A stretch of DNA of 57,483 bases from Verrucomicrobiota bacterium. GTDB taxonomy: Bacteria > Verrucomicrobiota > Verrucomicrobiia > Opitutales > Opitutaceae. Position 1 is the stretch's first letter; each line of letters opens with the position of its first letter. The DNA lies in the NCBI GenBank assembly GCA_030605125.1, contig JAUWBD010000005.1, forward strand, positions 1 through 57,483, read 5' to 3'. The notes beneath the pieces are model-generated. The model was not told the DNA's origin, made no database searches, and was given only the letters and a program-made list of their open reading frames with translations. Below, one piece after another: positions 1-57,483 of this stretch. The translations under genes and the position numbers were made by a program.

Positions 1-1
1 C

Positions 2-1102
2 GAGAACAGCGCGGTCGAGCTCACCCTCGCCACGCGCCAGGCCGACCGCGCCCGCCTGCGCGCCGACGCCTTTGGCGCGCTCGAGACCGCCCTCGCCGTC
101 ATGGCCGAGATCAAGGCCATCGACGAGACGCTGCACGCCCCGGCCCAAGGCTGGGGCGATCCCTACGCCTACCTCGGGCAGGGGCCGCGCGAGGGGCTCG
201 AGGTCGCCTTCACCTTCACCGACGAGAGCGGCAAACTCTCGCTGCCCACGCTGAGCTTCGACGACATGGTCGAGCTGGCCCAGGTGCTCGGCCTCGGCGA
301 ACACGACGCGCGCCGTTTCTCCGACGGGCTTTTCGCGTGGACGCGCGCCGACCACTCGCCGCAGGAGATGGAGGCCGAGGCCTCGCGCTACGAACGCGAC
401 ACCATCCCGCACGAACCGCCCAAGCGTTCCCTGCGCTCTTGGGATGAGCTTCGCGCGGTGCGCGTGGCGCGGGACTACGTTTACGACGAGCAGGGTGGGC
501 TCACGCCTTTCGGGCAGGCTCTGCGCGAGAACCTTTCCCTCTACCGTTTCAACGGGACCAACGTGAACGCGCTCGCGCCCATGATCGGCATCCTGCGCGG
601 CTGGGACCCCTCGCAGGTCAACTCCATCGCCGCCTACCAGGCCGGCGGCGCGGCCCGCGTGGCCGGCGCGCCCCCCTGGTTTCGCGGCGCCGACGACCTT
701 CGCTCCGTGCTCGGCGCCAACGCCGACGTGCGCGGACTCGATGCCACGGCCAAGCTCGTGCTCGTCGAGGTCTCGGTGCGCGAAGGCGCGGCCACGATGC
801 GCCTGTCGGCGCTCGTGGGGCTCGACAGCTCCGTCGCCTTGCCGGCCGTGGCCGAGGGCCCGGGCGGCTCCCCGAATCCCGCCCCGGGCCAGACTCCGGC
901 GCCGGGTGGGGCGGCCGACGCCGGAGGCCCGGTCGGGCGCCGGGGGCAGGGCGGCGCGCGAGGCGCGGGTGGCGCGGGCGGCGAAACCTCCCGCGGCGCG
1001 GCGACGTCGGAGGAAAGATTGAATTACCCGTTTCGCATCCTTCAAGTGGTCGAGAACGCCGGGCCCGCGCCCGTCGTCCCGACCGCCGACGAGGCCGGTT
1101 GA
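2..1102 (+). CDS. gspK: Type II secretion GspK-like protein (5' partial)
   Basis: The frame is open from the window edge, so the N-terminal prepilin segment is missing. The visible part starts with an Ala/Arg-rich helix typical of the stretch after a minor pseudopilin N-helix. The middle carries a helix-hairpin-helix-like stretch around FNGTNVNALAPMIGILRGWD, as in GspK, the minor pseudopilin that caps the type II secretion pseudopilus tip. The last 60 or so residues are Gly/Ala/Pro-rich and low complexity. GspL- and GspM-like genes follow directly, which supports the assignment. GspK is inferred from motif and context. Confidence 0.75.
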   Translation, partial: ENSAVELTLATRQADRARLRADAFGALETALAVMAEIKAIDETLHAPAQGWGDPYAYLGQGPREGLEVAFTFTDESGKLSLPTLSFDDMVELAQVLGLGEHDARRFSDGLFAWTRADHSPQEMEAEASRYERDTIPHEPPKRSLRSWDELRAVRVARDYVYDEQGGLTPFGQALRENLSLYRFNGTNVNALAPMIGILRGWDPSQVNSIAAYQAGGAARVAGAPPWFRGADDLRSVLGANADVRGLDATAKLVLVEVSVREGAATMRLSALVGLDSSVALPAVAEGPGGSPNPAPGQTPAPGGAADAGGPVGRRGQGGARGAGGAGGETSRGAATSEERLNYPFRILQVVENAGPAPVVPTADEAG

Positions 1103-1111
1103 TTTTTCCAG

Positions 1112-2254
1112 ATGCTTTCCGCCCTTTCCCGCCACCTGCCCGCCCTTCCGCCGCCTCCGCCGCTCCTCCTGGCGCGAGGCGACGCCTTCTTCGTTCGCCG
1201 TGTGCCCTTGGCCGCGGGCGAGCCGATCGAGCCGCAGGCGCGGCTGGCCATCGAGGGCCTGGCGCCCTTCCCGCCCGAGCAGCTCTACTTCGGCCACCTC
1301 GCCTCGGCGGACGGCACGGCCGCGCTCGTCTTCGCCGCCTTTCGCCGCCGCTTCTCGGCCGAGGAGACCGAGGGCTGGGATGGCGCCGCGCTGGTCGCCC
1401 CCGAGTTTGCGCCCCTGCTCGCCGCCCGTCCGGGCGCGGGCGGCCATGCCGAGGACGGCGCGGTGCTGCACGTCGGCGACAGCCGGGTGACCGCGCTCGC
1501 GTGGCGGGCCGGGCTCGAGATGCCGGTCGCCGTGGTGGTGCGCGCCGGCGGCGCGGAGATCGCGCAGTCGGTTTTGAACGAGCTCTGGGAACGCGCCGAG
1601 CTGCCGGCCGGCGCGCAGCTGCGGCGGCTCGAGGGCGCGCCGGGCTTCGCGGCGGCCCACGACGGCGCGATCACCGCCACCGTGGGCGGCGAGGCGCTCG
1701 GCCCCTGGCCCGACGAATGGGTGCGCACCGGCGACGTGCGCGATCCGGATTTTCTCGCCGAGCGGCGGCGCGCCGACGTGCGCGATCGCTGGCTCTGGCG
1801 CGGCCTGCTCGGCGCGGTGGCGGTGCTCGTGCTGGCCGCCACGCTCGATCTCGGCGCCGGCGTGCTCGGCGCCCTCACGCGCGGCCGCGAGGCGCGCATC
1901 GCCGCGCAGGCCCCGACCGTGCGCCAGACCGAGACGGCCCAGGCGCTGGCCAACCGCATCGCCGAGCTCAGCGAAAAACGCCTCATGCCCTTCGAGATGA
2001 TGTCGATCATCAACCCCGCGCGGCCGGACTCGGTCGTGTTTCAACGCGCGATCACCCGCGGCCTGCTCCGCCTCGAGGTCGAGGCGCAGGCGCAAAACGC
2101 CGAGGACGTGGGCCGCTACGCCAACGCCCTCCGCGCCCAGCCCGGCGTGGCCGCGGCGGCCGCGCGCGACGTTCGCGCCCGCGAGGGCGTCACGAGCTTC
2201 GTGCTCGACGTGGAGTTCAAGCCCGAGGCGCTGCGGAACGGAGGTGCGCTATGA
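1112..2254 (+). CDS. gspL: Type II secretion GspL-like inner-membrane protein
   Basis: 380 aa, starting 9 bp after the GspK-like stop. Residues 1-225 form a soluble, probably cytoplasmic region, followed by one strong membrane segment at about 229-257 (LLGAVAVLVLAATLDLGAGV) and a C-terminal periplasmic region with a short helical linker and a ferredoxin-like end. That layout fits GspL, the inner-membrane platform protein linking the GspE ATPase to the pseudopilus. The sequence is divergent, so the call leans on layout and on position between GspK- and GspM-like genes. Its stop overlaps the next start (ATGA). Confidence 0.65.
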   Translation: MLSALSRHLPALPPPPPLLLARGDAFFVRRVPLAAGEPIEPQARLAIEGLAPFPPEQLYFGHLASADGTAALVFAAFRRRFSAEETEGWDGAALVAPEFAPLLAARPGAGGHAEDGAVLHVGDSRVTALAWRAGLEMPVAVVVRAGGAEIAQSVLNELWERAELPAGAQLRRLEGAPGFAAAHDGAITATVGGEALGPWPDEWVRTGDVRDPDFLAERRRADVRDRWLWRGLLGAVAVLVLAATLDLGAGVLGALTRGREARIAAQAPTVRQTETAQALANRIAELSEKRLMPFEMMSIINPARPDSVVFQRAITRGLLRLEVEAQAQNAEDVGRYANALRAQPGVAAAAARDVRAREGVTSFVLDVEFKPEALRNGGAL

Positions 2255-2793
2255 ACGCCCTGCGCATCTGGTTCGTTTCGCGTCTGCTGCGCGAGAAGGT
2301 GCTCGTGCTCGCGCTGGTGTTGATCGGCGCGCTCATCTGGCTCTCCTCGGCCTCCGATCGGCTGCGGATAAATTTGCGCGGCTTCCGCTCGGCCGAGGCG
2401 GCGCTGGCGACGCAGCAGCTCTGGTTGAACAACCAGCCCGCGATCGAGGAGGCGGCGGCCGCCGCGGTGCGCAACCTCGACCCGGCGCGCACCTACGACG
2501 CCACCTTCCTCGTCGCCGAGATCATGGGCATCGCCAGCCGCTCCGGCCTCGCGGTCAACACCGAGCCCCCGCGCACCCAGCGCTCCTCGCAGTTTGCCGT
2601 GCACACGGTGCAGGTGACGTCGCGGCGCGCCGAGCTCGGTTCGCTCCTGCGCTTCTACCAGGAACTCGCCTCGAAGGCGCCCTACCTCGGGCTCGAGCAG
2701 ATTTCGCTGCAAGGCGACCGCAGCGCGCCCGGCATGATCAACGCCACGCTCCAGGTGGTCTCGGTCGAGCTGGTGCGCGAAGGCGCGCGCTGA
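2251..2793 (+). CDS. gspM: Type II secretion GspM-like protein
   Basis: 180 aa. The ATG at 2251 overlaps the stop of the GspL-like gene, implying translational coupling. One N-terminal membrane anchor (about residues 17-35, VLVLALVLIGALIWLSSA) is followed by a helical linker and an alpha/beta periplasmic domain ending in strand-like segments. This is the GspM/PilO layout; GspM partners GspL in the secretion platform. It closes the visible operon, since the next element is a palindromic repeat right after the stop. Confidence 0.65.
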   Translation: MNALRIWFVSRLLREKVLVLALVLIGALIWLSSASDRLRINLRGFRSAEAALATQQLWLNNQPAIEEAAAAAVRNLDPARTYDATFLVAEIMGIASRSGLAVNTEPPRTQRSSQFAVHTVQVTSRRAELGSLLRFYQELASKAPYLGLEQISLQGDRSAPGMINATLQVVSVELVREGAR

Positions 2794-2857
2794 GCCGCAG
2801 GCGCTTTGGAGTGCGAAGCCTCGGCTTCGCTTTTGACGGCGAGCCTCGGCTCGCCGC
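2794..2857. repeat. Two-hairpin palindromic repeat, copy 1
   Basis: Begins at the base after the gspM-like stop. It contains GGAGTGC, then the hairpin GCGAAGCCTCGGCTTCGC, the spacer TTTTGAC and the hairpin GGCGAGCCTCGGCTCGCC. Seven related copies occur in the window in both orientations. It may also act as a transcription terminator here, but there is no clean T-run. Confidence 0.85.
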
Positions 2858-2920
2858 TCGCTCGCTCCACCGCGGCGCGGAGCGCGTTGACCTGAAACCG
2901 CGGCGGGAGAGACTGCGGCG

Positions 2921-3382
2921 ATGAAACTCCGCGCCGCCTCCTTGCTCGCCGCCTGCGCCCTTTTGTCCGCCTGCCAAAGCGGGCCTCGCCCTGCCGGCGC
3001 TCCCGGCCCGTCCGCGTCCGCCGTCGCGTCGGCGTCGGCGTCCGCCGCCTGGCTGCGCACCGAGCTCTACTTCGGCATCGCGCCGGCCGAGGCGGAGGGG
3101 CTCGGCCTTTCGGCGGCGGAAGGCACGTGGCGGAGCTTTTTGGACGAGGAGGTGACGCCGCGCTTCCCGGATGGCTTCACGGTGTTCGAGGCCTACGGCC
3201 AATGGCGTGCCGATGCGGCGAGCGAGATCGAGCGCGAGCGCAGCCGCGTGCTCGTGATCCTGCATCCCGACACCGCCGCGATCCGGGCTGCGCTGGAAGC
3301 GATCCGCGCCGCCTATCGCGAGCGCACGGGGGCGCAAAGCGTGCTCGCGGTCGAGATCCCGGTGCCCGCGCCCCGATTTTGA
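2921..3382 (+). CDS. DUF3574 family lipoprotein
   Basis: 153 aa. The N-terminus is a lipoprotein signal with lipobox LLSAC (cysteine at about residue 18), followed by a short Ala/Ser-rich linker. The body matches the DUF3574 pattern: TELYFG, then a segment around FLDEEVTPRFPDGFTVFEAYGQW, then a strand with VLVILHP. Function of the family is unknown. The start is supported by the purine-rich GGGAGAG about 10 bp upstream. It is separated from the T2SS genes by a repeat, so it is probably a separate unit. Confidence 0.75.
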   Translation: MKLRAASLLAACALLSACQSGPRPAGAPGPSASAVASASASAAWLRTELYFGIAPAEAEGLGLSAAEGTWRSFLDEEVTPRFPDGFTVFEAYGQWRADAASEIERERSRVLVILHPDTAAIRAALEAIRAAYRERTGAQSVLAVEIPVPAPRF

Positions 3383-3465
3383 GGCGGCGCCGGGCGGTGG
3401 TTTTACCGGGTTTTGGCTCCGGTTAAGTTGCGGGCGGGAGGCTCGGAAGGTTTGCTAAAGGCGCC

Positions 3466-3906
3466 ATGAAAACTCCCGTGCACACCACCCGTTGTCAGAT
3501 CGCTTCGTTGCGCTTTTGGGCGCTCGCGCTCGCCCTTGGTTTGATGCCCTCCGTGGCCAGCGCGGCGAAGCCGGAAGGCGCCGGCCGCCCCGCCGCCGCC
3601 GAGCAGGCCCGCGCAGACGCCGAGGCCAAGTCCGCCAAGGCGCGTGCCGAAGCCGAGGCCAAGGCGGCCGAGGCGAAGGCCAAGGCCGAGGCGAACAAAA
3701 AGGACGCCGAAGCCGCGGCCGCGAAGGCCGAGAAAGAGGCGAAAGGCCAGGCCAAGCAGGCGGAGAAAAAGGCCGAGCAGGAGCGCAAGGAGCTCGGCAA
3801 GGGCTCCGAGCAAGGCCAGGCCAAGCGCGCCGAAAACAGCCGCAAGTGGTGGAAGTTCTGGGGCAAGGACGAGCCCGCCCCGGCCCCCGCGCCCGTGACG
3901 CAGTGA
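3466..3906 (+). CDS. Secreted Ala/Lys/Glu-rich coiled-coil protein
   Basis: 146 aa. A cleavable signal peptide ends near VASA (about residues 31-34). Residues 45-125 are almost entirely A, K, E, R and Q with a regular heptad-like spacing, so a long single helix or coiled coil is expected. The C-terminus has WWKFWG followed by a Pro/Ala tail. No family is recognised. It resembles low-complexity periplasmic helical proteins, which are easily over-called by similarity. A shared terminator hairpin follows about 80 bp downstream. Confidence 0.6.
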   Translation: MKTPVHTTRCQIASLRFWALALALGLMPSVASAAKPEGAGRPAAAEQARADAEAKSAKARAEAEAKAAEAKAKAEANKKDAEAAAAKAEKEAKGQAKQAEKKAEQERKELGKGSEQGQAKRAENSRKWWKFWGKDEPAPAPAPVTQ

Positions 3907-3921
3907 GGCTGCGCTCGGAGG

Positions 3922-3976
3922 GGCGGGCCGCCGAGGCGGCTCGTCGAAAGCGGAGGCGAGGCTCCGCACTCCAAAC
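3922..3976. repeat. Two-hairpin palindromic repeat, copy 2 (reverse orientation)
   Basis: Reverse-oriented copy: GCCGCCGAGGCGGC, spacer TCGTCGAAA, then GCGGAGGCGAGGCTCCGC and CACTCCAAA. The stem bases differ from copy 1 but still largely pair. Confidence 0.75.
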
Positions 3977-3984
3977 GCCAAACG

Positions 3985-4018
3985 AAACAACCCGGCCCTT
4001 TCGGGGGCCGGGTTGTTT
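3985..4018. terminator. Bidirectional intrinsic terminator
   Basis: A 14-bp perfect stem AAACAACCCGGCCC / GGGCCGGGTTGTTT with a 6-base loop (TTTCGG). It has A/T-rich ends on both sides, so it can work in both directions. It lies between the convergent coiled-coil gene (plus) and tatA (minus). Confidence 0.9.
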
Positions 4019-4043
4019 CATGACAGGGAGGAGCACAGCGGGC

Positions 4044-4283
4044 TCAGCTCTGCTCGGGTTTGGCCGGTTCCGCGGGTTTGGCGGCGACCTTTGAGTCGGT
4101 GGTGGGCTTCACCTCGGCCTCGATTTCGTTGGTGGCCTTCTTGAATTCGCTCACGGACTTTCCGAGGCCTTTGGCTAGTTCGGGCAGCTTCTTCGCGCCG
4201 AAGAGCAGGAGCACGATGAAGAGGATGATGACGATCTCGGTGGTGCCGATGAAAGCCAGGACGGGTGCGGGAAACGCGGTCAT
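4044..4283 (-). CDS. tatA: Twin-arginine translocase subunit TatA/TatE-like
   Basis: 79 aa starting at ATG 4283. A short N-terminal membrane helix (about residues 10-24, [15 protein letters not shown]) is followed by the [16 protein letters not shown] hinge and amphipathic helix, then an acidic, Ala/Lys/Pro-rich tail. This is the classic TatA layout: TatA oligomers form the pore that exports folded twin-arginine substrates. The frame is open further upstream, but that extension runs over the tRNA gene and has no family match, so the short start is preferred. TatB/TatC are not in the window. Confidence 0.92.
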
Positions 4284-4399
4284 GATGGGAAACGCTGTTT
4301 TTTTACCGAAGGGGAGTAAAGGGGGAAAGGGACGGCGCGTCTCGGTCGTCGGGCTTGACCGCCACGCCGCGCTCGTTGAGCGTCTGCGCACGTTTCGCC

Positions 4400-4473
4400 G
4401 CGGCCGTAGTTTAGTGGTAAAACTCCACTCTTCCAAAGTGGTCTCGAGGGTTCGATTCCCTCCGGCCGCACCA
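4400..4473 (+). tRNA. tRNA-Gly (anticodon TCC)
   Basis: The 7-bp acceptor stem GCGGCCG pairs with CGGCCGC (4463-4469). The anticodon stem-loop is CCACT-CTTCCAA-AGTGG with anticodon TCC, and the T arm contains GGTTCGATTCC. Discriminator A and an encoded CCA end (4471-4473) are present. It sits between tatA and the regulator gene, on the opposite strand to tatA. Confidence 0.96.
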
Positions 4474-4664
4474 CTTTTTCCCCTTCCGCTCCGAGCTTGG
4501 CCGCGAAAATCGCCAAGTCGGCCAACAACCAGAAAGCGTATCCTTTGGCTCTCGCTGGCCAAACTTGTCGAGACGCTTGGGATGATCGGGCAGCGGTGAT
4601 CCGGACGGTTTTCCACTGCGGATAACGCTGATGGTCTAAGATGATAAGTCTTTCTATATAAGCT

Positions 4665-4689
4665 AAATGGCCAATTGGCGATTCCATTT
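4665..4689. promoter_or_regulatory. Dyad-symmetric site upstream of the GbsR-like gene
   Basis: AAATGG and CCATTT form inverted arms 13 bases apart, with an inner palindrome GCCAATTGGC at 4670-4679. A TATATA stretch lies just upstream (4655-4660). This is a plausible operator for the regulator about 100 bp downstream, but the assignment is inference only. Confidence 0.3.
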
Positions 4690-4786
4690 GTCGGCCCGTT
4701 GACGGCGGCTTTGGGCGACAAGATAAATGGCCATGATTGCTCATTTAGTTCAAATTCTCTTGAACTTTGTGAAGGAGGACGGCTTC

Positions 4787-5356
4787 ATGGTTGCTTTACA
4801 CCCTGTGGAAAGAATCCCGGCCATCTCTGATAGCGTTCCTCCCATGGTTTCCACTGCGGACCGCGAGGATTGGGCGGTTTTGGATGAGTGTGAGCGGGGT
4901 GTGATCGAGCTGTTTGTCTCGGTGGCCGATGTGCTCGGATTTCCTCGGTCCTTGGGCGAGATCTATGGTTTGGCCTATATTTCGCCGTTGCCGATTCATC
5001 TCGCCGAGGTGTGTGGGCGTTTGAGCCTGAGCAAGGGTTCCGCGAGCCAAGGCCTGCGCACTTTGCGCGATCTAGGTGCGCTCAAGCCGGTGTATGTTCC
5101 GGGGGATCGCCGCGATTATTTCGAGCCGGAGATCAAGATCCGGGTGCTGTTGTATCAATTGCTTTCCGAGCGCCTCCGCCCGCACCTCGACCGCAGCGCC
5201 GGAGCCTTGGAGGAGCTGGATGAATCCGCGCGTCGTTGCTCTCCGGCTCTCGCGCCGGAAACCGCAAAATTTCGCCGCGAGCGCGTCGAGCTGCTCGGCG
5301 CCTGGCGCAAGCGCGTCTCCACCGTCCTGCCGATTGTGCAGAGGATCCTGAAGTGA
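4787..5356 (+). CDS. GbsR/MarR-like transcriptional regulator
   Basis: 189 aa from ATG 4787, chosen because GAAGGAGG sits 8 bp upstream; an ATG at 4727 in the same frame has no such site. The central part is a winged helix-turn-helix: a recognition-helix-like stretch around VCGRLSLSKGSASQGLRTLRDLG (about residues 76-98) followed by a wing with YVPGDRRDYFEP. The C-terminal half is helical, as in dimerising GbsR/MarR-type proteins. It is the last gene before the polysaccharide locus and reads in the same direction, so control of that locus is a reasonable guess. Confidence 0.75.
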   Translation: MVALHPVERIPAISDSVPPMVSTADREDWAVLDECERGVIELFVSVADVLGFPRSLGEIYGLAYISPLPIHLAEVCGRLSLSKGSASQGLRTLRDLGALKPVYVPGDRRDYFEPEIKIRVLLYQLLSERLRPHLDRSAGALEELDESARRCSPALAPETAKFRRERVELLGAWRKRVSTVLPIVQRILK

Positions 5357-5682
5357 CCGTTCTCCGATCGTTATTAACCACAGATTAAACAGATAGACGC
5401 AGATAATTTCAGGCCTCGATCGCTTTACCGCCAAGATCGCGGAGATGCGCGAAGCAACAACTCCCCATCCACCGTAAACATCGATCCTCCACCGCTGCCT
5501 TTATATGCGATTTTCCGTGAAAACTGTGCTCAAATTTTCCGGAGGATTGGCAACAAAAGCACAAATGGCGCAAACGGTCTCTACCACAGAAATACACAGA
5601 TTACCTAAAATCGCCCGCATGTATCAAACCGCGATGCAGCTACGGTTACGCCCTCCTTCACTCCCTCCGGCTAAACCATTCT
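5357..5682. other. Intergenic region before the polysaccharide locus
   Basis: Holds fragments of the 'taaccacagat...cagat' repeat type (about 5378-5408 and 5583-5606) and no convincing gene. A short open frame at 5505-5693 has no coding character. The promoter of the locus is expected here, but no clear -35/-10 pair was found. Confidence 0.5.
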
Positions 5683-6915
5683 TTGCTGTCTGACCCAACG
5701 CTGTCGTTTAAAACCGTGTCCCGCGCTCTCCTCGCTTCTATTGGCGTCCGCGCTTGGTCTCACACCTGCGCCTTTCTCGGTGAGCGGGAGCTTTCGCGCG
5801 TGGAGCCGGGGTTGGGTTTACCGTATGGTCCGGACCTCAAGGTCGCGCTGGTCAAGCAGACCACTTACAGCGATCTCTACACCGATCCCCACGCCGCTGA
5901 CGTAAGCTCCCTTCTTCGATCCAGTTGGCACCGCACGGGGCCTATCGGTCTCTTCACGGAATTCACCGGACGCTTCATCATCGTCCATACTGAAAGTGAT
6001 CCGGAGTGTCGGGTTTGGGAAGAGAAGAAAGCATACTGGAGAGGAAATCCTAAGCGCGAAGCCGATGATCGGGCACGTCACGCAGCTCAAGAGCGTGTCG
6101 CTGTCACGGCAGACTCTGTGGATTGGTCGGAGTTCGACGTGGTGATCGCGATAGAGAATGCGGTCCCGGCGCGGATCACCCGTAGCCACCCGGGAGTTCT
6201 CTGGGCCACGCTATTGGAGCACCACCGCATGCGCGATTATTCGCGCTACGTGCAAGCGCCACCGTTGGGCTACGATTTGTTTCTCAATCTCCGCTACGGC
6301 CCCAACCCGCGCTCTTGGGGGCGCCGCCTGCACGTAGTGGACTGGCCCTACAACTACACCCGCCCAGGCGTGCTTCCAAAGATATTTGGTCGGCCCTCCA
6401 CGCGGTCTGCATCCTCATCGGAGCCTTTTTCGGTGTTGGTTGAGGACAACCAGGACGAGCACCTCGCCCAGACTTTGCGTTCCGGCGGTATTCGCGTCAT
6501 GGAGGGGCGTAAGGCGACCTTGGGCGAATACTTGGAAACGCTTCTTGCCGCTGATGCGCTCGTTTTTCCCGCGCCACGCCGCCCGCTCGGGGGCCTCGCA
6601 ATGATTGACGCGGTGTCCGCCGACCTCGCCTTGGTCGGGGCTCCTAGGATGCTTTGGAATCCCTATCTGCTCGGCCCCAAAGCCTTCGCGACGAGCGCCG
6701 CGGCCGCCTGCGCTGCCGTTCTCGGGCTCGCCGCTAATCCGGAACTGAGGCTCGCTCTGCTCGAGGAGCAGCGTCGCCGCTTGGACTGGTTTGTTGGCCG
6801 GCGTCCTTGGTTGCAGATCCAGGCTGCGGCCTCGTGCGTGGCGCGCCCCCTGGCGCTCCACACGAAGGCCCTTCTCTCGCCCTCGGCCGCGGCTTTCTCC
6901 GCAACGACCGCGTGA
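5683..6915 (+). CDS. Putative glycosyltransferase-like protein
   Basis: About 410 aa if it starts at the TTG at 5683; a later GTG (5719) is equally possible and no ribosome site decides. No strong motif was recognised. The C-terminal half alternates strand and helix, with EDNQDEHLAQTLRSGGIRV and an Ala-rich helix end, as in GT-B folds. The N-terminal half mentions a bound object in a way typical of EPS glycosyltransferases but has no diagnostic residues. Function is inferred mainly from being first in a run of glycosyltransferase and methyltransferase genes. Confidence 0.5.
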   Translation: MLSDPTLSFKTVSRALLASIGVRAWSHTCAFLGERELSRVEPGLGLPYGPDLKVALVKQTTYSDLYTDPHAADVSSLLRSSWHRTGPIGLFTEFTGRFIIVHTESDPECRVWEEKKAYWRGNPKREADDRARHAAQERVAVTADSVDWSEFDVVIAIENAVPARITRSHPGVLWATLLEHHRMRDYSRYVQAPPLGYDLFLNLRYGPNPRSWGRRLHVVDWPYNYTRPGVLPKIFGRPSTRSASSSEPFSVLVEDNQDEHLAQTLRSGGIRVMEGRKATLGEYLETLLAADALVFPAPRRPLGGLAMIDAVSADLALVGAPRMLWNPYLLGPKAFATSAAAACAAVLGLAANPELRLALLEEQRRRLDWFVGRRPWLQIQAAASCVARPLALHTKALLSPSAAAFSATTA

Positions 6916-6991
6916 CCGTCCGCGCTTCGCCCTTGTCCTCCCCAAGCCCCTTCGCCCCCGTCTCCTCCCTTCGTCCCTCGCGTTCCTCCCG

Positions 6992-7744
6992 GTGATTCCT
7001 TCCCGCATCCAATTAAGCCGCTTCAAGCACCTTGCCTACGGCCCTCAAGAATGGGCGCGCAACGTGCGCTGGCGCGTGACCGGACGCTGGTCGGCGGCGG
7101 TCGCCGAGTCGCGCGCCTGTGGTTCCGACCAAGAGTTCTGGCGCTTTGCCGAACGCCATTTTCAACCCTGTCAGAAGCCGACCGAGATTCTCGAGTTTCT
7201 CGCTTGGGCTCGGACGGAGGCCCCTCGCGTCGTCGTTGAGATCGGAGTGGCTCGCGGTGGCACGAGCTACCTTCTGATGCAGTGTCTCCCCGCCTTGGAG
7301 CATTACGTCGGGATCGACTTTTTTCCGCGGAACGCGCGGCTTCTTCGCCGACTTGCCCCCCCCCGTCTCCGGATCGACTACGTGCGCGGCCCTTCCTGCT
7401 CGGCCCAAGTTCTCGACCGAGTCCGTCAGCTCCTCTGCGGGCGGCCCATCGACTTGCTCTTTATTGACGGCGACCATGCCTACGCCGCGGTCAAGCGCGA
7501 CTGGGAAACATACCGGCAATGGGTTCGACCGGGAGCTTGGGTCGCGTTTCACGATATCCAGACCCCCGAGTTAACGGCCGACGGCGGCTATGCCAACGGC
7601 TTCGAAGTCGCGGTGCACCGCCTCTGGAACGAAGTGAAATCGCTGGGCGCCACCCGCGAGTTCGTCGCCCGCGACGAGAAGCCGGGCTATGGGATTGGCG
7701 TCTTGCAGATTGACGGTGGGGTCGGAGGAGGGCACGCGACATGA
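6992..7744 (+). CDS. Class I SAM-dependent methyltransferase (CmcI/Methyltransf_24-like)
   Basis: 250 aa from GTG 6992; the open frame runs further upstream into the previous gene, so the exact start is uncertain. The SAM-binding motif VVVEIGVARGGTSYLL is followed by an acidic end-of-strand residue in HYVGIDFF, then LLFIDGDHAYAAVKRDW and VAFHDIQ, the DGDH and HD signature of the small-molecule/sugar methyltransferase and cephalosporin-hydroxylase-like group. It probably methylates a sugar or glycan end. A C9 tract lies inside the gene at 7356-7364. Its stop overlaps the next start (ATGA). Confidence 0.75.
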   Translation: MIPSRIQLSRFKHLAYGPQEWARNVRWRVTGRWSAAVAESRACGSDQEFWRFAERHFQPCQKPTEILEFLAWARTEAPRVVVEIGVARGGTSYLLMQCLPALEHYVGIDFFPRNARLLRRLAPPRLRIDYVRGPSCSAQVLDRVRQLLCGRPIDLLFIDGDHAYAAVKRDWETYRQWVRPGAWVAFHDIQTPELTADGGYANGFEVAVHRLWNEVKSLGATREFVARDEKPGYGIGVLQIDGGVGGGHAT

Positions 7745-8595
7745 AGCCTCGAATCAGCGTTTGCCTCACGCACTACAACCGCCCCGAGAAGCTCGGTGCC
7801 ACGCTTGCCTCGCTCGCCGCGCAAACCCGCGTCCCCGACGAGGTCTTTGTGTGGGACGATTGTTCGCCGAAGGATCCAACTGCGGTGGCGCGCGAATGGC
7901 AGGGCCGCTTTCCCCATTTCGTCTATCACCGCAATGCCACCAACCTCGGGATGCCCGGTAACCTCAACGCGGTGGTGTCGCAGGCCACCGGGGACTTCGT
8001 GGCAAACCTGCACGACGCGGATGTCTTTGCGCCTACTCTTTTGAAGAAATGGGCAGACGCATTGGAGCGGAGCCCGGATGCTGTGCTCGCCTTCTGCCGA
8101 GACTCCCGCTGGGACAACCCTCGCTTCGTGCGAGACTGGACGCCCGAGCCCGGGTCGGTCACTCCCGGGCCTGAATTTTTCCGCCGCTACTACTTGGGCC
8201 GAATCGACTCGATTATCTGGGGCACGGTGATGATGCGTCGCTCGGTTTACCAAAAGCTCCTGCCTTTCGATCCACAATATAAAAACTGGGCCGACGTCGA
8301 TATGTGGATTCGCGCGTGCGGCGAGGGCTCGATCGCATTCGTGCAAGAGAAGCTCATTGAACTCGATCACACGCCGACGGAACTGCGCGTTTTCAGTTTT
8401 CACCAAAAGGCACGCGTATTCGCGATGATATATTCAGGAATCCGAACGATATTGCCCGAGGGGCAAGGAGACTATGCAAGGCAAGTGCAGCGCCGCTGCT
8501 GGAGGCGGCTTTGGTGGAGGTGGACGGCGTCTGCGCTAATCCGTGGAGACATCAAACGACTCCGAGCGGCGTTCGCCGTTAATCTAAACCAATAA
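7741..8595 (+). CDS. Family 2 glycosyltransferase
   Basis: 284 aa, with its ATG overlapping the previous stop. The GT-A entry is clear: ISVCLTHYNRPEKLGATLASLAAQT, then VFVWDDCSPKD for the nucleotide-binding Asp pair, NLGMPGNLNAVVSQATGDFVANLHDADVF with the metal-binding D-A-D motif near residue 95, and later WADVDMWIR as the catalytic-base region. It transfers a sugar from a nucleotide donor to the growing glycan at the cytoplasmic face. The C-terminus is basic and may contact the membrane. Confidence 0.88.
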   Translation: MKPRISVCLTHYNRPEKLGATLASLAAQTRVPDEVFVWDDCSPKDPTAVAREWQGRFPHFVYHRNATNLGMPGNLNAVVSQATGDFVANLHDADVFAPTLLKKWADALERSPDAVLAFCRDSRWDNPRFVRDWTPEPGSVTPGPEFFRRYYLGRIDSIIWGTVMMRRSVYQKLLPFDPQYKNWADVDMWIRACGEGSIAFVQEKLIELDHTPTELRVFSFHQKARVFAMIYSGIRTILPEGQGDYARQVQRRCWRRLWWRWTASALIRGDIKRLRAAFAVNLNQ

Positions 8596-8612
8596 TCGTT
8601 AACATCAGATCC

Positions 8613-9284
8613 ATGTTGCGTAAATTGCGAAACCTGCTCCGCCGGTCGTATGATCACATGCACAGCCGCCGGCACCCTAGTAAGCGTTTGGTTGGCGGCG
8701 ACTGTCCGTGGCACATTTTATTGGATACAGCGAAAGCACACACCATAGTTGTTTCCGGTGGCGTCGGCAATGACATGTCATTTGAACTCGCATTAGCTAA
8801 AGATTACGGCTGGAGGATCGAGCTTTACGACCCATCTCCGACGGGCATAGCCACCGCCGCGCGGATCGAAAATCAGCATCAGCAAATTCATTTCCATCCT
8901 ATTGGAATCGCAAATGTTGACGGAGCTTTGAAGTTCGGGCTTCCTAATAATCCAGCAGAAGGCTCCTACCGCTCCGGTGCCGAAGGCGAGACCGTCGAGT
9001 TTGAGTGCACGTCGTTGCGGCGGATTCTTGATTCCCTGCCTTCCTGCGATCAGCTAATTCTGAAGATAGACATCGAAGGCTTTGAATATGGGCTTTTCGA
9101 AGCCGCTGACTTGTCGGTGCTGGGCCGATTTGACCAAATCTGCGTTGAGTTCCACCACTTCATGCCAGGTTTCAGCCGCTCACAAACTAGGGCAGCAATC
9201 GAAAAACTGCGTCAGGCCGGTTTTGTGACGATTCATAAGACGCGCTGTGACTTCCTCTTCGTCAACAAGCGGTTGCTCCAATGA
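8613..9284 (+). CDS. FkbM-family methyltransferase
   Basis: 223 aa. A glycine-rich SAM loop near VVSGGVGNDMSFEL is followed by an acidic residue in RIELYDPSPTG. The FkbM signature ILKIDIEGFEYGLFEAADLS is present, then CVEFHHF. FkbM-type enzymes put methyl groups on sugar or polyketide hydroxyls, so it likely caps or decorates the polysaccharide. Base composition is clearly more AT-rich than in the first 4 kb. Its stop overlaps the next gene's start (ATGA at 9281). Confidence 0.8.
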   Translation: MLRKLRNLLRRSYDHMHSRRHPSKRLVGGDCPWHILLDTAKAHTIVVSGGVGNDMSFELALAKDYGWRIELYDPSPTGIATAARIENQHQQIHFHPIGIANVDGALKFGLPNNPAEGSYRSGAEGETVEFECTSLRRILDSLPSCDQLILKIDIEGFEYGLFEAADLSVLGRFDQICVEFHHFMPGFSRSQTRAAIEKLRQAGFVTIHKTRCDFLFVNKRLLQ

Positions 9285-10471
9285 AGGTCACGATTGTTGT
9301 CCCTGGGCGTTGGCATTCCTTCGACCTCGCGGCGGGACTTCAAAGTCTCGGGGTTCTGCATAGGATTGTTACATCTTATCCACGTTCTCGGACGCGGCGA
9401 TGGGAGATTGCGGATGAAAGTGTCGTCAGTCTTCCGCTCCAGTTAGCTCTCACCACAGCGGCGTGGCGACTGGGTGGAGAGCGGCTGGCTATGCGACTGC
9501 AATTCACGATTAACAACATCTTCGCCAAATCAGCCGCAAAACATCTAGGGCAGTGTAATGTCCTTCACGCTTGGTCCGGCTCAGCTGAACCTTCTTTGGT
9601 GAAAGCTCGCTCCAACGGCGTTGCAACGATCTTGGAGCGCAGCTCCGCTCACATGTCAGAGCAATGTCGGATACTACGATCCGAACATAAAAAGCTCGGC
9701 ATCAAGTGGGTAGAGACGCCTCGAAAAACGGTTGAGAGGGAGCTGCGCGAATACATTTTGGCGGACAAGATTGCCGTGCCTAGTCTTTTCGTAGAGCGGA
9801 GTTTTATGCGGGAAGGGGATTTCAGTGGTAAGCTCTATCGAAACGGCTTCGGCGTTAATCTTTCGAATTTCTGCCCCGGCCAGAAACCAGACGATGTTTT
9901 TCGAGTTATCTATGCGGGAGCTATGTCGGTTCGTAAAGGCATTCACTATTTGGTGAAGGCGTTCCAGTCTGCAAATATTCCGAACAGCGAGTTGTTACTC
10001 GTTGGTGGCGGCACACCCCACACCTCAGCGCTTCTGGGGAAGTCCGATCCTCGCATAAAGTGGATTGGTCATCGCCCGCAGAAGGAACTCGCGGAACACT
10101 ACCGCTCTGGGAGCGTCTTTGTCATGCCCAGCATCGAAGAAGGGCAAGCGATGGTTCAATTTCAAGCCCTCGCATGCGGGCTGCCGTTGATATGCACTGA
10201 GAATACGGGCGGGGAAGATCTCCTTTCGGGCGGGCAGGCACCGAGCGGAACGTTTTGCGACGCTATCCGGGAGTATCCCGCAGGCTATGTCGTCCCGCCG
10301 TGCGATGCCGACGCGATTGCGCGGTGTCTCCGGGAGATTAGTGGCAGCAGCGATGTCTACGCGCAGAAGCGACGTGCTGCCATAGATCTCCGCGCGAATG
10401 ACATTTCTTGGGACCGCTATGCGCGCCGCAGTCACGAGTTCTATTCCAATCTCCTACGCAGCCCAAGTTAG
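9281..10471 (+). CDS. Family 4-type glycosyltransferase (GT-B)
   Basis: 396 aa, translationally coupled to the FkbM gene. The C-terminal domain carries the GT4 pattern: VIYAGAMSVRKGIHYLVKAF (start of domain, about residue 210), LLLVGGG, IKWIGHRPQKELAEHYRSGSVFVMPSIEEGQAMVQFQALACGLPLICTENTG, with the E-x7-E retaining motif. The donor and acceptor cannot be told from sequence. Confidence 0.88.
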   Translation: MKVTIVVPGRWHSFDLAAGLQSLGVLHRIVTSYPRSRTRRWEIADESVVSLPLQLALTTAAWRLGGERLAMRLQFTINNIFAKSAAKHLGQCNVLHAWSGSAEPSLVKARSNGVATILERSSAHMSEQCRILRSEHKKLGIKWVETPRKTVERELREYILADKIAVPSLFVERSFMREGDFSGKLYRNGFGVNLSNFCPGQKPDDVFRVIYAGAMSVRKGIHYLVKAFQSANIPNSELLLVGGGTPHTSALLGKSDPRIKWIGHRPQKELAEHYRSGSVFVMPSIEEGQAMVQFQALACGLPLICTENTGGEDLLSGGQAPSGTFCDAIREYPAGYVVPPCDADAIARCLREISGSSDVYAQKRRAAIDLRANDISWDRYARRSHEFYSNLLRSPS

Positions 10472-10482
10472 CGGCACCTCCA

Positions 10483-11511
10483 ATGAGAATTCTCTACATC
10501 GGCGAAAAATCGGAACATAGCACGAGTGCGCATCGGGCTGCGGCGTTGCGCCGGCTGGGCCACACGGTTACTCACGTCGATCCAAGGTCGCCTTTGCCAG
10601 CAACAAAGCTAATCGGGGGGCTGTCAGTTCGGCTCGGTTTTGGAGTTTTGTCACCACTGATATACCCGCCCTTGATTCGCCAAGTCCTTCGAGGTGGATT
10701 CGATATCGCTTGGGTAAACGGCGGCGCGGAAATCGGGCCATTGATTTATCGGCTCCTGAAACAAAAGGGGATGCGAATTGTCTCCTACAACAATGACGAC
10801 CCTTTTGGTGGCCGCGACGGACGTAAATGGGATTTGTATAGGCGGAGTTTGCGTTATCACGACCTGACAATAGTTGTGCGGGAACCGAACGTCGCCGAGG
10901 CATTGAGTTGCGGCGCTAGGCAGGTGCATAGGGTCTACATGTCCTATGATCCTATAGCGCACGCGCCTGCTGATTTAACGGCAACCGAGCGGGAGCGGTG
11001 GAGCAGCGATGTTTGCTTCGTAGGGTCGTGGATGCCCGAGCGCGGGCCCTTTCTTGGCCGTTTGCTTGAGCTGGGGGTTCCTTTGTCCTTATACGGAGAA
11101 CGTTGGGAGAAGGCCCCGGAGTGGCCAAGGCTTCGCCGTGCATGGCGCGGACCGGGGATTTTCGGCCGCGACTATGTAGCGGCCGTGCAGACAGCAAAGG
11201 TTGCGCTTGGACTTCTCTCCGTTGGCAACCGTGACCTTCACACCCAGCGCTCAACTGAGATCCCCTTTATTAGAGGCGGGCTTTTTTGCGCCCAGCGGAC
11301 GGGCGAACACCAGTTGATGTATAGAGACGGAGTGGAGGCGCTCTATTGGTCGACCCCCGATGAGTGCGCCGCCCAATGCGCACGCGCACTTACAGACGAG
11401 ACGTTCCGGACAAAGGTCGTTGAGGCGGCTCACCGCAGGCTTCGCGAGTTACGTTTGTCCAATGACGAAATTGTAGTTAATATCCTAGGGCGGCTGGAGG
11501 CCCGACTTTAA
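10483..11511 (+). CDS. CgeB-like glycosyltransferase
   Basis: 342 aa from ATG 10483 (MRILYIGEKSEHS); the frame is open about 25 codons earlier but that part overlaps the upstream gene. The N-terminal domain starts as a GT-B Rossmann fold. The C-terminal part has VCFVGSWMPERGPFL, then LHTQRSTEIPFIRGGLFCAQRTGEHQLMYRDGVEALYW, matching the CgeB/Glyco_trans_1_2 arrangement (R-x2-E-I-P, G-x2, then a Glu-rich helix). It likely adds a sugar in the same glycan. Confidence 0.75.
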   Translation: MRILYIGEKSEHSTSAHRAAALRRLGHTVTHVDPRSPLPATKLIGGLSVRLGFGVLSPLIYPPLIRQVLRGGFDIAWVNGGAEIGPLIYRLLKQKGMRIVSYNNDDPFGGRDGRKWDLYRRSLRYHDLTIVVREPNVAEALSCGARQVHRVYMSYDPIAHAPADLTATERERWSSDVCFVGSWMPERGPFLGRLLELGVPLSLYGERWEKAPEWPRLRRAWRGPGIFGRDYVAAVQTAKVALGLLSVGNRDLHTQRSTEIPFIRGGLFCAQRTGEHQLMYRDGVEALYWSTPDECAAQCARALTDETFRTKVVEAAHRRLRELRLSNDEIVVNILGRLEARL

Positions 11512-11513
11512 TT

Positions 11514-13022
11514 ATGTCCTCGAGGGCTGGGAAAAAGGGAGTATTTTCCCGGGCATTTACGGGGTCCTGTGCGACTTTGCTCGGGACTCTCTCGTCGCTT
11601 TTGCTTGGGGCAGGATTCCCATATTTTGTCCTTAAAGTTTGGACTGCGGAGGAATACGGCACTTGGGCGGCCTGTTTGGCTTGGACCGCCATGTTCACCT
11701 GCTTGGATTACGCGCACCAACTTTACGTCGGCAACAAATACACGAATGACCTCCACGAGGGCGTGCAGTCGCATGTAAATTATAGCACGATCCGATCGGC
11801 GCTGGGAATATCGGGCTTAATTGGAATAGGTAAATTCCTTGTTCTGTTAATACTGGGCGCTGTTGTTGCCCCCGAACATGTCCTAATCCAAGCGCTGCCT
11901 ATTATTTGGGTGAACGCTTTTATCTCGGGGCCGCTCGGCATGCTAATGCAACTGTATCGTCCGCACGGCGAGTATGCGCGCGGCGCTACATTATCGATCC
12001 TCATAAACATCTTCTGCACCATTGGCACTATGGTAGCCGTGCCACTGCTAGATCTTTCAGTTGTTTCTGCCGTTCAGCTTTTCGCTATAATCAAGGGAAT
12101 TGGTGAATGCACGCTATTCACTCTCACTGCAAAGCGCTTTGGGCTATTTGGGGAGTTTACTCGGGCAGTTCAATGGGGCCGCGGCGTGAAAAATCTGCGC
12201 GGATCCACAGGCCACCTTGTAAATGCAGGCATGGAATTTGGAGTGAATCAGGGCAGCATTGTTTTATTGGAACGCTCGGCGGGCGGCACGGAAACCGGCC
12301 TGTATGCCACATGCCGGACCATCGCCAACATTGTTCTTCAAAACGTAGGATTAGTGCTATTCCCAATCATACACGACTTCACGCGGTTGATGGCGCAGAA
12401 GGATGGCGTAGGATTCCGCGCCCTCATTTGGGCTGCTGGTGCTTGTCTGGGGGCCCTTACAGTCGTTGCTGCGTCGTTCCTCATCGCTTTCGGCGAGCCC
12501 ATCTTCCTCTATTGGACGCGGGGAAAATTTGGCCCGCCTGGGATGGTCTTGGCGGCGCTCGCGTGTTCATGCTTTCTGCGGGTCGCCTTCATGCCTGTGT
12601 ATGTGATCTTCCAGCAGTTGAATCATGCGACCGAGCTAAGTTTTGGTTCGCTCACGCGCCTCCTCTTATTCGGGAGCACGATCGCTTTAATGGGACCTTC
12701 AGCTCCATCGCTCGCTGCGGCGGCTGCAATCGGGGAGGCGGGCGCCCTTGCCTATTTCTTTTGGCGCTGGCGAATTTACACGAGATCCAATGGGATGATG
12801 GGAATGTTCGTGCCGCTTCGGCCTCTTTGGGTTGCCTGTGCCGCGTCAATTGCAGGACTTAGTGTGGCTCCGCGCGGTTACTTAGGCGGCTGTTTGATGC
12901 TTGCTGCCGGCGTCGTGCTTTTGTTGGTTGCGTATTTCACAATCGATCCGGCAGAAAAGAAAAGGCTGGCTATGCAGATCGCACTTGCGCGTAATCGTAT
13001 ATATAACAGAAGGTCAAGTTAG
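11514..13022 (+). CDS. Polysaccharide flippase (Wzx/MOP-type)
   Basis: 502 aa with about 12-14 predicted membrane segments, starting 2 bp after the previous stop. The N-terminal stretch with AEEYGTWAACLAWT resembles the 'G.y..y..' opening of polysaccharide-transport MATE/MOP members. It would flip lipid-linked repeat units across the inner membrane. It is followed by a polymerase-like gene, giving the Wzx-Wzy pair expected in a Wzy-dependent polysaccharide or O-antigen locus. Confidence 0.8.
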   Translation: MSSRAGKKGVFSRAFTGSCATLLGTLSSLLLGAGFPYFVLKVWTAEEYGTWAACLAWTAMFTCLDYAHQLYVGNKYTNDLHEGVQSHVNYSTIRSALGISGLIGIGKFLVLLILGAVVAPEHVLIQALPIIWVNAFISGPLGMLMQLYRPHGEYARGATLSILINIFCTIGTMVAVPLLDLSVVSAVQLFAIIKGIGECTLFTLTAKRFGLFGEFTRAVQWGRGVKNLRGSTGHLVNAGMEFGVNQGSIVLLERSAGGTETGLYATCRTIANIVLQNVGLVLFPIIHDFTRLMAQKDGVGFRALIWAAGACLGALTVVAASFLIAFGEPIFLYWTRGKFGPPGMVLAALACSCFLRVAFMPVYVIFQQLNHATELSFGSLTRLLLFGSTIALMGPSAPSLAAAAAIGEAGALAYFFWRWRIYTRSNGMMGMFVPLRPLWVACAASIAGLSVAPRGYLGGCLMLAAGVVLLLVAYFTIDPAEKKRLAMQIALARNRIYNRRSS

Positions 13023-13027
13023 TCAAT

Positions 13028-14581
13028 ATGTCGCATCACCCCCCCAATAATTCGCTTTTCCAATGGCACTTTCCGGTTGGCTCCCGCGTCATTCGCTCCG
13101 GCCACGTCATAGGATGCGCCTTGATTTCGATTGGGCTATTAATGGTTTTTGCTGGTTCCCGAATACTTGGCTTGGGTCTGGCTAACGTAGGATTGGGTGT
13201 CATCGGTCTTTGGATAGACCGTGAACTTCTGCGCTCATGGCCTCTATCGCCTGTTGCTTGGTTCTCGGCTGTGTGCATTTTCATGGGAGGTTTGGGCCCG
13301 ATCTTAATTGCACTTTCGGGTGAAGCCGCCGTGCCTTCGCTTGATAAAGTGCAGCTAGGAGTGTTCCTGGGTCATGCGGCATTTTTCTCGCTTTATGGTT
13401 TGGTTCGACCGTCTTGGGCGAGGATCCGCCCTTTTCATCTGGTCGATACCATGTCTCCTCGCCTGCTGCGTGTTCTTGTCGCCAGCGGATCGCTTGCTCT
13501 TCTGCTATCGATTGTGGAAGCCATTGTGCTAGCTCGCACGGGGGCCTCGGATCGCGGCGCGTTCGGCACAACGGCGAGCGGGCAACTTTTTGGTATATGG
13601 ACTTATTTCGTGGCTTTCGGTCGAGTCGGTATGGTCGGGTTTATTTTGGCGCCGCTTGTTTTTGTTCGGGGAACGATATTGGCTAAGGTCGTCACTGTGG
13701 CAGCCTTCGTTGTGGTGACCGGTTTGGGGTTCTTGTCCGGCTCCCGTGGAGCCGCATTTACTCCATTGTTATTGGTGGCCGTTGGTTATGTGGCGTTTGT
13801 TCGCCGTCCGTTGGTCAGGCTCGAGATTGCCGCGGTGATACTTGTCCCGGTTTTAGCCTCCGGCTTCGTTTTTTTGGATCATTTTAGGAACACCGCCGGC
13901 TTCAGGGATAGCGATATGGCGACGCCCACCCAGCGACTCAAAGCGATCACCGAGGCCCACGAAAGAGCGGAAAAGGCAAATGTTTCCGGAATGTATCTAC
14001 TCGGTGAGCGACTCGTTGGGACTATAGATAACGTGGTTTACGAAACAACTCCTGCTCTTATTCCGCATGCAGGAAATCAAAACATAGGAGCGATTCTGTG
14101 GCTTTACGTGCCCTACTTTTTGTATCCCTATCGGCCCATCATGGTCGATGGAAAGGCGATTGCCGAAGAATATTTAGGACGTGCTTTGGTGGGCACCTCT
14201 ATCGGCACGTCCCTAACGGGTGATTGGTATCGCCGCTACGGATTTGCGGGCGTCGTGGTTGGAATGGCGTTGATGGGTATAGGTGTGGGCTTATATCAAA
14301 GAGCACTATTTTATGGCGTTGAGAAGCAACGATATTTTGCGTTGGCGCTCTGGCTCGTCTTAGCGACGTTTATTACCAAAGATTCGAATATGACTGTTCT
14401 TTCGGGAATATGGTGGCTGTTCTATGACCTTCCCAAAAACGCGTTGCTATTATGGGGCTGTATGCATCTGTCGCCGCTGGTGGCTTCTTTTTTTATCGGG
14501 GGCTCTACGACAAACTCGAAACCCGTTGGTAGCGTAGCAAATAAAAAACCAGTGCTCGGTCCACGGATAACATCCTCTTAA
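13028..14581 (+). CDS. O-antigen/EPS polymerase-like membrane protein (Wzy-type)
   Basis: 517 aa with about 10-12 predicted membrane segments and a large loop in the second half (roughly residues 280-385, containing LVGTSIGTSLTGDWYRRYGF), the usual layout of Wzy-like polymerases, whose sequences are poorly conserved. ATG 13028 lies 5 bp after the flippase stop. It would polymerise repeat units at the periplasmic face. Assignment rests on topology and position. Confidence 0.7.
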   Translation: MSHHPPNNSLFQWHFPVGSRVIRSGHVIGCALISIGLLMVFAGSRILGLGLANVGLGVIGLWIDRELLRSWPLSPVAWFSAVCIFMGGLGPILIALSGEAAVPSLDKVQLGVFLGHAAFFSLYGLVRPSWARIRPFHLVDTMSPRLLRVLVASGSLALLLSIVEAIVLARTGASDRGAFGTTASGQLFGIWTYFVAFGRVGMVGFILAPLVFVRGTILAKVVTVAAFVVVTGLGFLSGSRGAAFTPLLLVAVGYVAFVRRPLVRLEIAAVILVPVLASGFVFLDHFRNTAGFRDSDMATPTQRLKAITEAHERAEKANVSGMYLLGERLVGTIDNVVYETTPALIPHAGNQNIGAILWLYVPYFLYPYRPIMVDGKAIAEEYLGRALVGTSIGTSLTGDWYRRYGFAGVVVGMALMGIGVGLYQRALFYGVEKQRYFALALWLVLATFITKDSNMTVLSGIWWLFYDLPKNALLLWGCMHLSPLVASFFIGGSTTNSKPVGSVANKKPVLGPRITSS

Positions 14582-14587
14582 CTGACA

Positions 14588-15712
14588 ATGCTGCTTTGTC
14601 CTAGCTTCTTTGATTCTCGGCGCGATGGTATTGGTCGAGTGTCGGGCGCGTTCCACGACGCGATGTCCGCTCGTTACAAGAGCCCGCCGGTCGTATGGTC
14701 CGCCAACGACCCGGCCTCTTCGGAGGGCTCTCTAAGTGGACGTTGCTTCGCCCGAAATTACCCCCGAATGTTGCTGGCTGCTTTTTTTGCGCGGCTTTCT
14801 CCGCAGGAGATGCGGCCACCGGTCCTCGCGATGCATCTGGGGCTTTCTCCAGTGGCTCGTATCTTAGCACGTCGGGTGCGGCGTCCATATGCGGTCTTCC
14901 TTCATGGCGTCGAGTGTTGGCGGCCTCTGCGCTCCAGATCACGCTGGGGAATGCAACGTGCGAAGTTCCTATTTTTTAACTCGTTTTACACACGAGAGAC
15001 ATTCTTTCGGTGCAACCCTTGGGCGGCTGACCATCGAAACTTGGTGGTCCCGCTCGGAATCCCGATCCCTCTTCTTGAATCGACGGGGCGGTCCGGTCCA
15101 GCGTTTACTAGGGACACAGCGGGAAAGCCCCTTCGAATACTTTGCGTTGGACGCATGTCGAAGGCGGAGTTTTACAAAGGCTTCCGGGACGGAGGGGATC
15201 TTTACAAAGGATTTAAGCTTCTGATTTTAGCATCGGGAAAAGTCGCGTCGCAGGGGATACCTGTAAAATTGGAGATCGTTGGCGACGGGGATGCCCGGCC
15301 AGAACTTGAGGCGTGGTTGAAGGAGCGGCCGGAGGCGAGGCATGTAACACTTCTGGGGCGTGTTTCTGATGAGCGGCTGGCTCAAGCCTACCGCGAAAAC
15401 GATGTCTTCAGCTTGCCCTCTGAAGGTGAGGGTTTTGGACTGGTTTTTGCAGAGGCTATGGCTCAGGGCTTACCCAGTGTTTGCGTGGCGGCTGGTGCCG
15501 CTCCTGAGGTGGTCACGCACGAGCTGACTGGGTTAGTCGCACGGCCTCGGGACGTGGACGATTTAGCTGAGAAATTCGTGCGTCTTGCGCGTGATCCGGC
15601 GCTGCGCTGCCGGCTGGGTGCCGCCGGATTAGATCGCTATCATAATTTCTACGCTTACGGCAAGTTCCTAGAGCGTATCAACAGCGCGCTTACAGAACTC
15701 GAAAGTGCCTAA
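14588..15712 (+). CDS. Family 4 glycosyltransferase with an unusual internal insertion
   Basis: 374 aa. The GT4 C-terminal domain is clear: LRILCVGRMSKAEFYKGF, LEIVGDGDARPELEAWL, VTLLGRVSDERLAQAYRENDVFSLPSEGEGFGLVFAEAMAQGLPSVC, with the E-x7-E motif. In the first block, FYKGF is followed by RDGGDLYKGF, so the usual single 'YKG(F/H)..L' segment appears twice within 15 residues. This could be a short in-frame duplication or a natural loop. The stop overlaps the next gene's GTG start by 8 bases. Confidence 0.88.
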   Translation: MLLCPSFFDSRRDGIGRVSGAFHDAMSARYKSPPVVWSANDPASSEGSLSGRCFARNYPRMLLAAFFARLSPQEMRPPVLAMHLGLSPVARILARRVRRPYAVFLHGVECWRPLRSRSRWGMQRAKFLFFNSFYTRETFFRCNPWAADHRNLVVPLGIPIPLLESTGRSGPAFTRDTAGKPLRILCVGRMSKAEFYKGFRDGGDLYKGFKLLILASGKVASQGIPVKLEIVGDGDARPELEAWLKERPEARHVTLLGRVSDERLAQAYRENDVFSLPSEGEGFGLVFAEAMAQGLPSVCVAAGAAPEVVTHELTGLVARPRDVDDLAEKFVRLARDPALRCRLGAAGLDRYHNFYAYGKFLERINSALTELESA

Positions 15713-16922
15713 GCTGGTGAGCCCACGGCTAAAAATTCTTCATTATACAGGCGTTTACGCCCCGGCGTGGAAATGGGGGGGGCCGCCGCGCAGTAGTGCT
15801 AATTTGGCCGAAGGTGTCGCAAGCTTAGGCCATGAGGTGACAGTTTTCACCACCAATGCGGGATTGGAGGGGGACGCATCTATTCCGGCTGATCGCCCCG
15901 TGCTTCGGAACGGCGTGGCTGTGCATTATTTTCCCTCCCGCTTCGATTTACTGGGCTTGCGAAGTTCTCCGCTAGAAGCCGCCGTTCGTGCCCGCGTGCG
16001 TGAATTCGACATCGTTCACGTTACAGGCGTGTGGCAGCCGACCAGCGTTGCGGCTTGCCGAGCTGCTGAAACCGCTGGAGTGCCTTATGTCGTTTCGCCG
16101 AGGGGGGCCCTTGGCCCCTATTCATGGACCCAAAAGCCTTGGAAGAAGTATCCATATTGGTGGCTTTGGGAGAGCCGGAACGTCCGCCGTTCCTCGGCAG
16201 TTCATGTAACCTCGGGGATGGAAGGAGCGGAGTGCGTCGCGCTTGGCATCTGCACCCGGATTGAAATTATTCCGAATAGTATTGATCTCGGCGTGTGGCG
16301 CCCCAGCGCAACTCTCCGGGAGGCTTGGCGGCAGCAACACCAGGTGGGGGCGCACGAACGTCTCATTCTAGTGGCGGGCCGTCTACACCACAAGAAGGGG
16401 CTAGACATACTTCCAGAGGTCTTAAGAAAGCTCCCGCGAGACATCGGATGGCGAGTTGTCTTCATTGGACACGACGAAGATGGAACGGGAGTGCGGCTGG
16501 CAGCTGACTTTGCTGCATTGCAGCTGACGGATCGGGTGACCTTCATAGGCCAAGTCGGCACGAATGCACTTGTAGAAGCATACAACGGTGCAGATGTATG
16601 CTTGATGCCTAGTCGGCATGAAAATTTCGGGAACGTAGCTGTAGAGGCTTTGGCCTGCGGGTGCCCCGTTTTGTTATCCGATCAAGTGGGTTGTGCGTCC
16701 GAGCTGGCGCAGATGGGATTGGCCTCCGCACTTCCCCGCACGAGCCCCGAAGCATGGTCGGTGGAGCTGCAACAGATTCTGCTGGATTGGCGGGTCGCGC
16801 GGCAGCGTGTGAAGGGGCGGCGAGAGCGGCTGGAAGATCGTTTTTCTAGCACAGCCGTAGCCGATGCGATGGCTAAGCTATACCGAGGGTTGAAATCAGA
16901 AGAAGGTCTACGGAACCGATAA
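15705..16922 (+). CDS. Family 4 glycosyltransferase
   Basis: 405 aa from GTG 15705 (a GTG at 15717 is an alternative). The N-terminus has ILHYTGVYAPAWKWGGPPRSSANLAEGVASLGHEVTVFTT, the acceptor-domain signature of GT4 enzymes. The C-terminus has LILVAGRLHHKKGLDILPEVL, VVFIGHDEDGTG, VTFIGQVGTNALVEAYNGADVCLMPSRHENFGNVAVEALACGCPVL (E-x7-E). A G8 run (15775-15782) encodes part of the conserved GGPP loop. Acts on the same glycan, linkage unknown. Confidence 0.9.
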   Translation: MPKLVSPRLKILHYTGVYAPAWKWGGPPRSSANLAEGVASLGHEVTVFTTNAGLEGDASIPADRPVLRNGVAVHYFPSRFDLLGLRSSPLEAAVRARVREFDIVHVTGVWQPTSVAACRAAETAGVPYVVSPRGALGPYSWTQKPWKKYPYWWLWESRNVRRSSAVHVTSGMEGAECVALGICTRIEIIPNSIDLGVWRPSATLREAWRQQHQVGAHERLILVAGRLHHKKGLDILPEVLRKLPRDIGWRVVFIGHDEDGTGVRLAADFAALQLTDRVTFIGQVGTNALVEAYNGADVCLMPSRHENFGNVAVEALACGCPVLLSDQVGCASELAQMGLASALPRTSPEAWSVELQQILLDWRVARQRVKGRRERLEDRFSSTAVADAMAKLYRGLKSEEGLRNR

Positions 16923-17060
16923 GAATGGATACAAAGAACGAAGTCGAAGGCTTAAACGTAGGACTGAAAAACCGGCGTGCTTACGATCACCGAGGGTGTT
17001 CGAGAGCGCTTGGGCGGAGAGCAGCAATTTCTTGCCTAGCGGCCTAAGCCATTACGCTAC

Positions 17061-17897
17061 ATGGACGGTCAGAAGAACGCATTTACGGCGGTGGTGCTGA
17101 CGAAGAACGAGGTGGCGAATCTCAGCCGTTGCTTCGCCTCACTTCGCTGGTGCGCGGAGATCGTGGTGATCGACTCTGGAAGCACTGATGGGACACGGGA
17201 GGAGGCCGAACGCCTAGGAGCTCGCGTGCTAGTTCATGTGCAGCCGCCACCGTTTAAGATCGCCGAGCAGCGAAATTGGGCACTCCGCGAAGCCGGGATC
17301 CTCACCCCTTGGGTGGTGTTTCTGGACGCCGATGAAACGATTCCATCCGGACTCGCAGATGCGTTGGAGGGGGGCGCGGCGAAGAACGACGTCGACGCCT
17401 ACGAGCTTACCCCGCGTTATATTTTTTGGGGAACTTGGCTCAAGCGAACCCAAGGTTATCCCAACTGGCATCCGCGGGTGGTTCGGGTTGGTCATGCTTG
17501 GTTTGAAGGCGGAGTATGGGAACACTTCGCCTCCGGCACCCGGACAGGGCGAATCGATACGCCCTACGATCACTTTGCGAACTCCAAAGGCCTCTCTGAT
17601 TGGTTGGCCCGCCACGACCGTTACTCAAGTTGGGACGCTGATAAGATCGTTGCGTTTCTTGAGTCCAAGGACGCTGCGTCTCTGGCGACGACACGAAAGC
17701 TCGGCCTGCGCAAGATGGCTGCCCGGCTCTGGCCCTTGAGGCCATGGGTTCGTTTTCTCCAGATGTATGTCCTGCGACTTGGCTTTCTTGAAGGCCGCGC
17801 CGCCTTCGCCTTTTGTCTCCTCTATTTTTTTTATGAGTGGATGACGGTCGTGAAAATTGTAGAAAAACGGCGATTGTTCCGCGGAGAATCGATCTAA
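17061..17897 (+). CDS. Family 2 glycosyltransferase (WaaE/KdtX-like)
   Basis: 278 aa, 138 bp after the previous gene. The GT-A fold is clear: [36 protein letters not shown], then [21 protein letters not shown] and WVVFLDADE (metal-binding D-A-D). The later segment [17 protein letters not shown] is typical of the WaaE/KdtX glycosyltransferase branch. The C-terminus has a hydrophobic helix ([17 protein letters not shown]) that may hold it at the membrane. Its stop codon overlaps the next start (TAATG). Confidence 0.88.
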
Positions 17898-18964
17898 TGG
17901 CCTCTTCGATGATTGTATTGGTAACGGGCTCTTCCGGGCTTATTGGCTCCGAAGTTTGCACTTATTTCGCTCGCGAGCTTGGATGCTCTGTTCACGGCTT
18001 AGACAATAATCAGCGGGCGATCTTTTTTGGCCCACAGGGCGATACGCGGTGGAATCAACAGCGCTTGCTCCGGGAACTGCCCGGCTTTGTGCACCACGAA
18101 CTGGATATTCGGGACCGCGCCGGGGTGCTCGCCTTGGTGAAGGAGCTAAAACCAGCGGCGATCGTCCATGCTGCTGGACAGCCATCGCACGACCGGGCCG
18201 CCGCTATCCCTTTTGATGATTTCGACACCAACGCGGTTGGCACGCTGAACCTTCTAGAAGCCGTTCGCCAAGCCTGTCCCGAGTCTCCTTTTGTGCATAT
18301 GAGCACGAATAAGGTCTATGGTGACGCCCCGAACCGTCTCGCCTTGGTGGAGCGGGAGACGCGTTGGGACTATGCGGATCCGGCCTATTCGAATGGCATT
18401 CCCGAGAGCTTCCCGCTGGATCACTCCACTCATTCGTTGATGGGCGCCTCCAAGCTCGCCGCTGATGTGATGGTGCAGGAATATGGGCGCTATTTTGGGC
18501 TTCCTACTTGCTGTTTGCGGGGGGGGTGTCTCACCGGCCCCAATCATTCTGGCGTCGAGTTGCATGGGTTTCTATCTTACTTGGTGAAGTGTAATCTGGA
18601 GGGACGGGAATATAGGATTTTCGGTTATAAGGGTAAGCAGGTGCGCGATAATATACATTCCTTGGATGTTGCTCGGTTCATGGCGGCATTTATTGCTACT
18701 CCGCGTAGAGCGGAGGTTTATAATCTTGGTGGAGGCAGGAGTAATGCATGTTCAATCCTTGAGGCGTTTAATATTGTGGAGCGGCATTCGGGGCGGGCGC
18801 AGCGATTTTCTTACGTCGATCAGAATCGGGTGGGGGATCATATCTGCTATTATTCCGATCTTCGAAAGATGCGCGCCCACTATCCCAGTTGGGATATCAC
18901 CCGGTCACTTGATGACACTATCCGCGAGATCGTCGAGGCGTGGCAAAAGCGGACGGTGGGGTAA
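17897..18964 (+). CDS. NAD-dependent epimerase/dehydratase (CDP-paratose 2-epimerase-like)
   Basis: 355 aa from ATG 17897, sharing a base with the previous stop. The Rossmann motif [15 protein letters not shown] and the following [18 protein letters not shown] block are characteristic of the CDP-paratose/tyvelose 2-epimerase group. [14 protein letters not shown] gives the active-site Ser/Thr region. At the place of the usual YxxxK the sequence is HSLMGASK, so the catalytic Tyr position is Met while Lys is kept. It would make an unusual dideoxy or related sugar nucleotide for this glycan. A G8 run lies at 18519-18526. Confidence 0.82.
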
Positions 18965-18971
18965 TCGTAAA

Positions 18972-20033
18972 TCAATAGTGCTCCCTATCCATGGTCCGGG
19001 GGCGCTCCTGAGGATGGGATTCGCCTTTTGGCTTTTGAACTTGGCGACTCTGGGAAACTTTTGAATGAGTGAAGGTCAGGCAGGCGACGGCTACGGCCGT
19101 TGTTAGCAGCGGAATCGCGAATTCCGAAATTGCGGGGCCACCAAACATGGAGTTCAGTCTTTGCATCGCTGATGACGCAGGCCAAGTGAAAAGGATGTGC
19201 AGCGGAAAGATCCACGCTGACGCTACGCTGACTGCTTGCGCGCATCGGCTTCCTTTTAATCGCTTACTGATTATAATGAGACTGGTTTGCGTCAGGACGC
19301 ATGATGGTATCGAATACGCGAGGGTTCCGAACGCTGAGTCTCGGAAGTCAATCTTAGGGCTAAGGAACGCGAGGAGCGCTCCAAGCGTGGCGGTGGCGGC
19401 GCACAGTAGCCACGGCGACTTTTTTGTTAGCGCGTCGAATCGAGCTTCGTAGCTATTAAAGAGTCGACCGCACATGAGGAAGACTGTGGCAATCAGCCCT
19501 GTCTCGATTTCCCAAGGGAGTGAGTAGTTGCGCAGCAAGATCCCGCTCGTGAAAAAGATTATCGCGACGATGGCACGAAGCGAGGGTCGTGCGGGGCGGA
19601 ACGTCAGCCATGTTGCAAGTAGCGCAACAATGAGGGCCGGAAAGAACCAGAGGTAGACGGGAAATAAACTATCCTTCGGGTCTTCAAATGAGCCGCTCGC
19701 GTATAGTAGAGCGTTAAGGCGCCCGATGATCGCTTCGTCAAGAGGCTCTTGTATACTGCGGCTTGTTTGGGATATAATAATATAAAATACGGAGCAAATG
19801 ATTCCGAATGCGAAATACTGCTTGAGGAGCTTAAAGATGCGGACTTGCAGGAACTGGAGGAGCGGTATATTTACTTTCGTGGCAGGCATGTTAATGCCGG
19901 CGAGGAAGAAAAATAGCGGCATGTGGAAAGACTAAATCCAATGCATGACAGAAGCATTCACGCCAGTGTGCCCCAGCACGACCATTGTAATCCCGAAAGC
20001 TTTTGCCCAGTCCAACCAATGCTTTCTATCCAT
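18972..20033 (-). pseudogene. Acyltransferase 3 family gene interrupted by one amber codon
   Basis: Read from ATG 20033 on the minus strand, the frame gives LDWAKAFGITMVVLGHTGV, then MHWI, a TAG stop (19932-19934), then SFHMPLFFFLAGIN and about 310 more residues with roughly ten membrane segments, all in the same frame. Acyltransferase 3 proteins have a continuous D..K...I..VVLGHT....W(I)(F/Y)SFHMPLFFFLSG region, so the stop replaces one aromatic codon in the middle of the signature. These membrane enzymes O-acetylate sugars in O-antigens and exopolysaccharides. The gene is inverted relative to all neighbours and AT-rich. A sequencing error or amber readthrough are alternatives to a true pseudogene. 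Confidence 0.85.
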
Positions 20034-20273
20034 TGCCAACTGGCATAACACCGAACGTGAGAGCGCGCAAGGTCTGTCCGCTGAGGGGGGGGGGCTGCGA
20101 TCCTGAATCCGTGTGCTTCTTGGGGTGAACTTGTTCGGGCCAAGAGGGCATCTACACCTAAGAACAATAGCGGTGCCGGCGCGCTTCACCAAGGTTGCCC
20201 TGCGCAATTAGGCTCGCTATCGCTGCGACTACCGCTTGCGGTCAGATGGCTGCGAATACATGCTTCATTCCCC
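20034..20273. other. Divergent intergenic region with a G10 tract
   Basis: Lies between the minus-strand acyltransferase and the plus-strand glycosyltransferase. Contains a run of ten G at 20085-20094, 52 bp upstream of the acyltransferase start. The plus frame of the downstream gene stays open through much of this gap, so its true start may be further upstream. Confidence 0.5.
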
Positions 20274-21434
20274 GTGCTAGTTAGCGATGATTACCTTCTC
20301 CTTTTCGAGTTTGATGGCGCTACGGGGGACCGAATGTCGGACGACCTCCTGCGCGGCTTGCGCGAGGGGGGCTACGCTCGGACCACGGCGCGTTGGAAGG
20401 GGCTTTTGCCCGGTCTGACCCATGGCGGCACCTCGCCGCGGCGGCTCCTCAATCTTGTCTGGCTGTTCGTGCGCTCAACTACGGGCCTTCTGCTCGGTCG
20501 CCGCGATCGAGTCGTAATCGTTCGTTCCACGCCGCCCTTGCTTCATTTGCCGGTGGTGACGCTCTGTCGGTGGCGGGGCATGCGCTGTGTGTTCTGGCTG
20601 ATGGACTACCATCCGGTAATTGAGGAGCGGCTGTGGGGCCAGCGCGCTTTGCTCCGCCCGCTTGTGGGGTGGCTGGATAGTTGGGACCGGCACGAGCTGG
20701 CGGCATTTGCCCCGGTGGTAGTTTTGGATGAGGCGATGGCTGAGCTGGTGCGGGAGCGTAACCCGCGTGCGAAGGTGCTTGTTCACCCGACTTGGGGCGC
20801 AGCCCTGCCTAGGGCCATCCATGGCGGGCCAGCGGCAGGCGCTCAAGGTGTCGCGGCGCATGATGTGGTTGTTTTTGCTTATCTCGGAAATTTTGGGCAA
20901 GGGCATGGCTGGGCGACCTTAGCGGCTTGTATAAGGTCCACGGCGCGTCGGCGGGCGGTGCGCTTGCTTACAGTGGGCGTGCCGGAGGCTGCCGAGCCGG
21001 CGTTCGCAACGTTGGCAAACGAGGTGGGTTGTGAGTGGGAGCGCCATCCGCGGATGCCCTTTATCGCGGCTGCGACTTTGTTGCGGGAGCGAGGCGCCAC
21101 ATGGGGATGCGTGGCAATGCGCGGTGATTTGGCGGGGTGTCTGAGCCCGAGCAAGTTTTCCGGCTATTTAGCGGCGGGGGTTCCCTTGCTTTATGCCGGT
21201 CCACCGAAGACCAACGCGTGGCAGGTTTGTGCCCGTTTTGGTGGCGGAGTAGCATTAAATGACTCTGCGGAGCCGGCCGAGGTGGCCCGTGCGGTTGTGG
21301 AGTTGGCGGATAGGGATGTTTGGAGGCGCGCCATCAAAGGTGCTGAGCGTGCACGTGAATATTTCGAGTCGTTCGATGGTGGAACCTTGGCGAAGTTGAT
21401 AACATCAGTGGGAGGCTGTAATGATGGGGAGTGA
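20274..21434 (+). CDS. Putative GT-B glycosyltransferase
   Basis: 386 aa from GTG 20274; the same frame remains open for about 55 codons upstream, so the start is uncertain. The sequence has GT-B character: N-terminal alternating helices with VVIVRSTPPLLHLPVVTLCRW and FWLMDYHPVIEE, and a C-terminal domain with VVVFAYLGNFGQGHGW, RLLTVGVPEAAEP, then LAGCLSPSKFSGYLAAGVPLLYAGPPKTNAW, the 'PSKfseYLAaGkPvi' segment common in polysaccharide glycosyltransferases. Codon use here returns toward GC-rich. Confidence 0.75.
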   Translation: MLVSDDYLLLFEFDGATGDRMSDDLLRGLREGGYARTTARWKGLLPGLTHGGTSPRRLLNLVWLFVRSTTGLLLGRRDRVVIVRSTPPLLHLPVVTLCRWRGMRCVFWLMDYHPVIEERLWGQRALLRPLVGWLDSWDRHELAAFAPVVVLDEAMAELVRERNPRAKVLVHPTWGAALPRAIHGGPAAGAQGVAAHDVVVFAYLGNFGQGHGWATLAACIRSTARRRAVRLLTVGVPEAAEPAFATLANEVGCEWERHPRMPFIAAATLLRERGATWGCVAMRGDLAGCLSPSKFSGYLAAGVPLLYAGPPKTNAWQVCARFGGGVALNDSAEPAEVARAVVELADRDVWRRAIKGAERAREYFESFDGGTLAKLITSVGGCNDGE

Positions 21435-21681
21435 GCGTCAGCGGCGCCAATGAACGATCCATCCAAAGTCTGGGGGATCAAAAGCTCCTCTTTCTCCGGC
21501 GGATAACGGTCGATTTGGGCGCGGCTGGCGCCGCGCACGCGGGACGGCTTGGTCGGGCCCGAGCTTCTCGACTCCTCGACCCCTCGGCTTCTCGACCGTG
21601 AAATGCGGCCCCCGGTTTTTTCGTGTCTTTGGTGTGCATCGTGGTTTTGTGCGCCTCTCACGCGTTTCCGCCCAACGCCGC

Positions 21682-22896
21682 ATGCTGATTATCACCGAGC
21701 TCTACTATCCCGAGGACACGTCCACCGGCTACTTCTTAACCGGGATCGCGGAGGGTCTGGCTGGGGCGGGTGTTCCGGTGCGGGTTTTATGCGCACAGCC
21801 TTCCTATCGCATGAAGGGGCAGGCGGCACCTGAGCGGGAATGCCGAGGGGGCGTGGCGATTCGTCGGGTGCGGGCGCCGGCGGGGGATAAAAACAAGCTG
21901 CTGCACCGCCTTTGGATTTCCGCGATGCTGACGCTGCGTTTCGCGCGCGCCATCCTCGCTGAGCTGCGGCGTGGCGAGCCGGTTCTGGTGGTCACCAATC
22001 CCCCGACGCTTCCCTGGATCGTCGCCGCGCTCGCTCGTTTCCGTCGCGCGAAGGCTGTGCTGCTGGTGCACGATATCTACCCGGATGTGCTTGTGCCAAC
22101 CGGGATCGCCAGTGCAGGCGGGCCCCTTTACCGCGTCCTGGATTTTTTGCAGCGCCGAGCCTGGCCCCGCTTCGAGCAAGTCGTCGTGCTGGGGCGCGAC
22201 ATGGAGGCTCGCGTGCTCCGCAAGTGCCCGGCGCTCACGGGGCGCGTTCACATCATTCCCAACTGGGGAGATGTGGAGGCGGTGCGCTGCCTCCCGCGCG
22301 AAGGCAATGTGCTGCGGGAGCGGCTGGGGTGGAGCGACGCGTTCGTGGTCCAGTTTTCCGGCAACCTGGGTCGCACGCACGGGGTCGATGATCTGTTGGC
22401 CTTGGTCATGCGACTGCGTGACGAGAAGAGGATCAAGTTTCTCGTCTATGGCTGGGGGGCGGGACGGGCCAGGATTGAGGCGGCGATCGCGGCGGGCGAG
22501 GCGCCCAATCTGGCGCTCTTGCCGCCTTGCGAGCGCGAGGCGCTGGGCGACTATCTCAACGCCTGCGATCTCTTCCTGATGCCGTTCAAGCCCGGCATGG
22601 AGGGCGTTTCCGTGCCGTCGCGGCTCTACAACGTGCTCGCGGCGGGCAATCCGGTGCTGGCGGTGGCGCACGAGGCTTCGGAGTTGGCGCAGGTGGTGCG
22701 CGAGGAGGACTGCGGATGGGTGGTGGAGCCGGGGAATGTCGCGGCGATGGCGGAGCGAGTGCGCGAGGCCGTGGCCTATCCCTCAAGACTCGAAGTCATG
22801 CGACACCATGCGCGCCGTGCCGCGGAGGAGAAGTATTCGCGCGAGCGGGTGGTGGCGGATTTTGTGAAGTTGGTTCGCGAGATGCCGAGGACGTAG
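21682..22896 (+). CDS. Family 4 glycosyltransferase (WcaI/WbuB-like)
   Basis: 404 aa from ATG 21682 (MLIITELYYPEDTSTGYFLTGIAEGL), chosen because this opening matches the WcaI/WbuB-like group; the open frame begins 84 bp earlier. Later motifs: AVLLVHDIYPDVLVPTGIA, VVLGRDMEARVL, FVVQFSGNLGRTHGVDDLLALVMRL, FLVYGWGAGRARIE, LGDYLNACDLFLMPFKPGMEGVSVPSRLYNVLAAGNPVLAVA. It is a cytoplasmic retaining GT-B enzyme likely adding a sugar such as a fucose-type or amino sugar; donor not certain. Confidence 0.88.
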   Translation: MLIITELYYPEDTSTGYFLTGIAEGLAGAGVPVRVLCAQPSYRMKGQAAPERECRGGVAIRRVRAPAGDKNKLLHRLWISAMLTLRFARAILAELRRGEPVLVVTNPPTLPWIVAALARFRRAKAVLLVHDIYPDVLVPTGIASAGGPLYRVLDFLQRRAWPRFEQVVVLGRDMEARVLRKCPALTGRVHIIPNWGDVEAVRCLPREGNVLRERLGWSDAFVVQFSGNLGRTHGVDDLLALVMRLRDEKRIKFLVYGWGAGRARIEAAIAAGEAPNLALLPPCEREALGDYLNACDLFLMPFKPGMEGVSVPSRLYNVLAAGNPVLAVAHEASELAQVVREEDCGWVVEPGNVAAMAERVREAVAYPSRLEVMRHHARRAAEEKYSRERVVADFVKLVREMPRT

Positions 22897-22975
22897 CACC
22901 CACTTTGCCGTTCGCCAACCTCGTTGGTCTTGTGGCTTCTTGTGCTTTTGGCGGCCATCCTTCTGAAAGATTCGC

Positions 22976-23950
22976 ATGACTGGAGAAAAAACTGTGGTGG
23001 TCACCGGTGCCGCCGGTTGGATCGGGCGGGCGGTGTGCAGAGAGCTGCGCACGCGGGGCGCTCGCGTGATCGCAGCGGATCGAGTGGAGGCACAGGGCGA
23101 TTGGGACGTGTTTGTCCGGCTCGATATTGGCAGCCCGGGGGCCTTGGCCGGTGATATCGCCGCGGCGCCTTTCAAGGGAGCTTGCGCGGTGATCCATTGC
23201 GCGGGCTACGCACATCGGCCAATCGAGACGCCGGAGGAGGTGGAGCGTTTTTTTGCGATCAACCGTGATGGAACGGGACGCGTGATCGAACTGGCGAGGC
23301 GAGCGGCGGTCAGGAGGATCGTTTACCTAAGCTCGATGGCGTTCTATGATTGGAGCCGTGGCACCGGTTTCGACGAAGACGGGCCGGTGGCGCGTCCAAC
23401 GGCCTATGCGGCCTCGAAACTGGACGGCGAAAATCTCTGCCGCGAAAGCGGCCTGGATTGGCGAGTGGCGCGGCTAGGCACGGTGTTTGGCGCCGGAGAC
23501 CGGGCCAACTTTGCGAAGCTGGCGGGCGCGCTTGCGCGGCGACGCTTCGTGATTCCAGGACCGGGCGCGGCTCGCAAGAGCGTGCTGCCGATCGATCTGG
23601 CGGCGGAATTGTTGGTGGAACTCGCGCTACGCGATGACGCCGCCTGCTGTGTGGTGAATCTGGCGCTCCCCACGGCGCCGACTCTGGCGGAGATCTGCAA
23701 TGCCTACGTCAAGGCTTGTCGTTTCCCGCGTCCGCCGAGGATGCCGCTGCCCTTGCTCCGTGCGGCGGCGTGCGTCGGGGACGTCGCCGCGAAGGTGCGA
23801 CCCAACTTTCCTCTTACGACCAGCAATCTGCGCAAGCTCACGACCTCCACCACGGTGGACACGGCGCGGATGCAGGCCATGTTTGCGGGGCGGGAGTGGG
23901 GCGACTTTGAAACGTGGCTGAATCGCGCAGCCGAGTTCTATCGGGCTTAG
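22976..23950 (+). CDS. NAD-dependent epimerase/dehydratase (GalE/GNE-like SDR)
   Basis: 324 aa. The Rossmann motif VVVTGAAGWIGRAV and AADRVE begin the fold; VIHCAGYAHRP and IVYLSSMAFYDWSRG give the active-site Ser, and TAYAASKLDGENL gives the YxxxK pair. This is the extended SDR pattern of nucleotide-sugar epimerases and 4-keto reductases, often at the end of O-antigen loci next to a WcaI-like transferase and an initiating transferase. The exact sugar is unknown. Confidence 0.85.
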   Translation: MTGEKTVVVTGAAGWIGRAVCRELRTRGARVIAADRVEAQGDWDVFVRLDIGSPGALAGDIAAAPFKGACAVIHCAGYAHRPIETPEEVERFFAINRDGTGRVIELARRAAVRRIVYLSSMAFYDWSRGTGFDEDGPVARPTAYAASKLDGENLCRESGLDWRVARLGTVFGAGDRANFAKLAGALARRRFVIPGPGAARKSVLPIDLAAELLVELALRDDAACCVVNLALPTAPTLAEICNAYVKACRFPRPPRMPLPLLRAAACVGDVAAKVRPNFPLTTSNLRKLTTSTTVDTARMQAMFAGREWGDFETWLNRAAEFYRA

Positions 23951-24265
23951 CTCGATGAGGCGAGCCGTCGCCAAACTCGGCACTGGGCTCCTACCCCGTG
24001 CGATTGTGCGCACGTGGCGCAACGTATTTGGTAGCCCCCGGGTTCTCGTTGGGTCCGTGCATCCAATCGCGACAGGGGCGCTCTAGCACTCCCTACCGCA
24101 GTAGAGTCCCGTAGTGAGGCCACGCCTGAATCGATTTGCTTCCGAGGGGGCACCGCAATTCTTATGGCCGCGAACCCATTCCCCTGCTTGTCCCCGCCGC
24201 GCCCCGCCTCCGGTTTTCGCGTCCACAATCGATTGAGAGCAGCCGCGATGATCTCGTCCTAGGCC
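23951..24265. other. Intergenic stretch without a supported gene
   Basis: About 315 bp of mid-GC sequence. No convincing frame, hairpin terminator or tRNA was seen. It separates the polysaccharide run from the amidotransferase gene and probably contains a promoter that could not be placed. Confidence 0.4.
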
Positions 24266-26176
24266 ATGTGCGGCATCTCCGGCTACATCGGGCAGGAGCG
24301 CTTCTCGCCCGAGCGCATGCAGAGCGCCTTGGCGCATCGCGGCCCGAACGGGCGCGGCCATCGCGCGGTCGAGCTGAGCCACGGCGTCCGGCTCCACCTT
24401 GTTCACACCCGGCTCTCGATCCTCGACCTGAGTTCGGCCGCGGCGCAGCCGATGCATGATCCCGCCTCCGGCGGCGCGATCGCGTTTAACGGCGAAATCT
24501 TCAACTACCGCGCGCTTCGCCGCGAATTGGGCGGGCCCGATGCGTTCCGGAGCACCGGCGACACGGAGGTGCTGCTCCGCGGCCTCGCCTCCAAGGGCAC
24601 CGCGTTTTTCTCCGAACTGGACGGCATGTTCAGCGTGCTTTGGCACGATCCGACGCGCCGACGCTTGGTGATCGCGCGCGATCCCATCGGCATCAAACCC
24701 CTCTACTACGCCCGCACTCGCGAGGGCGGCTGGATCTTCGCCTCGGAGGTGCGCGCCATCCTCGGCTCGGGCCTGTGGGAGGGCGATATCCACCTGCCCG
24801 GCGTGCTCGACTTTTTGCGCTTCGGCTCCCTGCAGGACCCCGAGACGATCTTCGCCGGCATCCAGTCCTTCCCCGCGGGGCACTGGGGTGAGATCGATCT
24901 CGACGATCCGGTGCGGTTGCGCACGCAGACCTTCTGGCCGGTGGAGAAAATCATGGCCGAGCCGCCGCCGCCCGACGCCGAAGCCTGGCACAACACGGTG
25001 TGGCGCGAGACCGTGCTCGAACACCTCGAGTCCGACGTGTCGATGGGCGTCTTCCTCTCCGCCGGCATCGATTCGACCGCCATCGTCGAGGCCATCCCGC
25101 CTGAGCACCGCGCGCGGGTGACGGCGTTTACGCTCGGCGGCGAGCTAACGACGACCGACGAGGCCGCGCTGGCCTCCGCCACCGCGGCCAATCTCGGGGT
25201 GCGGCACCAGAGCGTGAGGCTAGGCGAGGCGGAGGTGCGGGGCTGGGTGCGCGAAGGGCTCGCGGCGATGGACCTGCCCTCGGCCGACGGCATCAACACC
25301 TACCTCGTCTCGCGCGCCTCGCGCGTCGCCGATCTCACCGTCGTGCTCAGCGGCACCGGCGCGGACGAACTCCACGGCGCCTACGGTCACGCGAGCACCC
25401 TGCCCAAGCTCTCCCGGTTGATGCGCACGGCCGGTATCTTCGGCGGCCTGCTCCGGTGGGGCACGGTGCGCGCCTACCGCTCCCTGCGCGGAGAGATCGC
25501 CGCCGAGCGCCTCGACCTGATGCTGGCGGAGGCGACCGTGCCCTGGCGGCTGGCCCAGGAGCGGCGACGCTTTTTCACCCCGAGCCAGATTCGAGTCCTC
25601 TGGCCGCGGGCGGAGGATCTCATCCAGGTGTGGCGCTCGCCGACCGACGCCCCCGCGGCCTTCGCGCGTCTGGCGGACTTCAACGCGGTGAGCCTCGCGG
25701 AGCTGCGCGGCTACACGCGCGACATGTTGTTGCGCGACTCCGATTGGGCGACGATGGCGAACCACCAGGAACTGCGCGTGCCCTTTCTCGGCCGGCGCTA
25801 TGTCGAGTGCGTGTTGCGACTGTCGCCGGCGATGCGCTCGCCGCGCGAGGGAGTCACCAAGCCTCTGATCGCGGGCAGCATTTCGGACGTGAACCGGGAG
25901 ATCGTGCGGCGCCCGAAGACGGGGTTCAACCTCGCGCGCGGCCAGTTGTTGCTCGGGCCGTTTAGGGACGACTTTCATGCGGCCGCGGCCACCCTTGGCC
26001 GGCGGCTTGGGGTCCGTCTCGATGCGGACGCGGCCCTTGCCGGCCTGGGGCGCAGCCGCTCGGCACCCGAGGCTTTCCGTCTCTGGGCCCTGCTCTCGTT
26101 GGGATCCTACCTGGAGCGGCATGGCGCGGACGCGGCCGCCGTTGCCTCCGCCCGGCCGTCGGCATTAGCCCGTTAA
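24266..26176 (+). CDS. asnB: Glutamine-hydrolysing asparagine synthase-like amidotransferase
   Basis: 636 aa. Starts MCGISGYIG, so Cys2 is the N-terminal nucleophile of a class II glutaminase; RGPNGRGHR and FNGEIFNYRALRREL follow. The synthetase half has SMGVFLSAGIDSTAIVEA near residue 264, the pyrophosphate loop, here SAGIDS instead of the common SGGxDS, and GTGADELHGAYG. Family enzymes amidate Asp; members inside polysaccharide loci are thought to amidate sugar acids or peptides. Location next to EPS genes favours glycan modification. Confidence 0.88.
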   Translation: MCGISGYIGQERFSPERMQSALAHRGPNGRGHRAVELSHGVRLHLVHTRLSILDLSSAAAQPMHDPASGGAIAFNGEIFNYRALRRELGGPDAFRSTGDTEVLLRGLASKGTAFFSELDGMFSVLWHDPTRRRLVIARDPIGIKPLYYARTREGGWIFASEVRAILGSGLWEGDIHLPGVLDFLRFGSLQDPETIFAGIQSFPAGHWGEIDLDDPVRLRTQTFWPVEKIMAEPPPPDAEAWHNTVWRETVLEHLESDVSMGVFLSAGIDSTAIVEAIPPEHRARVTAFTLGGELTTTDEAALASATAANLGVRHQSVRLGEAEVRGWVREGLAAMDLPSADGINTYLVSRASRVADLTVVLSGTGADELHGAYGHASTLPKLSRLMRTAGIFGGLLRWGTVRAYRSLRGEIAAERLDLMLAEATVPWRLAQERRRFFTPSQIRVLWPRAEDLIQVWRSPTDAPAAFARLADFNAVSLAELRGYTRDMLLRDSDWATMANHQELRVPFLGRRYVECVLRLSPAMRSPREGVTKPLIAGSISDVNREIVRRPKTGFNLARGQLLLGPFRDDFHAAAATLGRRLGVRLDADAALAGLGRSRSAPEAFRLWALLSLGSYLERHGADAAAVASARPSALAR

Positions 26177-26190
26177 GCAACTTTCCACTC

Positions 26191-26904
26191 ATGCAAAATT
26201 CAACGCGGCGCGGATCCGGCCTTTCCTTGGTGCTGATCTCGCTACTTCTCTGCTCGAATCTCGCCACCGCCCTGGTGGCCTGGCTGGTGATCGACCGCCT
26301 GAACGAACGGTATTCGGCGGAACTCAATAACACCGTGCCGGGTTTGCACGAGGTGATCCTCCTCGCGCAGGAGGCGACGAATGTGCATCGGGCGGCGCTG
26401 AACCTGCCGATGGCCGCCGACGACGAGGAACGGCGCTTGGTGCGCCAGCGGCTGGCCGAGTCGCGCCAACGCCAAGCGGCGCGGCTCGCGCAGGTGTTTC
26501 CAGACGGCGGGGTGGAGGAGAGCCCGCGGCTGCCGCTTTGGGAGGCGGCGCGAGACTATTCCGCCGCCCTGGACACCTACCTGGCGCTGATGGAGAACGG
26601 GGATGCGGGCGCGGCGGCCCTGCATCGCACGCAGGTTTTGCGTCCGGCGTTCGACCACTATCAGGTGAAGCAGCGCGAGGAGTCGATCCGACTGAACTTC
26701 GACGCGATGCGGGGCGGCGCGGAGATCAACGCGTTGGTGACGACGCGCAAGGGGCTCCTTCTGGGCTTCGGCGTCTGGCCGTTGTTGTTGGTGAGCCTGA
26801 TGCTGGTGACGGTCGGCGTGCTTGGCGCGTTGCTGTGGCGTCACGTGCGTCGCATCGAGATGGAGAAGAATCCGGGCTTGGGCGGCGAGTCATCGCGATT
26901 TTAG
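26191..26904 (+). CDS. Membrane four-helix-bundle sensor without output domain
   Basis: 237 aa, 14 bp after asnB. One N-terminal membrane helix (about residues 12-34), a helical periplasmic region of about 150 residues with the heptad-rich NNTVPGLHEVILLAQEATNVHRAALN pattern of 4HB_MCP sensor domains, and a second membrane helix (about 195-222, LLLGFGVWPLLLVSLMLVTVGVLGALL). Only about 15 residues follow, so there is no HAMP, kinase or methyl-accepting domain. Neither a start change nor a nearby frame restores one. Confidence 0.65.
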   Translation: MQNSTRRGSGLSLVLISLLLCSNLATALVAWLVIDRLNERYSAELNNTVPGLHEVILLAQEATNVHRAALNLPMAADDEERRLVRQRLAESRQRQAARLAQVFPDGGVEESPRLPLWEAARDYSAALDTYLALMENGDAGAAALHRTQVLRPAFDHYQVKQREESIRLNFDAMRGGAEINALVTTRKGLLLGFGVWPLLLVSLMLVTVGVLGALLWRHVRRIEMEKNPGLGGESSRF

Positions 26905-26946
26905 GACCCGCGGGGGCGAGGTGAGGGGCCGGCAAGCGGAGGCCCG

Positions 26947-26982
26947 CTTTGGAGTGCGGCGCCCGGGCGCCGCACTCCAAAG
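26947..26982. repeat. Perfect 36-bp palindrome, repeat copy 3
   Basis: CTTTGGAGTGCGGCGCCC followed at once by its exact reverse complement, with no loop. It is the half-element of the two-hairpin family (ends CTTTGGAGTGC / GCACTCCAAAG). It may also terminate transcription before the next gene. Confidence 0.9.
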
Positions 26983-27048
26983 GGAACGGCGGCGGCTTTT
27001 TTTCGTGTATTTCGTGGCTTTCGTGGTCTCTCGTCGGGGCTAGTCGCC

Positions 27049-28095
27049 ATGCTTCCATTCCTGCTGAGCCTCGTCTCCGCTTATGTCCTGTGCTGGCCCG
27101 CGGCCTGTCTGTTACGGCGCTGCGGCGTGATCGACCGGCCGAACGCCCGCTCCTCGCATACGGAGCCCACGGTGCGTGGAGGCGGAGTGGCGATCATCGT
27201 CACGATCCTCGGCGGGCTGTGCGTGCTGGGGGCGGGCGCCGAAAACGAGCTGGTCGGCCGGCAGGCCTGGGTGTTGGCGGCGGGGGTGCTGTTGCTCGCG
27301 CTCGTCTCTTTCATCGACGACCTGCGCTCGGTCGGCGCGGCCAGCCGCTTCGGTTGCCACGGCGCGGTGGCGATCGCTCTCCTTTGGGTGTTGGGCGTGC
27401 CGGACACGGGACTGACGGGCGTGGCGGCGACCGTGGCGGGTGGCGCGCTGTGCGTGGTGGGTTTTTTGTGGGTGGCCGGCTACACCAACGCGTTTAATTT
27501 CATGGATGGCATCAACGGCTTGGCGGCCGGGCAGGCCACGCTGGGGGGGCTCGGCACCGCGGGCTTGGCGCTGGCGGCGGGGCTGCCCGTCTCGCATCCG
27601 GTGGTGGTGCTTTCCTTGGTCGCCGCCGGCGCCGCGGCCGGGTTTTTGCCGCACAATTTTCCCCGCGCCCGGATGTTCATGGGGGATGTGAGCAGCGCTC
27701 CGCTGGGCTGCCTGCTCGCGGCCCTGGGGTGGTGGCTGGCCAACTCGGCGGGTTGGCTCTGGCTCGTGCCGGTGGGCTTGCTGCACGCGAACTTCGTCTT
27801 GGACACGGGCGTCACGCTCGTGCGCCGGGTCGTGCGCGGAGAGCGTTGGCACGAGGCGCACCGGGAGCATTTTTATCAGCGGCTGATCCGTTCGGGGAAG
27901 AGCCACGCGTTTGTGAGCGGCTGGGAGCTGGGCTTGCAGGGGGCGGTGGCGCTCGTGGTGATCGGCGCCGCGCGGCTGCAGAGCGTGGTCGGCTGGGGTG
28001 TGGCGGTGGGCTTTGTGATCGCGCTTTGGGGCGTCTTCTTTGTTTTTGCCGAGCGCCGGTTCCGGGCGGTCGCCGCCCCGGAGTCCCGCCGCTGA
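27049..28095 (+). CDS. WecA/MraY-like polyprenyl-phosphate sugar-1-phosphate transferase
   Basis: 348 aa with about ten membrane segments. Conserved motifs are in place: SFIDDLRS (Asp pair at residues 90-91), NAFNFMDGINGLA (147-159), HNFPRARMFMGDVSS, and HREHFYQRL near the end. The enzyme moves a HexNAc-1-phosphate from UDP onto undecaprenyl phosphate, starting a lipid-linked glycan. A second, unrelated initiating transferase occurs at 36.5 kb. A small hairpin (28082-28102) overlaps the stop. Confidence 0.92.
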   Translation: MLPFLLSLVSAYVLCWPAACLLRRCGVIDRPNARSSHTEPTVRGGGVAIIVTILGGLCVLGAGAENELVGRQAWVLAAGVLLLALVSFIDDLRSVGAASRFGCHGAVAIALLWVLGVPDTGLTGVAATVAGGALCVVGFLWVAGYTNAFNFMDGINGLAAGQATLGGLGTAGLALAAGLPVSHPVVVLSLVAAGAAAGFLPHNFPRARMFMGDVSSAPLGCLLAALGWWLANSAGWLWLVPVGLLHANFVLDTGVTLVRRVVRGERWHEAHREHFYQRLIRSGKSHAFVSGWELGLQGAVALVVIGAARLQSVVGWGVAVGFVIALWGVFFVFAERRFRAVAAPESRR

Positions 28096-28134
28096 CGGGA
28101 CTGGCAGGTCCTTTTTCTCTTCAATCGCTCGTTC

Positions 28135-28398
28135 ATGTCTTCCGCGCCTGATCTTCTCCGTCTCGTAAACCAAGTGCTCGCGAACAAGCGGCGGCCCGCG
28201 GTCGCGCGTCTTCCGTCGGAGACGAGGCTGCGCGAGGATCTCGGGTTTGATTCGCTGGATCTGGCGGAGCTCACCGTGCGGATCGAGGAGGCGCACGGGG
28301 TGGATGTTTTTGAGAAGGGCGTGCTGCGCACGGCGGGGGAGATCGAGGCGCGGCTGGGGCGTGCGGCATGCGCCGACGCGCGGCAGTCGGAGGATTGA
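28135..28398 (+). CDS. Acyl carrier protein
   Basis: 87 aa. The LREDLGFDSLDLAELTVRIEEAHGV stretch is the ACP phosphopantetheine site; Ser40 in GFDSLD would carry the arm. The C-terminal helix is shorter and more charged than in the housekeeping ACP, suggesting a dedicated carrier. It is followed, after a repeat, by an AMP-dependent ligase and later an SDR, so it probably carries an acyl group for glycan modification. Confidence 0.88.
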   Translation: MSSAPDLLRLVNQVLANKRRPAVARLPSETRLREDLGFDSLDLAELTVRIEEAHGVDVFEKGVLRTAGEIEARLGRAACADARQSED

Positions 28399-28422
28399 TT
28401 TCATTCGCTCGTCGATTCGGGC

Positions 28423-28530
28423 TTCTCAACGCGAAGATCGCCAAGGTCCGCGAAGAACAAGCGAGTTCAGAATCAGGACCGTGCACTTTCTGGCCGGGCC
28501 TTTTCTTCGCGTGTCTTCGCGGGAAAATTC
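28423..28530. repeat. Degenerate copy of the 102-bp 'acgcgaagac' repeat
   Basis: Contains caacgcgaagatcgccaagg, tccgcgaagaacaagcgagt and later cttcgcgtgtcttcgcggga; clearly related to the two near-identical copies at 41606-41707 and 41918-42019, with a different centre. Confidence 0.6.
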
Positions 28531-28536
28531 GCAGGC

Positions 28537-28588
28537 GGCGAGCCGAGTCTCGCCGTCGAAAGCGGTGCCGAGGCACCGCACTCCAAAG
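28537..28588. repeat. Two-hairpin palindromic repeat, copy 4 (reverse orientation)
   Basis: GGCGAGCCGAGTCTCGCC, spacer GTCGAAA, then GCGGTGCCGAGGCACCGC and ACTCCAAAG. The inner stem uses GGT/ACC where other copies use GAA/TTC, GGA/TCC or GGC/GCC. Confidence 0.85.
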
Positions 28589-28645
28589 GGGGATGCGGAC
28601 AACGGCGGCTCGACTTCCGCCACGCGGCTATCTCGATAGCCGCCC

Positions 28646-29884
28646 ATGCAAGACCTCTTCTTTCACGATCCGGCGAGGGGGGAGCGCATCTCCTACGCCG
28701 ATTTGTGGAGCGAGGTCTCGGCGCCGGAGGTCGCGCAGGCTCCGCTGGTCCGGCCGGGCACGGCGGGGGAGGCGGTGCGTGCGATCGCGAAGGCGGTGCT
28801 GCTGCGGCGGGCGCTCACCTTGTTTGACTCGGATTTCAGCGACGCGGAGTCGGCCGCGCTGGGCGGCACGGCGGCGGCCTTGGCGGCGCGAGGCCATGGG
28901 CGCGGCGTGCCGGAGCGCGATTTGGCGGCGGCGCTCGAGGCCGCGCGGCGCGAGCCGGGGTTTCGGCTCACGCTGTTTACCTCGGGCACGACCGGGCGGC
29001 CGAAGAAGGTGACGCACGATCTGGCCGGGCTCACCCGGATGCTGCGGGTGTCCTCGCGCCACGTCGCCAGCGTGTGGGGGCTCGCCTACAATCCGACGCA
29101 TATCGCGGGCGTGCAGGTGGTGTTGCAGGCGCTGTTTAATCGCAATCCGCTCGTGCACCTTTTCCAGGCTGCGCCGGAGCGGGTGGTGGAGTGGGTGCGG
29201 GAGGCGGGCGTCACCCATCTCTCCGCGACGCCGAGTTTTTATCGGTTGCTGCTGCCGCAGGCGACGGTCCTGGGTTCGGTGCGGGCCGTGACGCTCGGAG
29301 GAGAGCGGGCCGGCGCCGGGCTGCTGGCGGAGCTGGCAAAACTGTTTCCGGCGGCTCGGATCCGAAACCTCTACGCCTCGACCGAGGCGGGCACGCTTTT
29401 CGAGGCGGAGGGAGAATGGTTTGTCGTGCCGGAGGCGCTGCGCGACCGGGTGCGGATCGAGGAGGGCGGGCTGACGGTGCACCGCTCGCTGCTGGGCACG
29501 CTGGATGGCGGCGAGGATGGCGGCGAATGGTTTGCCACGGGCGATCTCGTGGAGCGCGCTTCGGGGGAGCCGCTGCGGTTTCGGGTGCTCGGGCGGGAGC
29601 AGGAAGGGGTGAGCGTGGGCGGGCACAAGGTGAACCCGGCGGAGGTGGAGGAGGTGCTGACGCGGTGCCCGGGCGTGCGCGAGGCGCGCGTGTTTGGGCG
29701 GGCGAACTCTGTCTTGGGGCAGATCCTCTGCGCGGAGGTGGTGGCCGGGGCGGGCTTCGCCGAGGCCGAGGCGAGGGCGTGGTTGGCCGAGCGCTTGCAG
29801 CCGGTGAAGGTGCCGCGCGTGTTCAAGGTGGTGCCGGCCATTCGGCGCACGCGCACGGGCAAGGTGGCGCGGGGGGCGCCGTGA
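28646..29884 (+). CDS. AMP-dependent acyl ligase (short form)
   Basis: 412 aa. LFTSGTTGRPKKVTHD (about residues 108-123) is the AMP-binding P-loop; LYASTEAGTLF is the A5-type motif, WFATGDLVER the A7 Asp, and VGGHKVNPAEVEEVL the hinge and A8 region, ending with RTRTGKVARG including the A10 Lys. The N-terminal domain is about 100 residues shorter than in full acyl-CoA synthetases. Adjacent ACP and SDR genes suggest it loads an acid onto ACP or CoA for an N- or O-acyl group on the glycan. Confidence 0.85.
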   Translation: MQDLFFHDPARGERISYADLWSEVSAPEVAQAPLVRPGTAGEAVRAIAKAVLLRRALTLFDSDFSDAESAALGGTAAALAARGHGRGVPERDLAAALEAARREPGFRLTLFTSGTTGRPKKVTHDLAGLTRMLRVSSRHVASVWGLAYNPTHIAGVQVVLQALFNRNPLVHLFQAAPERVVEWVREAGVTHLSATPSFYRLLLPQATVLGSVRAVTLGGERAGAGLLAELAKLFPAARIRNLYASTEAGTLFEAEGEWFVVPEALRDRVRIEEGGLTVHRSLLGTLDGGEDGGEWFATGDLVERASGEPLRFRVLGREQEGVSVGGHKVNPAEVEEVLTRCPGVREARVFGRANSVLGQILCAEVVAGAGFAEAEARAWLAERLQPVKVPRVFKVVPAIRRTRTGKVARGAP

Positions 29885-30390
29885 TGAGGGGGCGTGGGCG
29901 ATGCGTCGCAGGTCGCATGTCGTCAGGGCGAAAATCGAATGCTCGCGCCGAGGCGCGCGGTGACGACTTCCGGCTTTGGACCCAGGACTTGGAGGCGCGG
30001 GGAGTGGTCGTTTGACAGGGGCTCGCGGACGTTCTCTGCGAAAGTAGCTCAGTTTTACCGAGCCCCCACGGTTCGTGGTCTCCGTCTTGGCAACGTGGAT
30101 AACGTGACGCTCTTGGCGTCCGTGACCAAGCATATGGGAACGGTGGAAACCGTCCTGCTGCAGCCTGGGCGCGTGGAATTTGGGCGAGCATTTCTGGCGG
30201 TGCATCCATAGCGATTTCCCTCGTGGGGGCGCCGGCCTTCTGGCCGGCCGGCGATCGGATCGCTTGGGAGCTGGAAGCTTCCGCTGCTTTGGGCGCGTGC
30301 CGGCGCGCGCGTGTTTCCGAGGCCCCTTCTCGTTCAAAAATGTGCGTGTGTTTTAGGCCAACAGCGGTGCCAAATTTCGTCCGTCACCCC
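29885..30390. other. Intergenic region, no supported gene
   Basis: About 500 bp. Short open frames exist on both strands but have no conserved character and overlap each other. A GC hairpin GCCGGCC-TTCT-GGCCGGC lies at 30231-30248 without a T-run. A TTGACA hexamer at 30012-30017 has no good -10 partner. Confidence 0.45.
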
Positions 30391-31119
30391 ATGTCCAAAA
30401 ACATCCTCGTCACCGGAGTTTCGCGCGGGCTCGGCCTCGCCATCGCGCGGGCGGTCTTGGAGGCGGGCTGGTCTCTCTTCGGCGTGAGCCGCACCCGCTC
30501 GCCGGAGTTTGATTCGCTCGCCGCGGCGCATCCCGGGCGCGTGCATTTTTTCGCCCACGATCTGGCCGATGCCGACGGCGTGCGCACGCGCGTGTTTAAG
30601 GAATTCGTGGGACTCGACACGCCCCTGCACGGCTTCGTGAACAACGCCGCGGTGGCCTACGACGACCTCGTCACCAACCTCGAGCTCGAGCGACTGGAGG
30701 CGATGTATGCGGTGAACGTTTTCGCGCCGATGATGGCGACGCGGCAGGCGATCCGGAACATGCTGCTGCACGGCGGGGGCGGCTCCATCGTGCATGTCTC
30801 CTCGATCAGCGCGCATACCGGCTACAAGGGCCTCGCGATGTATGCCTCGACCAAGGGCGCGCTGGAGGCGTTTTCCAAAAACACCGCGCGCGAGTGGGGC
30901 GAGCGAGGCATCCGCTCAAATTGTGTCGTGGCGGGATTCATGGAGACCGACATGAGCGGCGCCCTGGGAGAAGAGCAGCGCCGCCGCATCTTCGAGCGCA
31001 CGGCGCTCAAGCGACCCGTAGCGCTGGAATCCGTCGCGGCCACCTGCGTGTTTTTGCTAGGGGGGGAATCTTGCTCGATCACCGGGCAAAACGTGGTTGT
31101 GGATTCCGGGGTGTTTTGA
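30391..31119 (+). CDS. SDR-family oxidoreductase (FabG-like)
   Basis: 242 aa from ATG 30391 (the open frame starts earlier without support). TGVSRGLGLAIA is the NADP(H)-binding loop, FVNNAAVAY the NNAA motif, HVSSISAHTG gives Ser, and MYASTKGALE gives YxxxK. The C-terminus ITGQNVVVDSG is typical of 3-oxoacyl-ACP reductases. With the ACP and AMP ligase next to it, reduction of a 3-ketoacyl or similar acyl-ACP is the most likely role, although a sugar-related substrate is possible. Confidence 0.85.
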   Translation: MSKNILVTGVSRGLGLAIARAVLEAGWSLFGVSRTRSPEFDSLAAAHPGRVHFFAHDLADADGVRTRVFKEFVGLDTPLHGFVNNAAVAYDDLVTNLELERLEAMYAVNVFAPMMATRQAIRNMLLHGGGGSIVHVSSISAHTGYKGLAMYASTKGALEAFSKNTAREWGERGIRSNCVVAGFMETDMSGALGEEQRRRIFERTALKRPVALESVAATCVFLLGGESCSITGQNVVVDSGVF

Positions 31120-31134
31120 ACAGTTGGTAAAAGC

Positions 31135-31767
31135 ATGAAGCAACTGATTATCATCGGGGCCGGCGGCCTCGGGCGGGAGGTCTTGGCTTGGGCGCGGGAA
31201 TCGGCGGGGCACGGGGTGAACTGGGTGATCAAGGGCTTCCTCGACGACAATCTCGACGCGTTTGGTGGACGTCGTGTGCCGGCGCCCTTGCTGGGACGGC
31301 TGGCGGACCATCGGCCGGCGCCCGACGAGGTGTTTGTTTGCGCAATCGGCGCGCCGTCGGTGCGCCGTAGGTGTTGCGAGCAGATCGAGGCGCGTGGCGG
31401 GGCGCTGATCACGCTGGTGCATCGCACGGCGGTGCTGGGCGACGAGGTGCGGATCGGCGCGGGCTCGATCCTTTGCCCCTATACGGTGGTCTCGGGCTAC
31501 AATCGCATCGGCAAAGGGGTGGTGATCAACATGCACTCCACGGTGGATCACGACGCCCAGATCGGCGATTGGGTGCAGATCAACTGCCACTGCGACATCA
31601 CGGCGGACGTGCAGGTGGAGGAAGAAGTCTGGTTCAGCAGTCATGTCGCGGTGGCGCCGCGCCTGCGCATCGGGAAGCGGGCCTATCTGGGAATCGGGGC
31701 GGCGGTCTTGCGCGACGTGGAGGCCGATGAAAAGGTGTTTGGCGTGCCGGCGCGTCGCGTCGAGTGA
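31135..31767 (+). CDS. PglD/NeuD-like sugar O/N-acyltransferase
   Basis: 210 aa. The N-terminal Rossmann-like part starts LIIIGAGGLGREVLAWARE, as in PglD/NeuD, and is followed from about residue 90 by hexapeptide repeats of a left-handed beta helix (VLGDEVRIGAGSILCPYTVV, IGKGVVINMHSTVDHDAQIG, NCHCDITADVQVEEEVWFSS). The conserved His of the active site is in STVDHD. PglD puts an acetyl on the 4-amino group of UDP-bacillosamine. Context with aminotransferase and dehydratase genes makes that the best guess; another acyl donor is possible. Confidence 0.85.
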   Translation: MKQLIIIGAGGLGREVLAWARESAGHGVNWVIKGFLDDNLDAFGGRRVPAPLLGRLADHRPAPDEVFVCAIGAPSVRRRCCEQIEARGGALITLVHRTAVLGDEVRIGAGSILCPYTVVSGYNRIGKGVVINMHSTVDHDAQIGDWVQINCHCDITADVQVEEEVWFSSHVAVAPRLRIGKRAYLGIGAAVLRDVEADEKVFGVPARRVE

Positions 31768-31769
31768 CC

Positions 31770-31791
31770 GGGGCGCAAGCCCCCCTTTTTT
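31770..31791 (+). terminator. Small terminator or attenuator hairpin
   Basis: GGGGC-GCAA-GCCCC followed by CC and six T, located between the acetyltransferase stop and the ATG of the EpsI-like gene (31793). The stem is only 5 bp, so termination may be partial. Confidence 0.5.
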
Positions 31792-31792
31792 G

Positions 31793-32530
31793 ATGAAGCC
31801 TGGAAAAATCGCGATGATCGCCGTGGCGGCGCTGGTGTTGACCAGCGGCTTGGCGATGCAGTTTCTGCATGTGCCGAACGTGAAGGACGGCCAGCTCGGC
31901 GGCGGTGTGGCCTCCGGCCAGCTCGCGCAGGTCTTGCCGATGCAGGCGGGCCCATGGACCGGGGCGGACGAGCCCCTCGGCCCCAACGAATCGGTGAGCG
32001 ACGCGGCCTCTCGCATCCTCAACTTCGACGACTACGTCTTCCGCACCTTCCGCTCGGGCGGGCGCTCGATCAGCGTCTATATCGCCTACTGGGCGCCGGG
32101 GCGGATGCCGACGCACAAGGTGGCCTCGCATACGCCGGATCGCTGCTGGGTGGAGAACGGCTGGACGATTCGAGACGCGCGTTTTGGCGTGCCGGTGGAG
32201 GCCGCAGGCTCCGATTTTAAGCGCGGCGAGTGGCGCCTCTTTCATCCTCCCGGCTCCACGCGCGACCAGTTTGTCGTGTATTGGCACCTGGTGGGCGACG
32301 AGCTCTACGACTACGGCGCGCGGCTCAACACCAAGCCGCATCCGGTGAAGTGGGTGCGCGATTCGCTGGCCTACGCGATGAAGGGCAGCGAGGGGCAATA
32401 TTTTATTCGTCTCACGAGCGACCAGCCGATCGAAGACTTCTTCAAGGACCCCTCGTTGTCGGAGCTCTGGCGTGCGCTGGGAAAACTGGGCTTGGCCAAT
32501 CCGCCCGGCGGCGTCGCGCCCGGCGCGTAA
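31793..32530 (+). CDS. epsI: EpsI family protein (exosortase-associated, DUF3485)
   Basis: 245 aa from ATG 31793. An N-terminal membrane anchor (residues 6-24) is followed by a periplasmic domain with the family's HxPDxCW pattern (HTPDRCW, residues 113-119, then VENGW), WRLFHPPGSTRDQFVVYWHLVGD and a C-terminal region near SLAYAMKGSEGQYFIRLTS. EpsI proteins work with exosortases in EPS-linked protein sorting or export, but no exosortase gene is in this window. Confidence 0.85.
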   Translation: MKPGKIAMIAVAALVLTSGLAMQFLHVPNVKDGQLGGGVASGQLAQVLPMQAGPWTGADEPLGPNESVSDAASRILNFDDYVFRTFRSGGRSISVYIAYWAPGRMPTHKVASHTPDRCWVENGWTIRDARFGVPVEAAGSDFKRGEWRLFHPPGSTRDQFVVYWHLVGDELYDYGARLNTKPHPVKWVRDSLAYAMKGSEGQYFIRLTSDQPIEDFFKDPSLSELWRALGKLGLANPPGGVAPGA

Positions 32531-32541
32531 GAAGCGGTGCG

Positions 32542-34791
32542 ATGAAGGAGCCCATACGTCACCTGACTCTTGAACGGGCCGGGCAATGGAAATTTGGAGT
32601 GCGGCGCCTCGGCGCCGCCTTGGACTCTCCGCCTGAAAGCGGAGCCGAGGCTCCGCACTCCAAAGGCTCGGCCGCGCGGGCGCTTGGCTGGGGGGCGGTC
32701 GCCTGGCTGTCGGCCTTGGCGGGCGCTCTATCGGCGAGCCCTGAACGGCAGATCCCGCATGAGCGGCTGCGCGATCAGATGGCCGGCGGGCCCGCGCCGC
32801 TGCTCGAACGTTGGTTTATCCCCACCGAGCTCGGCCACGAGCCGGGTCTGCCCCCGCCGGAGCCGGGACCACGTGCTTTTCGGAGTCGCAGACTATGGGC
32901 GAGCGATCGACACGATGGAGGCGAGTGGGCCGCGAAAAATCAGCTCATTTGGGAGGGGCAGCAGTTTTCCCATAATCTGAGCCGGGTTTTCCCGCCGGCT
33001 CTCTTTGACGAGCGGCCCGAGTTTTTCCCGTTGATCGGAGGGGAGCGCTGGCGGCCGGGATCGGCGGGGCCGGTGAACTGGAATCCCGATCTCGGCGAGG
33101 AGGCGGTCGCGGAGCACGCGGCCGAGGCCGCACGGCGGCACTTCGCCGCCGATCCCAAGGCCTGGTCCTTCGCGCTCGGGACCAACGACGGCCTGCGCTA
33201 CGGCGAATCGCCCGCCACGCTCCGCTGGGTGTATCCACCGCGCTACTACCGCGGCCGGCCGGACTACTCCGACCTGGTCTTCAATTTCATGAACCGCGTG
33301 GCGGAGCGGATGGCGCCGGATTATCCCGACCGCCATCTCGGCGCGCTCGCCTACTACTGGGCGGAGCAGGTGCCTTCGTTTCCCGTGCATCCGAAGGTGA
33401 TGCCCTTCCTCACCGCCGACCGCAGCCAGGGCTATGATCGCGCCTTCCTGCGCGAGGAGGAGGCCTTGCAACGGCGCTGGGCCAAGGCGGGGCCGGAGCG
33501 GCTGGGAATCTACGACTACATCTACGGCCACGGCTTTCTCGTGCCGCGCATCCACACCGCGCTGCTCGCGCGGCACCTGCGCCATGCGCGCCGGGCGGGC
33601 TTCTCCGACTATTTCGCCGAGACAAGTCCGCACTGGGGGCTCGACGGTCCCCAGCCCTGGCTGGTCGCGCAGTTGCTGCTCGATCCGGAGCAGGACGCGA
33701 AGGCTCTTTTGCGGGAATACTACACGCGGTTTTTCCGGGACGCGGCCGTTCCGATGCGGCGTTTTTTCGAACTCTGCGAGCGGCGCTGGATGACGCAGGA
33801 GGGGCCCGTCTTTTGGCTTAAGCACTACCGCAACGACAGCCAGACAAGCCTCTACCCCCCCGAGGTGCGCCGTGCCTTGCGGGCGATGCTCGACGAGGCC
33901 GCGCGCGCGGTAGCGGAGGACCCGGTGGCGCTCGCCCGCGTGCGCCTGACGAGCGAGGCTTTTCGCGTAAGCGAGCGTTACGCGGAGATGGTCGAGCGGC
34001 GCGAGGCGCTCGCCCGCGCGCTGCTCGCGGCGATGAGCCGGGAGGCGGATGGGGACCGGACACGGGTCGCGCGCCTGCGCGAGGAGGATCGCGGGGCGAG
34101 GCGTGCCTTCAAGGCGGAGCTTGCGGAGGTGCAAGCCGCGACGCCCCTGGCGCTCGGCCGGGTGCATATCGACGATGTGTTGCGCAGCGACTGGGGGCCT
34201 TCGGCGGACTGGTGGCTGGGCGGGGGCGGGAGTCGCGCGGGGGCGGCGGAGATGCTTCCGAACCCGCGTTGGATGGGGCCGTTTAGCCCCGAACTCAAAA
34301 TCGCCGGGCTGCTCTACGAGCCCGCCATGCCGGCCGGGTGGGCCTCGCGCACCGAGCCTGCGGAAGGTCTGGTGGCCGAGTGGCGGGACGACGGATCGGG
34401 ACGGGGCTTGCTCCGGCTGGAGAACGTGAAGCTTGGCGAATTCCGCACTTTCGCGCTGGTGCCGGCGACGGGCGAGGGGGTCTTTTCCCTGCCGTTTGAA
34501 GGCCGCATGAGCCCGTGGGCGCGCTTGCTCGTGCACGCGGCTTGGTTTGACGAAAATCAGCGGCGTCTGGGGCCCGCGGGCGGGGTGATCCTGCCGGCGG
34601 GCGAGTGGCGCGACGGGGTGCTGCCTCTGGCGCTTGGGGTGAAACCGCCGGAGGCGAGCGGCGTCCTCTGCGTCGTGGCCGTGCTCGATCAACAAGCCGG
34701 GGACTGGTTGGAAATCCGGCCTCCTTCGCTGCGTTGGTGGACGCACGGTGCGCGCGCGGCGGGGGTTTTCCCTGTGGAGGTTTCCCCGTAG
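32542..34791 (+). CDS. DUF4838 (alpha-glucuronidase-like) secreted protein
   Basis: 749 aa from ATG 32542. Residues 18-40 are the translated two-hairpin repeat (copy 5); a signal-like helix RALGWGAVAWLSALAGALSAS comes only afterwards. From residue 132 the family pattern is clear: NQLIWEGQQFSHNLSRVFPP, RPEFFPLIGGERW, FALGTNDGLRYGESP, ALAYYWAEQVPSFPVHPKVMP. DUF4838 is related to GH67-like glucuronidases. A segment near 32862-32925 reads better in the next frame, hinting at two compensating indels. It may trim or recycle the exopolysaccharide. Confidence 0.75.
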   Translation: MKEPIRHLTLERAGQWKFGVRRLGAALDSPPESGAEAPHSKGSAARALGWGAVAWLSALAGALSASPERQIPHERLRDQMAGGPAPLLERWFIPTELGHEPGLPPPEPGPRAFRSRRLWASDRHDGGEWAAKNQLIWEGQQFSHNLSRVFPPALFDERPEFFPLIGGERWRPGSAGPVNWNPDLGEEAVAEHAAEAARRHFAADPKAWSFALGTNDGLRYGESPATLRWVYPPRYYRGRPDYSDLVFNFMNRVAERMAPDYPDRHLGALAYYWAEQVPSFPVHPKVMPFLTADRSQGYDRAFLREEEALQRRWAKAGPERLGIYDYIYGHGFLVPRIHTALLARHLRHARRAGFSDYFAETSPHWGLDGPQPWLVAQLLLDPEQDAKALLREYYTRFFRDAAVPMRRFFELCERRWMTQEGPVFWLKHYRNDSQTSLYPPEVRRALRAMLDEAARAVAEDPVALARVRLTSEAFRVSERYAEMVERREALARALLAAMSREADGDRTRVARLREEDRGARRAFKAELAEVQAATPLALGRVHIDDVLRSDWGPSADWWLGGGGSRAGAAEMLPNPRWMGPFSPELKIAGLLYEPAMPAGWASRTEPAEGLVAEWRDDGSGRGLLRLENVKLGEFRTFALVPATGEGVFSLPFEGRMSPWARLLVHAAWFDENQRRLGPAGGVILPAGEWRDGVLPLALGVKPPEASGVLCVVAVLDQQAGDWLEIRPPSLRWWTHGARAAGVFPVEVSP
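32593..32664. repeat. Two-hairpin palindromic repeat, copy 5, inside a coding region
   Basis: Complete element with inverted ends TTTGGAGTGC and GCACTCCAAA, enclosing GCGGCGCCTCGGCGCCGC and GCGGAGCCGAGGCTCCGC. It is 72 bp (24 codons) and keeps the reading frame of the DUF4838 gene open. Confidence 0.9.
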
Positions 34792-34870
34792 GCACGCCTA
34801 GCGGTGCTTTTCCGCGCTTCGTGCTCGCACTTCTCTCCCGGAAATCACCCCATTTTATCCGACATCCCCC

Positions 34871-36004
<1,134 letters not shown>

Positions 36005-36197
36005 AAAACCGCCCGCCGCCTATCGGCCGGTTCTTTCGGGTCTTTTGACGCAAAGAACGCCACGGCCTGCGAAGAGCATACCAACACGTTTTGATTCTAA
36101 AGTGCGCAGTGGGAACCGCGGATTTCACGGATGTTCATGGATGGCAGAATCTTGAGGAGAAACTCAGTTTCACCCGTAAGCCAAATCCGGCAGTAGA

Positions 36198-36331
36198 AAC
36201 CGCAGATTACGCAGATGAGCGCAGATTTTAAGACATTGCTGACCTTGGCACGATCACCTCGGGGGAGAGTTGAGCTACCGGGGTCATTTATACTCGGAAT
36301 TTTATCTGCGCTATCTGCGTAATCTGCGGTT
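36198..36331. repeat. Inverted repeat of the 'accgcagattacgcagat' type
   Basis: Arms 36198-36230 and 36298-36331 share the core CGCAGATTACGCAGAT and its complement; the pair could form a hairpin of about 30 bp with a 67-base loop. Confidence 0.75.
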
Positions 36332-36349
36332 AACCGCCGCCGGTATTTC

Positions 36350-36403
36350 GCGGCGAGCCGAGGCTCGCTGACCAAAGCGAAGCCGAGGCTTCGCACTCCA
36401 AAG
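36350..36403. repeat. Two-hairpin palindromic repeat, copy 6 (reverse orientation)
   Basis: GCGAGCCGAGGCTCGC, then a spacer TGACCAAA, then GCGAAGCCGAGGCTTCGC and ACTCCAAAG. Confidence 0.85.
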
Positions 36404-36477
36404 GGCGCGCTTTCGTGTTTTACCCGGGTTTGTGGATTCTTTTACCTCGCCCGCTTGGCCTCTACCCTCACCCGGGC

Positions 36478-37101
36478 ATGAAACGCGTGTTCGACCTGAT
36501 CCTTGTTCTCCTCAGCCTGCCGCTTTGGGGACCGTTGCTGCTGGTCATCGCGCTGCTCGTCCGGGTGAAGCTCGGGGCGCCCGTGTTTTTTCGGCAGCGG
36601 CGGCCCGGGCTCCACGGGCGGATTTTTGAGCTGATCAAATTTCGATCAATGCGAGACGCCTCGGACGCGCAGGGGCGGCCGCTGCCCGACACGGAGCGGC
36701 TCACGCCCTTCGGCCGGGTCTTGCGGGCCTCCTCGCTCGATGAGTTGCCCGAGCTCTGGAACGTGCTCCGGGGCGACATGAGCCTCGTGGGGCCGCGCCC
36801 TCTGCTGGTCGAGTATCTGCCGCGCTACACGCCGGAGCAGGCGCGGCGGCACGAGGTGCGCCCGGGGCTCACGGGTCTGGCCCAGGTGAAGGGGCGCAAC
36901 GCCTTGTCGTGGGAGGACAGATTTCGCTGGGACGTGCATTATGTGGACAACCGAAGCCTTTGGCTCGACGTCCGCATCATCGCGATGACCCTGCTCAAGG
37001 TCCTGCGCCGCGACGGCATCAGCGCCGCCGGCGAGGCCACCATGCCCGAGTTTCGCCCGGCGGCCTCCGATTCCAGCTCCACTTCCACCACACCCACATG
37101 A
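36478..37101 (+). CDS. Bacterial sugar transferase (PglC-like phosphoglycosyltransferase)
   Basis: 207 aa from ATG 36478 (MKRVFDLILVLLSLPLWGP). One re-entrant N-terminal hydrophobic helix is followed by PVFFRQRRPGLHGRIFELIKFRSMRD, LRASSLDELPELWNVLRGDMSLVGPRPLL, with the catalytic Asp-Glu pair in SLDELPE, and RPGLTGLAQVKGRN. This is the short monotopic form used by PglC to move a diNAc-bacillosamine-type phosphosugar to undecaprenyl phosphate. Its stop overlaps the next start (ATGA). Confidence 0.92.
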   Translation: MKRVFDLILVLLSLPLWGPLLLVIALLVRVKLGAPVFFRQRRPGLHGRIFELIKFRSMRDASDAQGRPLPDTERLTPFGRVLRASSLDELPELWNVLRGDMSLVGPRPLLVEYLPRYTPEQARRHEVRPGLTGLAQVKGRNALSWEDRFRWDVHYVDNRSLWLDVRIIAMTLLKVLRRDGISAAGEATMPEFRPAASDSSSTSTTPT

Positions 37102-38969
37102 AAGCTTCGGTCTTTAGCGCCGCCAGCAACCAGCGCGCGCTCCTCGTCGGTCTCCTTTACACCTTGATCCTGTGTGGATCGCACTGGGCTTCTTGGGAAC
37201 TCCGCTTCGACTTTGCGGTGCCGGAGAATCTCCAGACGGAGCGGCTGGGCTCCCTGCTTCCCCTCGTGGCGGTGAAGCTACTCCTCCTCGTCGTGTTACG
37301 GCAGTTTTCCTCGATGCTCACCTACTTCAGCCTGCCCGATTTGCTGCGGGTGGTGCTGGCGATGAGCACGGCTTCCTTTGGCGCCTTTCTCTTCGGCGTG
37401 TTTGCCCGGAGCGAGTTCACCCTCCCGCGCGGTGTCTTGCTGATCGACCTCATGTTGTCGGTCGCGGCGATCTGCACCTTCCGGCTCGCGCTTCGTGTGC
37501 TGCGCGAGCAGCGCACCGGGCCGACGGCCAAGGCGCGGTCGCGCAAGCGCGTGGCCATCGTGGGCGCGGGCAATGTCGGCGCGAGCCTCGCGCGCGAGTG
37601 CGCCAGCGGGCGCGCCCGCGGGCTGCAGCCAGTCGTCTTCATGGACGACGATCCGCAGAAGCGCGGCGGCTTCGTGCACGGCCTCCGCGTGGCGGGCCGG
37701 CCCGACGAGGTGGAGGCGATCCGTGAGCGATATCGTTTCGATCATGTGATCCTGGCCATCCCCGGCGCGTCCGAGAAGCGGGTGCGCGAGATCATCACGC
37801 TCATGGCGGCTCAGGGCCTCGCGGTGGACACCGTGCCCTCGATCGACGATCTCACCTCCGGTCGGGTGAAGGTGAGCAAGATCCGCCCCGTGGACGTGGA
37901 GGACCTGCTGGGGCGCGAGGCGGTGCAGCTCGACAGCGAAGGCATCGCGGCCTCGGTGAAGGACCACGTGGTCATGGTGACGGGTGCGGGAGGCAGCATC
38001 GGCGCCGAGCTCTGCCGGCAGATCGCTGTCTGCAACCCCTCGCGCCTGCTGCTCGTCGAGCAGAGCGAGGCGGCGCTTTTCGTGATCGAGCAGGAACTCG
38101 TCGGCGCGGGCTTCGGCGGGATCATCCAGCCGGTGGTGGCGGACATCCTTGATCGTCCGCGCATCCGGCAGGTGCTCGAGCGCTACAAGCCCGCGCGCAT
38201 CTTTCACGCCGCCGCGCACAAGCACGTGTTTCTCATGGAGCGCCAGCCGGCCGAGGCGGTGAAGAACAACTCGCTCGGCACCCTGGCCTTGGCCGAGGAG
38301 GCCGTGGCCCATGGCGTGCAGACCTTCGTCTTCATCTCCACCGACAAGGCGATCAACCCCACCAGCGTGATGGGCGCCTCGAAGCGCCTCGCGGAGCTGG
38401 CCCTGCGCCAGCTCCACGTCTCGGGGCAGGCCGGCCGCACCCGCATGATGGCGGTGCGCTTCGGCAACGTGCTCGGATCCTCGGGCAGCGTGGTGCCGAT
38501 CTTCAAACGGCAGATCGCCGAGGGCGGTCCGGTGACGGTGACGCATCCGGAGGTGACGCGCTACTTCATGACGATTCCCGAGGCGGTGGGGCTCGTGCTC
38601 CAGGCGAGCGTGCTCGGCGAGGGCGGCGAGATCTTCGTTCTCGACATGGGCAACCCGGTGAAGATCGCCGATCTCGCGCGGCAGATGATCCAGTTGTCCG
38701 GTCTGGAGCCCGACGTGGACATCGAGATCAAGTTCACCGGCCTGAAGCCGGGCGAGAAGCTCTACGAGGAACTGCAGCACCACACGGAGTCGCACGTGCC
38801 GACGACGCATCCCCGGATTCGGAAATTTGTGGCCTCCTCGGAATCCACGCTGGGCGGCGTGCACGAGGCCTTGGTGGGCTCGGTGCCGAAGCTCCACACG
38901 TGGGAGCCCAACGACATCAAGAGCTGGTTGAACCAGCAGATTCCGGAATACACCCCCTACGTCGAGTAG
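37098..38969 (+). CDS. PglF/WbpM/CapD-like nucleotide-sugar 4,6-dehydratase
   Basis: 623 aa, coupled to the PglC-like gene. Four N-terminal membrane helices (about residues 10-135) are followed by a first Rossmann-like part (RVAIVGAGNVGASLAREC) and a second at about residue 290 (VMVTGAGGSIGAELCRQIA). FISTDKAINPTSVMGASKR shows the Met-x3-Lys that replaces Tyr in this dehydratase branch. PLP-independent C4,C6 dehydration of UDP-GlcNAc is the first step to bacillosamine or related sugars; product goes to the PglE-like enzyme. Confidence 0.93.
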   Translation: MKASVFSAASNQRALLVGLLYTLILCGSHWASWELRFDFAVPENLQTERLGSLLPLVAVKLLLLVVLRQFSSMLTYFSLPDLLRVVLAMSTASFGAFLFGVFARSEFTLPRGVLLIDLMLSVAAICTFRLALRVLREQRTGPTAKARSRKRVAIVGAGNVGASLARECASGRARGLQPVVFMDDDPQKRGGFVHGLRVAGRPDEVEAIRERYRFDHVILAIPGASEKRVREIITLMAAQGLAVDTVPSIDDLTSGRVKVSKIRPVDVEDLLGREAVQLDSEGIAASVKDHVVMVTGAGGSIGAELCRQIAVCNPSRLLLVEQSEAALFVIEQELVGAGFGGIIQPVVADILDRPRIRQVLERYKPARIFHAAAHKHVFLMERQPAEAVKNNSLGTLALAEEAVAHGVQTFVFISTDKAINPTSVMGASKRLAELALRQLHVSGQAGRTRMMAVRFGNVLGSSGSVVPIFKRQIAEGGPVTVTHPEVTRYFMTIPEAVGLVLQASVLGEGGEIFVLDMGNPVKIADLARQMIQLSGLEPDVDIEIKFTGLKPGEKLYEELQHHTESHVPTTHPRIRKFVASSESTLGGVHEALVGSVPKLHTWEPNDIKSWLNQQIPEYTPYVE

Positions 38970-38988
38970 CCGGCGTGGGAGCGGTGGC

Positions 38989-39050
38989 GCCGCAGGCGCT
39001 TTGGAGTGCGAAGCCTCGGCTTCGCTTTCGACGGCGAGCCTCGGCGCGCC
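38989..39050. repeat. Two-hairpin palindromic repeat, copy 7
   Basis: Almost identical to copy 1 (GCCGCAGGCGCTTTGGAGTG, then GCGAAGCCTCGGCTTCGC, spacer TTTCGAC, then GGCGAGCCTCGGCGCGCC) and likewise placed just after a stop codon. Confidence 0.9.
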
Positions 39051-39149
39051 CGCGGTTTAAACCCGGATCGGCACGGATTCGGGAGTTTAACCATAACGCA
39101 GAGGTTCACGGTTTACGTCAGTGCGAGGGCGCGCTCGATTTTACCCGTC

Positions 39150-39938
39150 ATGCCCACACCCGCGTCCACCTCGGTCGCTTCGCCCGCCGCCTCCGCCACG
39201 CGGCGCATCTTGGGAGTGGAGTTTTTCGTGGGGACGATCGAGGAGGCGACGGAACGGGCGCTCGCGGGCGGGCTGGTGGTGGCGCCTTCCGCCCCGGGGC
39301 TGGCGGTGGATTTGTTGCGCTCCGAGGCGTATCGGGAAGCGCTGACCACGGCCGATCTCGCGATCACCGATTCCGGCTACATGGTGCTGCTTTGGCGGGC
39401 GATCACGGGCGAGCGGCTGCCGCGGCACTCGGGCCTGAAACTCATCCGCGCGGTGCTGGCCCGTGAGGAGTTGAAGGCGTCGGGCGCGATTTTTTGGGTG
39501 ATGCCGTCTGAGCAGGAGTCGGCGCGAAACCTCGCCTGGCTGCGCGCGCAGGGTTTCGCGGTGAGCGAAGCCGACACCTATGTGGCGCCGCATTATCCGC
39601 CGGGGCCGATCTGTGACGCGGCCTTGCTGGCGCGGCTCGCGGCGCGTCGCCCTCGCGTGGTCATGCTCGCGATCGGCGGCGGCGTGCAGGAGCGGCTCGG
39701 CCTCGGCCTTCGGGCGCGGCTGGGCTATCGACCAGGCATCCTGTGCCTCGGGGCCGCCATCGCCTTCCTCACCGGGGGGCAGGCGAACATACCGCCTTGG
39801 GCGGATCGGCTGATGCTGGGCTGGTTGCTGCGTCTCCTTTCCGGTCCGCGAAAATTCTGGCGGCGCTATTGGGACGCGATCCCGCTCGCCCGCATCCTCT
39901 GGCGCCACCGCGATCGGTTGCCCGAATTACGCGGCTAG
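39150..39938 (+). CDS. WecG/TagA/CpsF-family glycosyltransferase
   Basis: 262 aa from ATG 39150. After an Ala/Ser-rich start, RRILGVEFFVGTIEEATERAL, TADLAITDSGYMVLLWRAITGERLPRHSG, IFWVMPSE, and RPRVVMLAIGGGVQERLGLGLRARL match the family, whose conserved Asp is in the ITDSG-like loop. Members add ManNAc or another sugar to the lipid-linked HexNAc, that is, the second sugar after initiation. A transferase right after the initiating genes fits that role. Confidence 0.85.
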   Translation: MPTPASTSVASPAASATRRILGVEFFVGTIEEATERALAGGLVVAPSAPGLAVDLLRSEAYREALTTADLAITDSGYMVLLWRAITGERLPRHSGLKLIRAVLAREELKASGAIFWVMPSEQESARNLAWLRAQGFAVSEADTYVAPHYPPGPICDAALLARLAARRPRVVMLAIGGGVQERLGLGLRARLGYRPGILCLGAAIAFLTGGQANIPPWADRLMLGWLLRLLSGPRKFWRRYWDAIPLARILWRHRDRLPELRG

Positions 39939-40355
39939 AGCGGATCGGTGCGCTCTAAAATTTTGGACCACAGAAACCCGTGGTTGGTTTGGCCTGCGTT
40001 TTTGGGTTCAGACTTTGAACCGCGGATGGCGCGAATGGTCGCGGATAATACCGATGGCTGTGAAGAACCAGACCTTTGGAAGTCTGAAATTTGACCACAG
40101 ATCGCACAGCGAAGAACGGGCCGAACAACGCAGAGCCTGATCCTGAACTCGGTTTGTTCTACCGACGGCTGTAAAGAACTAGGCTTTTAAAGCCGGAATT
40201 TAACCACAGATGGCACAGATATCACGGATAAGAAGCAGGACGTTCCCCAGTCATTATCCGCGCCCATCCGCGTGATCCGCGGTTAAAGTCCTGCCTTTGC
40301 CCCATCTGTGTCCATCCGTGTAATCTGTGGTTAAAGTCTGATCTCACGCGGGGGC
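39939..40355. other. Intergenic region with nested inverted repeats
   Basis: No gene supported. Holds 'accgcggatggcgcgaatgg' (40013-40049) facing its complement at 40252-40287, and 'aaccacagatggcacagat' (40199-40231) facing 40303-40336, plus single half-copies near 39964 and 40089. Confidence 0.7.
40013..40336. repeat. Nested 'accacagat / atctgtggt' inverted repeats
   Basis: Two interlocking imperfect inverted pairs (40013-40049 with 40252-40287; 40199-40231 with 40303-40336). Arms share the pattern TT(A/G)ACC(A/G)C(A/G)GAT and its complement. Likely small dispersed repeats rather than regulatory sites. Confidence 0.7.
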
Positions 40356-41435
40356 CTAGGGCGTGAGGCGGCGGGCGGCGGCCTGGGCGCGGAGGCAGAG
40401 TTCGGCGGCCTTGAAGACGTGGCGCTGCGTCATCGCTTTTTCGGTGCGGTTGAGGCTGTCGAGGATCAGCTCGCCAAAGTAGCGGAAACCCACCTTGCCG
40501 GCGACGTGGATGTGGTGTTCGCCGGTGTCGTCCACCAAGTAAACGTGGTCGCCCGTCTTCTCGCGGCCCACCTCGACGTATTTGCGCAGCTCGATGTAGC
40601 CCTTGGTGCCGAGGATCGTCATGCGGCCGTCGCCCCAGGTGCTCAGGCCCTTGGGCGTGAGCCAGTCCACGCGGATGTAGTTGGTCGCGCCGTTGTCGCC
40701 GACGAGGTTGGCCTCGCCGAAATCCTCGAGCTCGGGATACTCGGGGTTGGCGTAGTTGCCGACGGCGGCGTTGGTCACGGTGGCATCGGTCGCGCCGGTG
40801 AAGGTGAGGAATTGCTCAAACTGGTGGCTGCCGATGTCGCAGAGGATGCCGCCGTATTGCTCCTTCTTGAAAAACCAGTCGGGACGCGAGGGGGCGTTGA
40901 GGCGGTGCGGGCCGAAGCCGATCACCTGGACAACCTTGCCGATCGCGCCCTGTTGCACGAGGTCGGTGGCATACATGGCCGACTCGACGTGGAGGCGTTC
41001 GCTGAAATAGCAGGCGTATTTGCGGCCGGTGCGGGCGACGACCGCCTTGGCCTGATCGAGCTGGTCGAGCGTGGTGAAGGGCGTCTTGTCGGTGAAGTAA
41101 TCCTTGCCGGCCTCCATGACTTGGCAGCCGAGGGGGCCGCGGAGATTCGGGATGGCGGCGGCGGCGACGAGCTTCACCTCGGCGTCCTCGAGGATCTGGT
41201 CGAGCGAGCGGGCGACCTTGGCGCCGGGATAGCGGGCGGCCATGGCCTCGGCCTTGGCGGTGTCGGCGTCGAAGATCCACTTGAGCACACCGCCGGCCTC
41301 GGTGAGGCCGTTGCACTGGCCGTTGATGTGGCCGTGGTCGAGATTGGTGGCGGCGAAGACGAATTCGCCGGGTTTCACCACGGGCTGCGGTTTGCCCTGC
41401 GGGGCGTAGTTCATGCCGTCGGATTTCTGGCTCAT
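40356..41435 (-). CDS. Gfo/Idh/MocA-family oxidoreductase
   Basis: 359 aa from ATG 41435 (MSQKSDGMNY); a longer frame upstream has no support. The N-terminal NAD(P) domain reads EFVFAATNLDHGHINGQ rather than the usual GxGxxG, then WIFDADTAKAEAMAARYPGAK. At the EKP site the sequence is FTDKTPFTT. The C-terminal part has ICDIGSHQFEQFLTFTG with the conserved Asp/His pair, and MTILGTKGYIELRKY. These enzymes oxidise or epimerise sugars and inositols, so it fits carbohydrate catabolism. Confidence 0.85.
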   Translation of the reverse strand: MSQKSDGMNYAPQGKPQPVVKPGEFVFAATNLDHGHINGQCNGLTEAGGVLKWIFDADTAKAEAMAARYPGAKVARSLDQILEDAEVKLVAAAAIPNLRGPLGCQVMEAGKDYFTDKTPFTTLDQLDQAKAVVARTGRKYACYFSERLHVESAMYATDLVQQGAIGKVVQVIGFGPHRLNAPSRPDWFFKKEQYGGILCDIGSHQFEQFLTFTGATDATVTNAAVGNYANPEYPELEDFGEANLVGDNGATNYIRVDWLTPKGLSTWGDGRMTILGTKGYIELRKYVEVGREKTGDHVYLVDDTGEHHIHVAGKVGFRYFGELILDSLNRTEKAMTQRHVFKAAELCLRAQAAARRLTP

Positions 41436-41605
41436 GGCGGAGGATGGGTCGAAGGGAAGGGGGCGGAAGGTGAAAACCGCACACTGGGGCGACCCAGGAG
41501 CGCGGCTAAGGGCCTGAAACTGCAAACAGTTTCCGCGGCGCCTGTGGCGCCTGCGGCGCCAGTTGAAGAGGGAAGCTGAAGTTTAAGAGCTATTCCGTTC
41601 GGACT

Positions 41606-41707
41606 TTTTAACGCGAAGACCGCCAAGGTCCGCGAAGAGCAAACCGAGTTCATGGAATCGAGGCTTTGCGTTCTTCGGTCCGTTCTTCGCGTCTTCGCGC
41701 TAAAATC
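41606..41707. repeat. 102-bp direct repeat, first copy
   Basis: Starts TTTTAACGCGAAGAC and ends GTCTTCGCGCTAAAATC, so its ends are inverted repeats (14 of 15 match). The second copy at 41918-42019 differs at two positions only. Confidence 0.92.
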
Positions 41708-41865
41708 TTAACTGTCTATGCTTTCGTGGGTTAGAAGACTGTCGCTTCGCTCGAAACGTAGTCCCTTGTTGATCGCCCGATTCTTCGCGGTTCTTCGTGA
41801 GCTTCGCGGTTAAAATCTGCATCCGTGTCCATCCGTGCCATCCGTGGTTCAACGGAACCGGCAGG

Positions 41866-41917
41866 CGGCGCGCCGAGGCTCGCCGTCGAAAGCGAAGCCG
41901 AGGCTTCGCACTCCAAA
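41866..41917. repeat. Two-hairpin palindromic repeat, copy 8 (reverse orientation)
   Basis: GGCGCGCCGAGGCTCGCC, spacer GTCGAAA, GCGAAGCCGAGGCTTCGC, ACTCCAAA; sits directly against the second 102-bp repeat. Confidence 0.9.
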
Positions 41918-42019
41918 TTTTAACGCGAAGACCGCCAAGGTCCGCGAAGAGCAAACCGAGTTCAGGGAATCGAGGCTTTGCGTTCTTCGGTCTGTTCTTC
42001 GCGTCTTCGCGCTAAAATC
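41918..42019. repeat. 102-bp direct repeat, second copy
   Basis: Two substitutions relative to 41606-41707 (T to G in the ATGGAATC segment, C to T in the GGTCCGTTC segment). The same inverted ends are present. Confidence 0.92.
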
Positions 42020-42148
42020 CAAGAGCTTTGGCGTGTTTTGGGACAGCCGTGGGCAAACATCCGCGCCGGTCTGCCCTTCGTGGTTCTTCGCGTCCTTCGC
42101 GGTTAAAAATCCAAACCGGTGACGCTATTCGCGGATGGGGCCGGCGCC

Positions 42149-44209
42149 TCAGGCCACGATGGCGATGCCGTTGGGCTCCAGCTCGAGCAACTCGTCCGCG
42201 CTCAAGGCGCGGTCCGCCAAAAGCTCGCGGCGCGCGTTGGCGGGCGGCGGGATGCGCACCGCCTCGTCGCGGTGGTTGATGAGCACGCGCAGCAGGCGGC
42301 CGTCGGCGTGCACGCGCTCCACCACCTCCACGCCGGGCGTGGTCGAGATCGGCGCGGGCAGCGCTCCGAGGCGGGCGAGCAGCGGCATCAGCGCGGCCTC
42401 GGTGAATTCGCGCGTGAGGTAGGCGCCGACGTAGAGCACCTGGCCGCGGCCGAGGGCCCGGCGGGTGATGGCGGGCGAGCCGGCGAGGTGGCGCGTGGTC
42501 CAGCGCGCGACAACCTCCGTGCCCGCGGCGGCGTCGGGCACGAGTTGCTCATACCACAGGGTGGTCGGCGTATCCGTATCGACTCCGTCGATACGCAAGG
42601 CGAGCGGGCGGCGCTCGGGTTTGTTCTGGCGGCCGTATTCCTCGACGCTCGCGCCTACCAGGCCGCGCAAGCAGCCAGGGAGCGTGTCGGGGACGACGTT
42701 GCTGCGCAGATCTCGGCAGGCCGTGCGCGCGCCGACGACGAGCGTGCCGCCCTCGTGGACAAACTTTTCCAGGGCCGGCACCCAGGCGGGGTCGAAGATC
42801 GCGAAGTGGGGGACGACGTAGAGCTTGAGGCCCGCGAGCGAGTCGGCGGGGTGCACGACGCCGACGGCGTGGCCGGCGCGGAAGAAGGCCCCGTGGACGA
42901 CCTCGGCCATGTTCTTGGGCGAAGGCAGGCCGTGGGAGATGGGCTCGTGCCCGTGCTGCACGGCGAAATCGGCGCCGGCCACGCCGACGGCGATGCGCAC
43001 GGTGGAGCCGAGCAGCTCGCGACCCACGCGGGCGAGCTCGGCGCCGAGCCGCGCGGCTTCGCGGTAGCGGCGGCGGGGCACGTTGTCGTGGTCGAGGATG
43101 CCTTCCCAATACTCCTCGGCGCCGAAGCGGCAGGAGCGTTCGCGGAAAAAGAGCAGGCCGTCGGCGCCGCGGGCGATGCTGGTCCAGGCCATGCGGCGCA
43201 TCTCTCCCGGCTCGGGCTTGTCGTGGAAATAGTTGCCCTGGCCGCCCGCGCCGGACTGCTGCTCGAGGATGAGGAAGTGGCCGGAGTAGGCGCGGGTATG
43301 GTCGAGGTTGAAGGCGTGGCCGTCGGCGCGGGTGAGCGGATCGTAGTCGAAGAGCGGATACGAATCGTAGCCGAGGAAATCGAGGTCGCGGGTGAATTCT
43401 CCGCGGAAATCGATGGAGCCGAAGCATCCGTTGTGGGTGACGAACCAGCGGGGCTGGGCGGCGCGGAGGATCTCCACCTGATCGCGCTGGAAGGCGGTGA
43501 CGCCGTCGGAGAGGAAGCGCTGGTAATCGAGCCAGTGGGCGGGGTTGGCGTAGGTGGGGCGCCAGTTGCGGGGGAGCACGACGTCCTCGAAGCGCTCGTA
43601 GGTGTTGGCCCAGAAGGCGGTGCCCCAGGCGCGGTTCAGCGAGGCGATGTCGCCCCCGAAGCGGGCGCGCAGCCAGGCGTGCCAGGCGGTCTCGGTGGCG
43701 GCGTTGTAATCCTCGCGGAAGTGGCAGTGGAACTCGTTGTCGGTCTGCCAGCCGATGACGTGCGGGTTGTCGCGGTAGTGCTCCGCCATGGCGCGAGTGA
43801 TCTTGCGGGAGTAGTCGCGGAAGATCGGGCTGAAGTGGCTGGCGTGCTGGCGCGAGCCGTGTTCCTGGCGGCGGCCGTCGGCGTCGATGCGGAGGACTTC
43901 TGGGTGGTCGCGGGTGAGCCAGCGCGGCGGGGTGGCGGTGGGCGTGCAGAGGATGGTGCGGATGCCGACCGCGCCCATGCGGGCGATGGTCTCGTCGAAG
44001 AGCGAGAAATCAAAGACGCCCTCGCGCGGCTCGAGGACGTCCCAGGCGAACTCGGCCATGCGGATCACGTTCCAGCCGGCGGCGCGAAAGAGCGCGGGGT
44101 CGCCGGCGCGCGTGGCGGCATCCCAGTGCTCGGGGTAGTAGGGCGAGCCGTAGAGAAACTCGCGCAGCGGGGTGGGGCGACGGTGGGAGAGGGGAGCGGA
44201 GGCGGACAT
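42149..44209 (-). CDS. GH42 beta-galactosidase
   Basis: 686 aa from ATG 44209 (MSASAPLSHRRPTPLREFLYGSPYYPEHW); the open frame begins earlier without support. GWQTDNEFHCHF carries the acid/base Glu159 and HFLILEQQSGAGG the nucleophile Glu316, both standard for GH42, and the trimerisation and beta-sandwich domains follow. No signal peptide, so it probably acts in the cytoplasm on imported galactosides or arabinogalacto-oligosaccharides. It diverges from the AraC-type regulator gene at 44331, its likely controller. Confidence 0.93.
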   Translation of the reverse strand: MSASAPLSHRRPTPLREFLYGSPYYPEHWDAATRAGDPALFRAAGWNVIRMAEFAWDVLEPREGVFDFSLFDETIARMGAVGIRTILCTPTATPPRWLTRDHPEVLRIDADGRRQEHGSRQHASHFSPIFRDYSRKITRAMAEHYRDNPHVIGWQTDNEFHCHFREDYNAATETAWHAWLRARFGGDIASLNRAWGTAFWANTYERFEDVVLPRNWRPTYANPAHWLDYQRFLSDGVTAFQRDQVEILRAAQPRWFVTHNGCFGSIDFRGEFTRDLDFLGYDSYPLFDYDPLTRADGHAFNLDHTRAYSGHFLILEQQSGAGGQGNYFHDKPEPGEMRRMAWTSIARGADGLLFFRERSCRFGAEEYWEGILDHDNVPRRRYREAARLGAELARVGRELLGSTVRIAVGVAGADFAVQHGHEPISHGLPSPKNMAEVVHGAFFRAGHAVGVVHPADSLAGLKLYVVPHFAIFDPAWVPALEKFVHEGGTLVVGARTACRDLRSNVVPDTLPGCLRGLVGASVEEYGRQNKPERRPLALRIDGVDTDTPTTLWYEQLVPDAAAGTEVVARWTTRHLAGSPAITRRALGRGQVLYVGAYLTREFTEAALMPLLARLGALPAPISTTPGVEVVERVHADGRLLRVLINHRDEAVRIPPPANARRELLADRALSADELLELEPNGIAIVA

Positions 44210-44330
44210 GGGGAGGGCGGGGATAAGGGAGTGAGGGAATGAGGGAGTGGGGGAGTGAGGGCGGAGTTGATGGATATGCCTGGAGCTTTGGCTGGCGGCG
44301 GGAGGCGGCGAGAGATAGGAGTTGATCGGG

Positions 44331-45221
44331 ATGCCCAAACGATTGACGAAAATGACCGATCCGACGCGGCACCGCCTGTGGGCGGAGCTGAGGGGGGATT
44401 CGCGGTTGGAGTCGCTGCGCTTCGGCGCGTTGGGCTGGGTGCCCCGCAAGGCGGAGCGCGTGGTCGGCGTGCAGGACAAGTTTGCGCTTTGCGTGCTGCG
44501 GGCGGGGTCGGCGGGCACGTTTTGGGACGAGGCCGCAGGGGCGACGCGGCGGGTGCGGGGGCCGGGCGTGTTTTTCGTGCGGCCGGGGGGCGGGCAGGAC
44601 TATGGGCCGGCTGCGGATGCGGATCGTTGGCAGGAGTTTTATTGGATCGTGGAGGGGGAGCGTCCGCGCGAGTGGTTGCGGGCGGGGTGGTGGGATGAGC
44701 GGGCGTGTTTTTGGCCGGTGTCCGCGGCGCTGGCGGCGGAGGCCTGGGAGCTGTTTTGCGCCGCATCCCGTGCGCTCGAGCAGCGAGATGGCAGGGCCCT
44801 CGACCGGGCGAAGCTGGCCTTGGAGCGATGGCTGGCCGAGGGGCCTTGGGTGGCGGCGGCCAAGGACTCGCGCGCGGGGGAGTCGTCCATCGCGGGCGTG
44901 GTCGAGGCCTGGCGGCGCGATCTGGCGCGGCCCTGGTCCTTGCGCGAATGCGCGAAGGGAGCCGGCATGAGCTACACGCGCTTTCGGGCGCGTTTTGCGG
45001 AGGAGATCGGGCGGAGTCCGCACGCGCACCTCACGCGGCTGCGCCTGGAGTTGGCGAGGCGGTGGCTGCGGGCGACGGAGGAGCCGGTGAAGGCGATCGC
45101 GGTGCGCTGCGGGTTCTCCCGGGTGGAGCCGTTTATCCGGGCCTTCGCCAAGGCGCACGGCGAGACGCCCGCCCGCTGGCGCGCCGCGCAGGCGGCGAAC
45201 AGCAAAAAAGCCCGGCTGTGA
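44331..45221 (+). CDS. AraC-family transcriptional regulator
   Basis: 296 aa from ATG 44331, preceded by TAGGAG; a TTG 9 bp earlier is possible. Residues 1-165 look like an AraC cupin sensor (GVFFVRPGGGQDYGP). The C-terminal two HTH motifs are clear: WSLRECAKGAGMSYTRFRARFAEEIGRSPHAHLTRLRLELARRWL and VKAIAVRCGFSRVEPFIRAFAKAHGETPARWR. It shares a 120-bp divergent region with GH42 and likely activates it in response to a sugar. Confidence 0.9.
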   Translation: MPKRLTKMTDPTRHRLWAELRGDSRLESLRFGALGWVPRKAERVVGVQDKFALCVLRAGSAGTFWDEAAGATRRVRGPGVFFVRPGGGQDYGPAADADRWQEFYWIVEGERPREWLRAGWWDERACFWPVSAALAAEAWELFCAASRALEQRDGRALDRAKLALERWLAEGPWVAAAKDSRAGESSIAGVVEAWRRDLARPWSLRECAKGAGMSYTRFRARFAEEIGRSPHAHLTRLRLELARRWLRATEEPVKAIAVRCGFSRVEPFIRAFAKAHGETPARWRAAQAANSKKARL

Positions 45222-45230
45222 AGCCGGGCT
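45204..45230 (-). terminator. Intrinsic terminator of the prepilin-like gene
   Basis: Read on the minus strand: AGCCCGGCT-TCAC-AGCCGGGCT followed by six T. The 9-bp stem is perfect. It overlaps the 3' end and stop of the convergent AraC-type gene. Confidence 0.88.
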
Positions 45231-45263
45231 CGGGGACTGGGGGGCGAATCCACGCCGGGTCGG

Positions 45264-46034
45264 TCAGTAGAACATGTGCACGTGGCGGTTGAGCACCTCG
45301 CCCTTTTTGAAGGTGCCCACGTGGCCGTCCACGAAGACCACGTTGAGCGTGTCGCCGGAGTGGCGGTAGCGGAGGTGGCCGCCGGTCGCGGGATCGACGT
45401 CGCCCGCGGTGGTGATGGGCTCGTGGGCGGCGCTGGCGTTGGTCGTCGTGCTGTCCGCGGCCGTGATGCTGTAGAAATTGGAGTGCGCGCCCCCATGCGC
45501 CTGCTGCGGCCCGTCCGCCATGAGGATGACCTCCGACGGACGCGGGATCGAGCCCATGCGGACCAGCTTTTTGGAACTGGCGCCGGTGCCGATGTCGGCT
45601 TCGTTTGGCATCACGCGCGGGTGGGCGGAGTAGGAGGAACGGTTGAAGTTGGCCTCGGTGGGAATGATCGTGCGGCTCGGGCAGACGGCCAGCCCGCTAC
45701 GGGCGCCTTCCGCGATGTTGTTCCCGTTGCCGGTCGAGCCGAAATAGGGCCGGAGAAACTGCACCCAGACCTGGCCGCCGGCCTCGCCGCTCGGGCCCCC
45801 GGCGATCGCCTGGGTGGGCGGGTAGAAGCCGCGCTCGTTGCCATAGATCTGGATCGCAAGACCGATCTGGCGGAGGTTGCTCTTGCAAGCGGCGGAGCGC
45901 GCCGATTCGCGCACGCGGCCGACGGTGGGGATGATGATCGCGGCGAGGATGCCGATGATCGCGATCACGGTGAGCAGCTCGATCAGCGTGAAGCCGCGGG
46001 CGGAGGAGAGGAGGTGGGGACGGATCGGGGTCAT
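45264..46034 (-). CDS. Prepilin-like protein with type II/IV leader and H-x(n)-DG end
   Basis: 256 aa. The leader [24 protein letters not shown] holds the prepilin peptidase site (G followed by FTLIE) and the hydrophobic helix. The C-terminal [17 protein letters not shown] is the H-x-DG signature of a large PVC-bacteria prepilin-like family (here ten residues between H and DG, usually nine). Such proteins are processed by the prepilin peptidase and go to the envelope. Sitting among glycoside hydrolases, it may help present or export the GH5 enzymes. Confidence 0.9.
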
Positions 46035-46090
46035 GGGGGAATGAACGGACGATGATCCACGCGCACGGTGAACTCCACCCCCGCGAAAGT

Positions 46091-46100
46091 TAACCCGTTA
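46091..46100 (-). promoter_or_regulatory. LacI-type operator candidate A
   Basis: TAACGGGTTA on the minus strand (within AGTATAACGGGTTAACT), 57 bp before the prepilin-like start. One of five TAACGVGTDA sites in the glycan-utilisation locus. Confidence 0.55.
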
Positions 46101-46131
46101 TACTGCGGCTGCCGTTTTCCACGTAGGCGCC

Positions 46132-46141
46132 TAACGCGTGA
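46132..46141 (+). promoter_or_regulatory. LacI-type operator candidate B, upstream of GH5-1
   Basis: TAACGCGTGA, exactly 112 bp from its first base to the GH5-1 start codon. Identical core and spacing to candidate C. Confidence 0.6.
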
Positions 46142-46243
46142 ACCTCGGCGTAGCTCGCCGCGCTGCGCGTCCTGCCGTCATCAACGCCCCCGCCGCCCGG
46201 CGCCCCCTTTTGCCGTGCGCCAAACCCCCAACCCCCGAACCCC

Positions 46244-47968
46244 ATGAAAAAAACCCACCGCAATCGACCGCGGGTGCTCGCTTTCGCGTGCGCCCTTCTC
46301 GCAGGAATCGGCCTCGGCCACGCAACCCTTCGCGCCGCGACCGCGGCGACCCTGCACGCCGAAATGGGAGCCGGCATCAATTACGGCCAATACTACGAGA
46401 CGGATCGTTCGAATATCGCCAAGCTCCCGATCGACGCGTTGAAGTTCACGACGATCCGCCAGCATGGCTTCAAGCATGTGCGCATCCCGGTTTCGTGGGG
46501 TCTGCGCCTAGAATGGAAGGGCGCGGACGCTCGCGCGAGAGTTCACCGCGACTTTATGGACAGCGTGAAGATGTCCGTGGATCGGGCGCTCGACGCGGGC
46601 TTGATCGTGATCCTCAACACCCACCACGAAGACTGGTTTCAGAAGTATTACACCCTGGAGAACAACGCGCGTATCCGGCTGACGAACGGGAAATTCGAAA
46701 TCGCGTCGCCGAGCCAGGGCGGCCGTCTCGCGCTCCATGTCTACGAGGACATCTGGCACCACATCGCGGAACGATTCAGGGGGCACGAGCGATACGAGAG
46801 ATTGATATTCGAAGGGCTCAACGAGCCGCGGATCGCGGAAAACAGCACCCTCGGCGATTTCACGAACTCACAGGTGAACATTCTGAACCAGCAGATCTTC
46901 GGAATTGTTCAGACGTATCCCAATCAGGGCAATCGCCGCGTTTACATGATGACGGTCAACAACGCGAACAACGCCATGTCCTTCAAGCACCTCACCCTTC
47001 CCGAATATCTGAATTGGCCAGACGACCAAGTGCGGGACCAGCTCATGGTGACGATCCACTACTACCATAGCCAAGATTGGACGCACGCAGAGATCGCCGA
47101 TAAGCCGAATTGGGGCACCGAGAAGGATTACGGACAGCTTATTGAACGCTTCAAGTGGATCACGCCCGATTTGCCGGACAAGTTCACCCCCGCCTCGTCA
47201 AAGCTCGTCGGAGTGAAGGTAAACATCGGCGAGTTTGGTATCCGGCACCAGAGGCCAAACGGCGCCGGCGCGAGCAACCGAAACCTGAGCTCCGTGCTCG
47301 AATGGTATCGCGTGGTTGCCGCCGCCGCCAAGCACCACGGCCACAGCTACACGGTGTGGTGCGACAACGGCTGGTTTCGCGTCTTCAACCGCAACGACGG
47401 CACCGGGGGCAGCTTTAACTGGGGAGATAGCTACCAGTCGGAGATCTGGAAAATGGTCACGCTGCACGAGAACCGGTGGCGGCTGAAGAGCGCGCTCAAT
47501 TCGTCGTGGAATCTCGCGTCCTCGGGTCTTACGTGGTCGCCCTGGGTGCTCAAGAACGCGAGCGGGATTGATCAGTTTCAGCAATTCCAGTTCCAGGTGG
47601 ATCCGGGAATAAAGCTGACGGAGGTGCGCGACAAGCTGCGCTACCCGGCGCTGCGAAACTTCGGAGCGGGCAAGTTCCTCGACGTCGAGAACGAGGGCAG
47701 CCCGGGAGATGGCAACGCGATCCGCAATCGCGACGGCGTGCTCGACTCGGCCCTCGACCACTACGTGGCGCTTGAACACGGCCCCGAGGGCGGCGGACGC
47801 TACTCGCTGACGATCCCGTTGCCGGCCCCGCTCTACCACGACATGCCCGGCGCACGCCGCGTAATCCGGGTGCCGGAAAACGCCGGCCCCGGCACCGCCG
47901 CCACGCTCTGGCGCTTCAGCGCGACCAACGCCACCGGCCAGCGCTGGCGCCTCGAGCAGGTGCGGTGA
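46244..47968 (+). CDS. Secreted GH5 glycoside hydrolase (paralogue 1)
   Basis: 574 aa. Signal peptide at residues 1-32. The GH5 barrel has HVRIPVSWG, VILNTHHEDWF, FEGLNEPR with acid/base Glu194, TIHYYHSQDWTH and VNIGEFGIRH with nucleophile Glu330, then TVWCDNGWFRVFN. Residues from about 415 on form a second domain ending in GQRWRLEQ, like a ricin-type trefoil. Endo-acting on cellulose, mannan or xyloglucan is likely; subfamily not known. Its upstream 115 bp resembles that of paralogue 2. Confidence 0.92.
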   Translation: MKKTHRNRPRVLAFACALLAGIGLGHATLRAATAATLHAEMGAGINYGQYYETDRSNIAKLPIDALKFTTIRQHGFKHVRIPVSWGLRLEWKGADARARVHRDFMDSVKMSVDRALDAGLIVILNTHHEDWFQKYYTLENNARIRLTNGKFEIASPSQGGRLALHVYEDIWHHIAERFRGHERYERLIFEGLNEPRIAENSTLGDFTNSQVNILNQQIFGIVQTYPNQGNRRVYMMTVNNANNAMSFKHLTLPEYLNWPDDQVRDQLMVTIHYYHSQDWTHAEIADKPNWGTEKDYGQLIERFKWITPDLPDKFTPASSKLVGVKVNIGEFGIRHQRPNGAGASNRNLSSVLEWYRVVAAAAKHHGHSYTVWCDNGWFRVFNRNDGTGGSFNWGDSYQSEIWKMVTLHENRWRLKSALNSSWNLASSGLTWSPWVLKNASGIDQFQQFQFQVDPGIKLTEVRDKLRYPALRNFGAGKFLDVENEGSPGDGNAIRNRDGVLDSALDHYVALEHGPEGGGRYSLTIPLPAPLYHDMPGARRVIRVPENAGPGTAATLWRFSATNATGQRWRLEQVR

Positions 47969-47990
47969 CGGGCGCCAAAGCCCATGTTCC

Positions 47991-48026
47991 GGGCGGGAGC
48001 GTGCCGGCCACGGCGCGCTCCCGCCC
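47991..48026 (+). terminator. Candidate terminator after GH5-1
   Basis: An 11-bp perfect stem GGGCGGGAGCG / CGCTCCCGCCC with a 14-base loop, about 20 bp after the GH5-1 stop. It has no T-run, so strength is uncertain. Confidence 0.5.
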
Positions 48027-48120
48027 CTGGAAGCGCGGTGAGGAAGGTTACAGCCATGGCGGCCAGCGTATTCAAAATGTGGTGACTATTCGGAGGACGG
48101 GCGAGGTCTGCCGTTCGGTA

Positions 48121-48130
48121 TAACGCGTGA
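48121..48130 (+). promoter_or_regulatory. LacI-type operator candidate C, upstream of GH5-2
   Basis: TAACGCGTGA, 112 bp from its first base to the GH5-2 start codon, preceded by GGTA so that TATAAC overlaps it. Confidence 0.6.
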
Positions 48131-48232
48131 AGCTCGGCGCGGCTCGCCGCGCGGCCGCGCCCGCCGTCATCAATGCCTCGCCGCGCGGCCCGCCCCTTTG
48201 GCCGGCGGCTCAACCCCCAACCCAAAACCCCC

Positions 48233-50017
48233 ATGAACATCCGCCTGCTCTCGCGGTCGCGCACCGTCGCGGCCCTCCTGCTCGCCGGTCTCGGCGCCTT
48301 CGTCGCCAAGCTCGACGCCTGGACCTCCCACCAGCTCCACGACATGATGGGTCGTGGCATCAACTACGGCCAATATTACGACAACCAAGGCCAACGCCAC
48401 AACTCGACGCTCGGGGCGATCCCGCTCGAGCATTTCGAGGCCATCCGCGCCGCCGGCTTCAGCCACGTGCGCCTCCCGGTGACCTGGGGATACCGCATGT
48501 ATTTCCCCTCCGGCTCAAGCGGCTCGCCCGCGGTGAAGAGCGCCTTCCTCGCCAGCGTGAAGGCCTCCGTGGACAACGCCCTCGACGCCGGCCTCGTGGT
48601 CATCCTCAACAGCCACCACGAGCGCTGGTTTCAATACTACTGGGCGGCCAAGGGCGACCAGCAGGACATCCGCCTGCGCGAGAGCGGCACCGAGCCGCAC
48701 TCCGGCTCCAAGCCCTGGGACTACGTGCCCACCGCCCGCGCCTCCGGCGGACGCAAGGCCTCCGAGATCTACCAGGCGCTCTACGCCCAGCTCGCCCAAA
48801 CCTTCAACACGCCCAAATACGACAAGCTGATCTTCGAGGGCCTCAACGAACCGCGCAAGCAGGTGGAGGACAAGGACGGCTCGGGCGGCTTGATCGACGC
48901 CTTCCCGCTCAACCAAACCGGTCATGGAAGAGTGAATACGGTGAACGCGATGCTCTTCGCCGTGGTGCAGGACAACTACCAGACCAGCCACGGCGCGCGA
49001 CGGACCTACCTGATGACCGTGAACGACATGAACAACGCCTACTCCTTCCGCCACCTCACGATGCCCGAATACGGCGGCTGGAACATCGAGCAACGGCGCA
49101 ACCGGCTGATGATCACGCTGCACTATTACCACTCGATGCCGTGGACCCACGACGAGAGCCCGCACCAGAACACCTGGGGCTCCGGGGGCAACGCCGAGGC
49201 CGACTACGATCAGCTCCGGGCGCGGCTCGACATGATCGTCTCCACCAACCCCTCGAACTTCAACCAGGCCAACTCGCCCCTTGTCGGCGTGCCGGTGAAC
49301 ATCGGCGAATTCGGTGTCGCCCACCGCCAGCGCACCACGCGCAACACCGACGACGTGCTCGAATGGTATCGGGCGGTGAGCGCGGCCGCGCTGGAACGGA
49401 ACCTCTCCGCCACCGTGTGGTGCGACAACGGCTGGTTTCGCGTGTTTAACCAGACCAACGGCACCTTCACGCATCCGGGAGAGCCGGACTACGTGAACGA
49501 GATCTGGAAGCAGGTGACGCTCTTCGAGAACCGCTGGCGGCTTGTCAGCAAGGCCAACTCCTCCCACCGGCTCGCGGTGGACGCGAACGCCGACTTCACG
49601 AAGTGGTATCTGCGCGCCGCCGCCACGGGCAACAGCCAGATCTTCACCTTCGAGGTGGATCCCGCCGCGCGGCTGTCGGCCAACGATCGCATCAAATACT
49701 TCGCGCTACGCAGCGAAAACGGCGCGCCGAACGGGCGCTACATCGACCTCGCGAACAACTCGAGCGCGAGCGGCACGCAGGTGCAGAGCAGCACCGCCTC
49801 GCTGGACACCGTGCTCGATCACTACGTGTTTCTCGGGTTTGAGAACGGCACCGGCTCCTTCCGCGTGGTCACGCGGCTCAATCAGCAGGAGTATCCGGAG
49901 ACCACGGCGAACGACATGGTGGTCGCCGCTCCGGGAGGCCTGAACACGATCGCCGTGCTCAACGCCCGCGCCGGAAACAACAACCAGCGCTGGGTGCTGG
50001 AGAAGGCGCCGAACTGA
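48233..50017 (+). CDS. Secreted GH5 glycoside hydrolase (paralogue 2)
   Basis: 594 aa from ATG 48233. Signal peptide at residues 1-30. The barrel mirrors paralogue 1: HVRLPVTWGY, VILNSHHERWFQYYW, FEGLNEPRKQ (acid/base Glu206), TLHYYHSMPWTHDE, VNIGEFGVAH (nucleophile Glu359), TVWCDNGWFRVFN. It has a longer loop at residues 145-180 and the same C-terminal trefoil-like domain ending in NNQRWVLEK. Tandem duplication with the promoter region seems the simplest origin. Confidence 0.92.
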   Translation: MNIRLLSRSRTVAALLLAGLGAFVAKLDAWTSHQLHDMMGRGINYGQYYDNQGQRHNSTLGAIPLEHFEAIRAAGFSHVRLPVTWGYRMYFPSGSSGSPAVKSAFLASVKASVDNALDAGLVVILNSHHERWFQYYWAAKGDQQDIRLRESGTEPHSGSKPWDYVPTARASGGRKASEIYQALYAQLAQTFNTPKYDKLIFEGLNEPRKQVEDKDGSGGLIDAFPLNQTGHGRVNTVNAMLFAVVQDNYQTSHGARRTYLMTVNDMNNAYSFRHLTMPEYGGWNIEQRRNRLMITLHYYHSMPWTHDESPHQNTWGSGGNAEADYDQLRARLDMIVSTNPSNFNQANSPLVGVPVNIGEFGVAHRQRTTRNTDDVLEWYRAVSAAALERNLSATVWCDNGWFRVFNQTNGTFTHPGEPDYVNEIWKQVTLFENRWRLVSKANSSHRLAVDANADFTKWYLRAAATGNSQIFTFEVDPAARLSANDRIKYFALRSENGAPNGRYIDLANNSSASGTQVQSSTASLDTVLDHYVFLGFENGTGSFRVVTRLNQQEYPETTANDMVVAAPGGLNTIAVLNARAGNNNQRWVLEKAPN

Positions 50018-50030
50018 AGACAAGGCAAAG

Positions 50031-50061
50031 GCGCCTGGAGGGGCGGCGTCCCTCCAGGCGC
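50031..50061. terminator. Hairpin between convergent genes
   Basis: Perfect 12-bp stem GCGCCTGGAGGG / CCCTCCAGGCGC with a 7-base loop, between the GH5-2 stop and the 3' end of the minus-strand secreted protein. No T-run on either side. Confidence 0.6.
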
Positions 50062-50083
50062 AACGCGGCCTCCCGCCGGAGGT

Positions 50084-50842
50084 TCAGGGCGTGGTCACCG
50101 TGAGCCGTCCGAGGCTCGCGCTCATGTAGGTGTCGGGGATCGCCGCGGCGTGGTTGCGCCGCGCCTCGAGCACGAGCGCGCTCGGGCCGCCGGTCGCCCA
50201 GTCGCCGGCGCGCAGGTCCATGACGCCGCTGCGCGTGATCTCGCCCTGCGCGCCGCTGGTGCGGATGGTGAGCGTGTAGGTGATGGAGCCCGGCTTCGCA
50301 TGCGGGTCGAGGCTCAGGCGAAAACCGGTGGCGCGGCCGTCGAAGCGCGCGAAGGCGGTCGCGCCGCGCTGCGAGCCCGACACGTCTTCCGCGGCGAGTT
50401 TGTCCACCGGGCCGGTCTTGAAGCCGAGCATCGCCGCGCCGGGCACGAAGCGGATGCTGAGCGACTGCGCGGCCATGTTTTGCCGCAGCTCGGAGGAGTT
50501 GAGCGAGACGCGAAAGACCGCCTCGTTGTCCGGGATGCCCTTCGAGTCGAGCACCATGTCCTCGACGGTGATCGTGATCGGGCGCACGAAAAAGTTGAGC
50601 CGCTCGTCGAGCGCGGTGTTGAGCCCGGCGAAGGTGTAGGAGGCGTTGGTGGCGAAGAGGGTGAGCGAGCCGTTGTTCTCGAACACGCCGTTGTCGCCGG
50701 TGATCGCCTGGAGTTTCCAGAGACCGGGCGCGGCGGCGTGGCCGGAGGGGTTTCCGTCGTCGAAGGTGTCGTCGATGATCGTGCGCGGCGCGGCGACGAC
50801 GAGGAGCGGGGCGAGGAGGGCGAGAGGCAGCAGGGTTTTCAT
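50084..50842 (-). CDS. Secreted protein of unknown function
   Basis: 252 aa. Signal peptide (MKTLLPLALLAPLLVVAA), then a mostly beta sequence: IIDDTFDDGNPSG, NGSLTLFATNASYTFAGL, RPITITVEDMVLDSKG, LSIRFVPGAAMLGFKTG and a C-terminal SLGRLTVTTP. This suggests a beta-sandwich or concanavalin-like module, perhaps carbohydrate-binding. No family was recognised. It lies 30 bp downstream of the GH10 gene in the same direction and is probably co-transcribed with it. Confidence 0.65.
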   Translation of the reverse strand: MKTLLPLALLAPLLVVAAPRTIIDDTFDDGNPSGHAAAPGLWKLQAITGDNGVFENNGSLTLFATNASYTFAGLNTALDERLNFFVRPITITVEDMVLDSKGIPDNEAVFRVSLNSSELRQNMAAQSLSIRFVPGAAMLGFKTGPVDKLAAEDVSGSQRGATAFARFDGRATGFRLSLDPHAKPGSITYTLTIRTSGAQGEITRSGVMDLRAGDWATGGPSALVLEARRNHAAAIPDTYMSASLGRLTVTTP

Positions 50843-50872
50843 GGGTAACGGTGGAGGGGCGGCGGTGTGGTT

Positions 50873-52654
50873 TCAGGCAAGGTCGAGCGCCAGCGGCGCG
50901 TTCGCGCCGGGGCGGTGCGCGATGGTCTGGGTGCGGCGCGAGCCGTCGGCGCGGGTGAGGGTCACCTCGTAGTCGCCGTAGAAGGCGGCGGGGAGCTCGC
51001 AGGCGCCGTCACGGTCGGTCTCGGCGGAGGCGTGGGTGTGCCAGGTGCGCTTGAGCAGCTCGCGGAGCGCGCGTGCGTTGGGCTTTTCGCTCCAGTCCTT
51101 GCGGAAGAGCGCGGCGGAGGGCCACCAGTGCTCGCCGGCCCAGAAGCCCCACATCTGCAGGCCGATGGTGCTCGGGTGGCTGAAGACGGCGGTGAAAAAA
51201 TCGTGGAGATACTCGGCCTGCAGCTCCTCGTCGTCCGCCGCCATGTCAAACTCGGTGATGCGCACCGGCAGCCCGAGCGTCGCGGCGTAGTGGTCGAGCG
51301 TCTTGAGGAGCGAGGCGGGCGGGCAGGGGATGCCGCCGATGTGCGACTGGAGGCCGAGGCCGCCGAGCGGCGCGCCCTGCTCGAGCAGCCGGCGGGCGGT
51401 CTTCACGAAGTGCGCGACGTGCTGCGGATCGCTGTCGATATCGTGCGTGCCCCAGTCGTTGAGGAAAAGCGGCACCTGCTCGCCGAGCACGTCGCGCGCG
51501 GTCTGGAACCACTCGGCCATGATGCCGTCGCCGAAGCGCGCCATGAGGTCGTTGTGGTTGAAGGGCTCGTTGACGACGTCCCACTCCTTCACGAGGCCGC
51601 GGGTGGCGAAGGCGATGTCGGTGATGTGCTCACGCACGAGCTGCGGGATCGCGGCGTCGCCGGCGGTGTCGCGCAGGCGGGTGATGTGCGGCGGCAGGTG
51701 TTTCCAGCTCGGCCAGAGGAAGACGTGGCCGCGCACGGCGATGTGCCGTTCGCGCAGCCAGCGCAGGCCGGCGAGGGTGGCCTCGCGCGGCAGCGAGTTG
51801 CCCGAGGCGCCGATCCACTTGGCCCACTTGAGGTCGTTTTCCGGGCAGGCGGCGTTGAAGAGCTCGAGAAACACCTCGCGGTAGCGGGCGGCGTCGGGCG
51901 AGGGGTCGGCGACGAATTTGAGCGGGATGCAGGTGCCGAACTCGTAGGCGTGGCGGACGAGCCGGGCCTCGACGCGCAGGCCGGGCGCGGGCCGGCCGGT
52001 GTCGGTGAGCGCGCGGAGGAGCAGGGGGCCGCGCCGGTGCCGGCGGATGCGCGCCTCGGCCTCGGCGCGCCAGGGGGCGTCGGTGGCGCGGCCGGCGTAG
52101 GTGACGCGGGTGAAGGGCAGGTCGGCGAGCGAGACGCGGTCGCCGTAGTGAATGACGGATACATCGCGCACCTCGACGGTTTGTTCGTGGTAGCCGAAGC
52201 CGAGCACCACCTCGACCGTGCCGGCCGGGCAGTCGCGCGGGAAACGCACGGGTAGGTGCAGCTCGCGCCAGGCGGCGCCGACGGCGAAGCGGGCCTCGGC
52301 GGGGCGCATGAAGACGCCGCCGTGGTTTTGCACGGTGACGGCGAGCGAGGCCTCGGCGGTCTCATGCGTCACGCGGGTGGCCCGGGCCTCGACGCGGACG
52401 AGGGCGACGTCGCCCTTGGCCACGGGGTGGGCGAGCACGGCGAGGAGTTTTACCGAATTGGGCGGGGGTGCGGTGCGAAGGGTGGCGACGCGCCAGCCGC
52501 CGGCGGAGGAAGGGGCCGCGGCGCCGCCTCCGGTTCGATCAAAGCGGGCGGCATCGGGCTCGGACGAGGCGGGCTGGAAGGCCTGGGTCCAGGCGGTCGC
52601 GAGCAGGCTGGTGAGGACCGGCGGGGCGGAATCGGCGGCGGCAAGCGGTTGCAT
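50873..52654 (-). CDS. GH10 endo-beta-1,4-xylanase
   Basis: 593 aa. Residues 15-170 are a beta-rich module (CBM-like), 180-235 a linker, then the GH10 barrel: YEFGTCIPLKFVAD, FNAACPENDLKWAKW, RGHVFLWPSW, WDVVNEPFNHND with acid/base Glu363 and LPVRITEFDM with nucleophile Glu468. After about residue 545 there is a small beta domain. No signal peptide is visible at the N-terminus, unusual for a xylanase. Operator candidate D lies 72 bp upstream of its start. Confidence 0.93.
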   Translation of the reverse strand: MQPLAAADSAPPVLTSLLATAWTQAFQPASSEPDAARFDRTGGGAAAPSSAGGWRVATLRTAPPPNSVKLLAVLAHPVAKGDVALVRVEARATRVTHETAEASLAVTVQNHGGVFMRPAEARFAVGAAWRELHLPVRFPRDCPAGTVEVVLGFGYHEQTVEVRDVSVIHYGDRVSLADLPFTRVTYAGRATDAPWRAEAEARIRRHRRGPLLLRALTDTGRPAPGLRVEARLVRHAYEFGTCIPLKFVADPSPDAARYREVFLELFNAACPENDLKWAKWIGASGNSLPREATLAGLRWLRERHIAVRGHVFLWPSWKHLPPHITRLRDTAGDAAIPQLVREHITDIAFATRGLVKEWDVVNEPFNHNDLMARFGDGIMAEWFQTARDVLGEQVPLFLNDWGTHDIDSDPQHVAHFVKTARRLLEQGAPLGGLGLQSHIGGIPCPPASLLKTLDHYAATLGLPVRITEFDMAADDEELQAEYLHDFFTAVFSHPSTIGLQMWGFWAGEHWWPSAALFRKDWSEKPNARALRELLKRTWHTHASAETDRDGACELPAAFYGDYEVTLTRADGSRRTQTIAHRPGANAPLALDLA

Positions 52655-52725
52655 AGGGGAGGCACCGGGTAGGTGCTCCGGAGCAGTGTGCCCGGCGCCG
52701 AGGGCGAGCCGACGCCGTCGGTGCT

Positions 52726-52735
52726 TTACTCGTTA
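52726..52735 (-). promoter_or_regulatory. LacI-type operator candidate D, upstream of GH10
   Basis: TAACGAGTAA on the minus strand, directly after the LacI-1 stop and 72 bp before the GH10 start. It forms a longer palindrome CTCGT-TAG-ACGAG. Confidence 0.55.
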
Positions 52736-52741
52736 GACGAG

Positions 52742-53779
52742 TTACGAGGCGGAGGCGGTGATCGCGGCGCGGGGGCAGGTGGGGCCGTCGCGCCAGACGC
52801 CCTCGATCAGCACGGATTTGGGCGTCTCGGGGATGCCGCGGCGGTTTTGGTTGATCTGCTCGACGAGCAGATCGACGGCGGCCGCGCCGACTTTTTCCGG
52901 CTGCTGGTTGATGCCGGCGAAATCGCCGCGCTCGGGCGTGTAGTCGAGATAGACATACGCCACGTCCTGCGGCACGCGCACGCCCGCCTGCTTCAGCCAG
53001 GCGAGGATCGGCACGTGGGTGGTGACGATCACCTCGGGCCGCTGGCGCTCGTGCCAGGCGAGGAAGGGCTCGCGCTCGAATTCATCGATCACGAGCGGAG
53101 CGAGTTTCTTCAGCTTCGGGTGCCGGGCGAGAAAGCCGAGGTAGGTGGAGAGCCAGATGTGCTCGGTCTTGTCGTCCACGATTTGCGGAATGGCGAAGCC
53201 GATGCGGGTGAAGCCGCGGTCGCGGCAGGCGGCGAGGGCGGTGTTGATGCTGTGAAAACCGCTGTTGGCGATGTGGTGCGTGGGGACCTCGTTGAAGGAC
53301 CAGCCGAGGGCGACGGTGGAGAAGCGGCTCCAGTCGAGGCCGAGCCGGTGGCCGTGCTCGGGCAGCGGGGCGATGAGCACGCCGGGGATGCCGCGCGTCT
53401 CCAGGATGGTGCTCATGCGTGCGCCGGAGTGGGCGGCCTCGCCCATCCAATGCTCTTCCAAGCCGTAGCCCAGCTCGGCGGCGCGGGCTCGGGCGCCGGC
53501 GTGGTAGCGGGGGAAGACGGGGATCGAGCGCCAGCCGTCGCGGGTGGGGAAGGCGGTGAGGAAACAGAGGTTGTAGGACGAGCCGGTGCGGCGTTTGGCA
53601 CGCAGGCTGACCATGAGCGCGCTCACCATGGGGTTGGGCTTGTAGCCGAGCTCGTCGGCGACGCGGGCGATCTTGGCGCGCATCTCCTCGGAGATGCGGC
53701 GGCTGCCGCGCAGGCCGAGCGAAACCGTGACCTTGGAGACCTTCAGGCGCCGGGCGATGGTTTCGAGGGTGACGGCCAT
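52742..53779 (-). CDS. LacI-family transcriptional regulator 1
   Basis: 345 aa from ATG 53779 (MAVTLETIARRLKVSKVTVSLGLRGSRRISEEMRAKI); a start 36 bp earlier is possible. The HTH and hinge (GYKPNPMVSALMVSL) are typical LacI, followed by a periplasmic-binding-protein-like sugar domain ending NQNRRGIPETPKSVLIEGVWRDGP. It is adjacent to GH10 and paralogous to LacI-2 over its full length. Confidence 0.93.
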   Translation of the reverse strand: MAVTLETIARRLKVSKVTVSLGLRGSRRISEEMRAKIARVADELGYKPNPMVSALMVSLRAKRRTGSSYNLCFLTAFPTRDGWRSIPVFPRYHAGARARAAELGYGLEEHWMGEAAHSGARMSTILETRGIPGVLIAPLPEHGHRLGLDWSRFSTVALGWSFNEVPTHHIANSGFHSINTALAACRDRGFTRIGFAIPQIVDDKTEHIWLSTYLGFLARHPKLKKLAPLVIDEFEREPFLAWHERQRPEVIVTTHVPILAWLKQAGVRVPQDVAYVYLDYTPERGDFAGINQQPEKVGAAAVDLLVEQINQNRRGIPETPKSVLIEGVWRDGPTCPRAAITASAS

Positions 53780-53911
53780 GGGGTGGGGTGGCCGTTTTTT
53801 CAGGGCAAGGGGCATGGCGGGGCAACCAAAAGCGCCGCGGCGAAGGCGGGCGCTTTTCGGGGCGACGCCAGCAGGCGGCGCGCGCGGCCGCGGTGCAAGG
53901 GGCGGGAAAGT

Positions 53912-53921
53912 TTACCCGTTA
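53912..53921 (-). promoter_or_regulatory. LacI-type operator candidate E, upstream of LacI-1
   Basis: TAACGGGTAA on the minus strand; its first three bases are the stop codon of LacI-2. It is 133 bp before the LacI-1 start and could give autoregulation. Confidence 0.5.
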
Positions 53922-54944
53922 GACGGCCCCGCGGTCGGGCAGGGTGGGGCCGTCGCGCCAGACGCCTTCGATCAGGACGGTGCGAGGCACCGAGGGGCTG
54001 CCGCGGCGGTTTTGGTTGATCTGCTCGACGAGCAGGTCCACCGCGGCCTCGCCGATCTGCTCGGGACGCTGGTCCACGGCGGCGATGTCGCCGCGCTCGG
54101 GTATCCAGTCGATGTGCACAAAGGCGACGTCCTCCGGCACGCGCAGCTTTTCCTCGCGCAGCCATTCGAGCGCCATGATGTCGGCGGAGACGACGACCTC
54201 GGGCCGCGTTTTTCGGAACCATTCGAGAAAGCTCTCGCGCGTGAAGGGATCGCCGACGAAGGGCGCGAGCTTGCGCACGGTCGGGTGCGTGGCCTGGAAG
54301 GAGAGAAAGCCGGCGAGCCAGATGTGGTTCACGCGGGCGTCGCTTCCCTTGGTGGTGGCGAGGCCGATGCGGCGGTAGCCGCGGGCCAGGCAGGCGTCGA
54401 GCGCGGTGAGGATGGTGTGGAACTGGTGGTTGGTGACGCGGTGCGTCGGCGCCTGTTTGAAGGTGTGGCCCAGCGCGACGGTGGCGAAGCGCGACCAGTC
54501 GAGGGCGAGCCTGGGGGCGCCGGAGGGAAGGGGCGCGATCAAGACGCCGGGGATGCCGCGCGCCTCGAGGATCTGCGTGAGGCGCGGCCCGGACAGCTCG
54601 GGATCGCGCGCCCAGTGGATCTCGACGCCGTAGCCGAGCGCCTCGGCGCGGCGGAGGGCGCCGGCGTGGTAGCGGTGAAAGACGGCCATCTTGTTCCAGC
54701 CGTCTCGCGTGGGAAAGGAGGTGAGGAAACCGAGGTTGAAGACGCGCCCGGTGCGGCGGTGGGCGCGCAGGCTGACCATGAGCGCGCTGACCATGGGGTT
54801 GGGCGTGTAGCCGAGCTCGGCGGCGGCCTTGAGCACCTTTTCCCGGATCTCCTCGGAGATGCGGCGGCTGCCGCGGAGCACGAGCGAGACGGTGACCTTC
54901 GAGACGCCGACTTTCTTCGCGATGGTTTCGAGCGTGACGGCCAT
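53919..54944 (-). CDS. LacI-family transcriptional regulator 2
   Basis: 341 aa. HTH MAVTLETIAKKVGVSKVTVSLVLRGSRRISEEIREKVL, hinge GYTPNPMVSALMVSL, sugar-binding domain closely related to LacI-1 and ending NQNRRGSPSVPRTVLIEGVWRDGPTLP. The recognition helix VSKVTVSLxLRG is nearly the same in both, so they should bind similar operators. The pair is tandem on the minus strand with the GPH transporter upstream. Confidence 0.94.
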   Translation of the reverse strand: MAVTLETIAKKVGVSKVTVSLVLRGSRRISEEIREKVLKAAAELGYTPNPMVSALMVSLRAHRRTGRVFNLGFLTSFPTRDGWNKMAVFHRYHAGALRRAEALGYGVEIHWARDPELSGPRLTQILEARGIPGVLIAPLPSGAPRLALDWSRFATVALGHTFKQAPTHRVTNHQFHTILTALDACLARGYRRIGLATTKGSDARVNHIWLAGFLSFQATHPTVRKLAPFVGDPFTRESFLEWFRKTRPEVVVSADIMALEWLREEKLRVPEDVAFVHIDWIPERGDIAAVDQRPEQIGEAAVDLLVEQINQNRRGSPSVPRTVLIEGVWRDGPTLPDRGAV

Positions 54945-55032
54945 GGGGCGGGGCGGGCGGAGTTGTCGCCGCTGGCGATCACTCTCGCAACAAAAAGGCG
55001 GACCGGCGAGGACCGCCCGCTCGAAAACGATC

Positions 55033-56466
55033 TCAGGTCCGGCCGCGGCGGCTCTCCAGCTCGGCGCGAATCGCGACCATGCGCGACTGCGTGAGCGGGT
55101 AGCGCAGGAGGAGCAGCACCGCGGGCACGAGGAAGAGCGTGGGCACGAGCGCGAAGCAGAGGCGCATGTTGTGAAAGGTTTCCGGGCTCTGGTCGGCGCG
55201 GCGCGCGACCTCGAAGCCGCACCAGGTGACGATGAGGCCGGCGACGCCGTAGGCGAGGGACACGCTGGCCTTGTTGATCCAGGAGAAGATCGAGTTGAAG
55301 CCGCCTTCGCGCCGGTCGCCGCGACGCAACTCCTCGGAGTCCACGACGTCGGCGAGCATCGAGGGGATGACGAGCCAGATGCCGGTGTAGCCGGGCGAGA
55401 GCATCACGCCGGTGACGAGCGCGAGCCAGGGGTGCTCGGGCGTGTAGGTGACCCAGGAGAGCCAGGTGGCGAGGAGGATGACGCCGGCCGAGCACATGAG
55501 CGTCTCACGTTTTCCGATGCGCCGGCAGAGCCATTGGAAAAGCGGGATGGTGACGATGCCGAGCGCCATCGCGGCGGTGCTTTCGTAGCCGCTGAGCTCG
55601 GCGGAAAACACGGTGTCGCCGCGGAGCGCGTAGTAGGTGCGCAGGTAGAACATCTGCCCCTGCACGAGGTTGATGCCGAAGCCGAAGAGCAGCGTGAAGA
55701 CCGCGAGCACGCGGAAGCCGGGATTCTGAAACGTGCGCCGAAAGGCGGGCCAGAACGGCTCCTTGGGCTGGCGGGCGACGAGCACGGCGTTGCGCTCCTT
55801 GACGAGGAAGGCGGGCAGCACGGCGAGCATCATGATGAGCAGGCCGAGCGCGAGGCCGATGATCCGCATGCCGTGGAGCGAGTCGGGCTGGCCGGTGACG
55901 GGATTGTGGAAAATCTCGAGCTGCGTGAGGCGCCACACCCAGCCGCCGAAGATGGTGGCGAGTTTGCTGAAGAAGGAGAAGTAGGCGGAGATGCTGGTGC
56001 GCTCGTTGGTGTCGGGCGACATCTCGGGCAGCATGCTCTGGTAGGGCATCACCCAGACGGTGAAGACGGCGTAGAAGAGCAGGCCGGTGCCGATGAGGTA
56101 GCCGACCTTGGCGGCCTGCGACCACTCGGGCTGGCCGAGCCAGAGAAGCGGAAACACGAGCCCGGTGAGGAGGCCGCCGACGAGCACGTAGGGGCGGCGG
56201 CGGCCCCAGCGCGAGCGGGTGTTGTCGGAGATCCAGCCCATGAGCGGGTCGAGGACCGCGTCCCAGAGGCGGAAGACGAGGAAGATCCAGCCGATGTGCG
56301 CGGGCGAGATGCCGAGCGCGTCCACGAAGATGGCGGCGCTGAGCCACTTCACCAGCGTGGTGCCGAAGAAGGTGGTCATGCCGGCCGCGCCGTAGGCTGA
56401 CTTGGTCCAGAAGGGGACGCGGTCTTCGGGGCGCGGGCGAGGGGCGGGAGCGGTGGCGGCGGACAC
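55033..56466 (-). CDS. MFS sugar:cation symporter of the GPH family
   Basis: 477 aa with about 12 membrane segments. Loop motifs fit the glycoside-pentoside-hexuronide family: DAVLDPLMGWISDNTRSRWGRRRPY (the D-x4-D...GRRRP motif), FYAVFTVWVMPYQSMLPEMSPDTNERTSISAYFSFFS, and LADVVDSEELRRGDRREGGFNSIFSW. It imports sugars or oligosaccharides released outside the cell, consistent with its place between LacI regulators and a GH5. Confidence 0.92.
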   Translation of the reverse strand: MSAATAPAPRPRPEDRVPFWTKSAYGAAGMTTFFGTTLVKWLSAAIFVDALGISPAHIGWIFLVFRLWDAVLDPLMGWISDNTRSRWGRRRPYVLVGGLLTGLVFPLLWLGQPEWSQAAKVGYLIGTGLLFYAVFTVWVMPYQSMLPEMSPDTNERTSISAYFSFFSKLATIFGGWVWRLTQLEIFHNPVTGQPDSLHGMRIIGLALGLLIMMLAVLPAFLVKERNAVLVARQPKEPFWPAFRRTFQNPGFRVLAVFTLLFGFGINLVQGQMFYLRTYYALRGDTVFSAELSGYESTAAMALGIVTIPLFQWLCRRIGKRETLMCSAGVILLATWLSWVTYTPEHPWLALVTGVMLSPGYTGIWLVIPSMLADVVDSEELRRGDRREGGFNSIFSWINKASVSLAYGVAGLIVTWCGFEVARRADQSPETFHNMRLCFALVPTLFLVPAVLLLLRYPLTQSRMVAIRAELESRRGRT

Positions 56467-56517
56467 GGGCGAGTTGGCCGGAAGGGCGGCGGGGCGAGGG
56501 GAGGCGGCGCGGGCGGA

Positions 56518-57483
56518 TCAGCGGCGCGTGGCGGGGAAGACGACCGGGCCGGAGGGATCGAGCGCGGCGGCGCGGCGGAACGAGTCGATCACGGCCTCGT
56601 CGGCGGAGAACACCTCGGCGTCGGTGCGCCAGGAGGACCATTTGCGCAGGATCGTCTCGTAGTCGTCCTTCTCGAAATCGGGGATGTTGTGGTCGTTGGC
56701 GCGGCGCGCCTCGTAGAGGCCCCACTGGCTGGCGGCGCGGGTCTTGTAGGCCCACTTCGCCCAGCCGATGCCGTGGCGGGTGAAGAGCTCCATGCGCGGT
56801 CCCCAAGCCTCGGGGCCGTCCTTGAAGCTGAATTCGCCGAGGTAGAAGGGCGCGTCGTATTGGTCGCGGCTGATGCGGGCGTTGCGCCCGAGGCGCTCCA
56901 CCCAGAAGCCGGCCTCGGTGCCGCCCTCGTCGAGGTAGCGCTTGTAGATATACCAGTGGTAGGCGAGGACGTAGTTGGTTTTCCCTACAGTGAGGTTGCC
57001 GACGTGGTAGTGCTCGGACCAGACGGAGAAGAACACGATGTGGTCGGGGTCCACGGAGCGAACGACGCGGTAGAGCTCGGAGACGAAATCGATGATGCCC
57101 TGGTCCCAGGACTTGGCCTTGTTGGTGCGGGCGGGTTCGTTGAGCAGATCGTAGCCGGCGACGGCCGCCTCGTGCCGGTAGTGGCGGGCGATCTCGCGCC
57201 AGAGCGACTTGGTCATGGTCTGGTAGCGGGCGGAATCCCAGAGGAGGGGGCCGCGGCGGTCGCCGGAGTGGTCGCGGCCGTTTTGCGAGCCGGGCGCGCC
57301 GTGCAGGTCGAGGATCGAATACATCCCGTGGCGCTTGGCGGCCTGCACGGCCTGGTCGATGCGGGAGAAGTCGATGGAGCCGTCGGGGCGGCGCTTGAAG
57401 GAGCCGTCCTCGTGCATGTGGTTTTGCCAGTGGATGGGGATGCGCACCGAGTTGAGGCCGGCGGCGGCCATGCGGGCGAAGTC
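56518..57483 (-). CDS. GH5 glycoside hydrolase (N-terminally truncated by window edge)
   Basis: The frame is open through the window edge, so at least the first part is missing. NSVRIPIHWQNH, YSILDLHGAPGSQNGRDHSGDR, GYDLLNEPAR (acid/base Glu), YVLAYHWYIYK and FYLGEFSF (nucleophile Glu) fit GH5, of the exo-glucanase or mannanase-like branch rather than that of paralogues 1 and 2. The stop at 56518 is 51 bp before the GPH gene on the same strand, suggesting co-transcription. Confidence 0.9.
   Translation of the reverse strand, partial: DFARMAAAGLNSVRIPIHWQNHMHEDGSFKRRPDGSIDFSRIDQAVQAAKRHGMYSILDLHGAPGSQNGRDHSGDRRGPLLWDSARYQTMTKSLWREIARHYRHEAAVAGYDLLNEPARTNKAKSWDQGIIDFVSELYRVVRSVDPDHIVFFSVWSEHYHVGNLTVGKTNYVLAYHWYIYKRYLDEGGTEAGFWVERLGRNARISRDQYDAPFYLGEFSFKDGPEAWGPRMELFTRHGIGWAKWAYKTRAASQWGLYEARRANDHNIPDFEKDDYETILRKWSSWRTDAEVFSADEAVIDSFRRAAALDPSGPVVFPATRR

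Follow-up and report, generated by a model that had tools for sequence, protein, structure and literature searches.

An inverted repeat of 16-18 bp, composed of the halves TGYTTAACG and NGTDAARCA in this order, recurs upstream of GH5, GH10, LacI and pilin-like genes in the window (the whole stretch of DNA analysed here, 57,483 nucleotides), and most of the sites that we collected stand at one fixed distance from a -35/-10 pattern. We consider it likely that this arrangement marks a beta-glucan/xylan regulon under a LacI-family activator. The initial annotation had read the core of the repeat as a shared LacI-type site of a glycan regulon. That part is well supported, because the site has dyad symmetry, recurs by LacI genes in other genera, co-occurs with one LacI clade and has GH5, GH10, GH26, GH94 and LacI genes as its targets. 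However, most sites are probably not the repressor operators that it implied, because they stand at a single spacing upstream of the -35/-10 pattern.

The dyad and the genes of the locus

Five copies of the 10-mer TAACGVGTDA had been reported in the locus, and all were found in place (46091, 46132, 48121, 52726 and 53912; strands -, +, +, - and -, respectively), each directed at the next gene. The window contains six copies in total; the sixth, at 14214, does not belong to the locus and lacks both outer bases of the dyad. For the window, where less than one random match had been estimated, shuffles gave an expectation of 0.20, and none of 100 reached six. The half-palindromic core proved to belong to the 16-18 bp dyad, a size within the even 16-22 bp of LacI-family operators. 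All five sites have the outer G, and 46132, 48121 and 52726 also have the matching outer C, which is replaced by T at 46091 and 53912. Two other statements held only in part. The distance of 112 bp to the GH5 start is indeed equal at 46132 (to 46244) and 48121 (to 48233), but these sites lie at the start of a duplicated 117-bp block (74% identical), so that the equal distance does not count as two independent observations. Similarly, the sites were said to lie all in gaps, but the first LacI gene runs into the 53912 site, whose TAA serves as its stop codon.

Table 1. Genes and predicted regulatory elements in the region (positions in the window)
Feature	Positions	Strand	Evidence or remark
AraC-type gene	44322-45221		PF12833, 77.1 bits
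Pilin-like protein	45264-46034	-	Pfam N_methyl + DUF1559/SBP_bac_10
-10-like CATCGT of the 46087-46104 dyad	46049-46054	-	17-bp spacer from TGG
-35-like TGG	46075-46077	-	
Dyad before pilin-like gene, putative activator type	46087-46104	-	PWM score 24.1 in window scan; site is part of the PWM training set
Dyad before GH5 gene 1, putative activator type	46128-46145	+	exact bipartite match from 46129
-35-like TCG	46155-46157	+	
GH5 glycanase 1	46244-47968	+	Pfam PF00150
Dyad before GH5 gene 2, putative activator type	48117-48134	+	block duplicated with the 46128-46145 site
-35-like TCG	48144-48146	+	
GH5 glycanase 2, paralogue of glycanase 1	48233-50017	+	Pfam PF00150
Uncharacterised protein after GH10	50084-50842	-	no Pfam match
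GH10 xylanase-type enzyme	50873-52654	-	Pfam PF00331
-10-like CACACT of the 52722-52739 dyad	52685-52690	-	16-bp spacer from TCG
-35-like TCG	52710-52712	-	
Dyad between LacI-2 and GH10, putative activator type	52722-52739	-	window scan
LacI-2, start codon uncertain	52742-53815	-	Pfam PF00356 + PF13377; helix SKVTVSLGLRG
-35-like TTG	53896-53898	-	
Dyad over LacI-1 stop codon, before LacI-2, putative activator type	53908-53925	-	window scan
LacI-1	53919-54944	-	Pfam PF00356 + PF13377; helix SKVTVSLVLRG
GPH-type sugar symporter	55033-56466	-	Pfam PF13347
Third GH5 gene	56518-57471	-	Pfam PF00150; open toward contig end 57483

LacI-1 and LacI-2 are tandem copies. Both carry the LacI helix-turn-helix (HTH) domain (59.4 and 44.8 bits; cut-off, 27) and the C-terminal periplasmic-binding-like sensor domain (58.4 and 39.5 bits; cut-off, 26.5). 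Of the solved proteins, RbsR and PurR match LacI-1 best, chiefly over the HTH, and no named subfamily (PurR, CcpA, GalR etc.) was reached in NCBIfam, where 17 and 15 models match the two proteins, all under cut-off. The solved relatives of GH5 glycanase 1 are endoglucanases/cellulases and a beta-1,3-1,4-glucanase, and the best solved match of the GH10 enzyme is the beta-xylanase 7d88. The symporter, which scores 216.8 bits with TIGR00792, under its cut-off of 231.35, is possibly in the same operon. As the third GH5 gene is open toward the contig end, its promoter is outside the view. In a relative (G009), a gene similar by eye to the uncharacterised one lies after the GH10 gene (L078:2826-3593).

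Occurrence in the genome and in relatives

The proposed genome scan, like the comparison with relatives below, favours a shared site on the whole, with reservations: 5 of the 13 matches to the 10-mer in the 4.88-Mb genome fall within 8 kb, but the total is only 13 against 7 in the reversed control, and much of it may be background. A second cluster, on contig C264, has sites before five genes, which encode a pilin-like protein (DUF1559), a PEP-CTERM protein, GH26, GH5+CBM6 and GH10 (Pfam), and contig C108 has one site before a GH94 gene. The bipartite pattern occurs nine times in this genome against none in the control, always on C212, C264 or C50. Matches with one mismatch were scarcer than in the reversed controls (131 vs 180, and 53 vs 67 in a second scan), and such matches were therefore used only where the context was supportive (C264 and C50). 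Those inspected on C55, C70 and C141 do not precede glycan genes, and the searched parts of C126, C198, C135, C62, C119 and C142 contain no site at 10 of 11 positions.

The comparison with relatives on balance favours a shared site, but not by totals. In G019, which belongs to another genus, three sites surround the gene of a 61% LacI relative: one before its pilin-like gene, one just before the LacI gene and one over the LacI stop codon before GH10. The 11-mer count there is only 11 against 9 in the control, so that only the clustering counts; likewise, with 13 against 7 for the 10-mer, position and clustering carry the case. Across 252 genomes of the family, the extended site gave 82 matches, fewer than the reversed control (about 196, hand count), the pattern having been derived partly in the same genomes where it was later counted. 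Eighteen of the matches, against 2 in the control, fall in the five genomes with a close LacI-1 relative (E<=1e-85), while the other 247 genomes have 64 against about 194 (hand count). The excess is clear only in these five genomes together and in G084 (10 vs 0), whose ten matches are one dispersed, unrelated intergenic repeat family. The bipartite pattern is also frequent by chance (at least one match in 159 of the 252 genomes; 7 vs 3 in G019 and 4 vs 2 in G230 relative to the control).

Eleven of 60 LacI genes have a neighbouring site with a core score of at least 8, where shuffles would give about 0.9. Seven of these 11 encode the helix SKVTVS[LN], and in L078, also among them, the sequence ends before the helix; conversely, 7 of the 8 genes showing this helix are among the 11. 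Looking for enriched dyads of any kind near 58 LacI genes yielded GC-rich noise.

Spacing between the dyad and the putative promoter elements

Gene context and the outer bases guided the choice of 29 sites from the pattern lists, which was made before the downstream TNG was noticed. The outer G occurs in 28 and the outer C in 25 of them, 3 of the 29 having been found by a pattern that demands both outer bases. The inner bases AACG.GT are invariant, partly through the pattern-based site finding. The central CG pair that is usual, but not universal, in LacI-family operators is absent: the centre is G, itself required by the search pattern, followed by G, C, A or T. Twenty-one listed sites were not picked, including 14214, those on C254, C115, C256 and C59, L084:6763, L087:7733 and 7740, L088:12236 and L089:5116. 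The first five lack the outer C and, except for the C256 site, the outer G. The C254 site lies before a hemC-like gene. Also not picked were six G013 copies (five like the own-type sites, one like the C254 site) and two second-clade sites (L083).

Downstream of the 10-mer, at a distance of 13 bases, most of the 29 sites carry TNG: 28 have the T (+23), 27 the G (+25) and 26 both. A fixed spacing to the -35 element, as looked for in activator sites, is thus seen across promoters. Removal of similar flanks leaves T in 26 of 27 and G in 25 of 27, and the best other flank column of the 29 sites reaches 20. Between the 29 sites, the flanks have a mean identity of 0.317, with one pair above 0.5. The exceptions are L079:5419 and the GH94 site, with TTC, and L076:15807, with GCG. 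In the non-picked sites, TNG is at this place in 1 of 21 (TTG at L088:12236, perhaps a real site that was missed); it is there in five of the six G013 copies and both L083 sites. In a distant LacI clade that was not used for discovery (L083, L173 and L174, the last two near-identical), all 6 dyads carry TTG at this position. The two best sites of a Lake Lanier MAG (L171; LacI 56%) are both without TNG there.

Downstream of TNG, YANNNT follows at a 16- or 17-bp spacer in 17 of 32 sites, whereas the other listed offset pairs reach at most 3 of 32. A -10 element (NANNNT, spacers 15-18) was not recognised in 12 of the 32, including 46132, 48121 and 53912. Together, the two elements resemble a -35/-10 promoter whose upstream dyad has its centre at about -54, which would be the place of an activator rather than a repressor.

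The same geometry was found, with other dyads, before some other pilin-like genes. TTG is at the offset for 5 of 10 strong dyads there (other offsets: mean 0.27, maximum 2), as against 3 of 54 in 497 other gene upstreams (mean 0.67, maximum 4). For looser dyads, the offset is at 8 of 55 before pilin-like genes (maximum elsewhere, 4) and is not the top one before other genes (8 vs a maximum of 10). Phylum-wide, just 4 of 387 genomes contain TTAACGNGTTAA-N12-TTG, with 6 matches between them; the exact sequence is therefore not widespread, and generality, if any, would lie in the geometry with other dyads. With 78 LacI candidates in this genome and 195 in one relative, the LacI paralogues of the lineage might mainly be fixed-geometry activators, each with its own dyad 18.5 bp upstream of TNG at a paired pilin-like gene and CAZyme neighbours. 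This extension, based on few promoters, is tentative, and we put it slightly below an even chance. If true, such spacing-locked activation would change the reading of the LacI genes, which are numerous in these Verrucomicrobiota, make promoters and start sites of their polysaccharide genes predictable and allow targets to be matched to individual LacI proteins by sequence, and the promoters would be a natural set for studying the LacI recognition code and LacI contact with RNA polymerase.

Proposed regulation and alternative explanations

The dyad, its targets, recurrence, co-occurrence with LacI genes, fixed spacing and the -35/-10 pattern were established from the sequence, and we infer LacI binding, activation and the inducer from them. 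The 18-bp operator would be bound by a dimer of LacI-1 and/or LacI-2. At most targets, 18.5 bp separate its centre from the first T of the TNG -35 element downstream, and in about half a weak YANNNT -10 follows, which places the dyad ~54 bp before the predicted start of transcription. Such promoters would be too poor to work alone, and the regulator, dependent on a gluco- or xylo-oligosaccharide, would recruit RNA polymerase. A scattered hemicellulose regulon would thereby be switched on, comprising GH5, GH10, GH26, GH94, the PEP-CTERM protein, the paired pilin-like protein and the second LacI gene. Sites 15-24 bp upstream of the LacI start codon occur in two relatives and in the paralogous cluster C50, three loci in all; these are probably autoregulatory, repressing the regulator itself.

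LacI proteins are textbook repressors, activation being rarer, as with CcpA. In a classical arrangement, LacI on the dyad would block transcription until an oligosaccharide inducer frees it. The dyad size of 16-18 bp suits this, the three sites close to LacI starts are compatible with repression, and CcpA, AraR and XylR are described in PMC3463425, PMC4591507 and PMC10766802 as mainly or wholly repressing members of the family. Yet most sites do not overlap the -35/-10 pattern, from which they keep one fixed spacing that blocking would presumably not require, and the weak -35/-10 elements are as expected for activated promoters; we therefore regard repression as unlikely for the regulon.

It is less likely still that another regulator binds the dyad, or that the motif belongs to an alternative sigma-factor promoter, with the LacI genes as mere targets. 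An AraC-type gene lies nearby, the sites are asymmetric in orientation, and TAAC is similar to some ECF -35 elements. Against this stand the dyad symmetry, the co-occurrence with one LacI clade and the different dyads with the same spacing before other pilin-like genes; TNG and YANNNT alone form an ordinary 16-17 bp promoter. The two GH5 sites are in a duplicated block and the LacI genes are tandem copies; that copying of two GH5 promoters and two LacI tails, with accident for the remainder, explains the motif is nevertheless scarcely credible in view of the sites before the five C264 genes, before GH94 and in other genera, and of the low flank identity.

Comparison with known systems

Among local LacI-family sugar regulons, those described by Ravcheev et al. 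2014 (PMC4052901) likewise have even palindromes of 16-22 bp, often autoregulation, and sugar-gene targets, most sites being 30-140 bp before starts. The centre differs, with CG in 1173 of the 1303 regulators there and G plus a variable base here. The strings verrucomicrob and opitut have no occurrence in the text of that paper. GlyR2 of Clostridium thermocellum and AraR/XylR, as treated in PMC10766802, provide a further case in which mannanase, xylanase and cellulase genes are under LacI-family regulators. That article calls AraR and XylR repressors, unlike the activator reading proposed here, and in a study reviewed in it the predicted CAZyme regulators overwhelmingly repress, and the few activators belong to the AraC family.

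A close parallel is CcpA of the LacI/GalR family at Bacillus subtilis ackA, pta and ilvB, where, as here, the site lies upstream of -35 (PMC3463425, PMC4591507). According to these accounts, upstream cre boxes activate as a stated rule, dependent on the helix face, with the exception of the lev cre, which lies upstream of its promoter yet represses (PMC3463425). The cre has a central CG (WTGNNARCGNWWWCAW), unlike the present dyad, and CcpA is described as global and mostly repressing, acting with HPr-Ser-P, activation being the rarer mode. In the system described here, by contrast, nearly every listed site keeps one spacing, and the regulators adjoin their targets.

Sites and the longer inverted repeat

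The five TAACGVGTDA sites reported by the initial annotation were all found in the window at their assigned positions (see table); shuffled windows average 0.20 matches. The sites had also been said to lie entirely in gaps between genes; however, the one at 53912 includes the stop codon of LacI-1, one of the two tandem LacI-family regulators. The equal 112-bp spacing before the two GH5 starts is present, but both sites open one duplicated 117-bp block (74% identical), so that their common spacing may be inherited. Over the whole genome (4.88 Mb, 271 contigs), the pattern gave 13 matches against 7 for its reversed form, and the extended pattern TAACGNGTNAA gave 9 exact matches, 5 of which are in the window.

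The core, regarded as half-palindromic at first, is in fact contained in an 18-bp inverted repeat with the halves TGYTTAACG and NGTDAARCA. When 29 sites are aligned in like orientation, the outer G (3 bases 5′ of TAACG) is found in 28 and the outer C in 25, three sites of contig C264 having come from a pattern that already required both. The near-invariance of AACG.GT among the 29 partly reflects the pattern-based site finding. An A often accompanies the outer C 3′ of the core in this genome and its relatives. The matches on C115, C254 (before a hemC-like gene), C59 and C256 and at 14214 lack the outer C and were judged accidental. The TAACGGGTGAA match between the ilvC-like and hemC-like genes (L016:7393; G000:C254:19392) falls, by eye, in a small inverted repeat; the match is conserved in the relative G013. 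It was read as terminator-like and rejected as a regulon site.

Positions of the sites and of neighbouring genes
Feature	Position	Strand	Context	Basis
Window site	46091	-		
Window site	46132	+		
Window site	48121	+		
Window site	52726	-		
Window site	53912	-		
C264 site	1090	same as next gene	before DUF1559 pilin-like gene	Pfam
C264 site	3628	same as next gene	before PEP-CTERM protein gene	Pfam
C264 site	7926	same as next gene	before GH26 gene with Ig domains	Pfam
C264 site	10742	same as next gene	before GH5 gene with CBM6	Pfam
C264 site	12770	same as next gene	before GH10 gene	Pfam
Second-clade locus of G019 (also L173, L174)	L083:7030-9010		symmetric dyad on each side of LacI	
AraC-type regulator gene, window	44322-45221		near pilin-like gene	PF12833, PF00165
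DUF1559 pilin-like gene, window	45264-46034			
GPH-type symporter gene, window	55033-56466		between GH5 and LacI-1	

Genes preceded by the site

The C264 sites were located by a one-mismatch search; a doubtful ORF (1161-2843 of locus L014) lies between the first two genes there. On C108, a site is situated 68 bp 5′ of the ATG of a GH94 gene (Pfam). A third cluster, on C50, encodes a LacI paralogue (49% identical) and carries GAACGYGTAAA before a pilin-like gene, the LacI gene and a GH10 gene. The nearest solved structures are endoglucanase H for GH26 (E = 2.8e-46; mannanase 2qha only 2.2e-10), endoglucanases/cellulases and, more weakly, a beta-1,3-1,4-glucanase for the window GH5, xylanases for GH10, and a putative beta-glycan phosphorylase and chitobiose and cellobiose phosphorylases for GH94. 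Judging from these relatives, the substrates are likely to be mixed-linkage beta-glucan and xylan. The AraC-type protein could act on the locus as a further regulator.

Co-occurrence with LacI in relatives

Relatives of LacI-1 (E ≤ 1e-85) were found in 5 of 252 family genomes, the present one included. These five contain 4, 4, 4, 4 and 2 matches to GNNTAACGVGTDAANC (18 against 2 for the control), although this test is incompletely independent because the pattern was partly derived in them. Over the family there are 82 matches in 53 of the 252 genomes; outside the five, G084 accounts for 10 and the remaining 246 genomes for 54. Since the reversed control gave about 196 by hand count, GNNTAACGVGTDAANC is elsewhere rarer than its control, and this total weakens the counts outside the five LacI genomes. 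The G084 matches were rejected as a dispersed intergenic repeat: this 2.4-Mb genome has 10 copies (L160-L169) of an element whose end is TTTTTGGTTAACGNGTDAAWC-like, and no LacI gene was seen beside any of them.

A core score of at least 8 was obtained in the flanks of 11 of 60 LacI genes, against about 0.9 expected. The recognition helix reads SKVTVS[LN] in 7 of these (two being G013 copies) and differs in 3, the remaining gene being truncated before the helix; the score of an eighth SKVTVS[LN] gene, on C50, was reduced by its GAACG. In G019, which belongs to another genus, a LacI relative of 61% identity is surrounded by three sites in a span of 2.1 kb: one precedes a pilin-like gene, one stands just 5′ of LacI, and one overlaps the stop codon of LacI, ahead of GH10. 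The clustering is notable, whereas the 11-mer total of G019 (11 versus 9 for the control) is not. The order of site and then GH10 gene also occurs in G009 and G013. In a Lake Lanier MAG (RFMG01000053.1; LacI 56%), one of the two best-scoring sites of 13 kb lies just 5′ of LacI, the other in the intergenic region of a divergent gene pair. At the G013 locus L075, where LacI is 98% identical to LacI-1, GH5 ends at 449 and LacI starts at 590; the symporter is absent from the matching place.

A promoter-like element at a fixed distance

In the aligned flanks of the 29 sites, which were selected before this pattern was noticed, column +23 is T in 28, column +25 is G in 27, and both hold in 26; the best other flank column reaches 20. 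With similar flanks removed, T is found in 26 of 27 sites (binomial 4e-18) and G in 25 (7e-13). The G013 copies have TNG there in 5 of 6 cases, the hemC copy being the one without it. Only 1 of 21 set-aside sites has TNG at this place, a control that supports the fixed geometry. That one site, L088:12236 (G009:C182), reads TTG; it was set aside for its position inside a doubtful ORF and is perhaps a real promoter.

Among 32 sites (28 of the 29, the L076 site before LacI being omitted, plus four of a second LacI clade), YANNNT occurs at spacers of 16-17 in 17, the remaining offset pairs listed giving 0-3; NANNNT at spacers of 15-18 is absent from 12. TNG and YANNNT 16-17 bp apart resemble a sigma70-type -35/-10 pair. 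If TNG is read as the -35 element, the dyad centre lies 18.5 bp upstream of its T, near -54. A scan of the present genome for the bipartite pattern gave 9 matches against 0 for the control, all within C264, C50 and C212, the contig that forms the whole window and ends at 57483; the corresponding values are 4 versus 0 in G009, 5 versus 0 in G013, 7 versus 3 in G019 and 4 versus 2 in G230. Since it is present at least once in 159 of 252 genomes, counts elsewhere say little.

Other dyads with the same geometry

In G019 and two further MAGs, the LacI gene of a distant clade with the helix VTRALVSMALRN (about 35% identity to LacI-1) is flanked on each side by a dyad with the core TTTAACGNGTTAAA. 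TTG stands at the same fixed place in 6 of 6 of these dyads, two of the three genomes (L173, L174) being near-identical; three non-dyad pattern hits (L083:9288, L173:6601, L174:6601) have no TTG there. Dyads containing 7 or more A/T were also sought in the upstream regions of 98 pilin-like genes. TTG was found at the fixed offset in 6 of 11 strong dyads and, with AACGNGT-type dyads excluded, in 5 of 10; the 49 other offsets gave 0.27 on average and never more than 2. Their half-sites vary (ATCTCTAC, ATTTCTAC, TACTCTTC, TGCTTATG, ATCTAAC), and each dyad is a candidate for pairing with a neighbouring LacI. Before other genes the signal is weaker (3 of 54 strong dyads). The exact TTAACGNGTTAA version seldom occurs in the phylum: a search of 387 genomes gave 6 matches, spread over 4 of them.

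DUF1559 pilin-like genes are very numerous, with 62 matches of 87 candidates in this genome and at least 150 in G019 (150 of 150 scored; 306 candidates). Their abundance parallels a large LacI family, and the two kinds of gene are adjacent in several loci.

Proposed activation and autorepression, and known systems

The motif is a genuine and recurrent regulatory site. Its assignment as a LacI operator, made in the initial annotation, is strong but indirect. A LacI-type regulator on the dyad would contact RNA polymerase from a constant distance to the -35 element: the near-constant distance across unrelated promoters points to such contact, whereas a repressor could occupy almost any promoter position. 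Autorepression is the simplest reading for the sites of L076, L079 and L171 (the Lake Lanier MAG), which stop short of the start codon of LacI by 15, 24 and 19 bases and whose fixed place is occupied by GCG, TTC and GCT. No site of this kind occurs within 250 bp before the start of LacI-1, which may be transcribed from an operon starting beyond the contig end.

In a title-level search of the literature on LacI, Verrucomicrobia and Opitutaceae, with subscription journals thinly covered, no publication on this regulon was found. The proposed activation, the main addition of this analysis, would be a variant of a known mode: passages of PMC3463425 and PMC4591507 report that sites of the LacI-family CcpA upstream of -35 are activating in a helix-face-dependent manner, lev being an exception. 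The geometry here is unusually strict and apparently repeated. The dyad resembles most LacI operators in its even length but lacks their usual central CG pair, which a passage of PMC4052901 gives for 1173 of 1303 studied LacI regulators.
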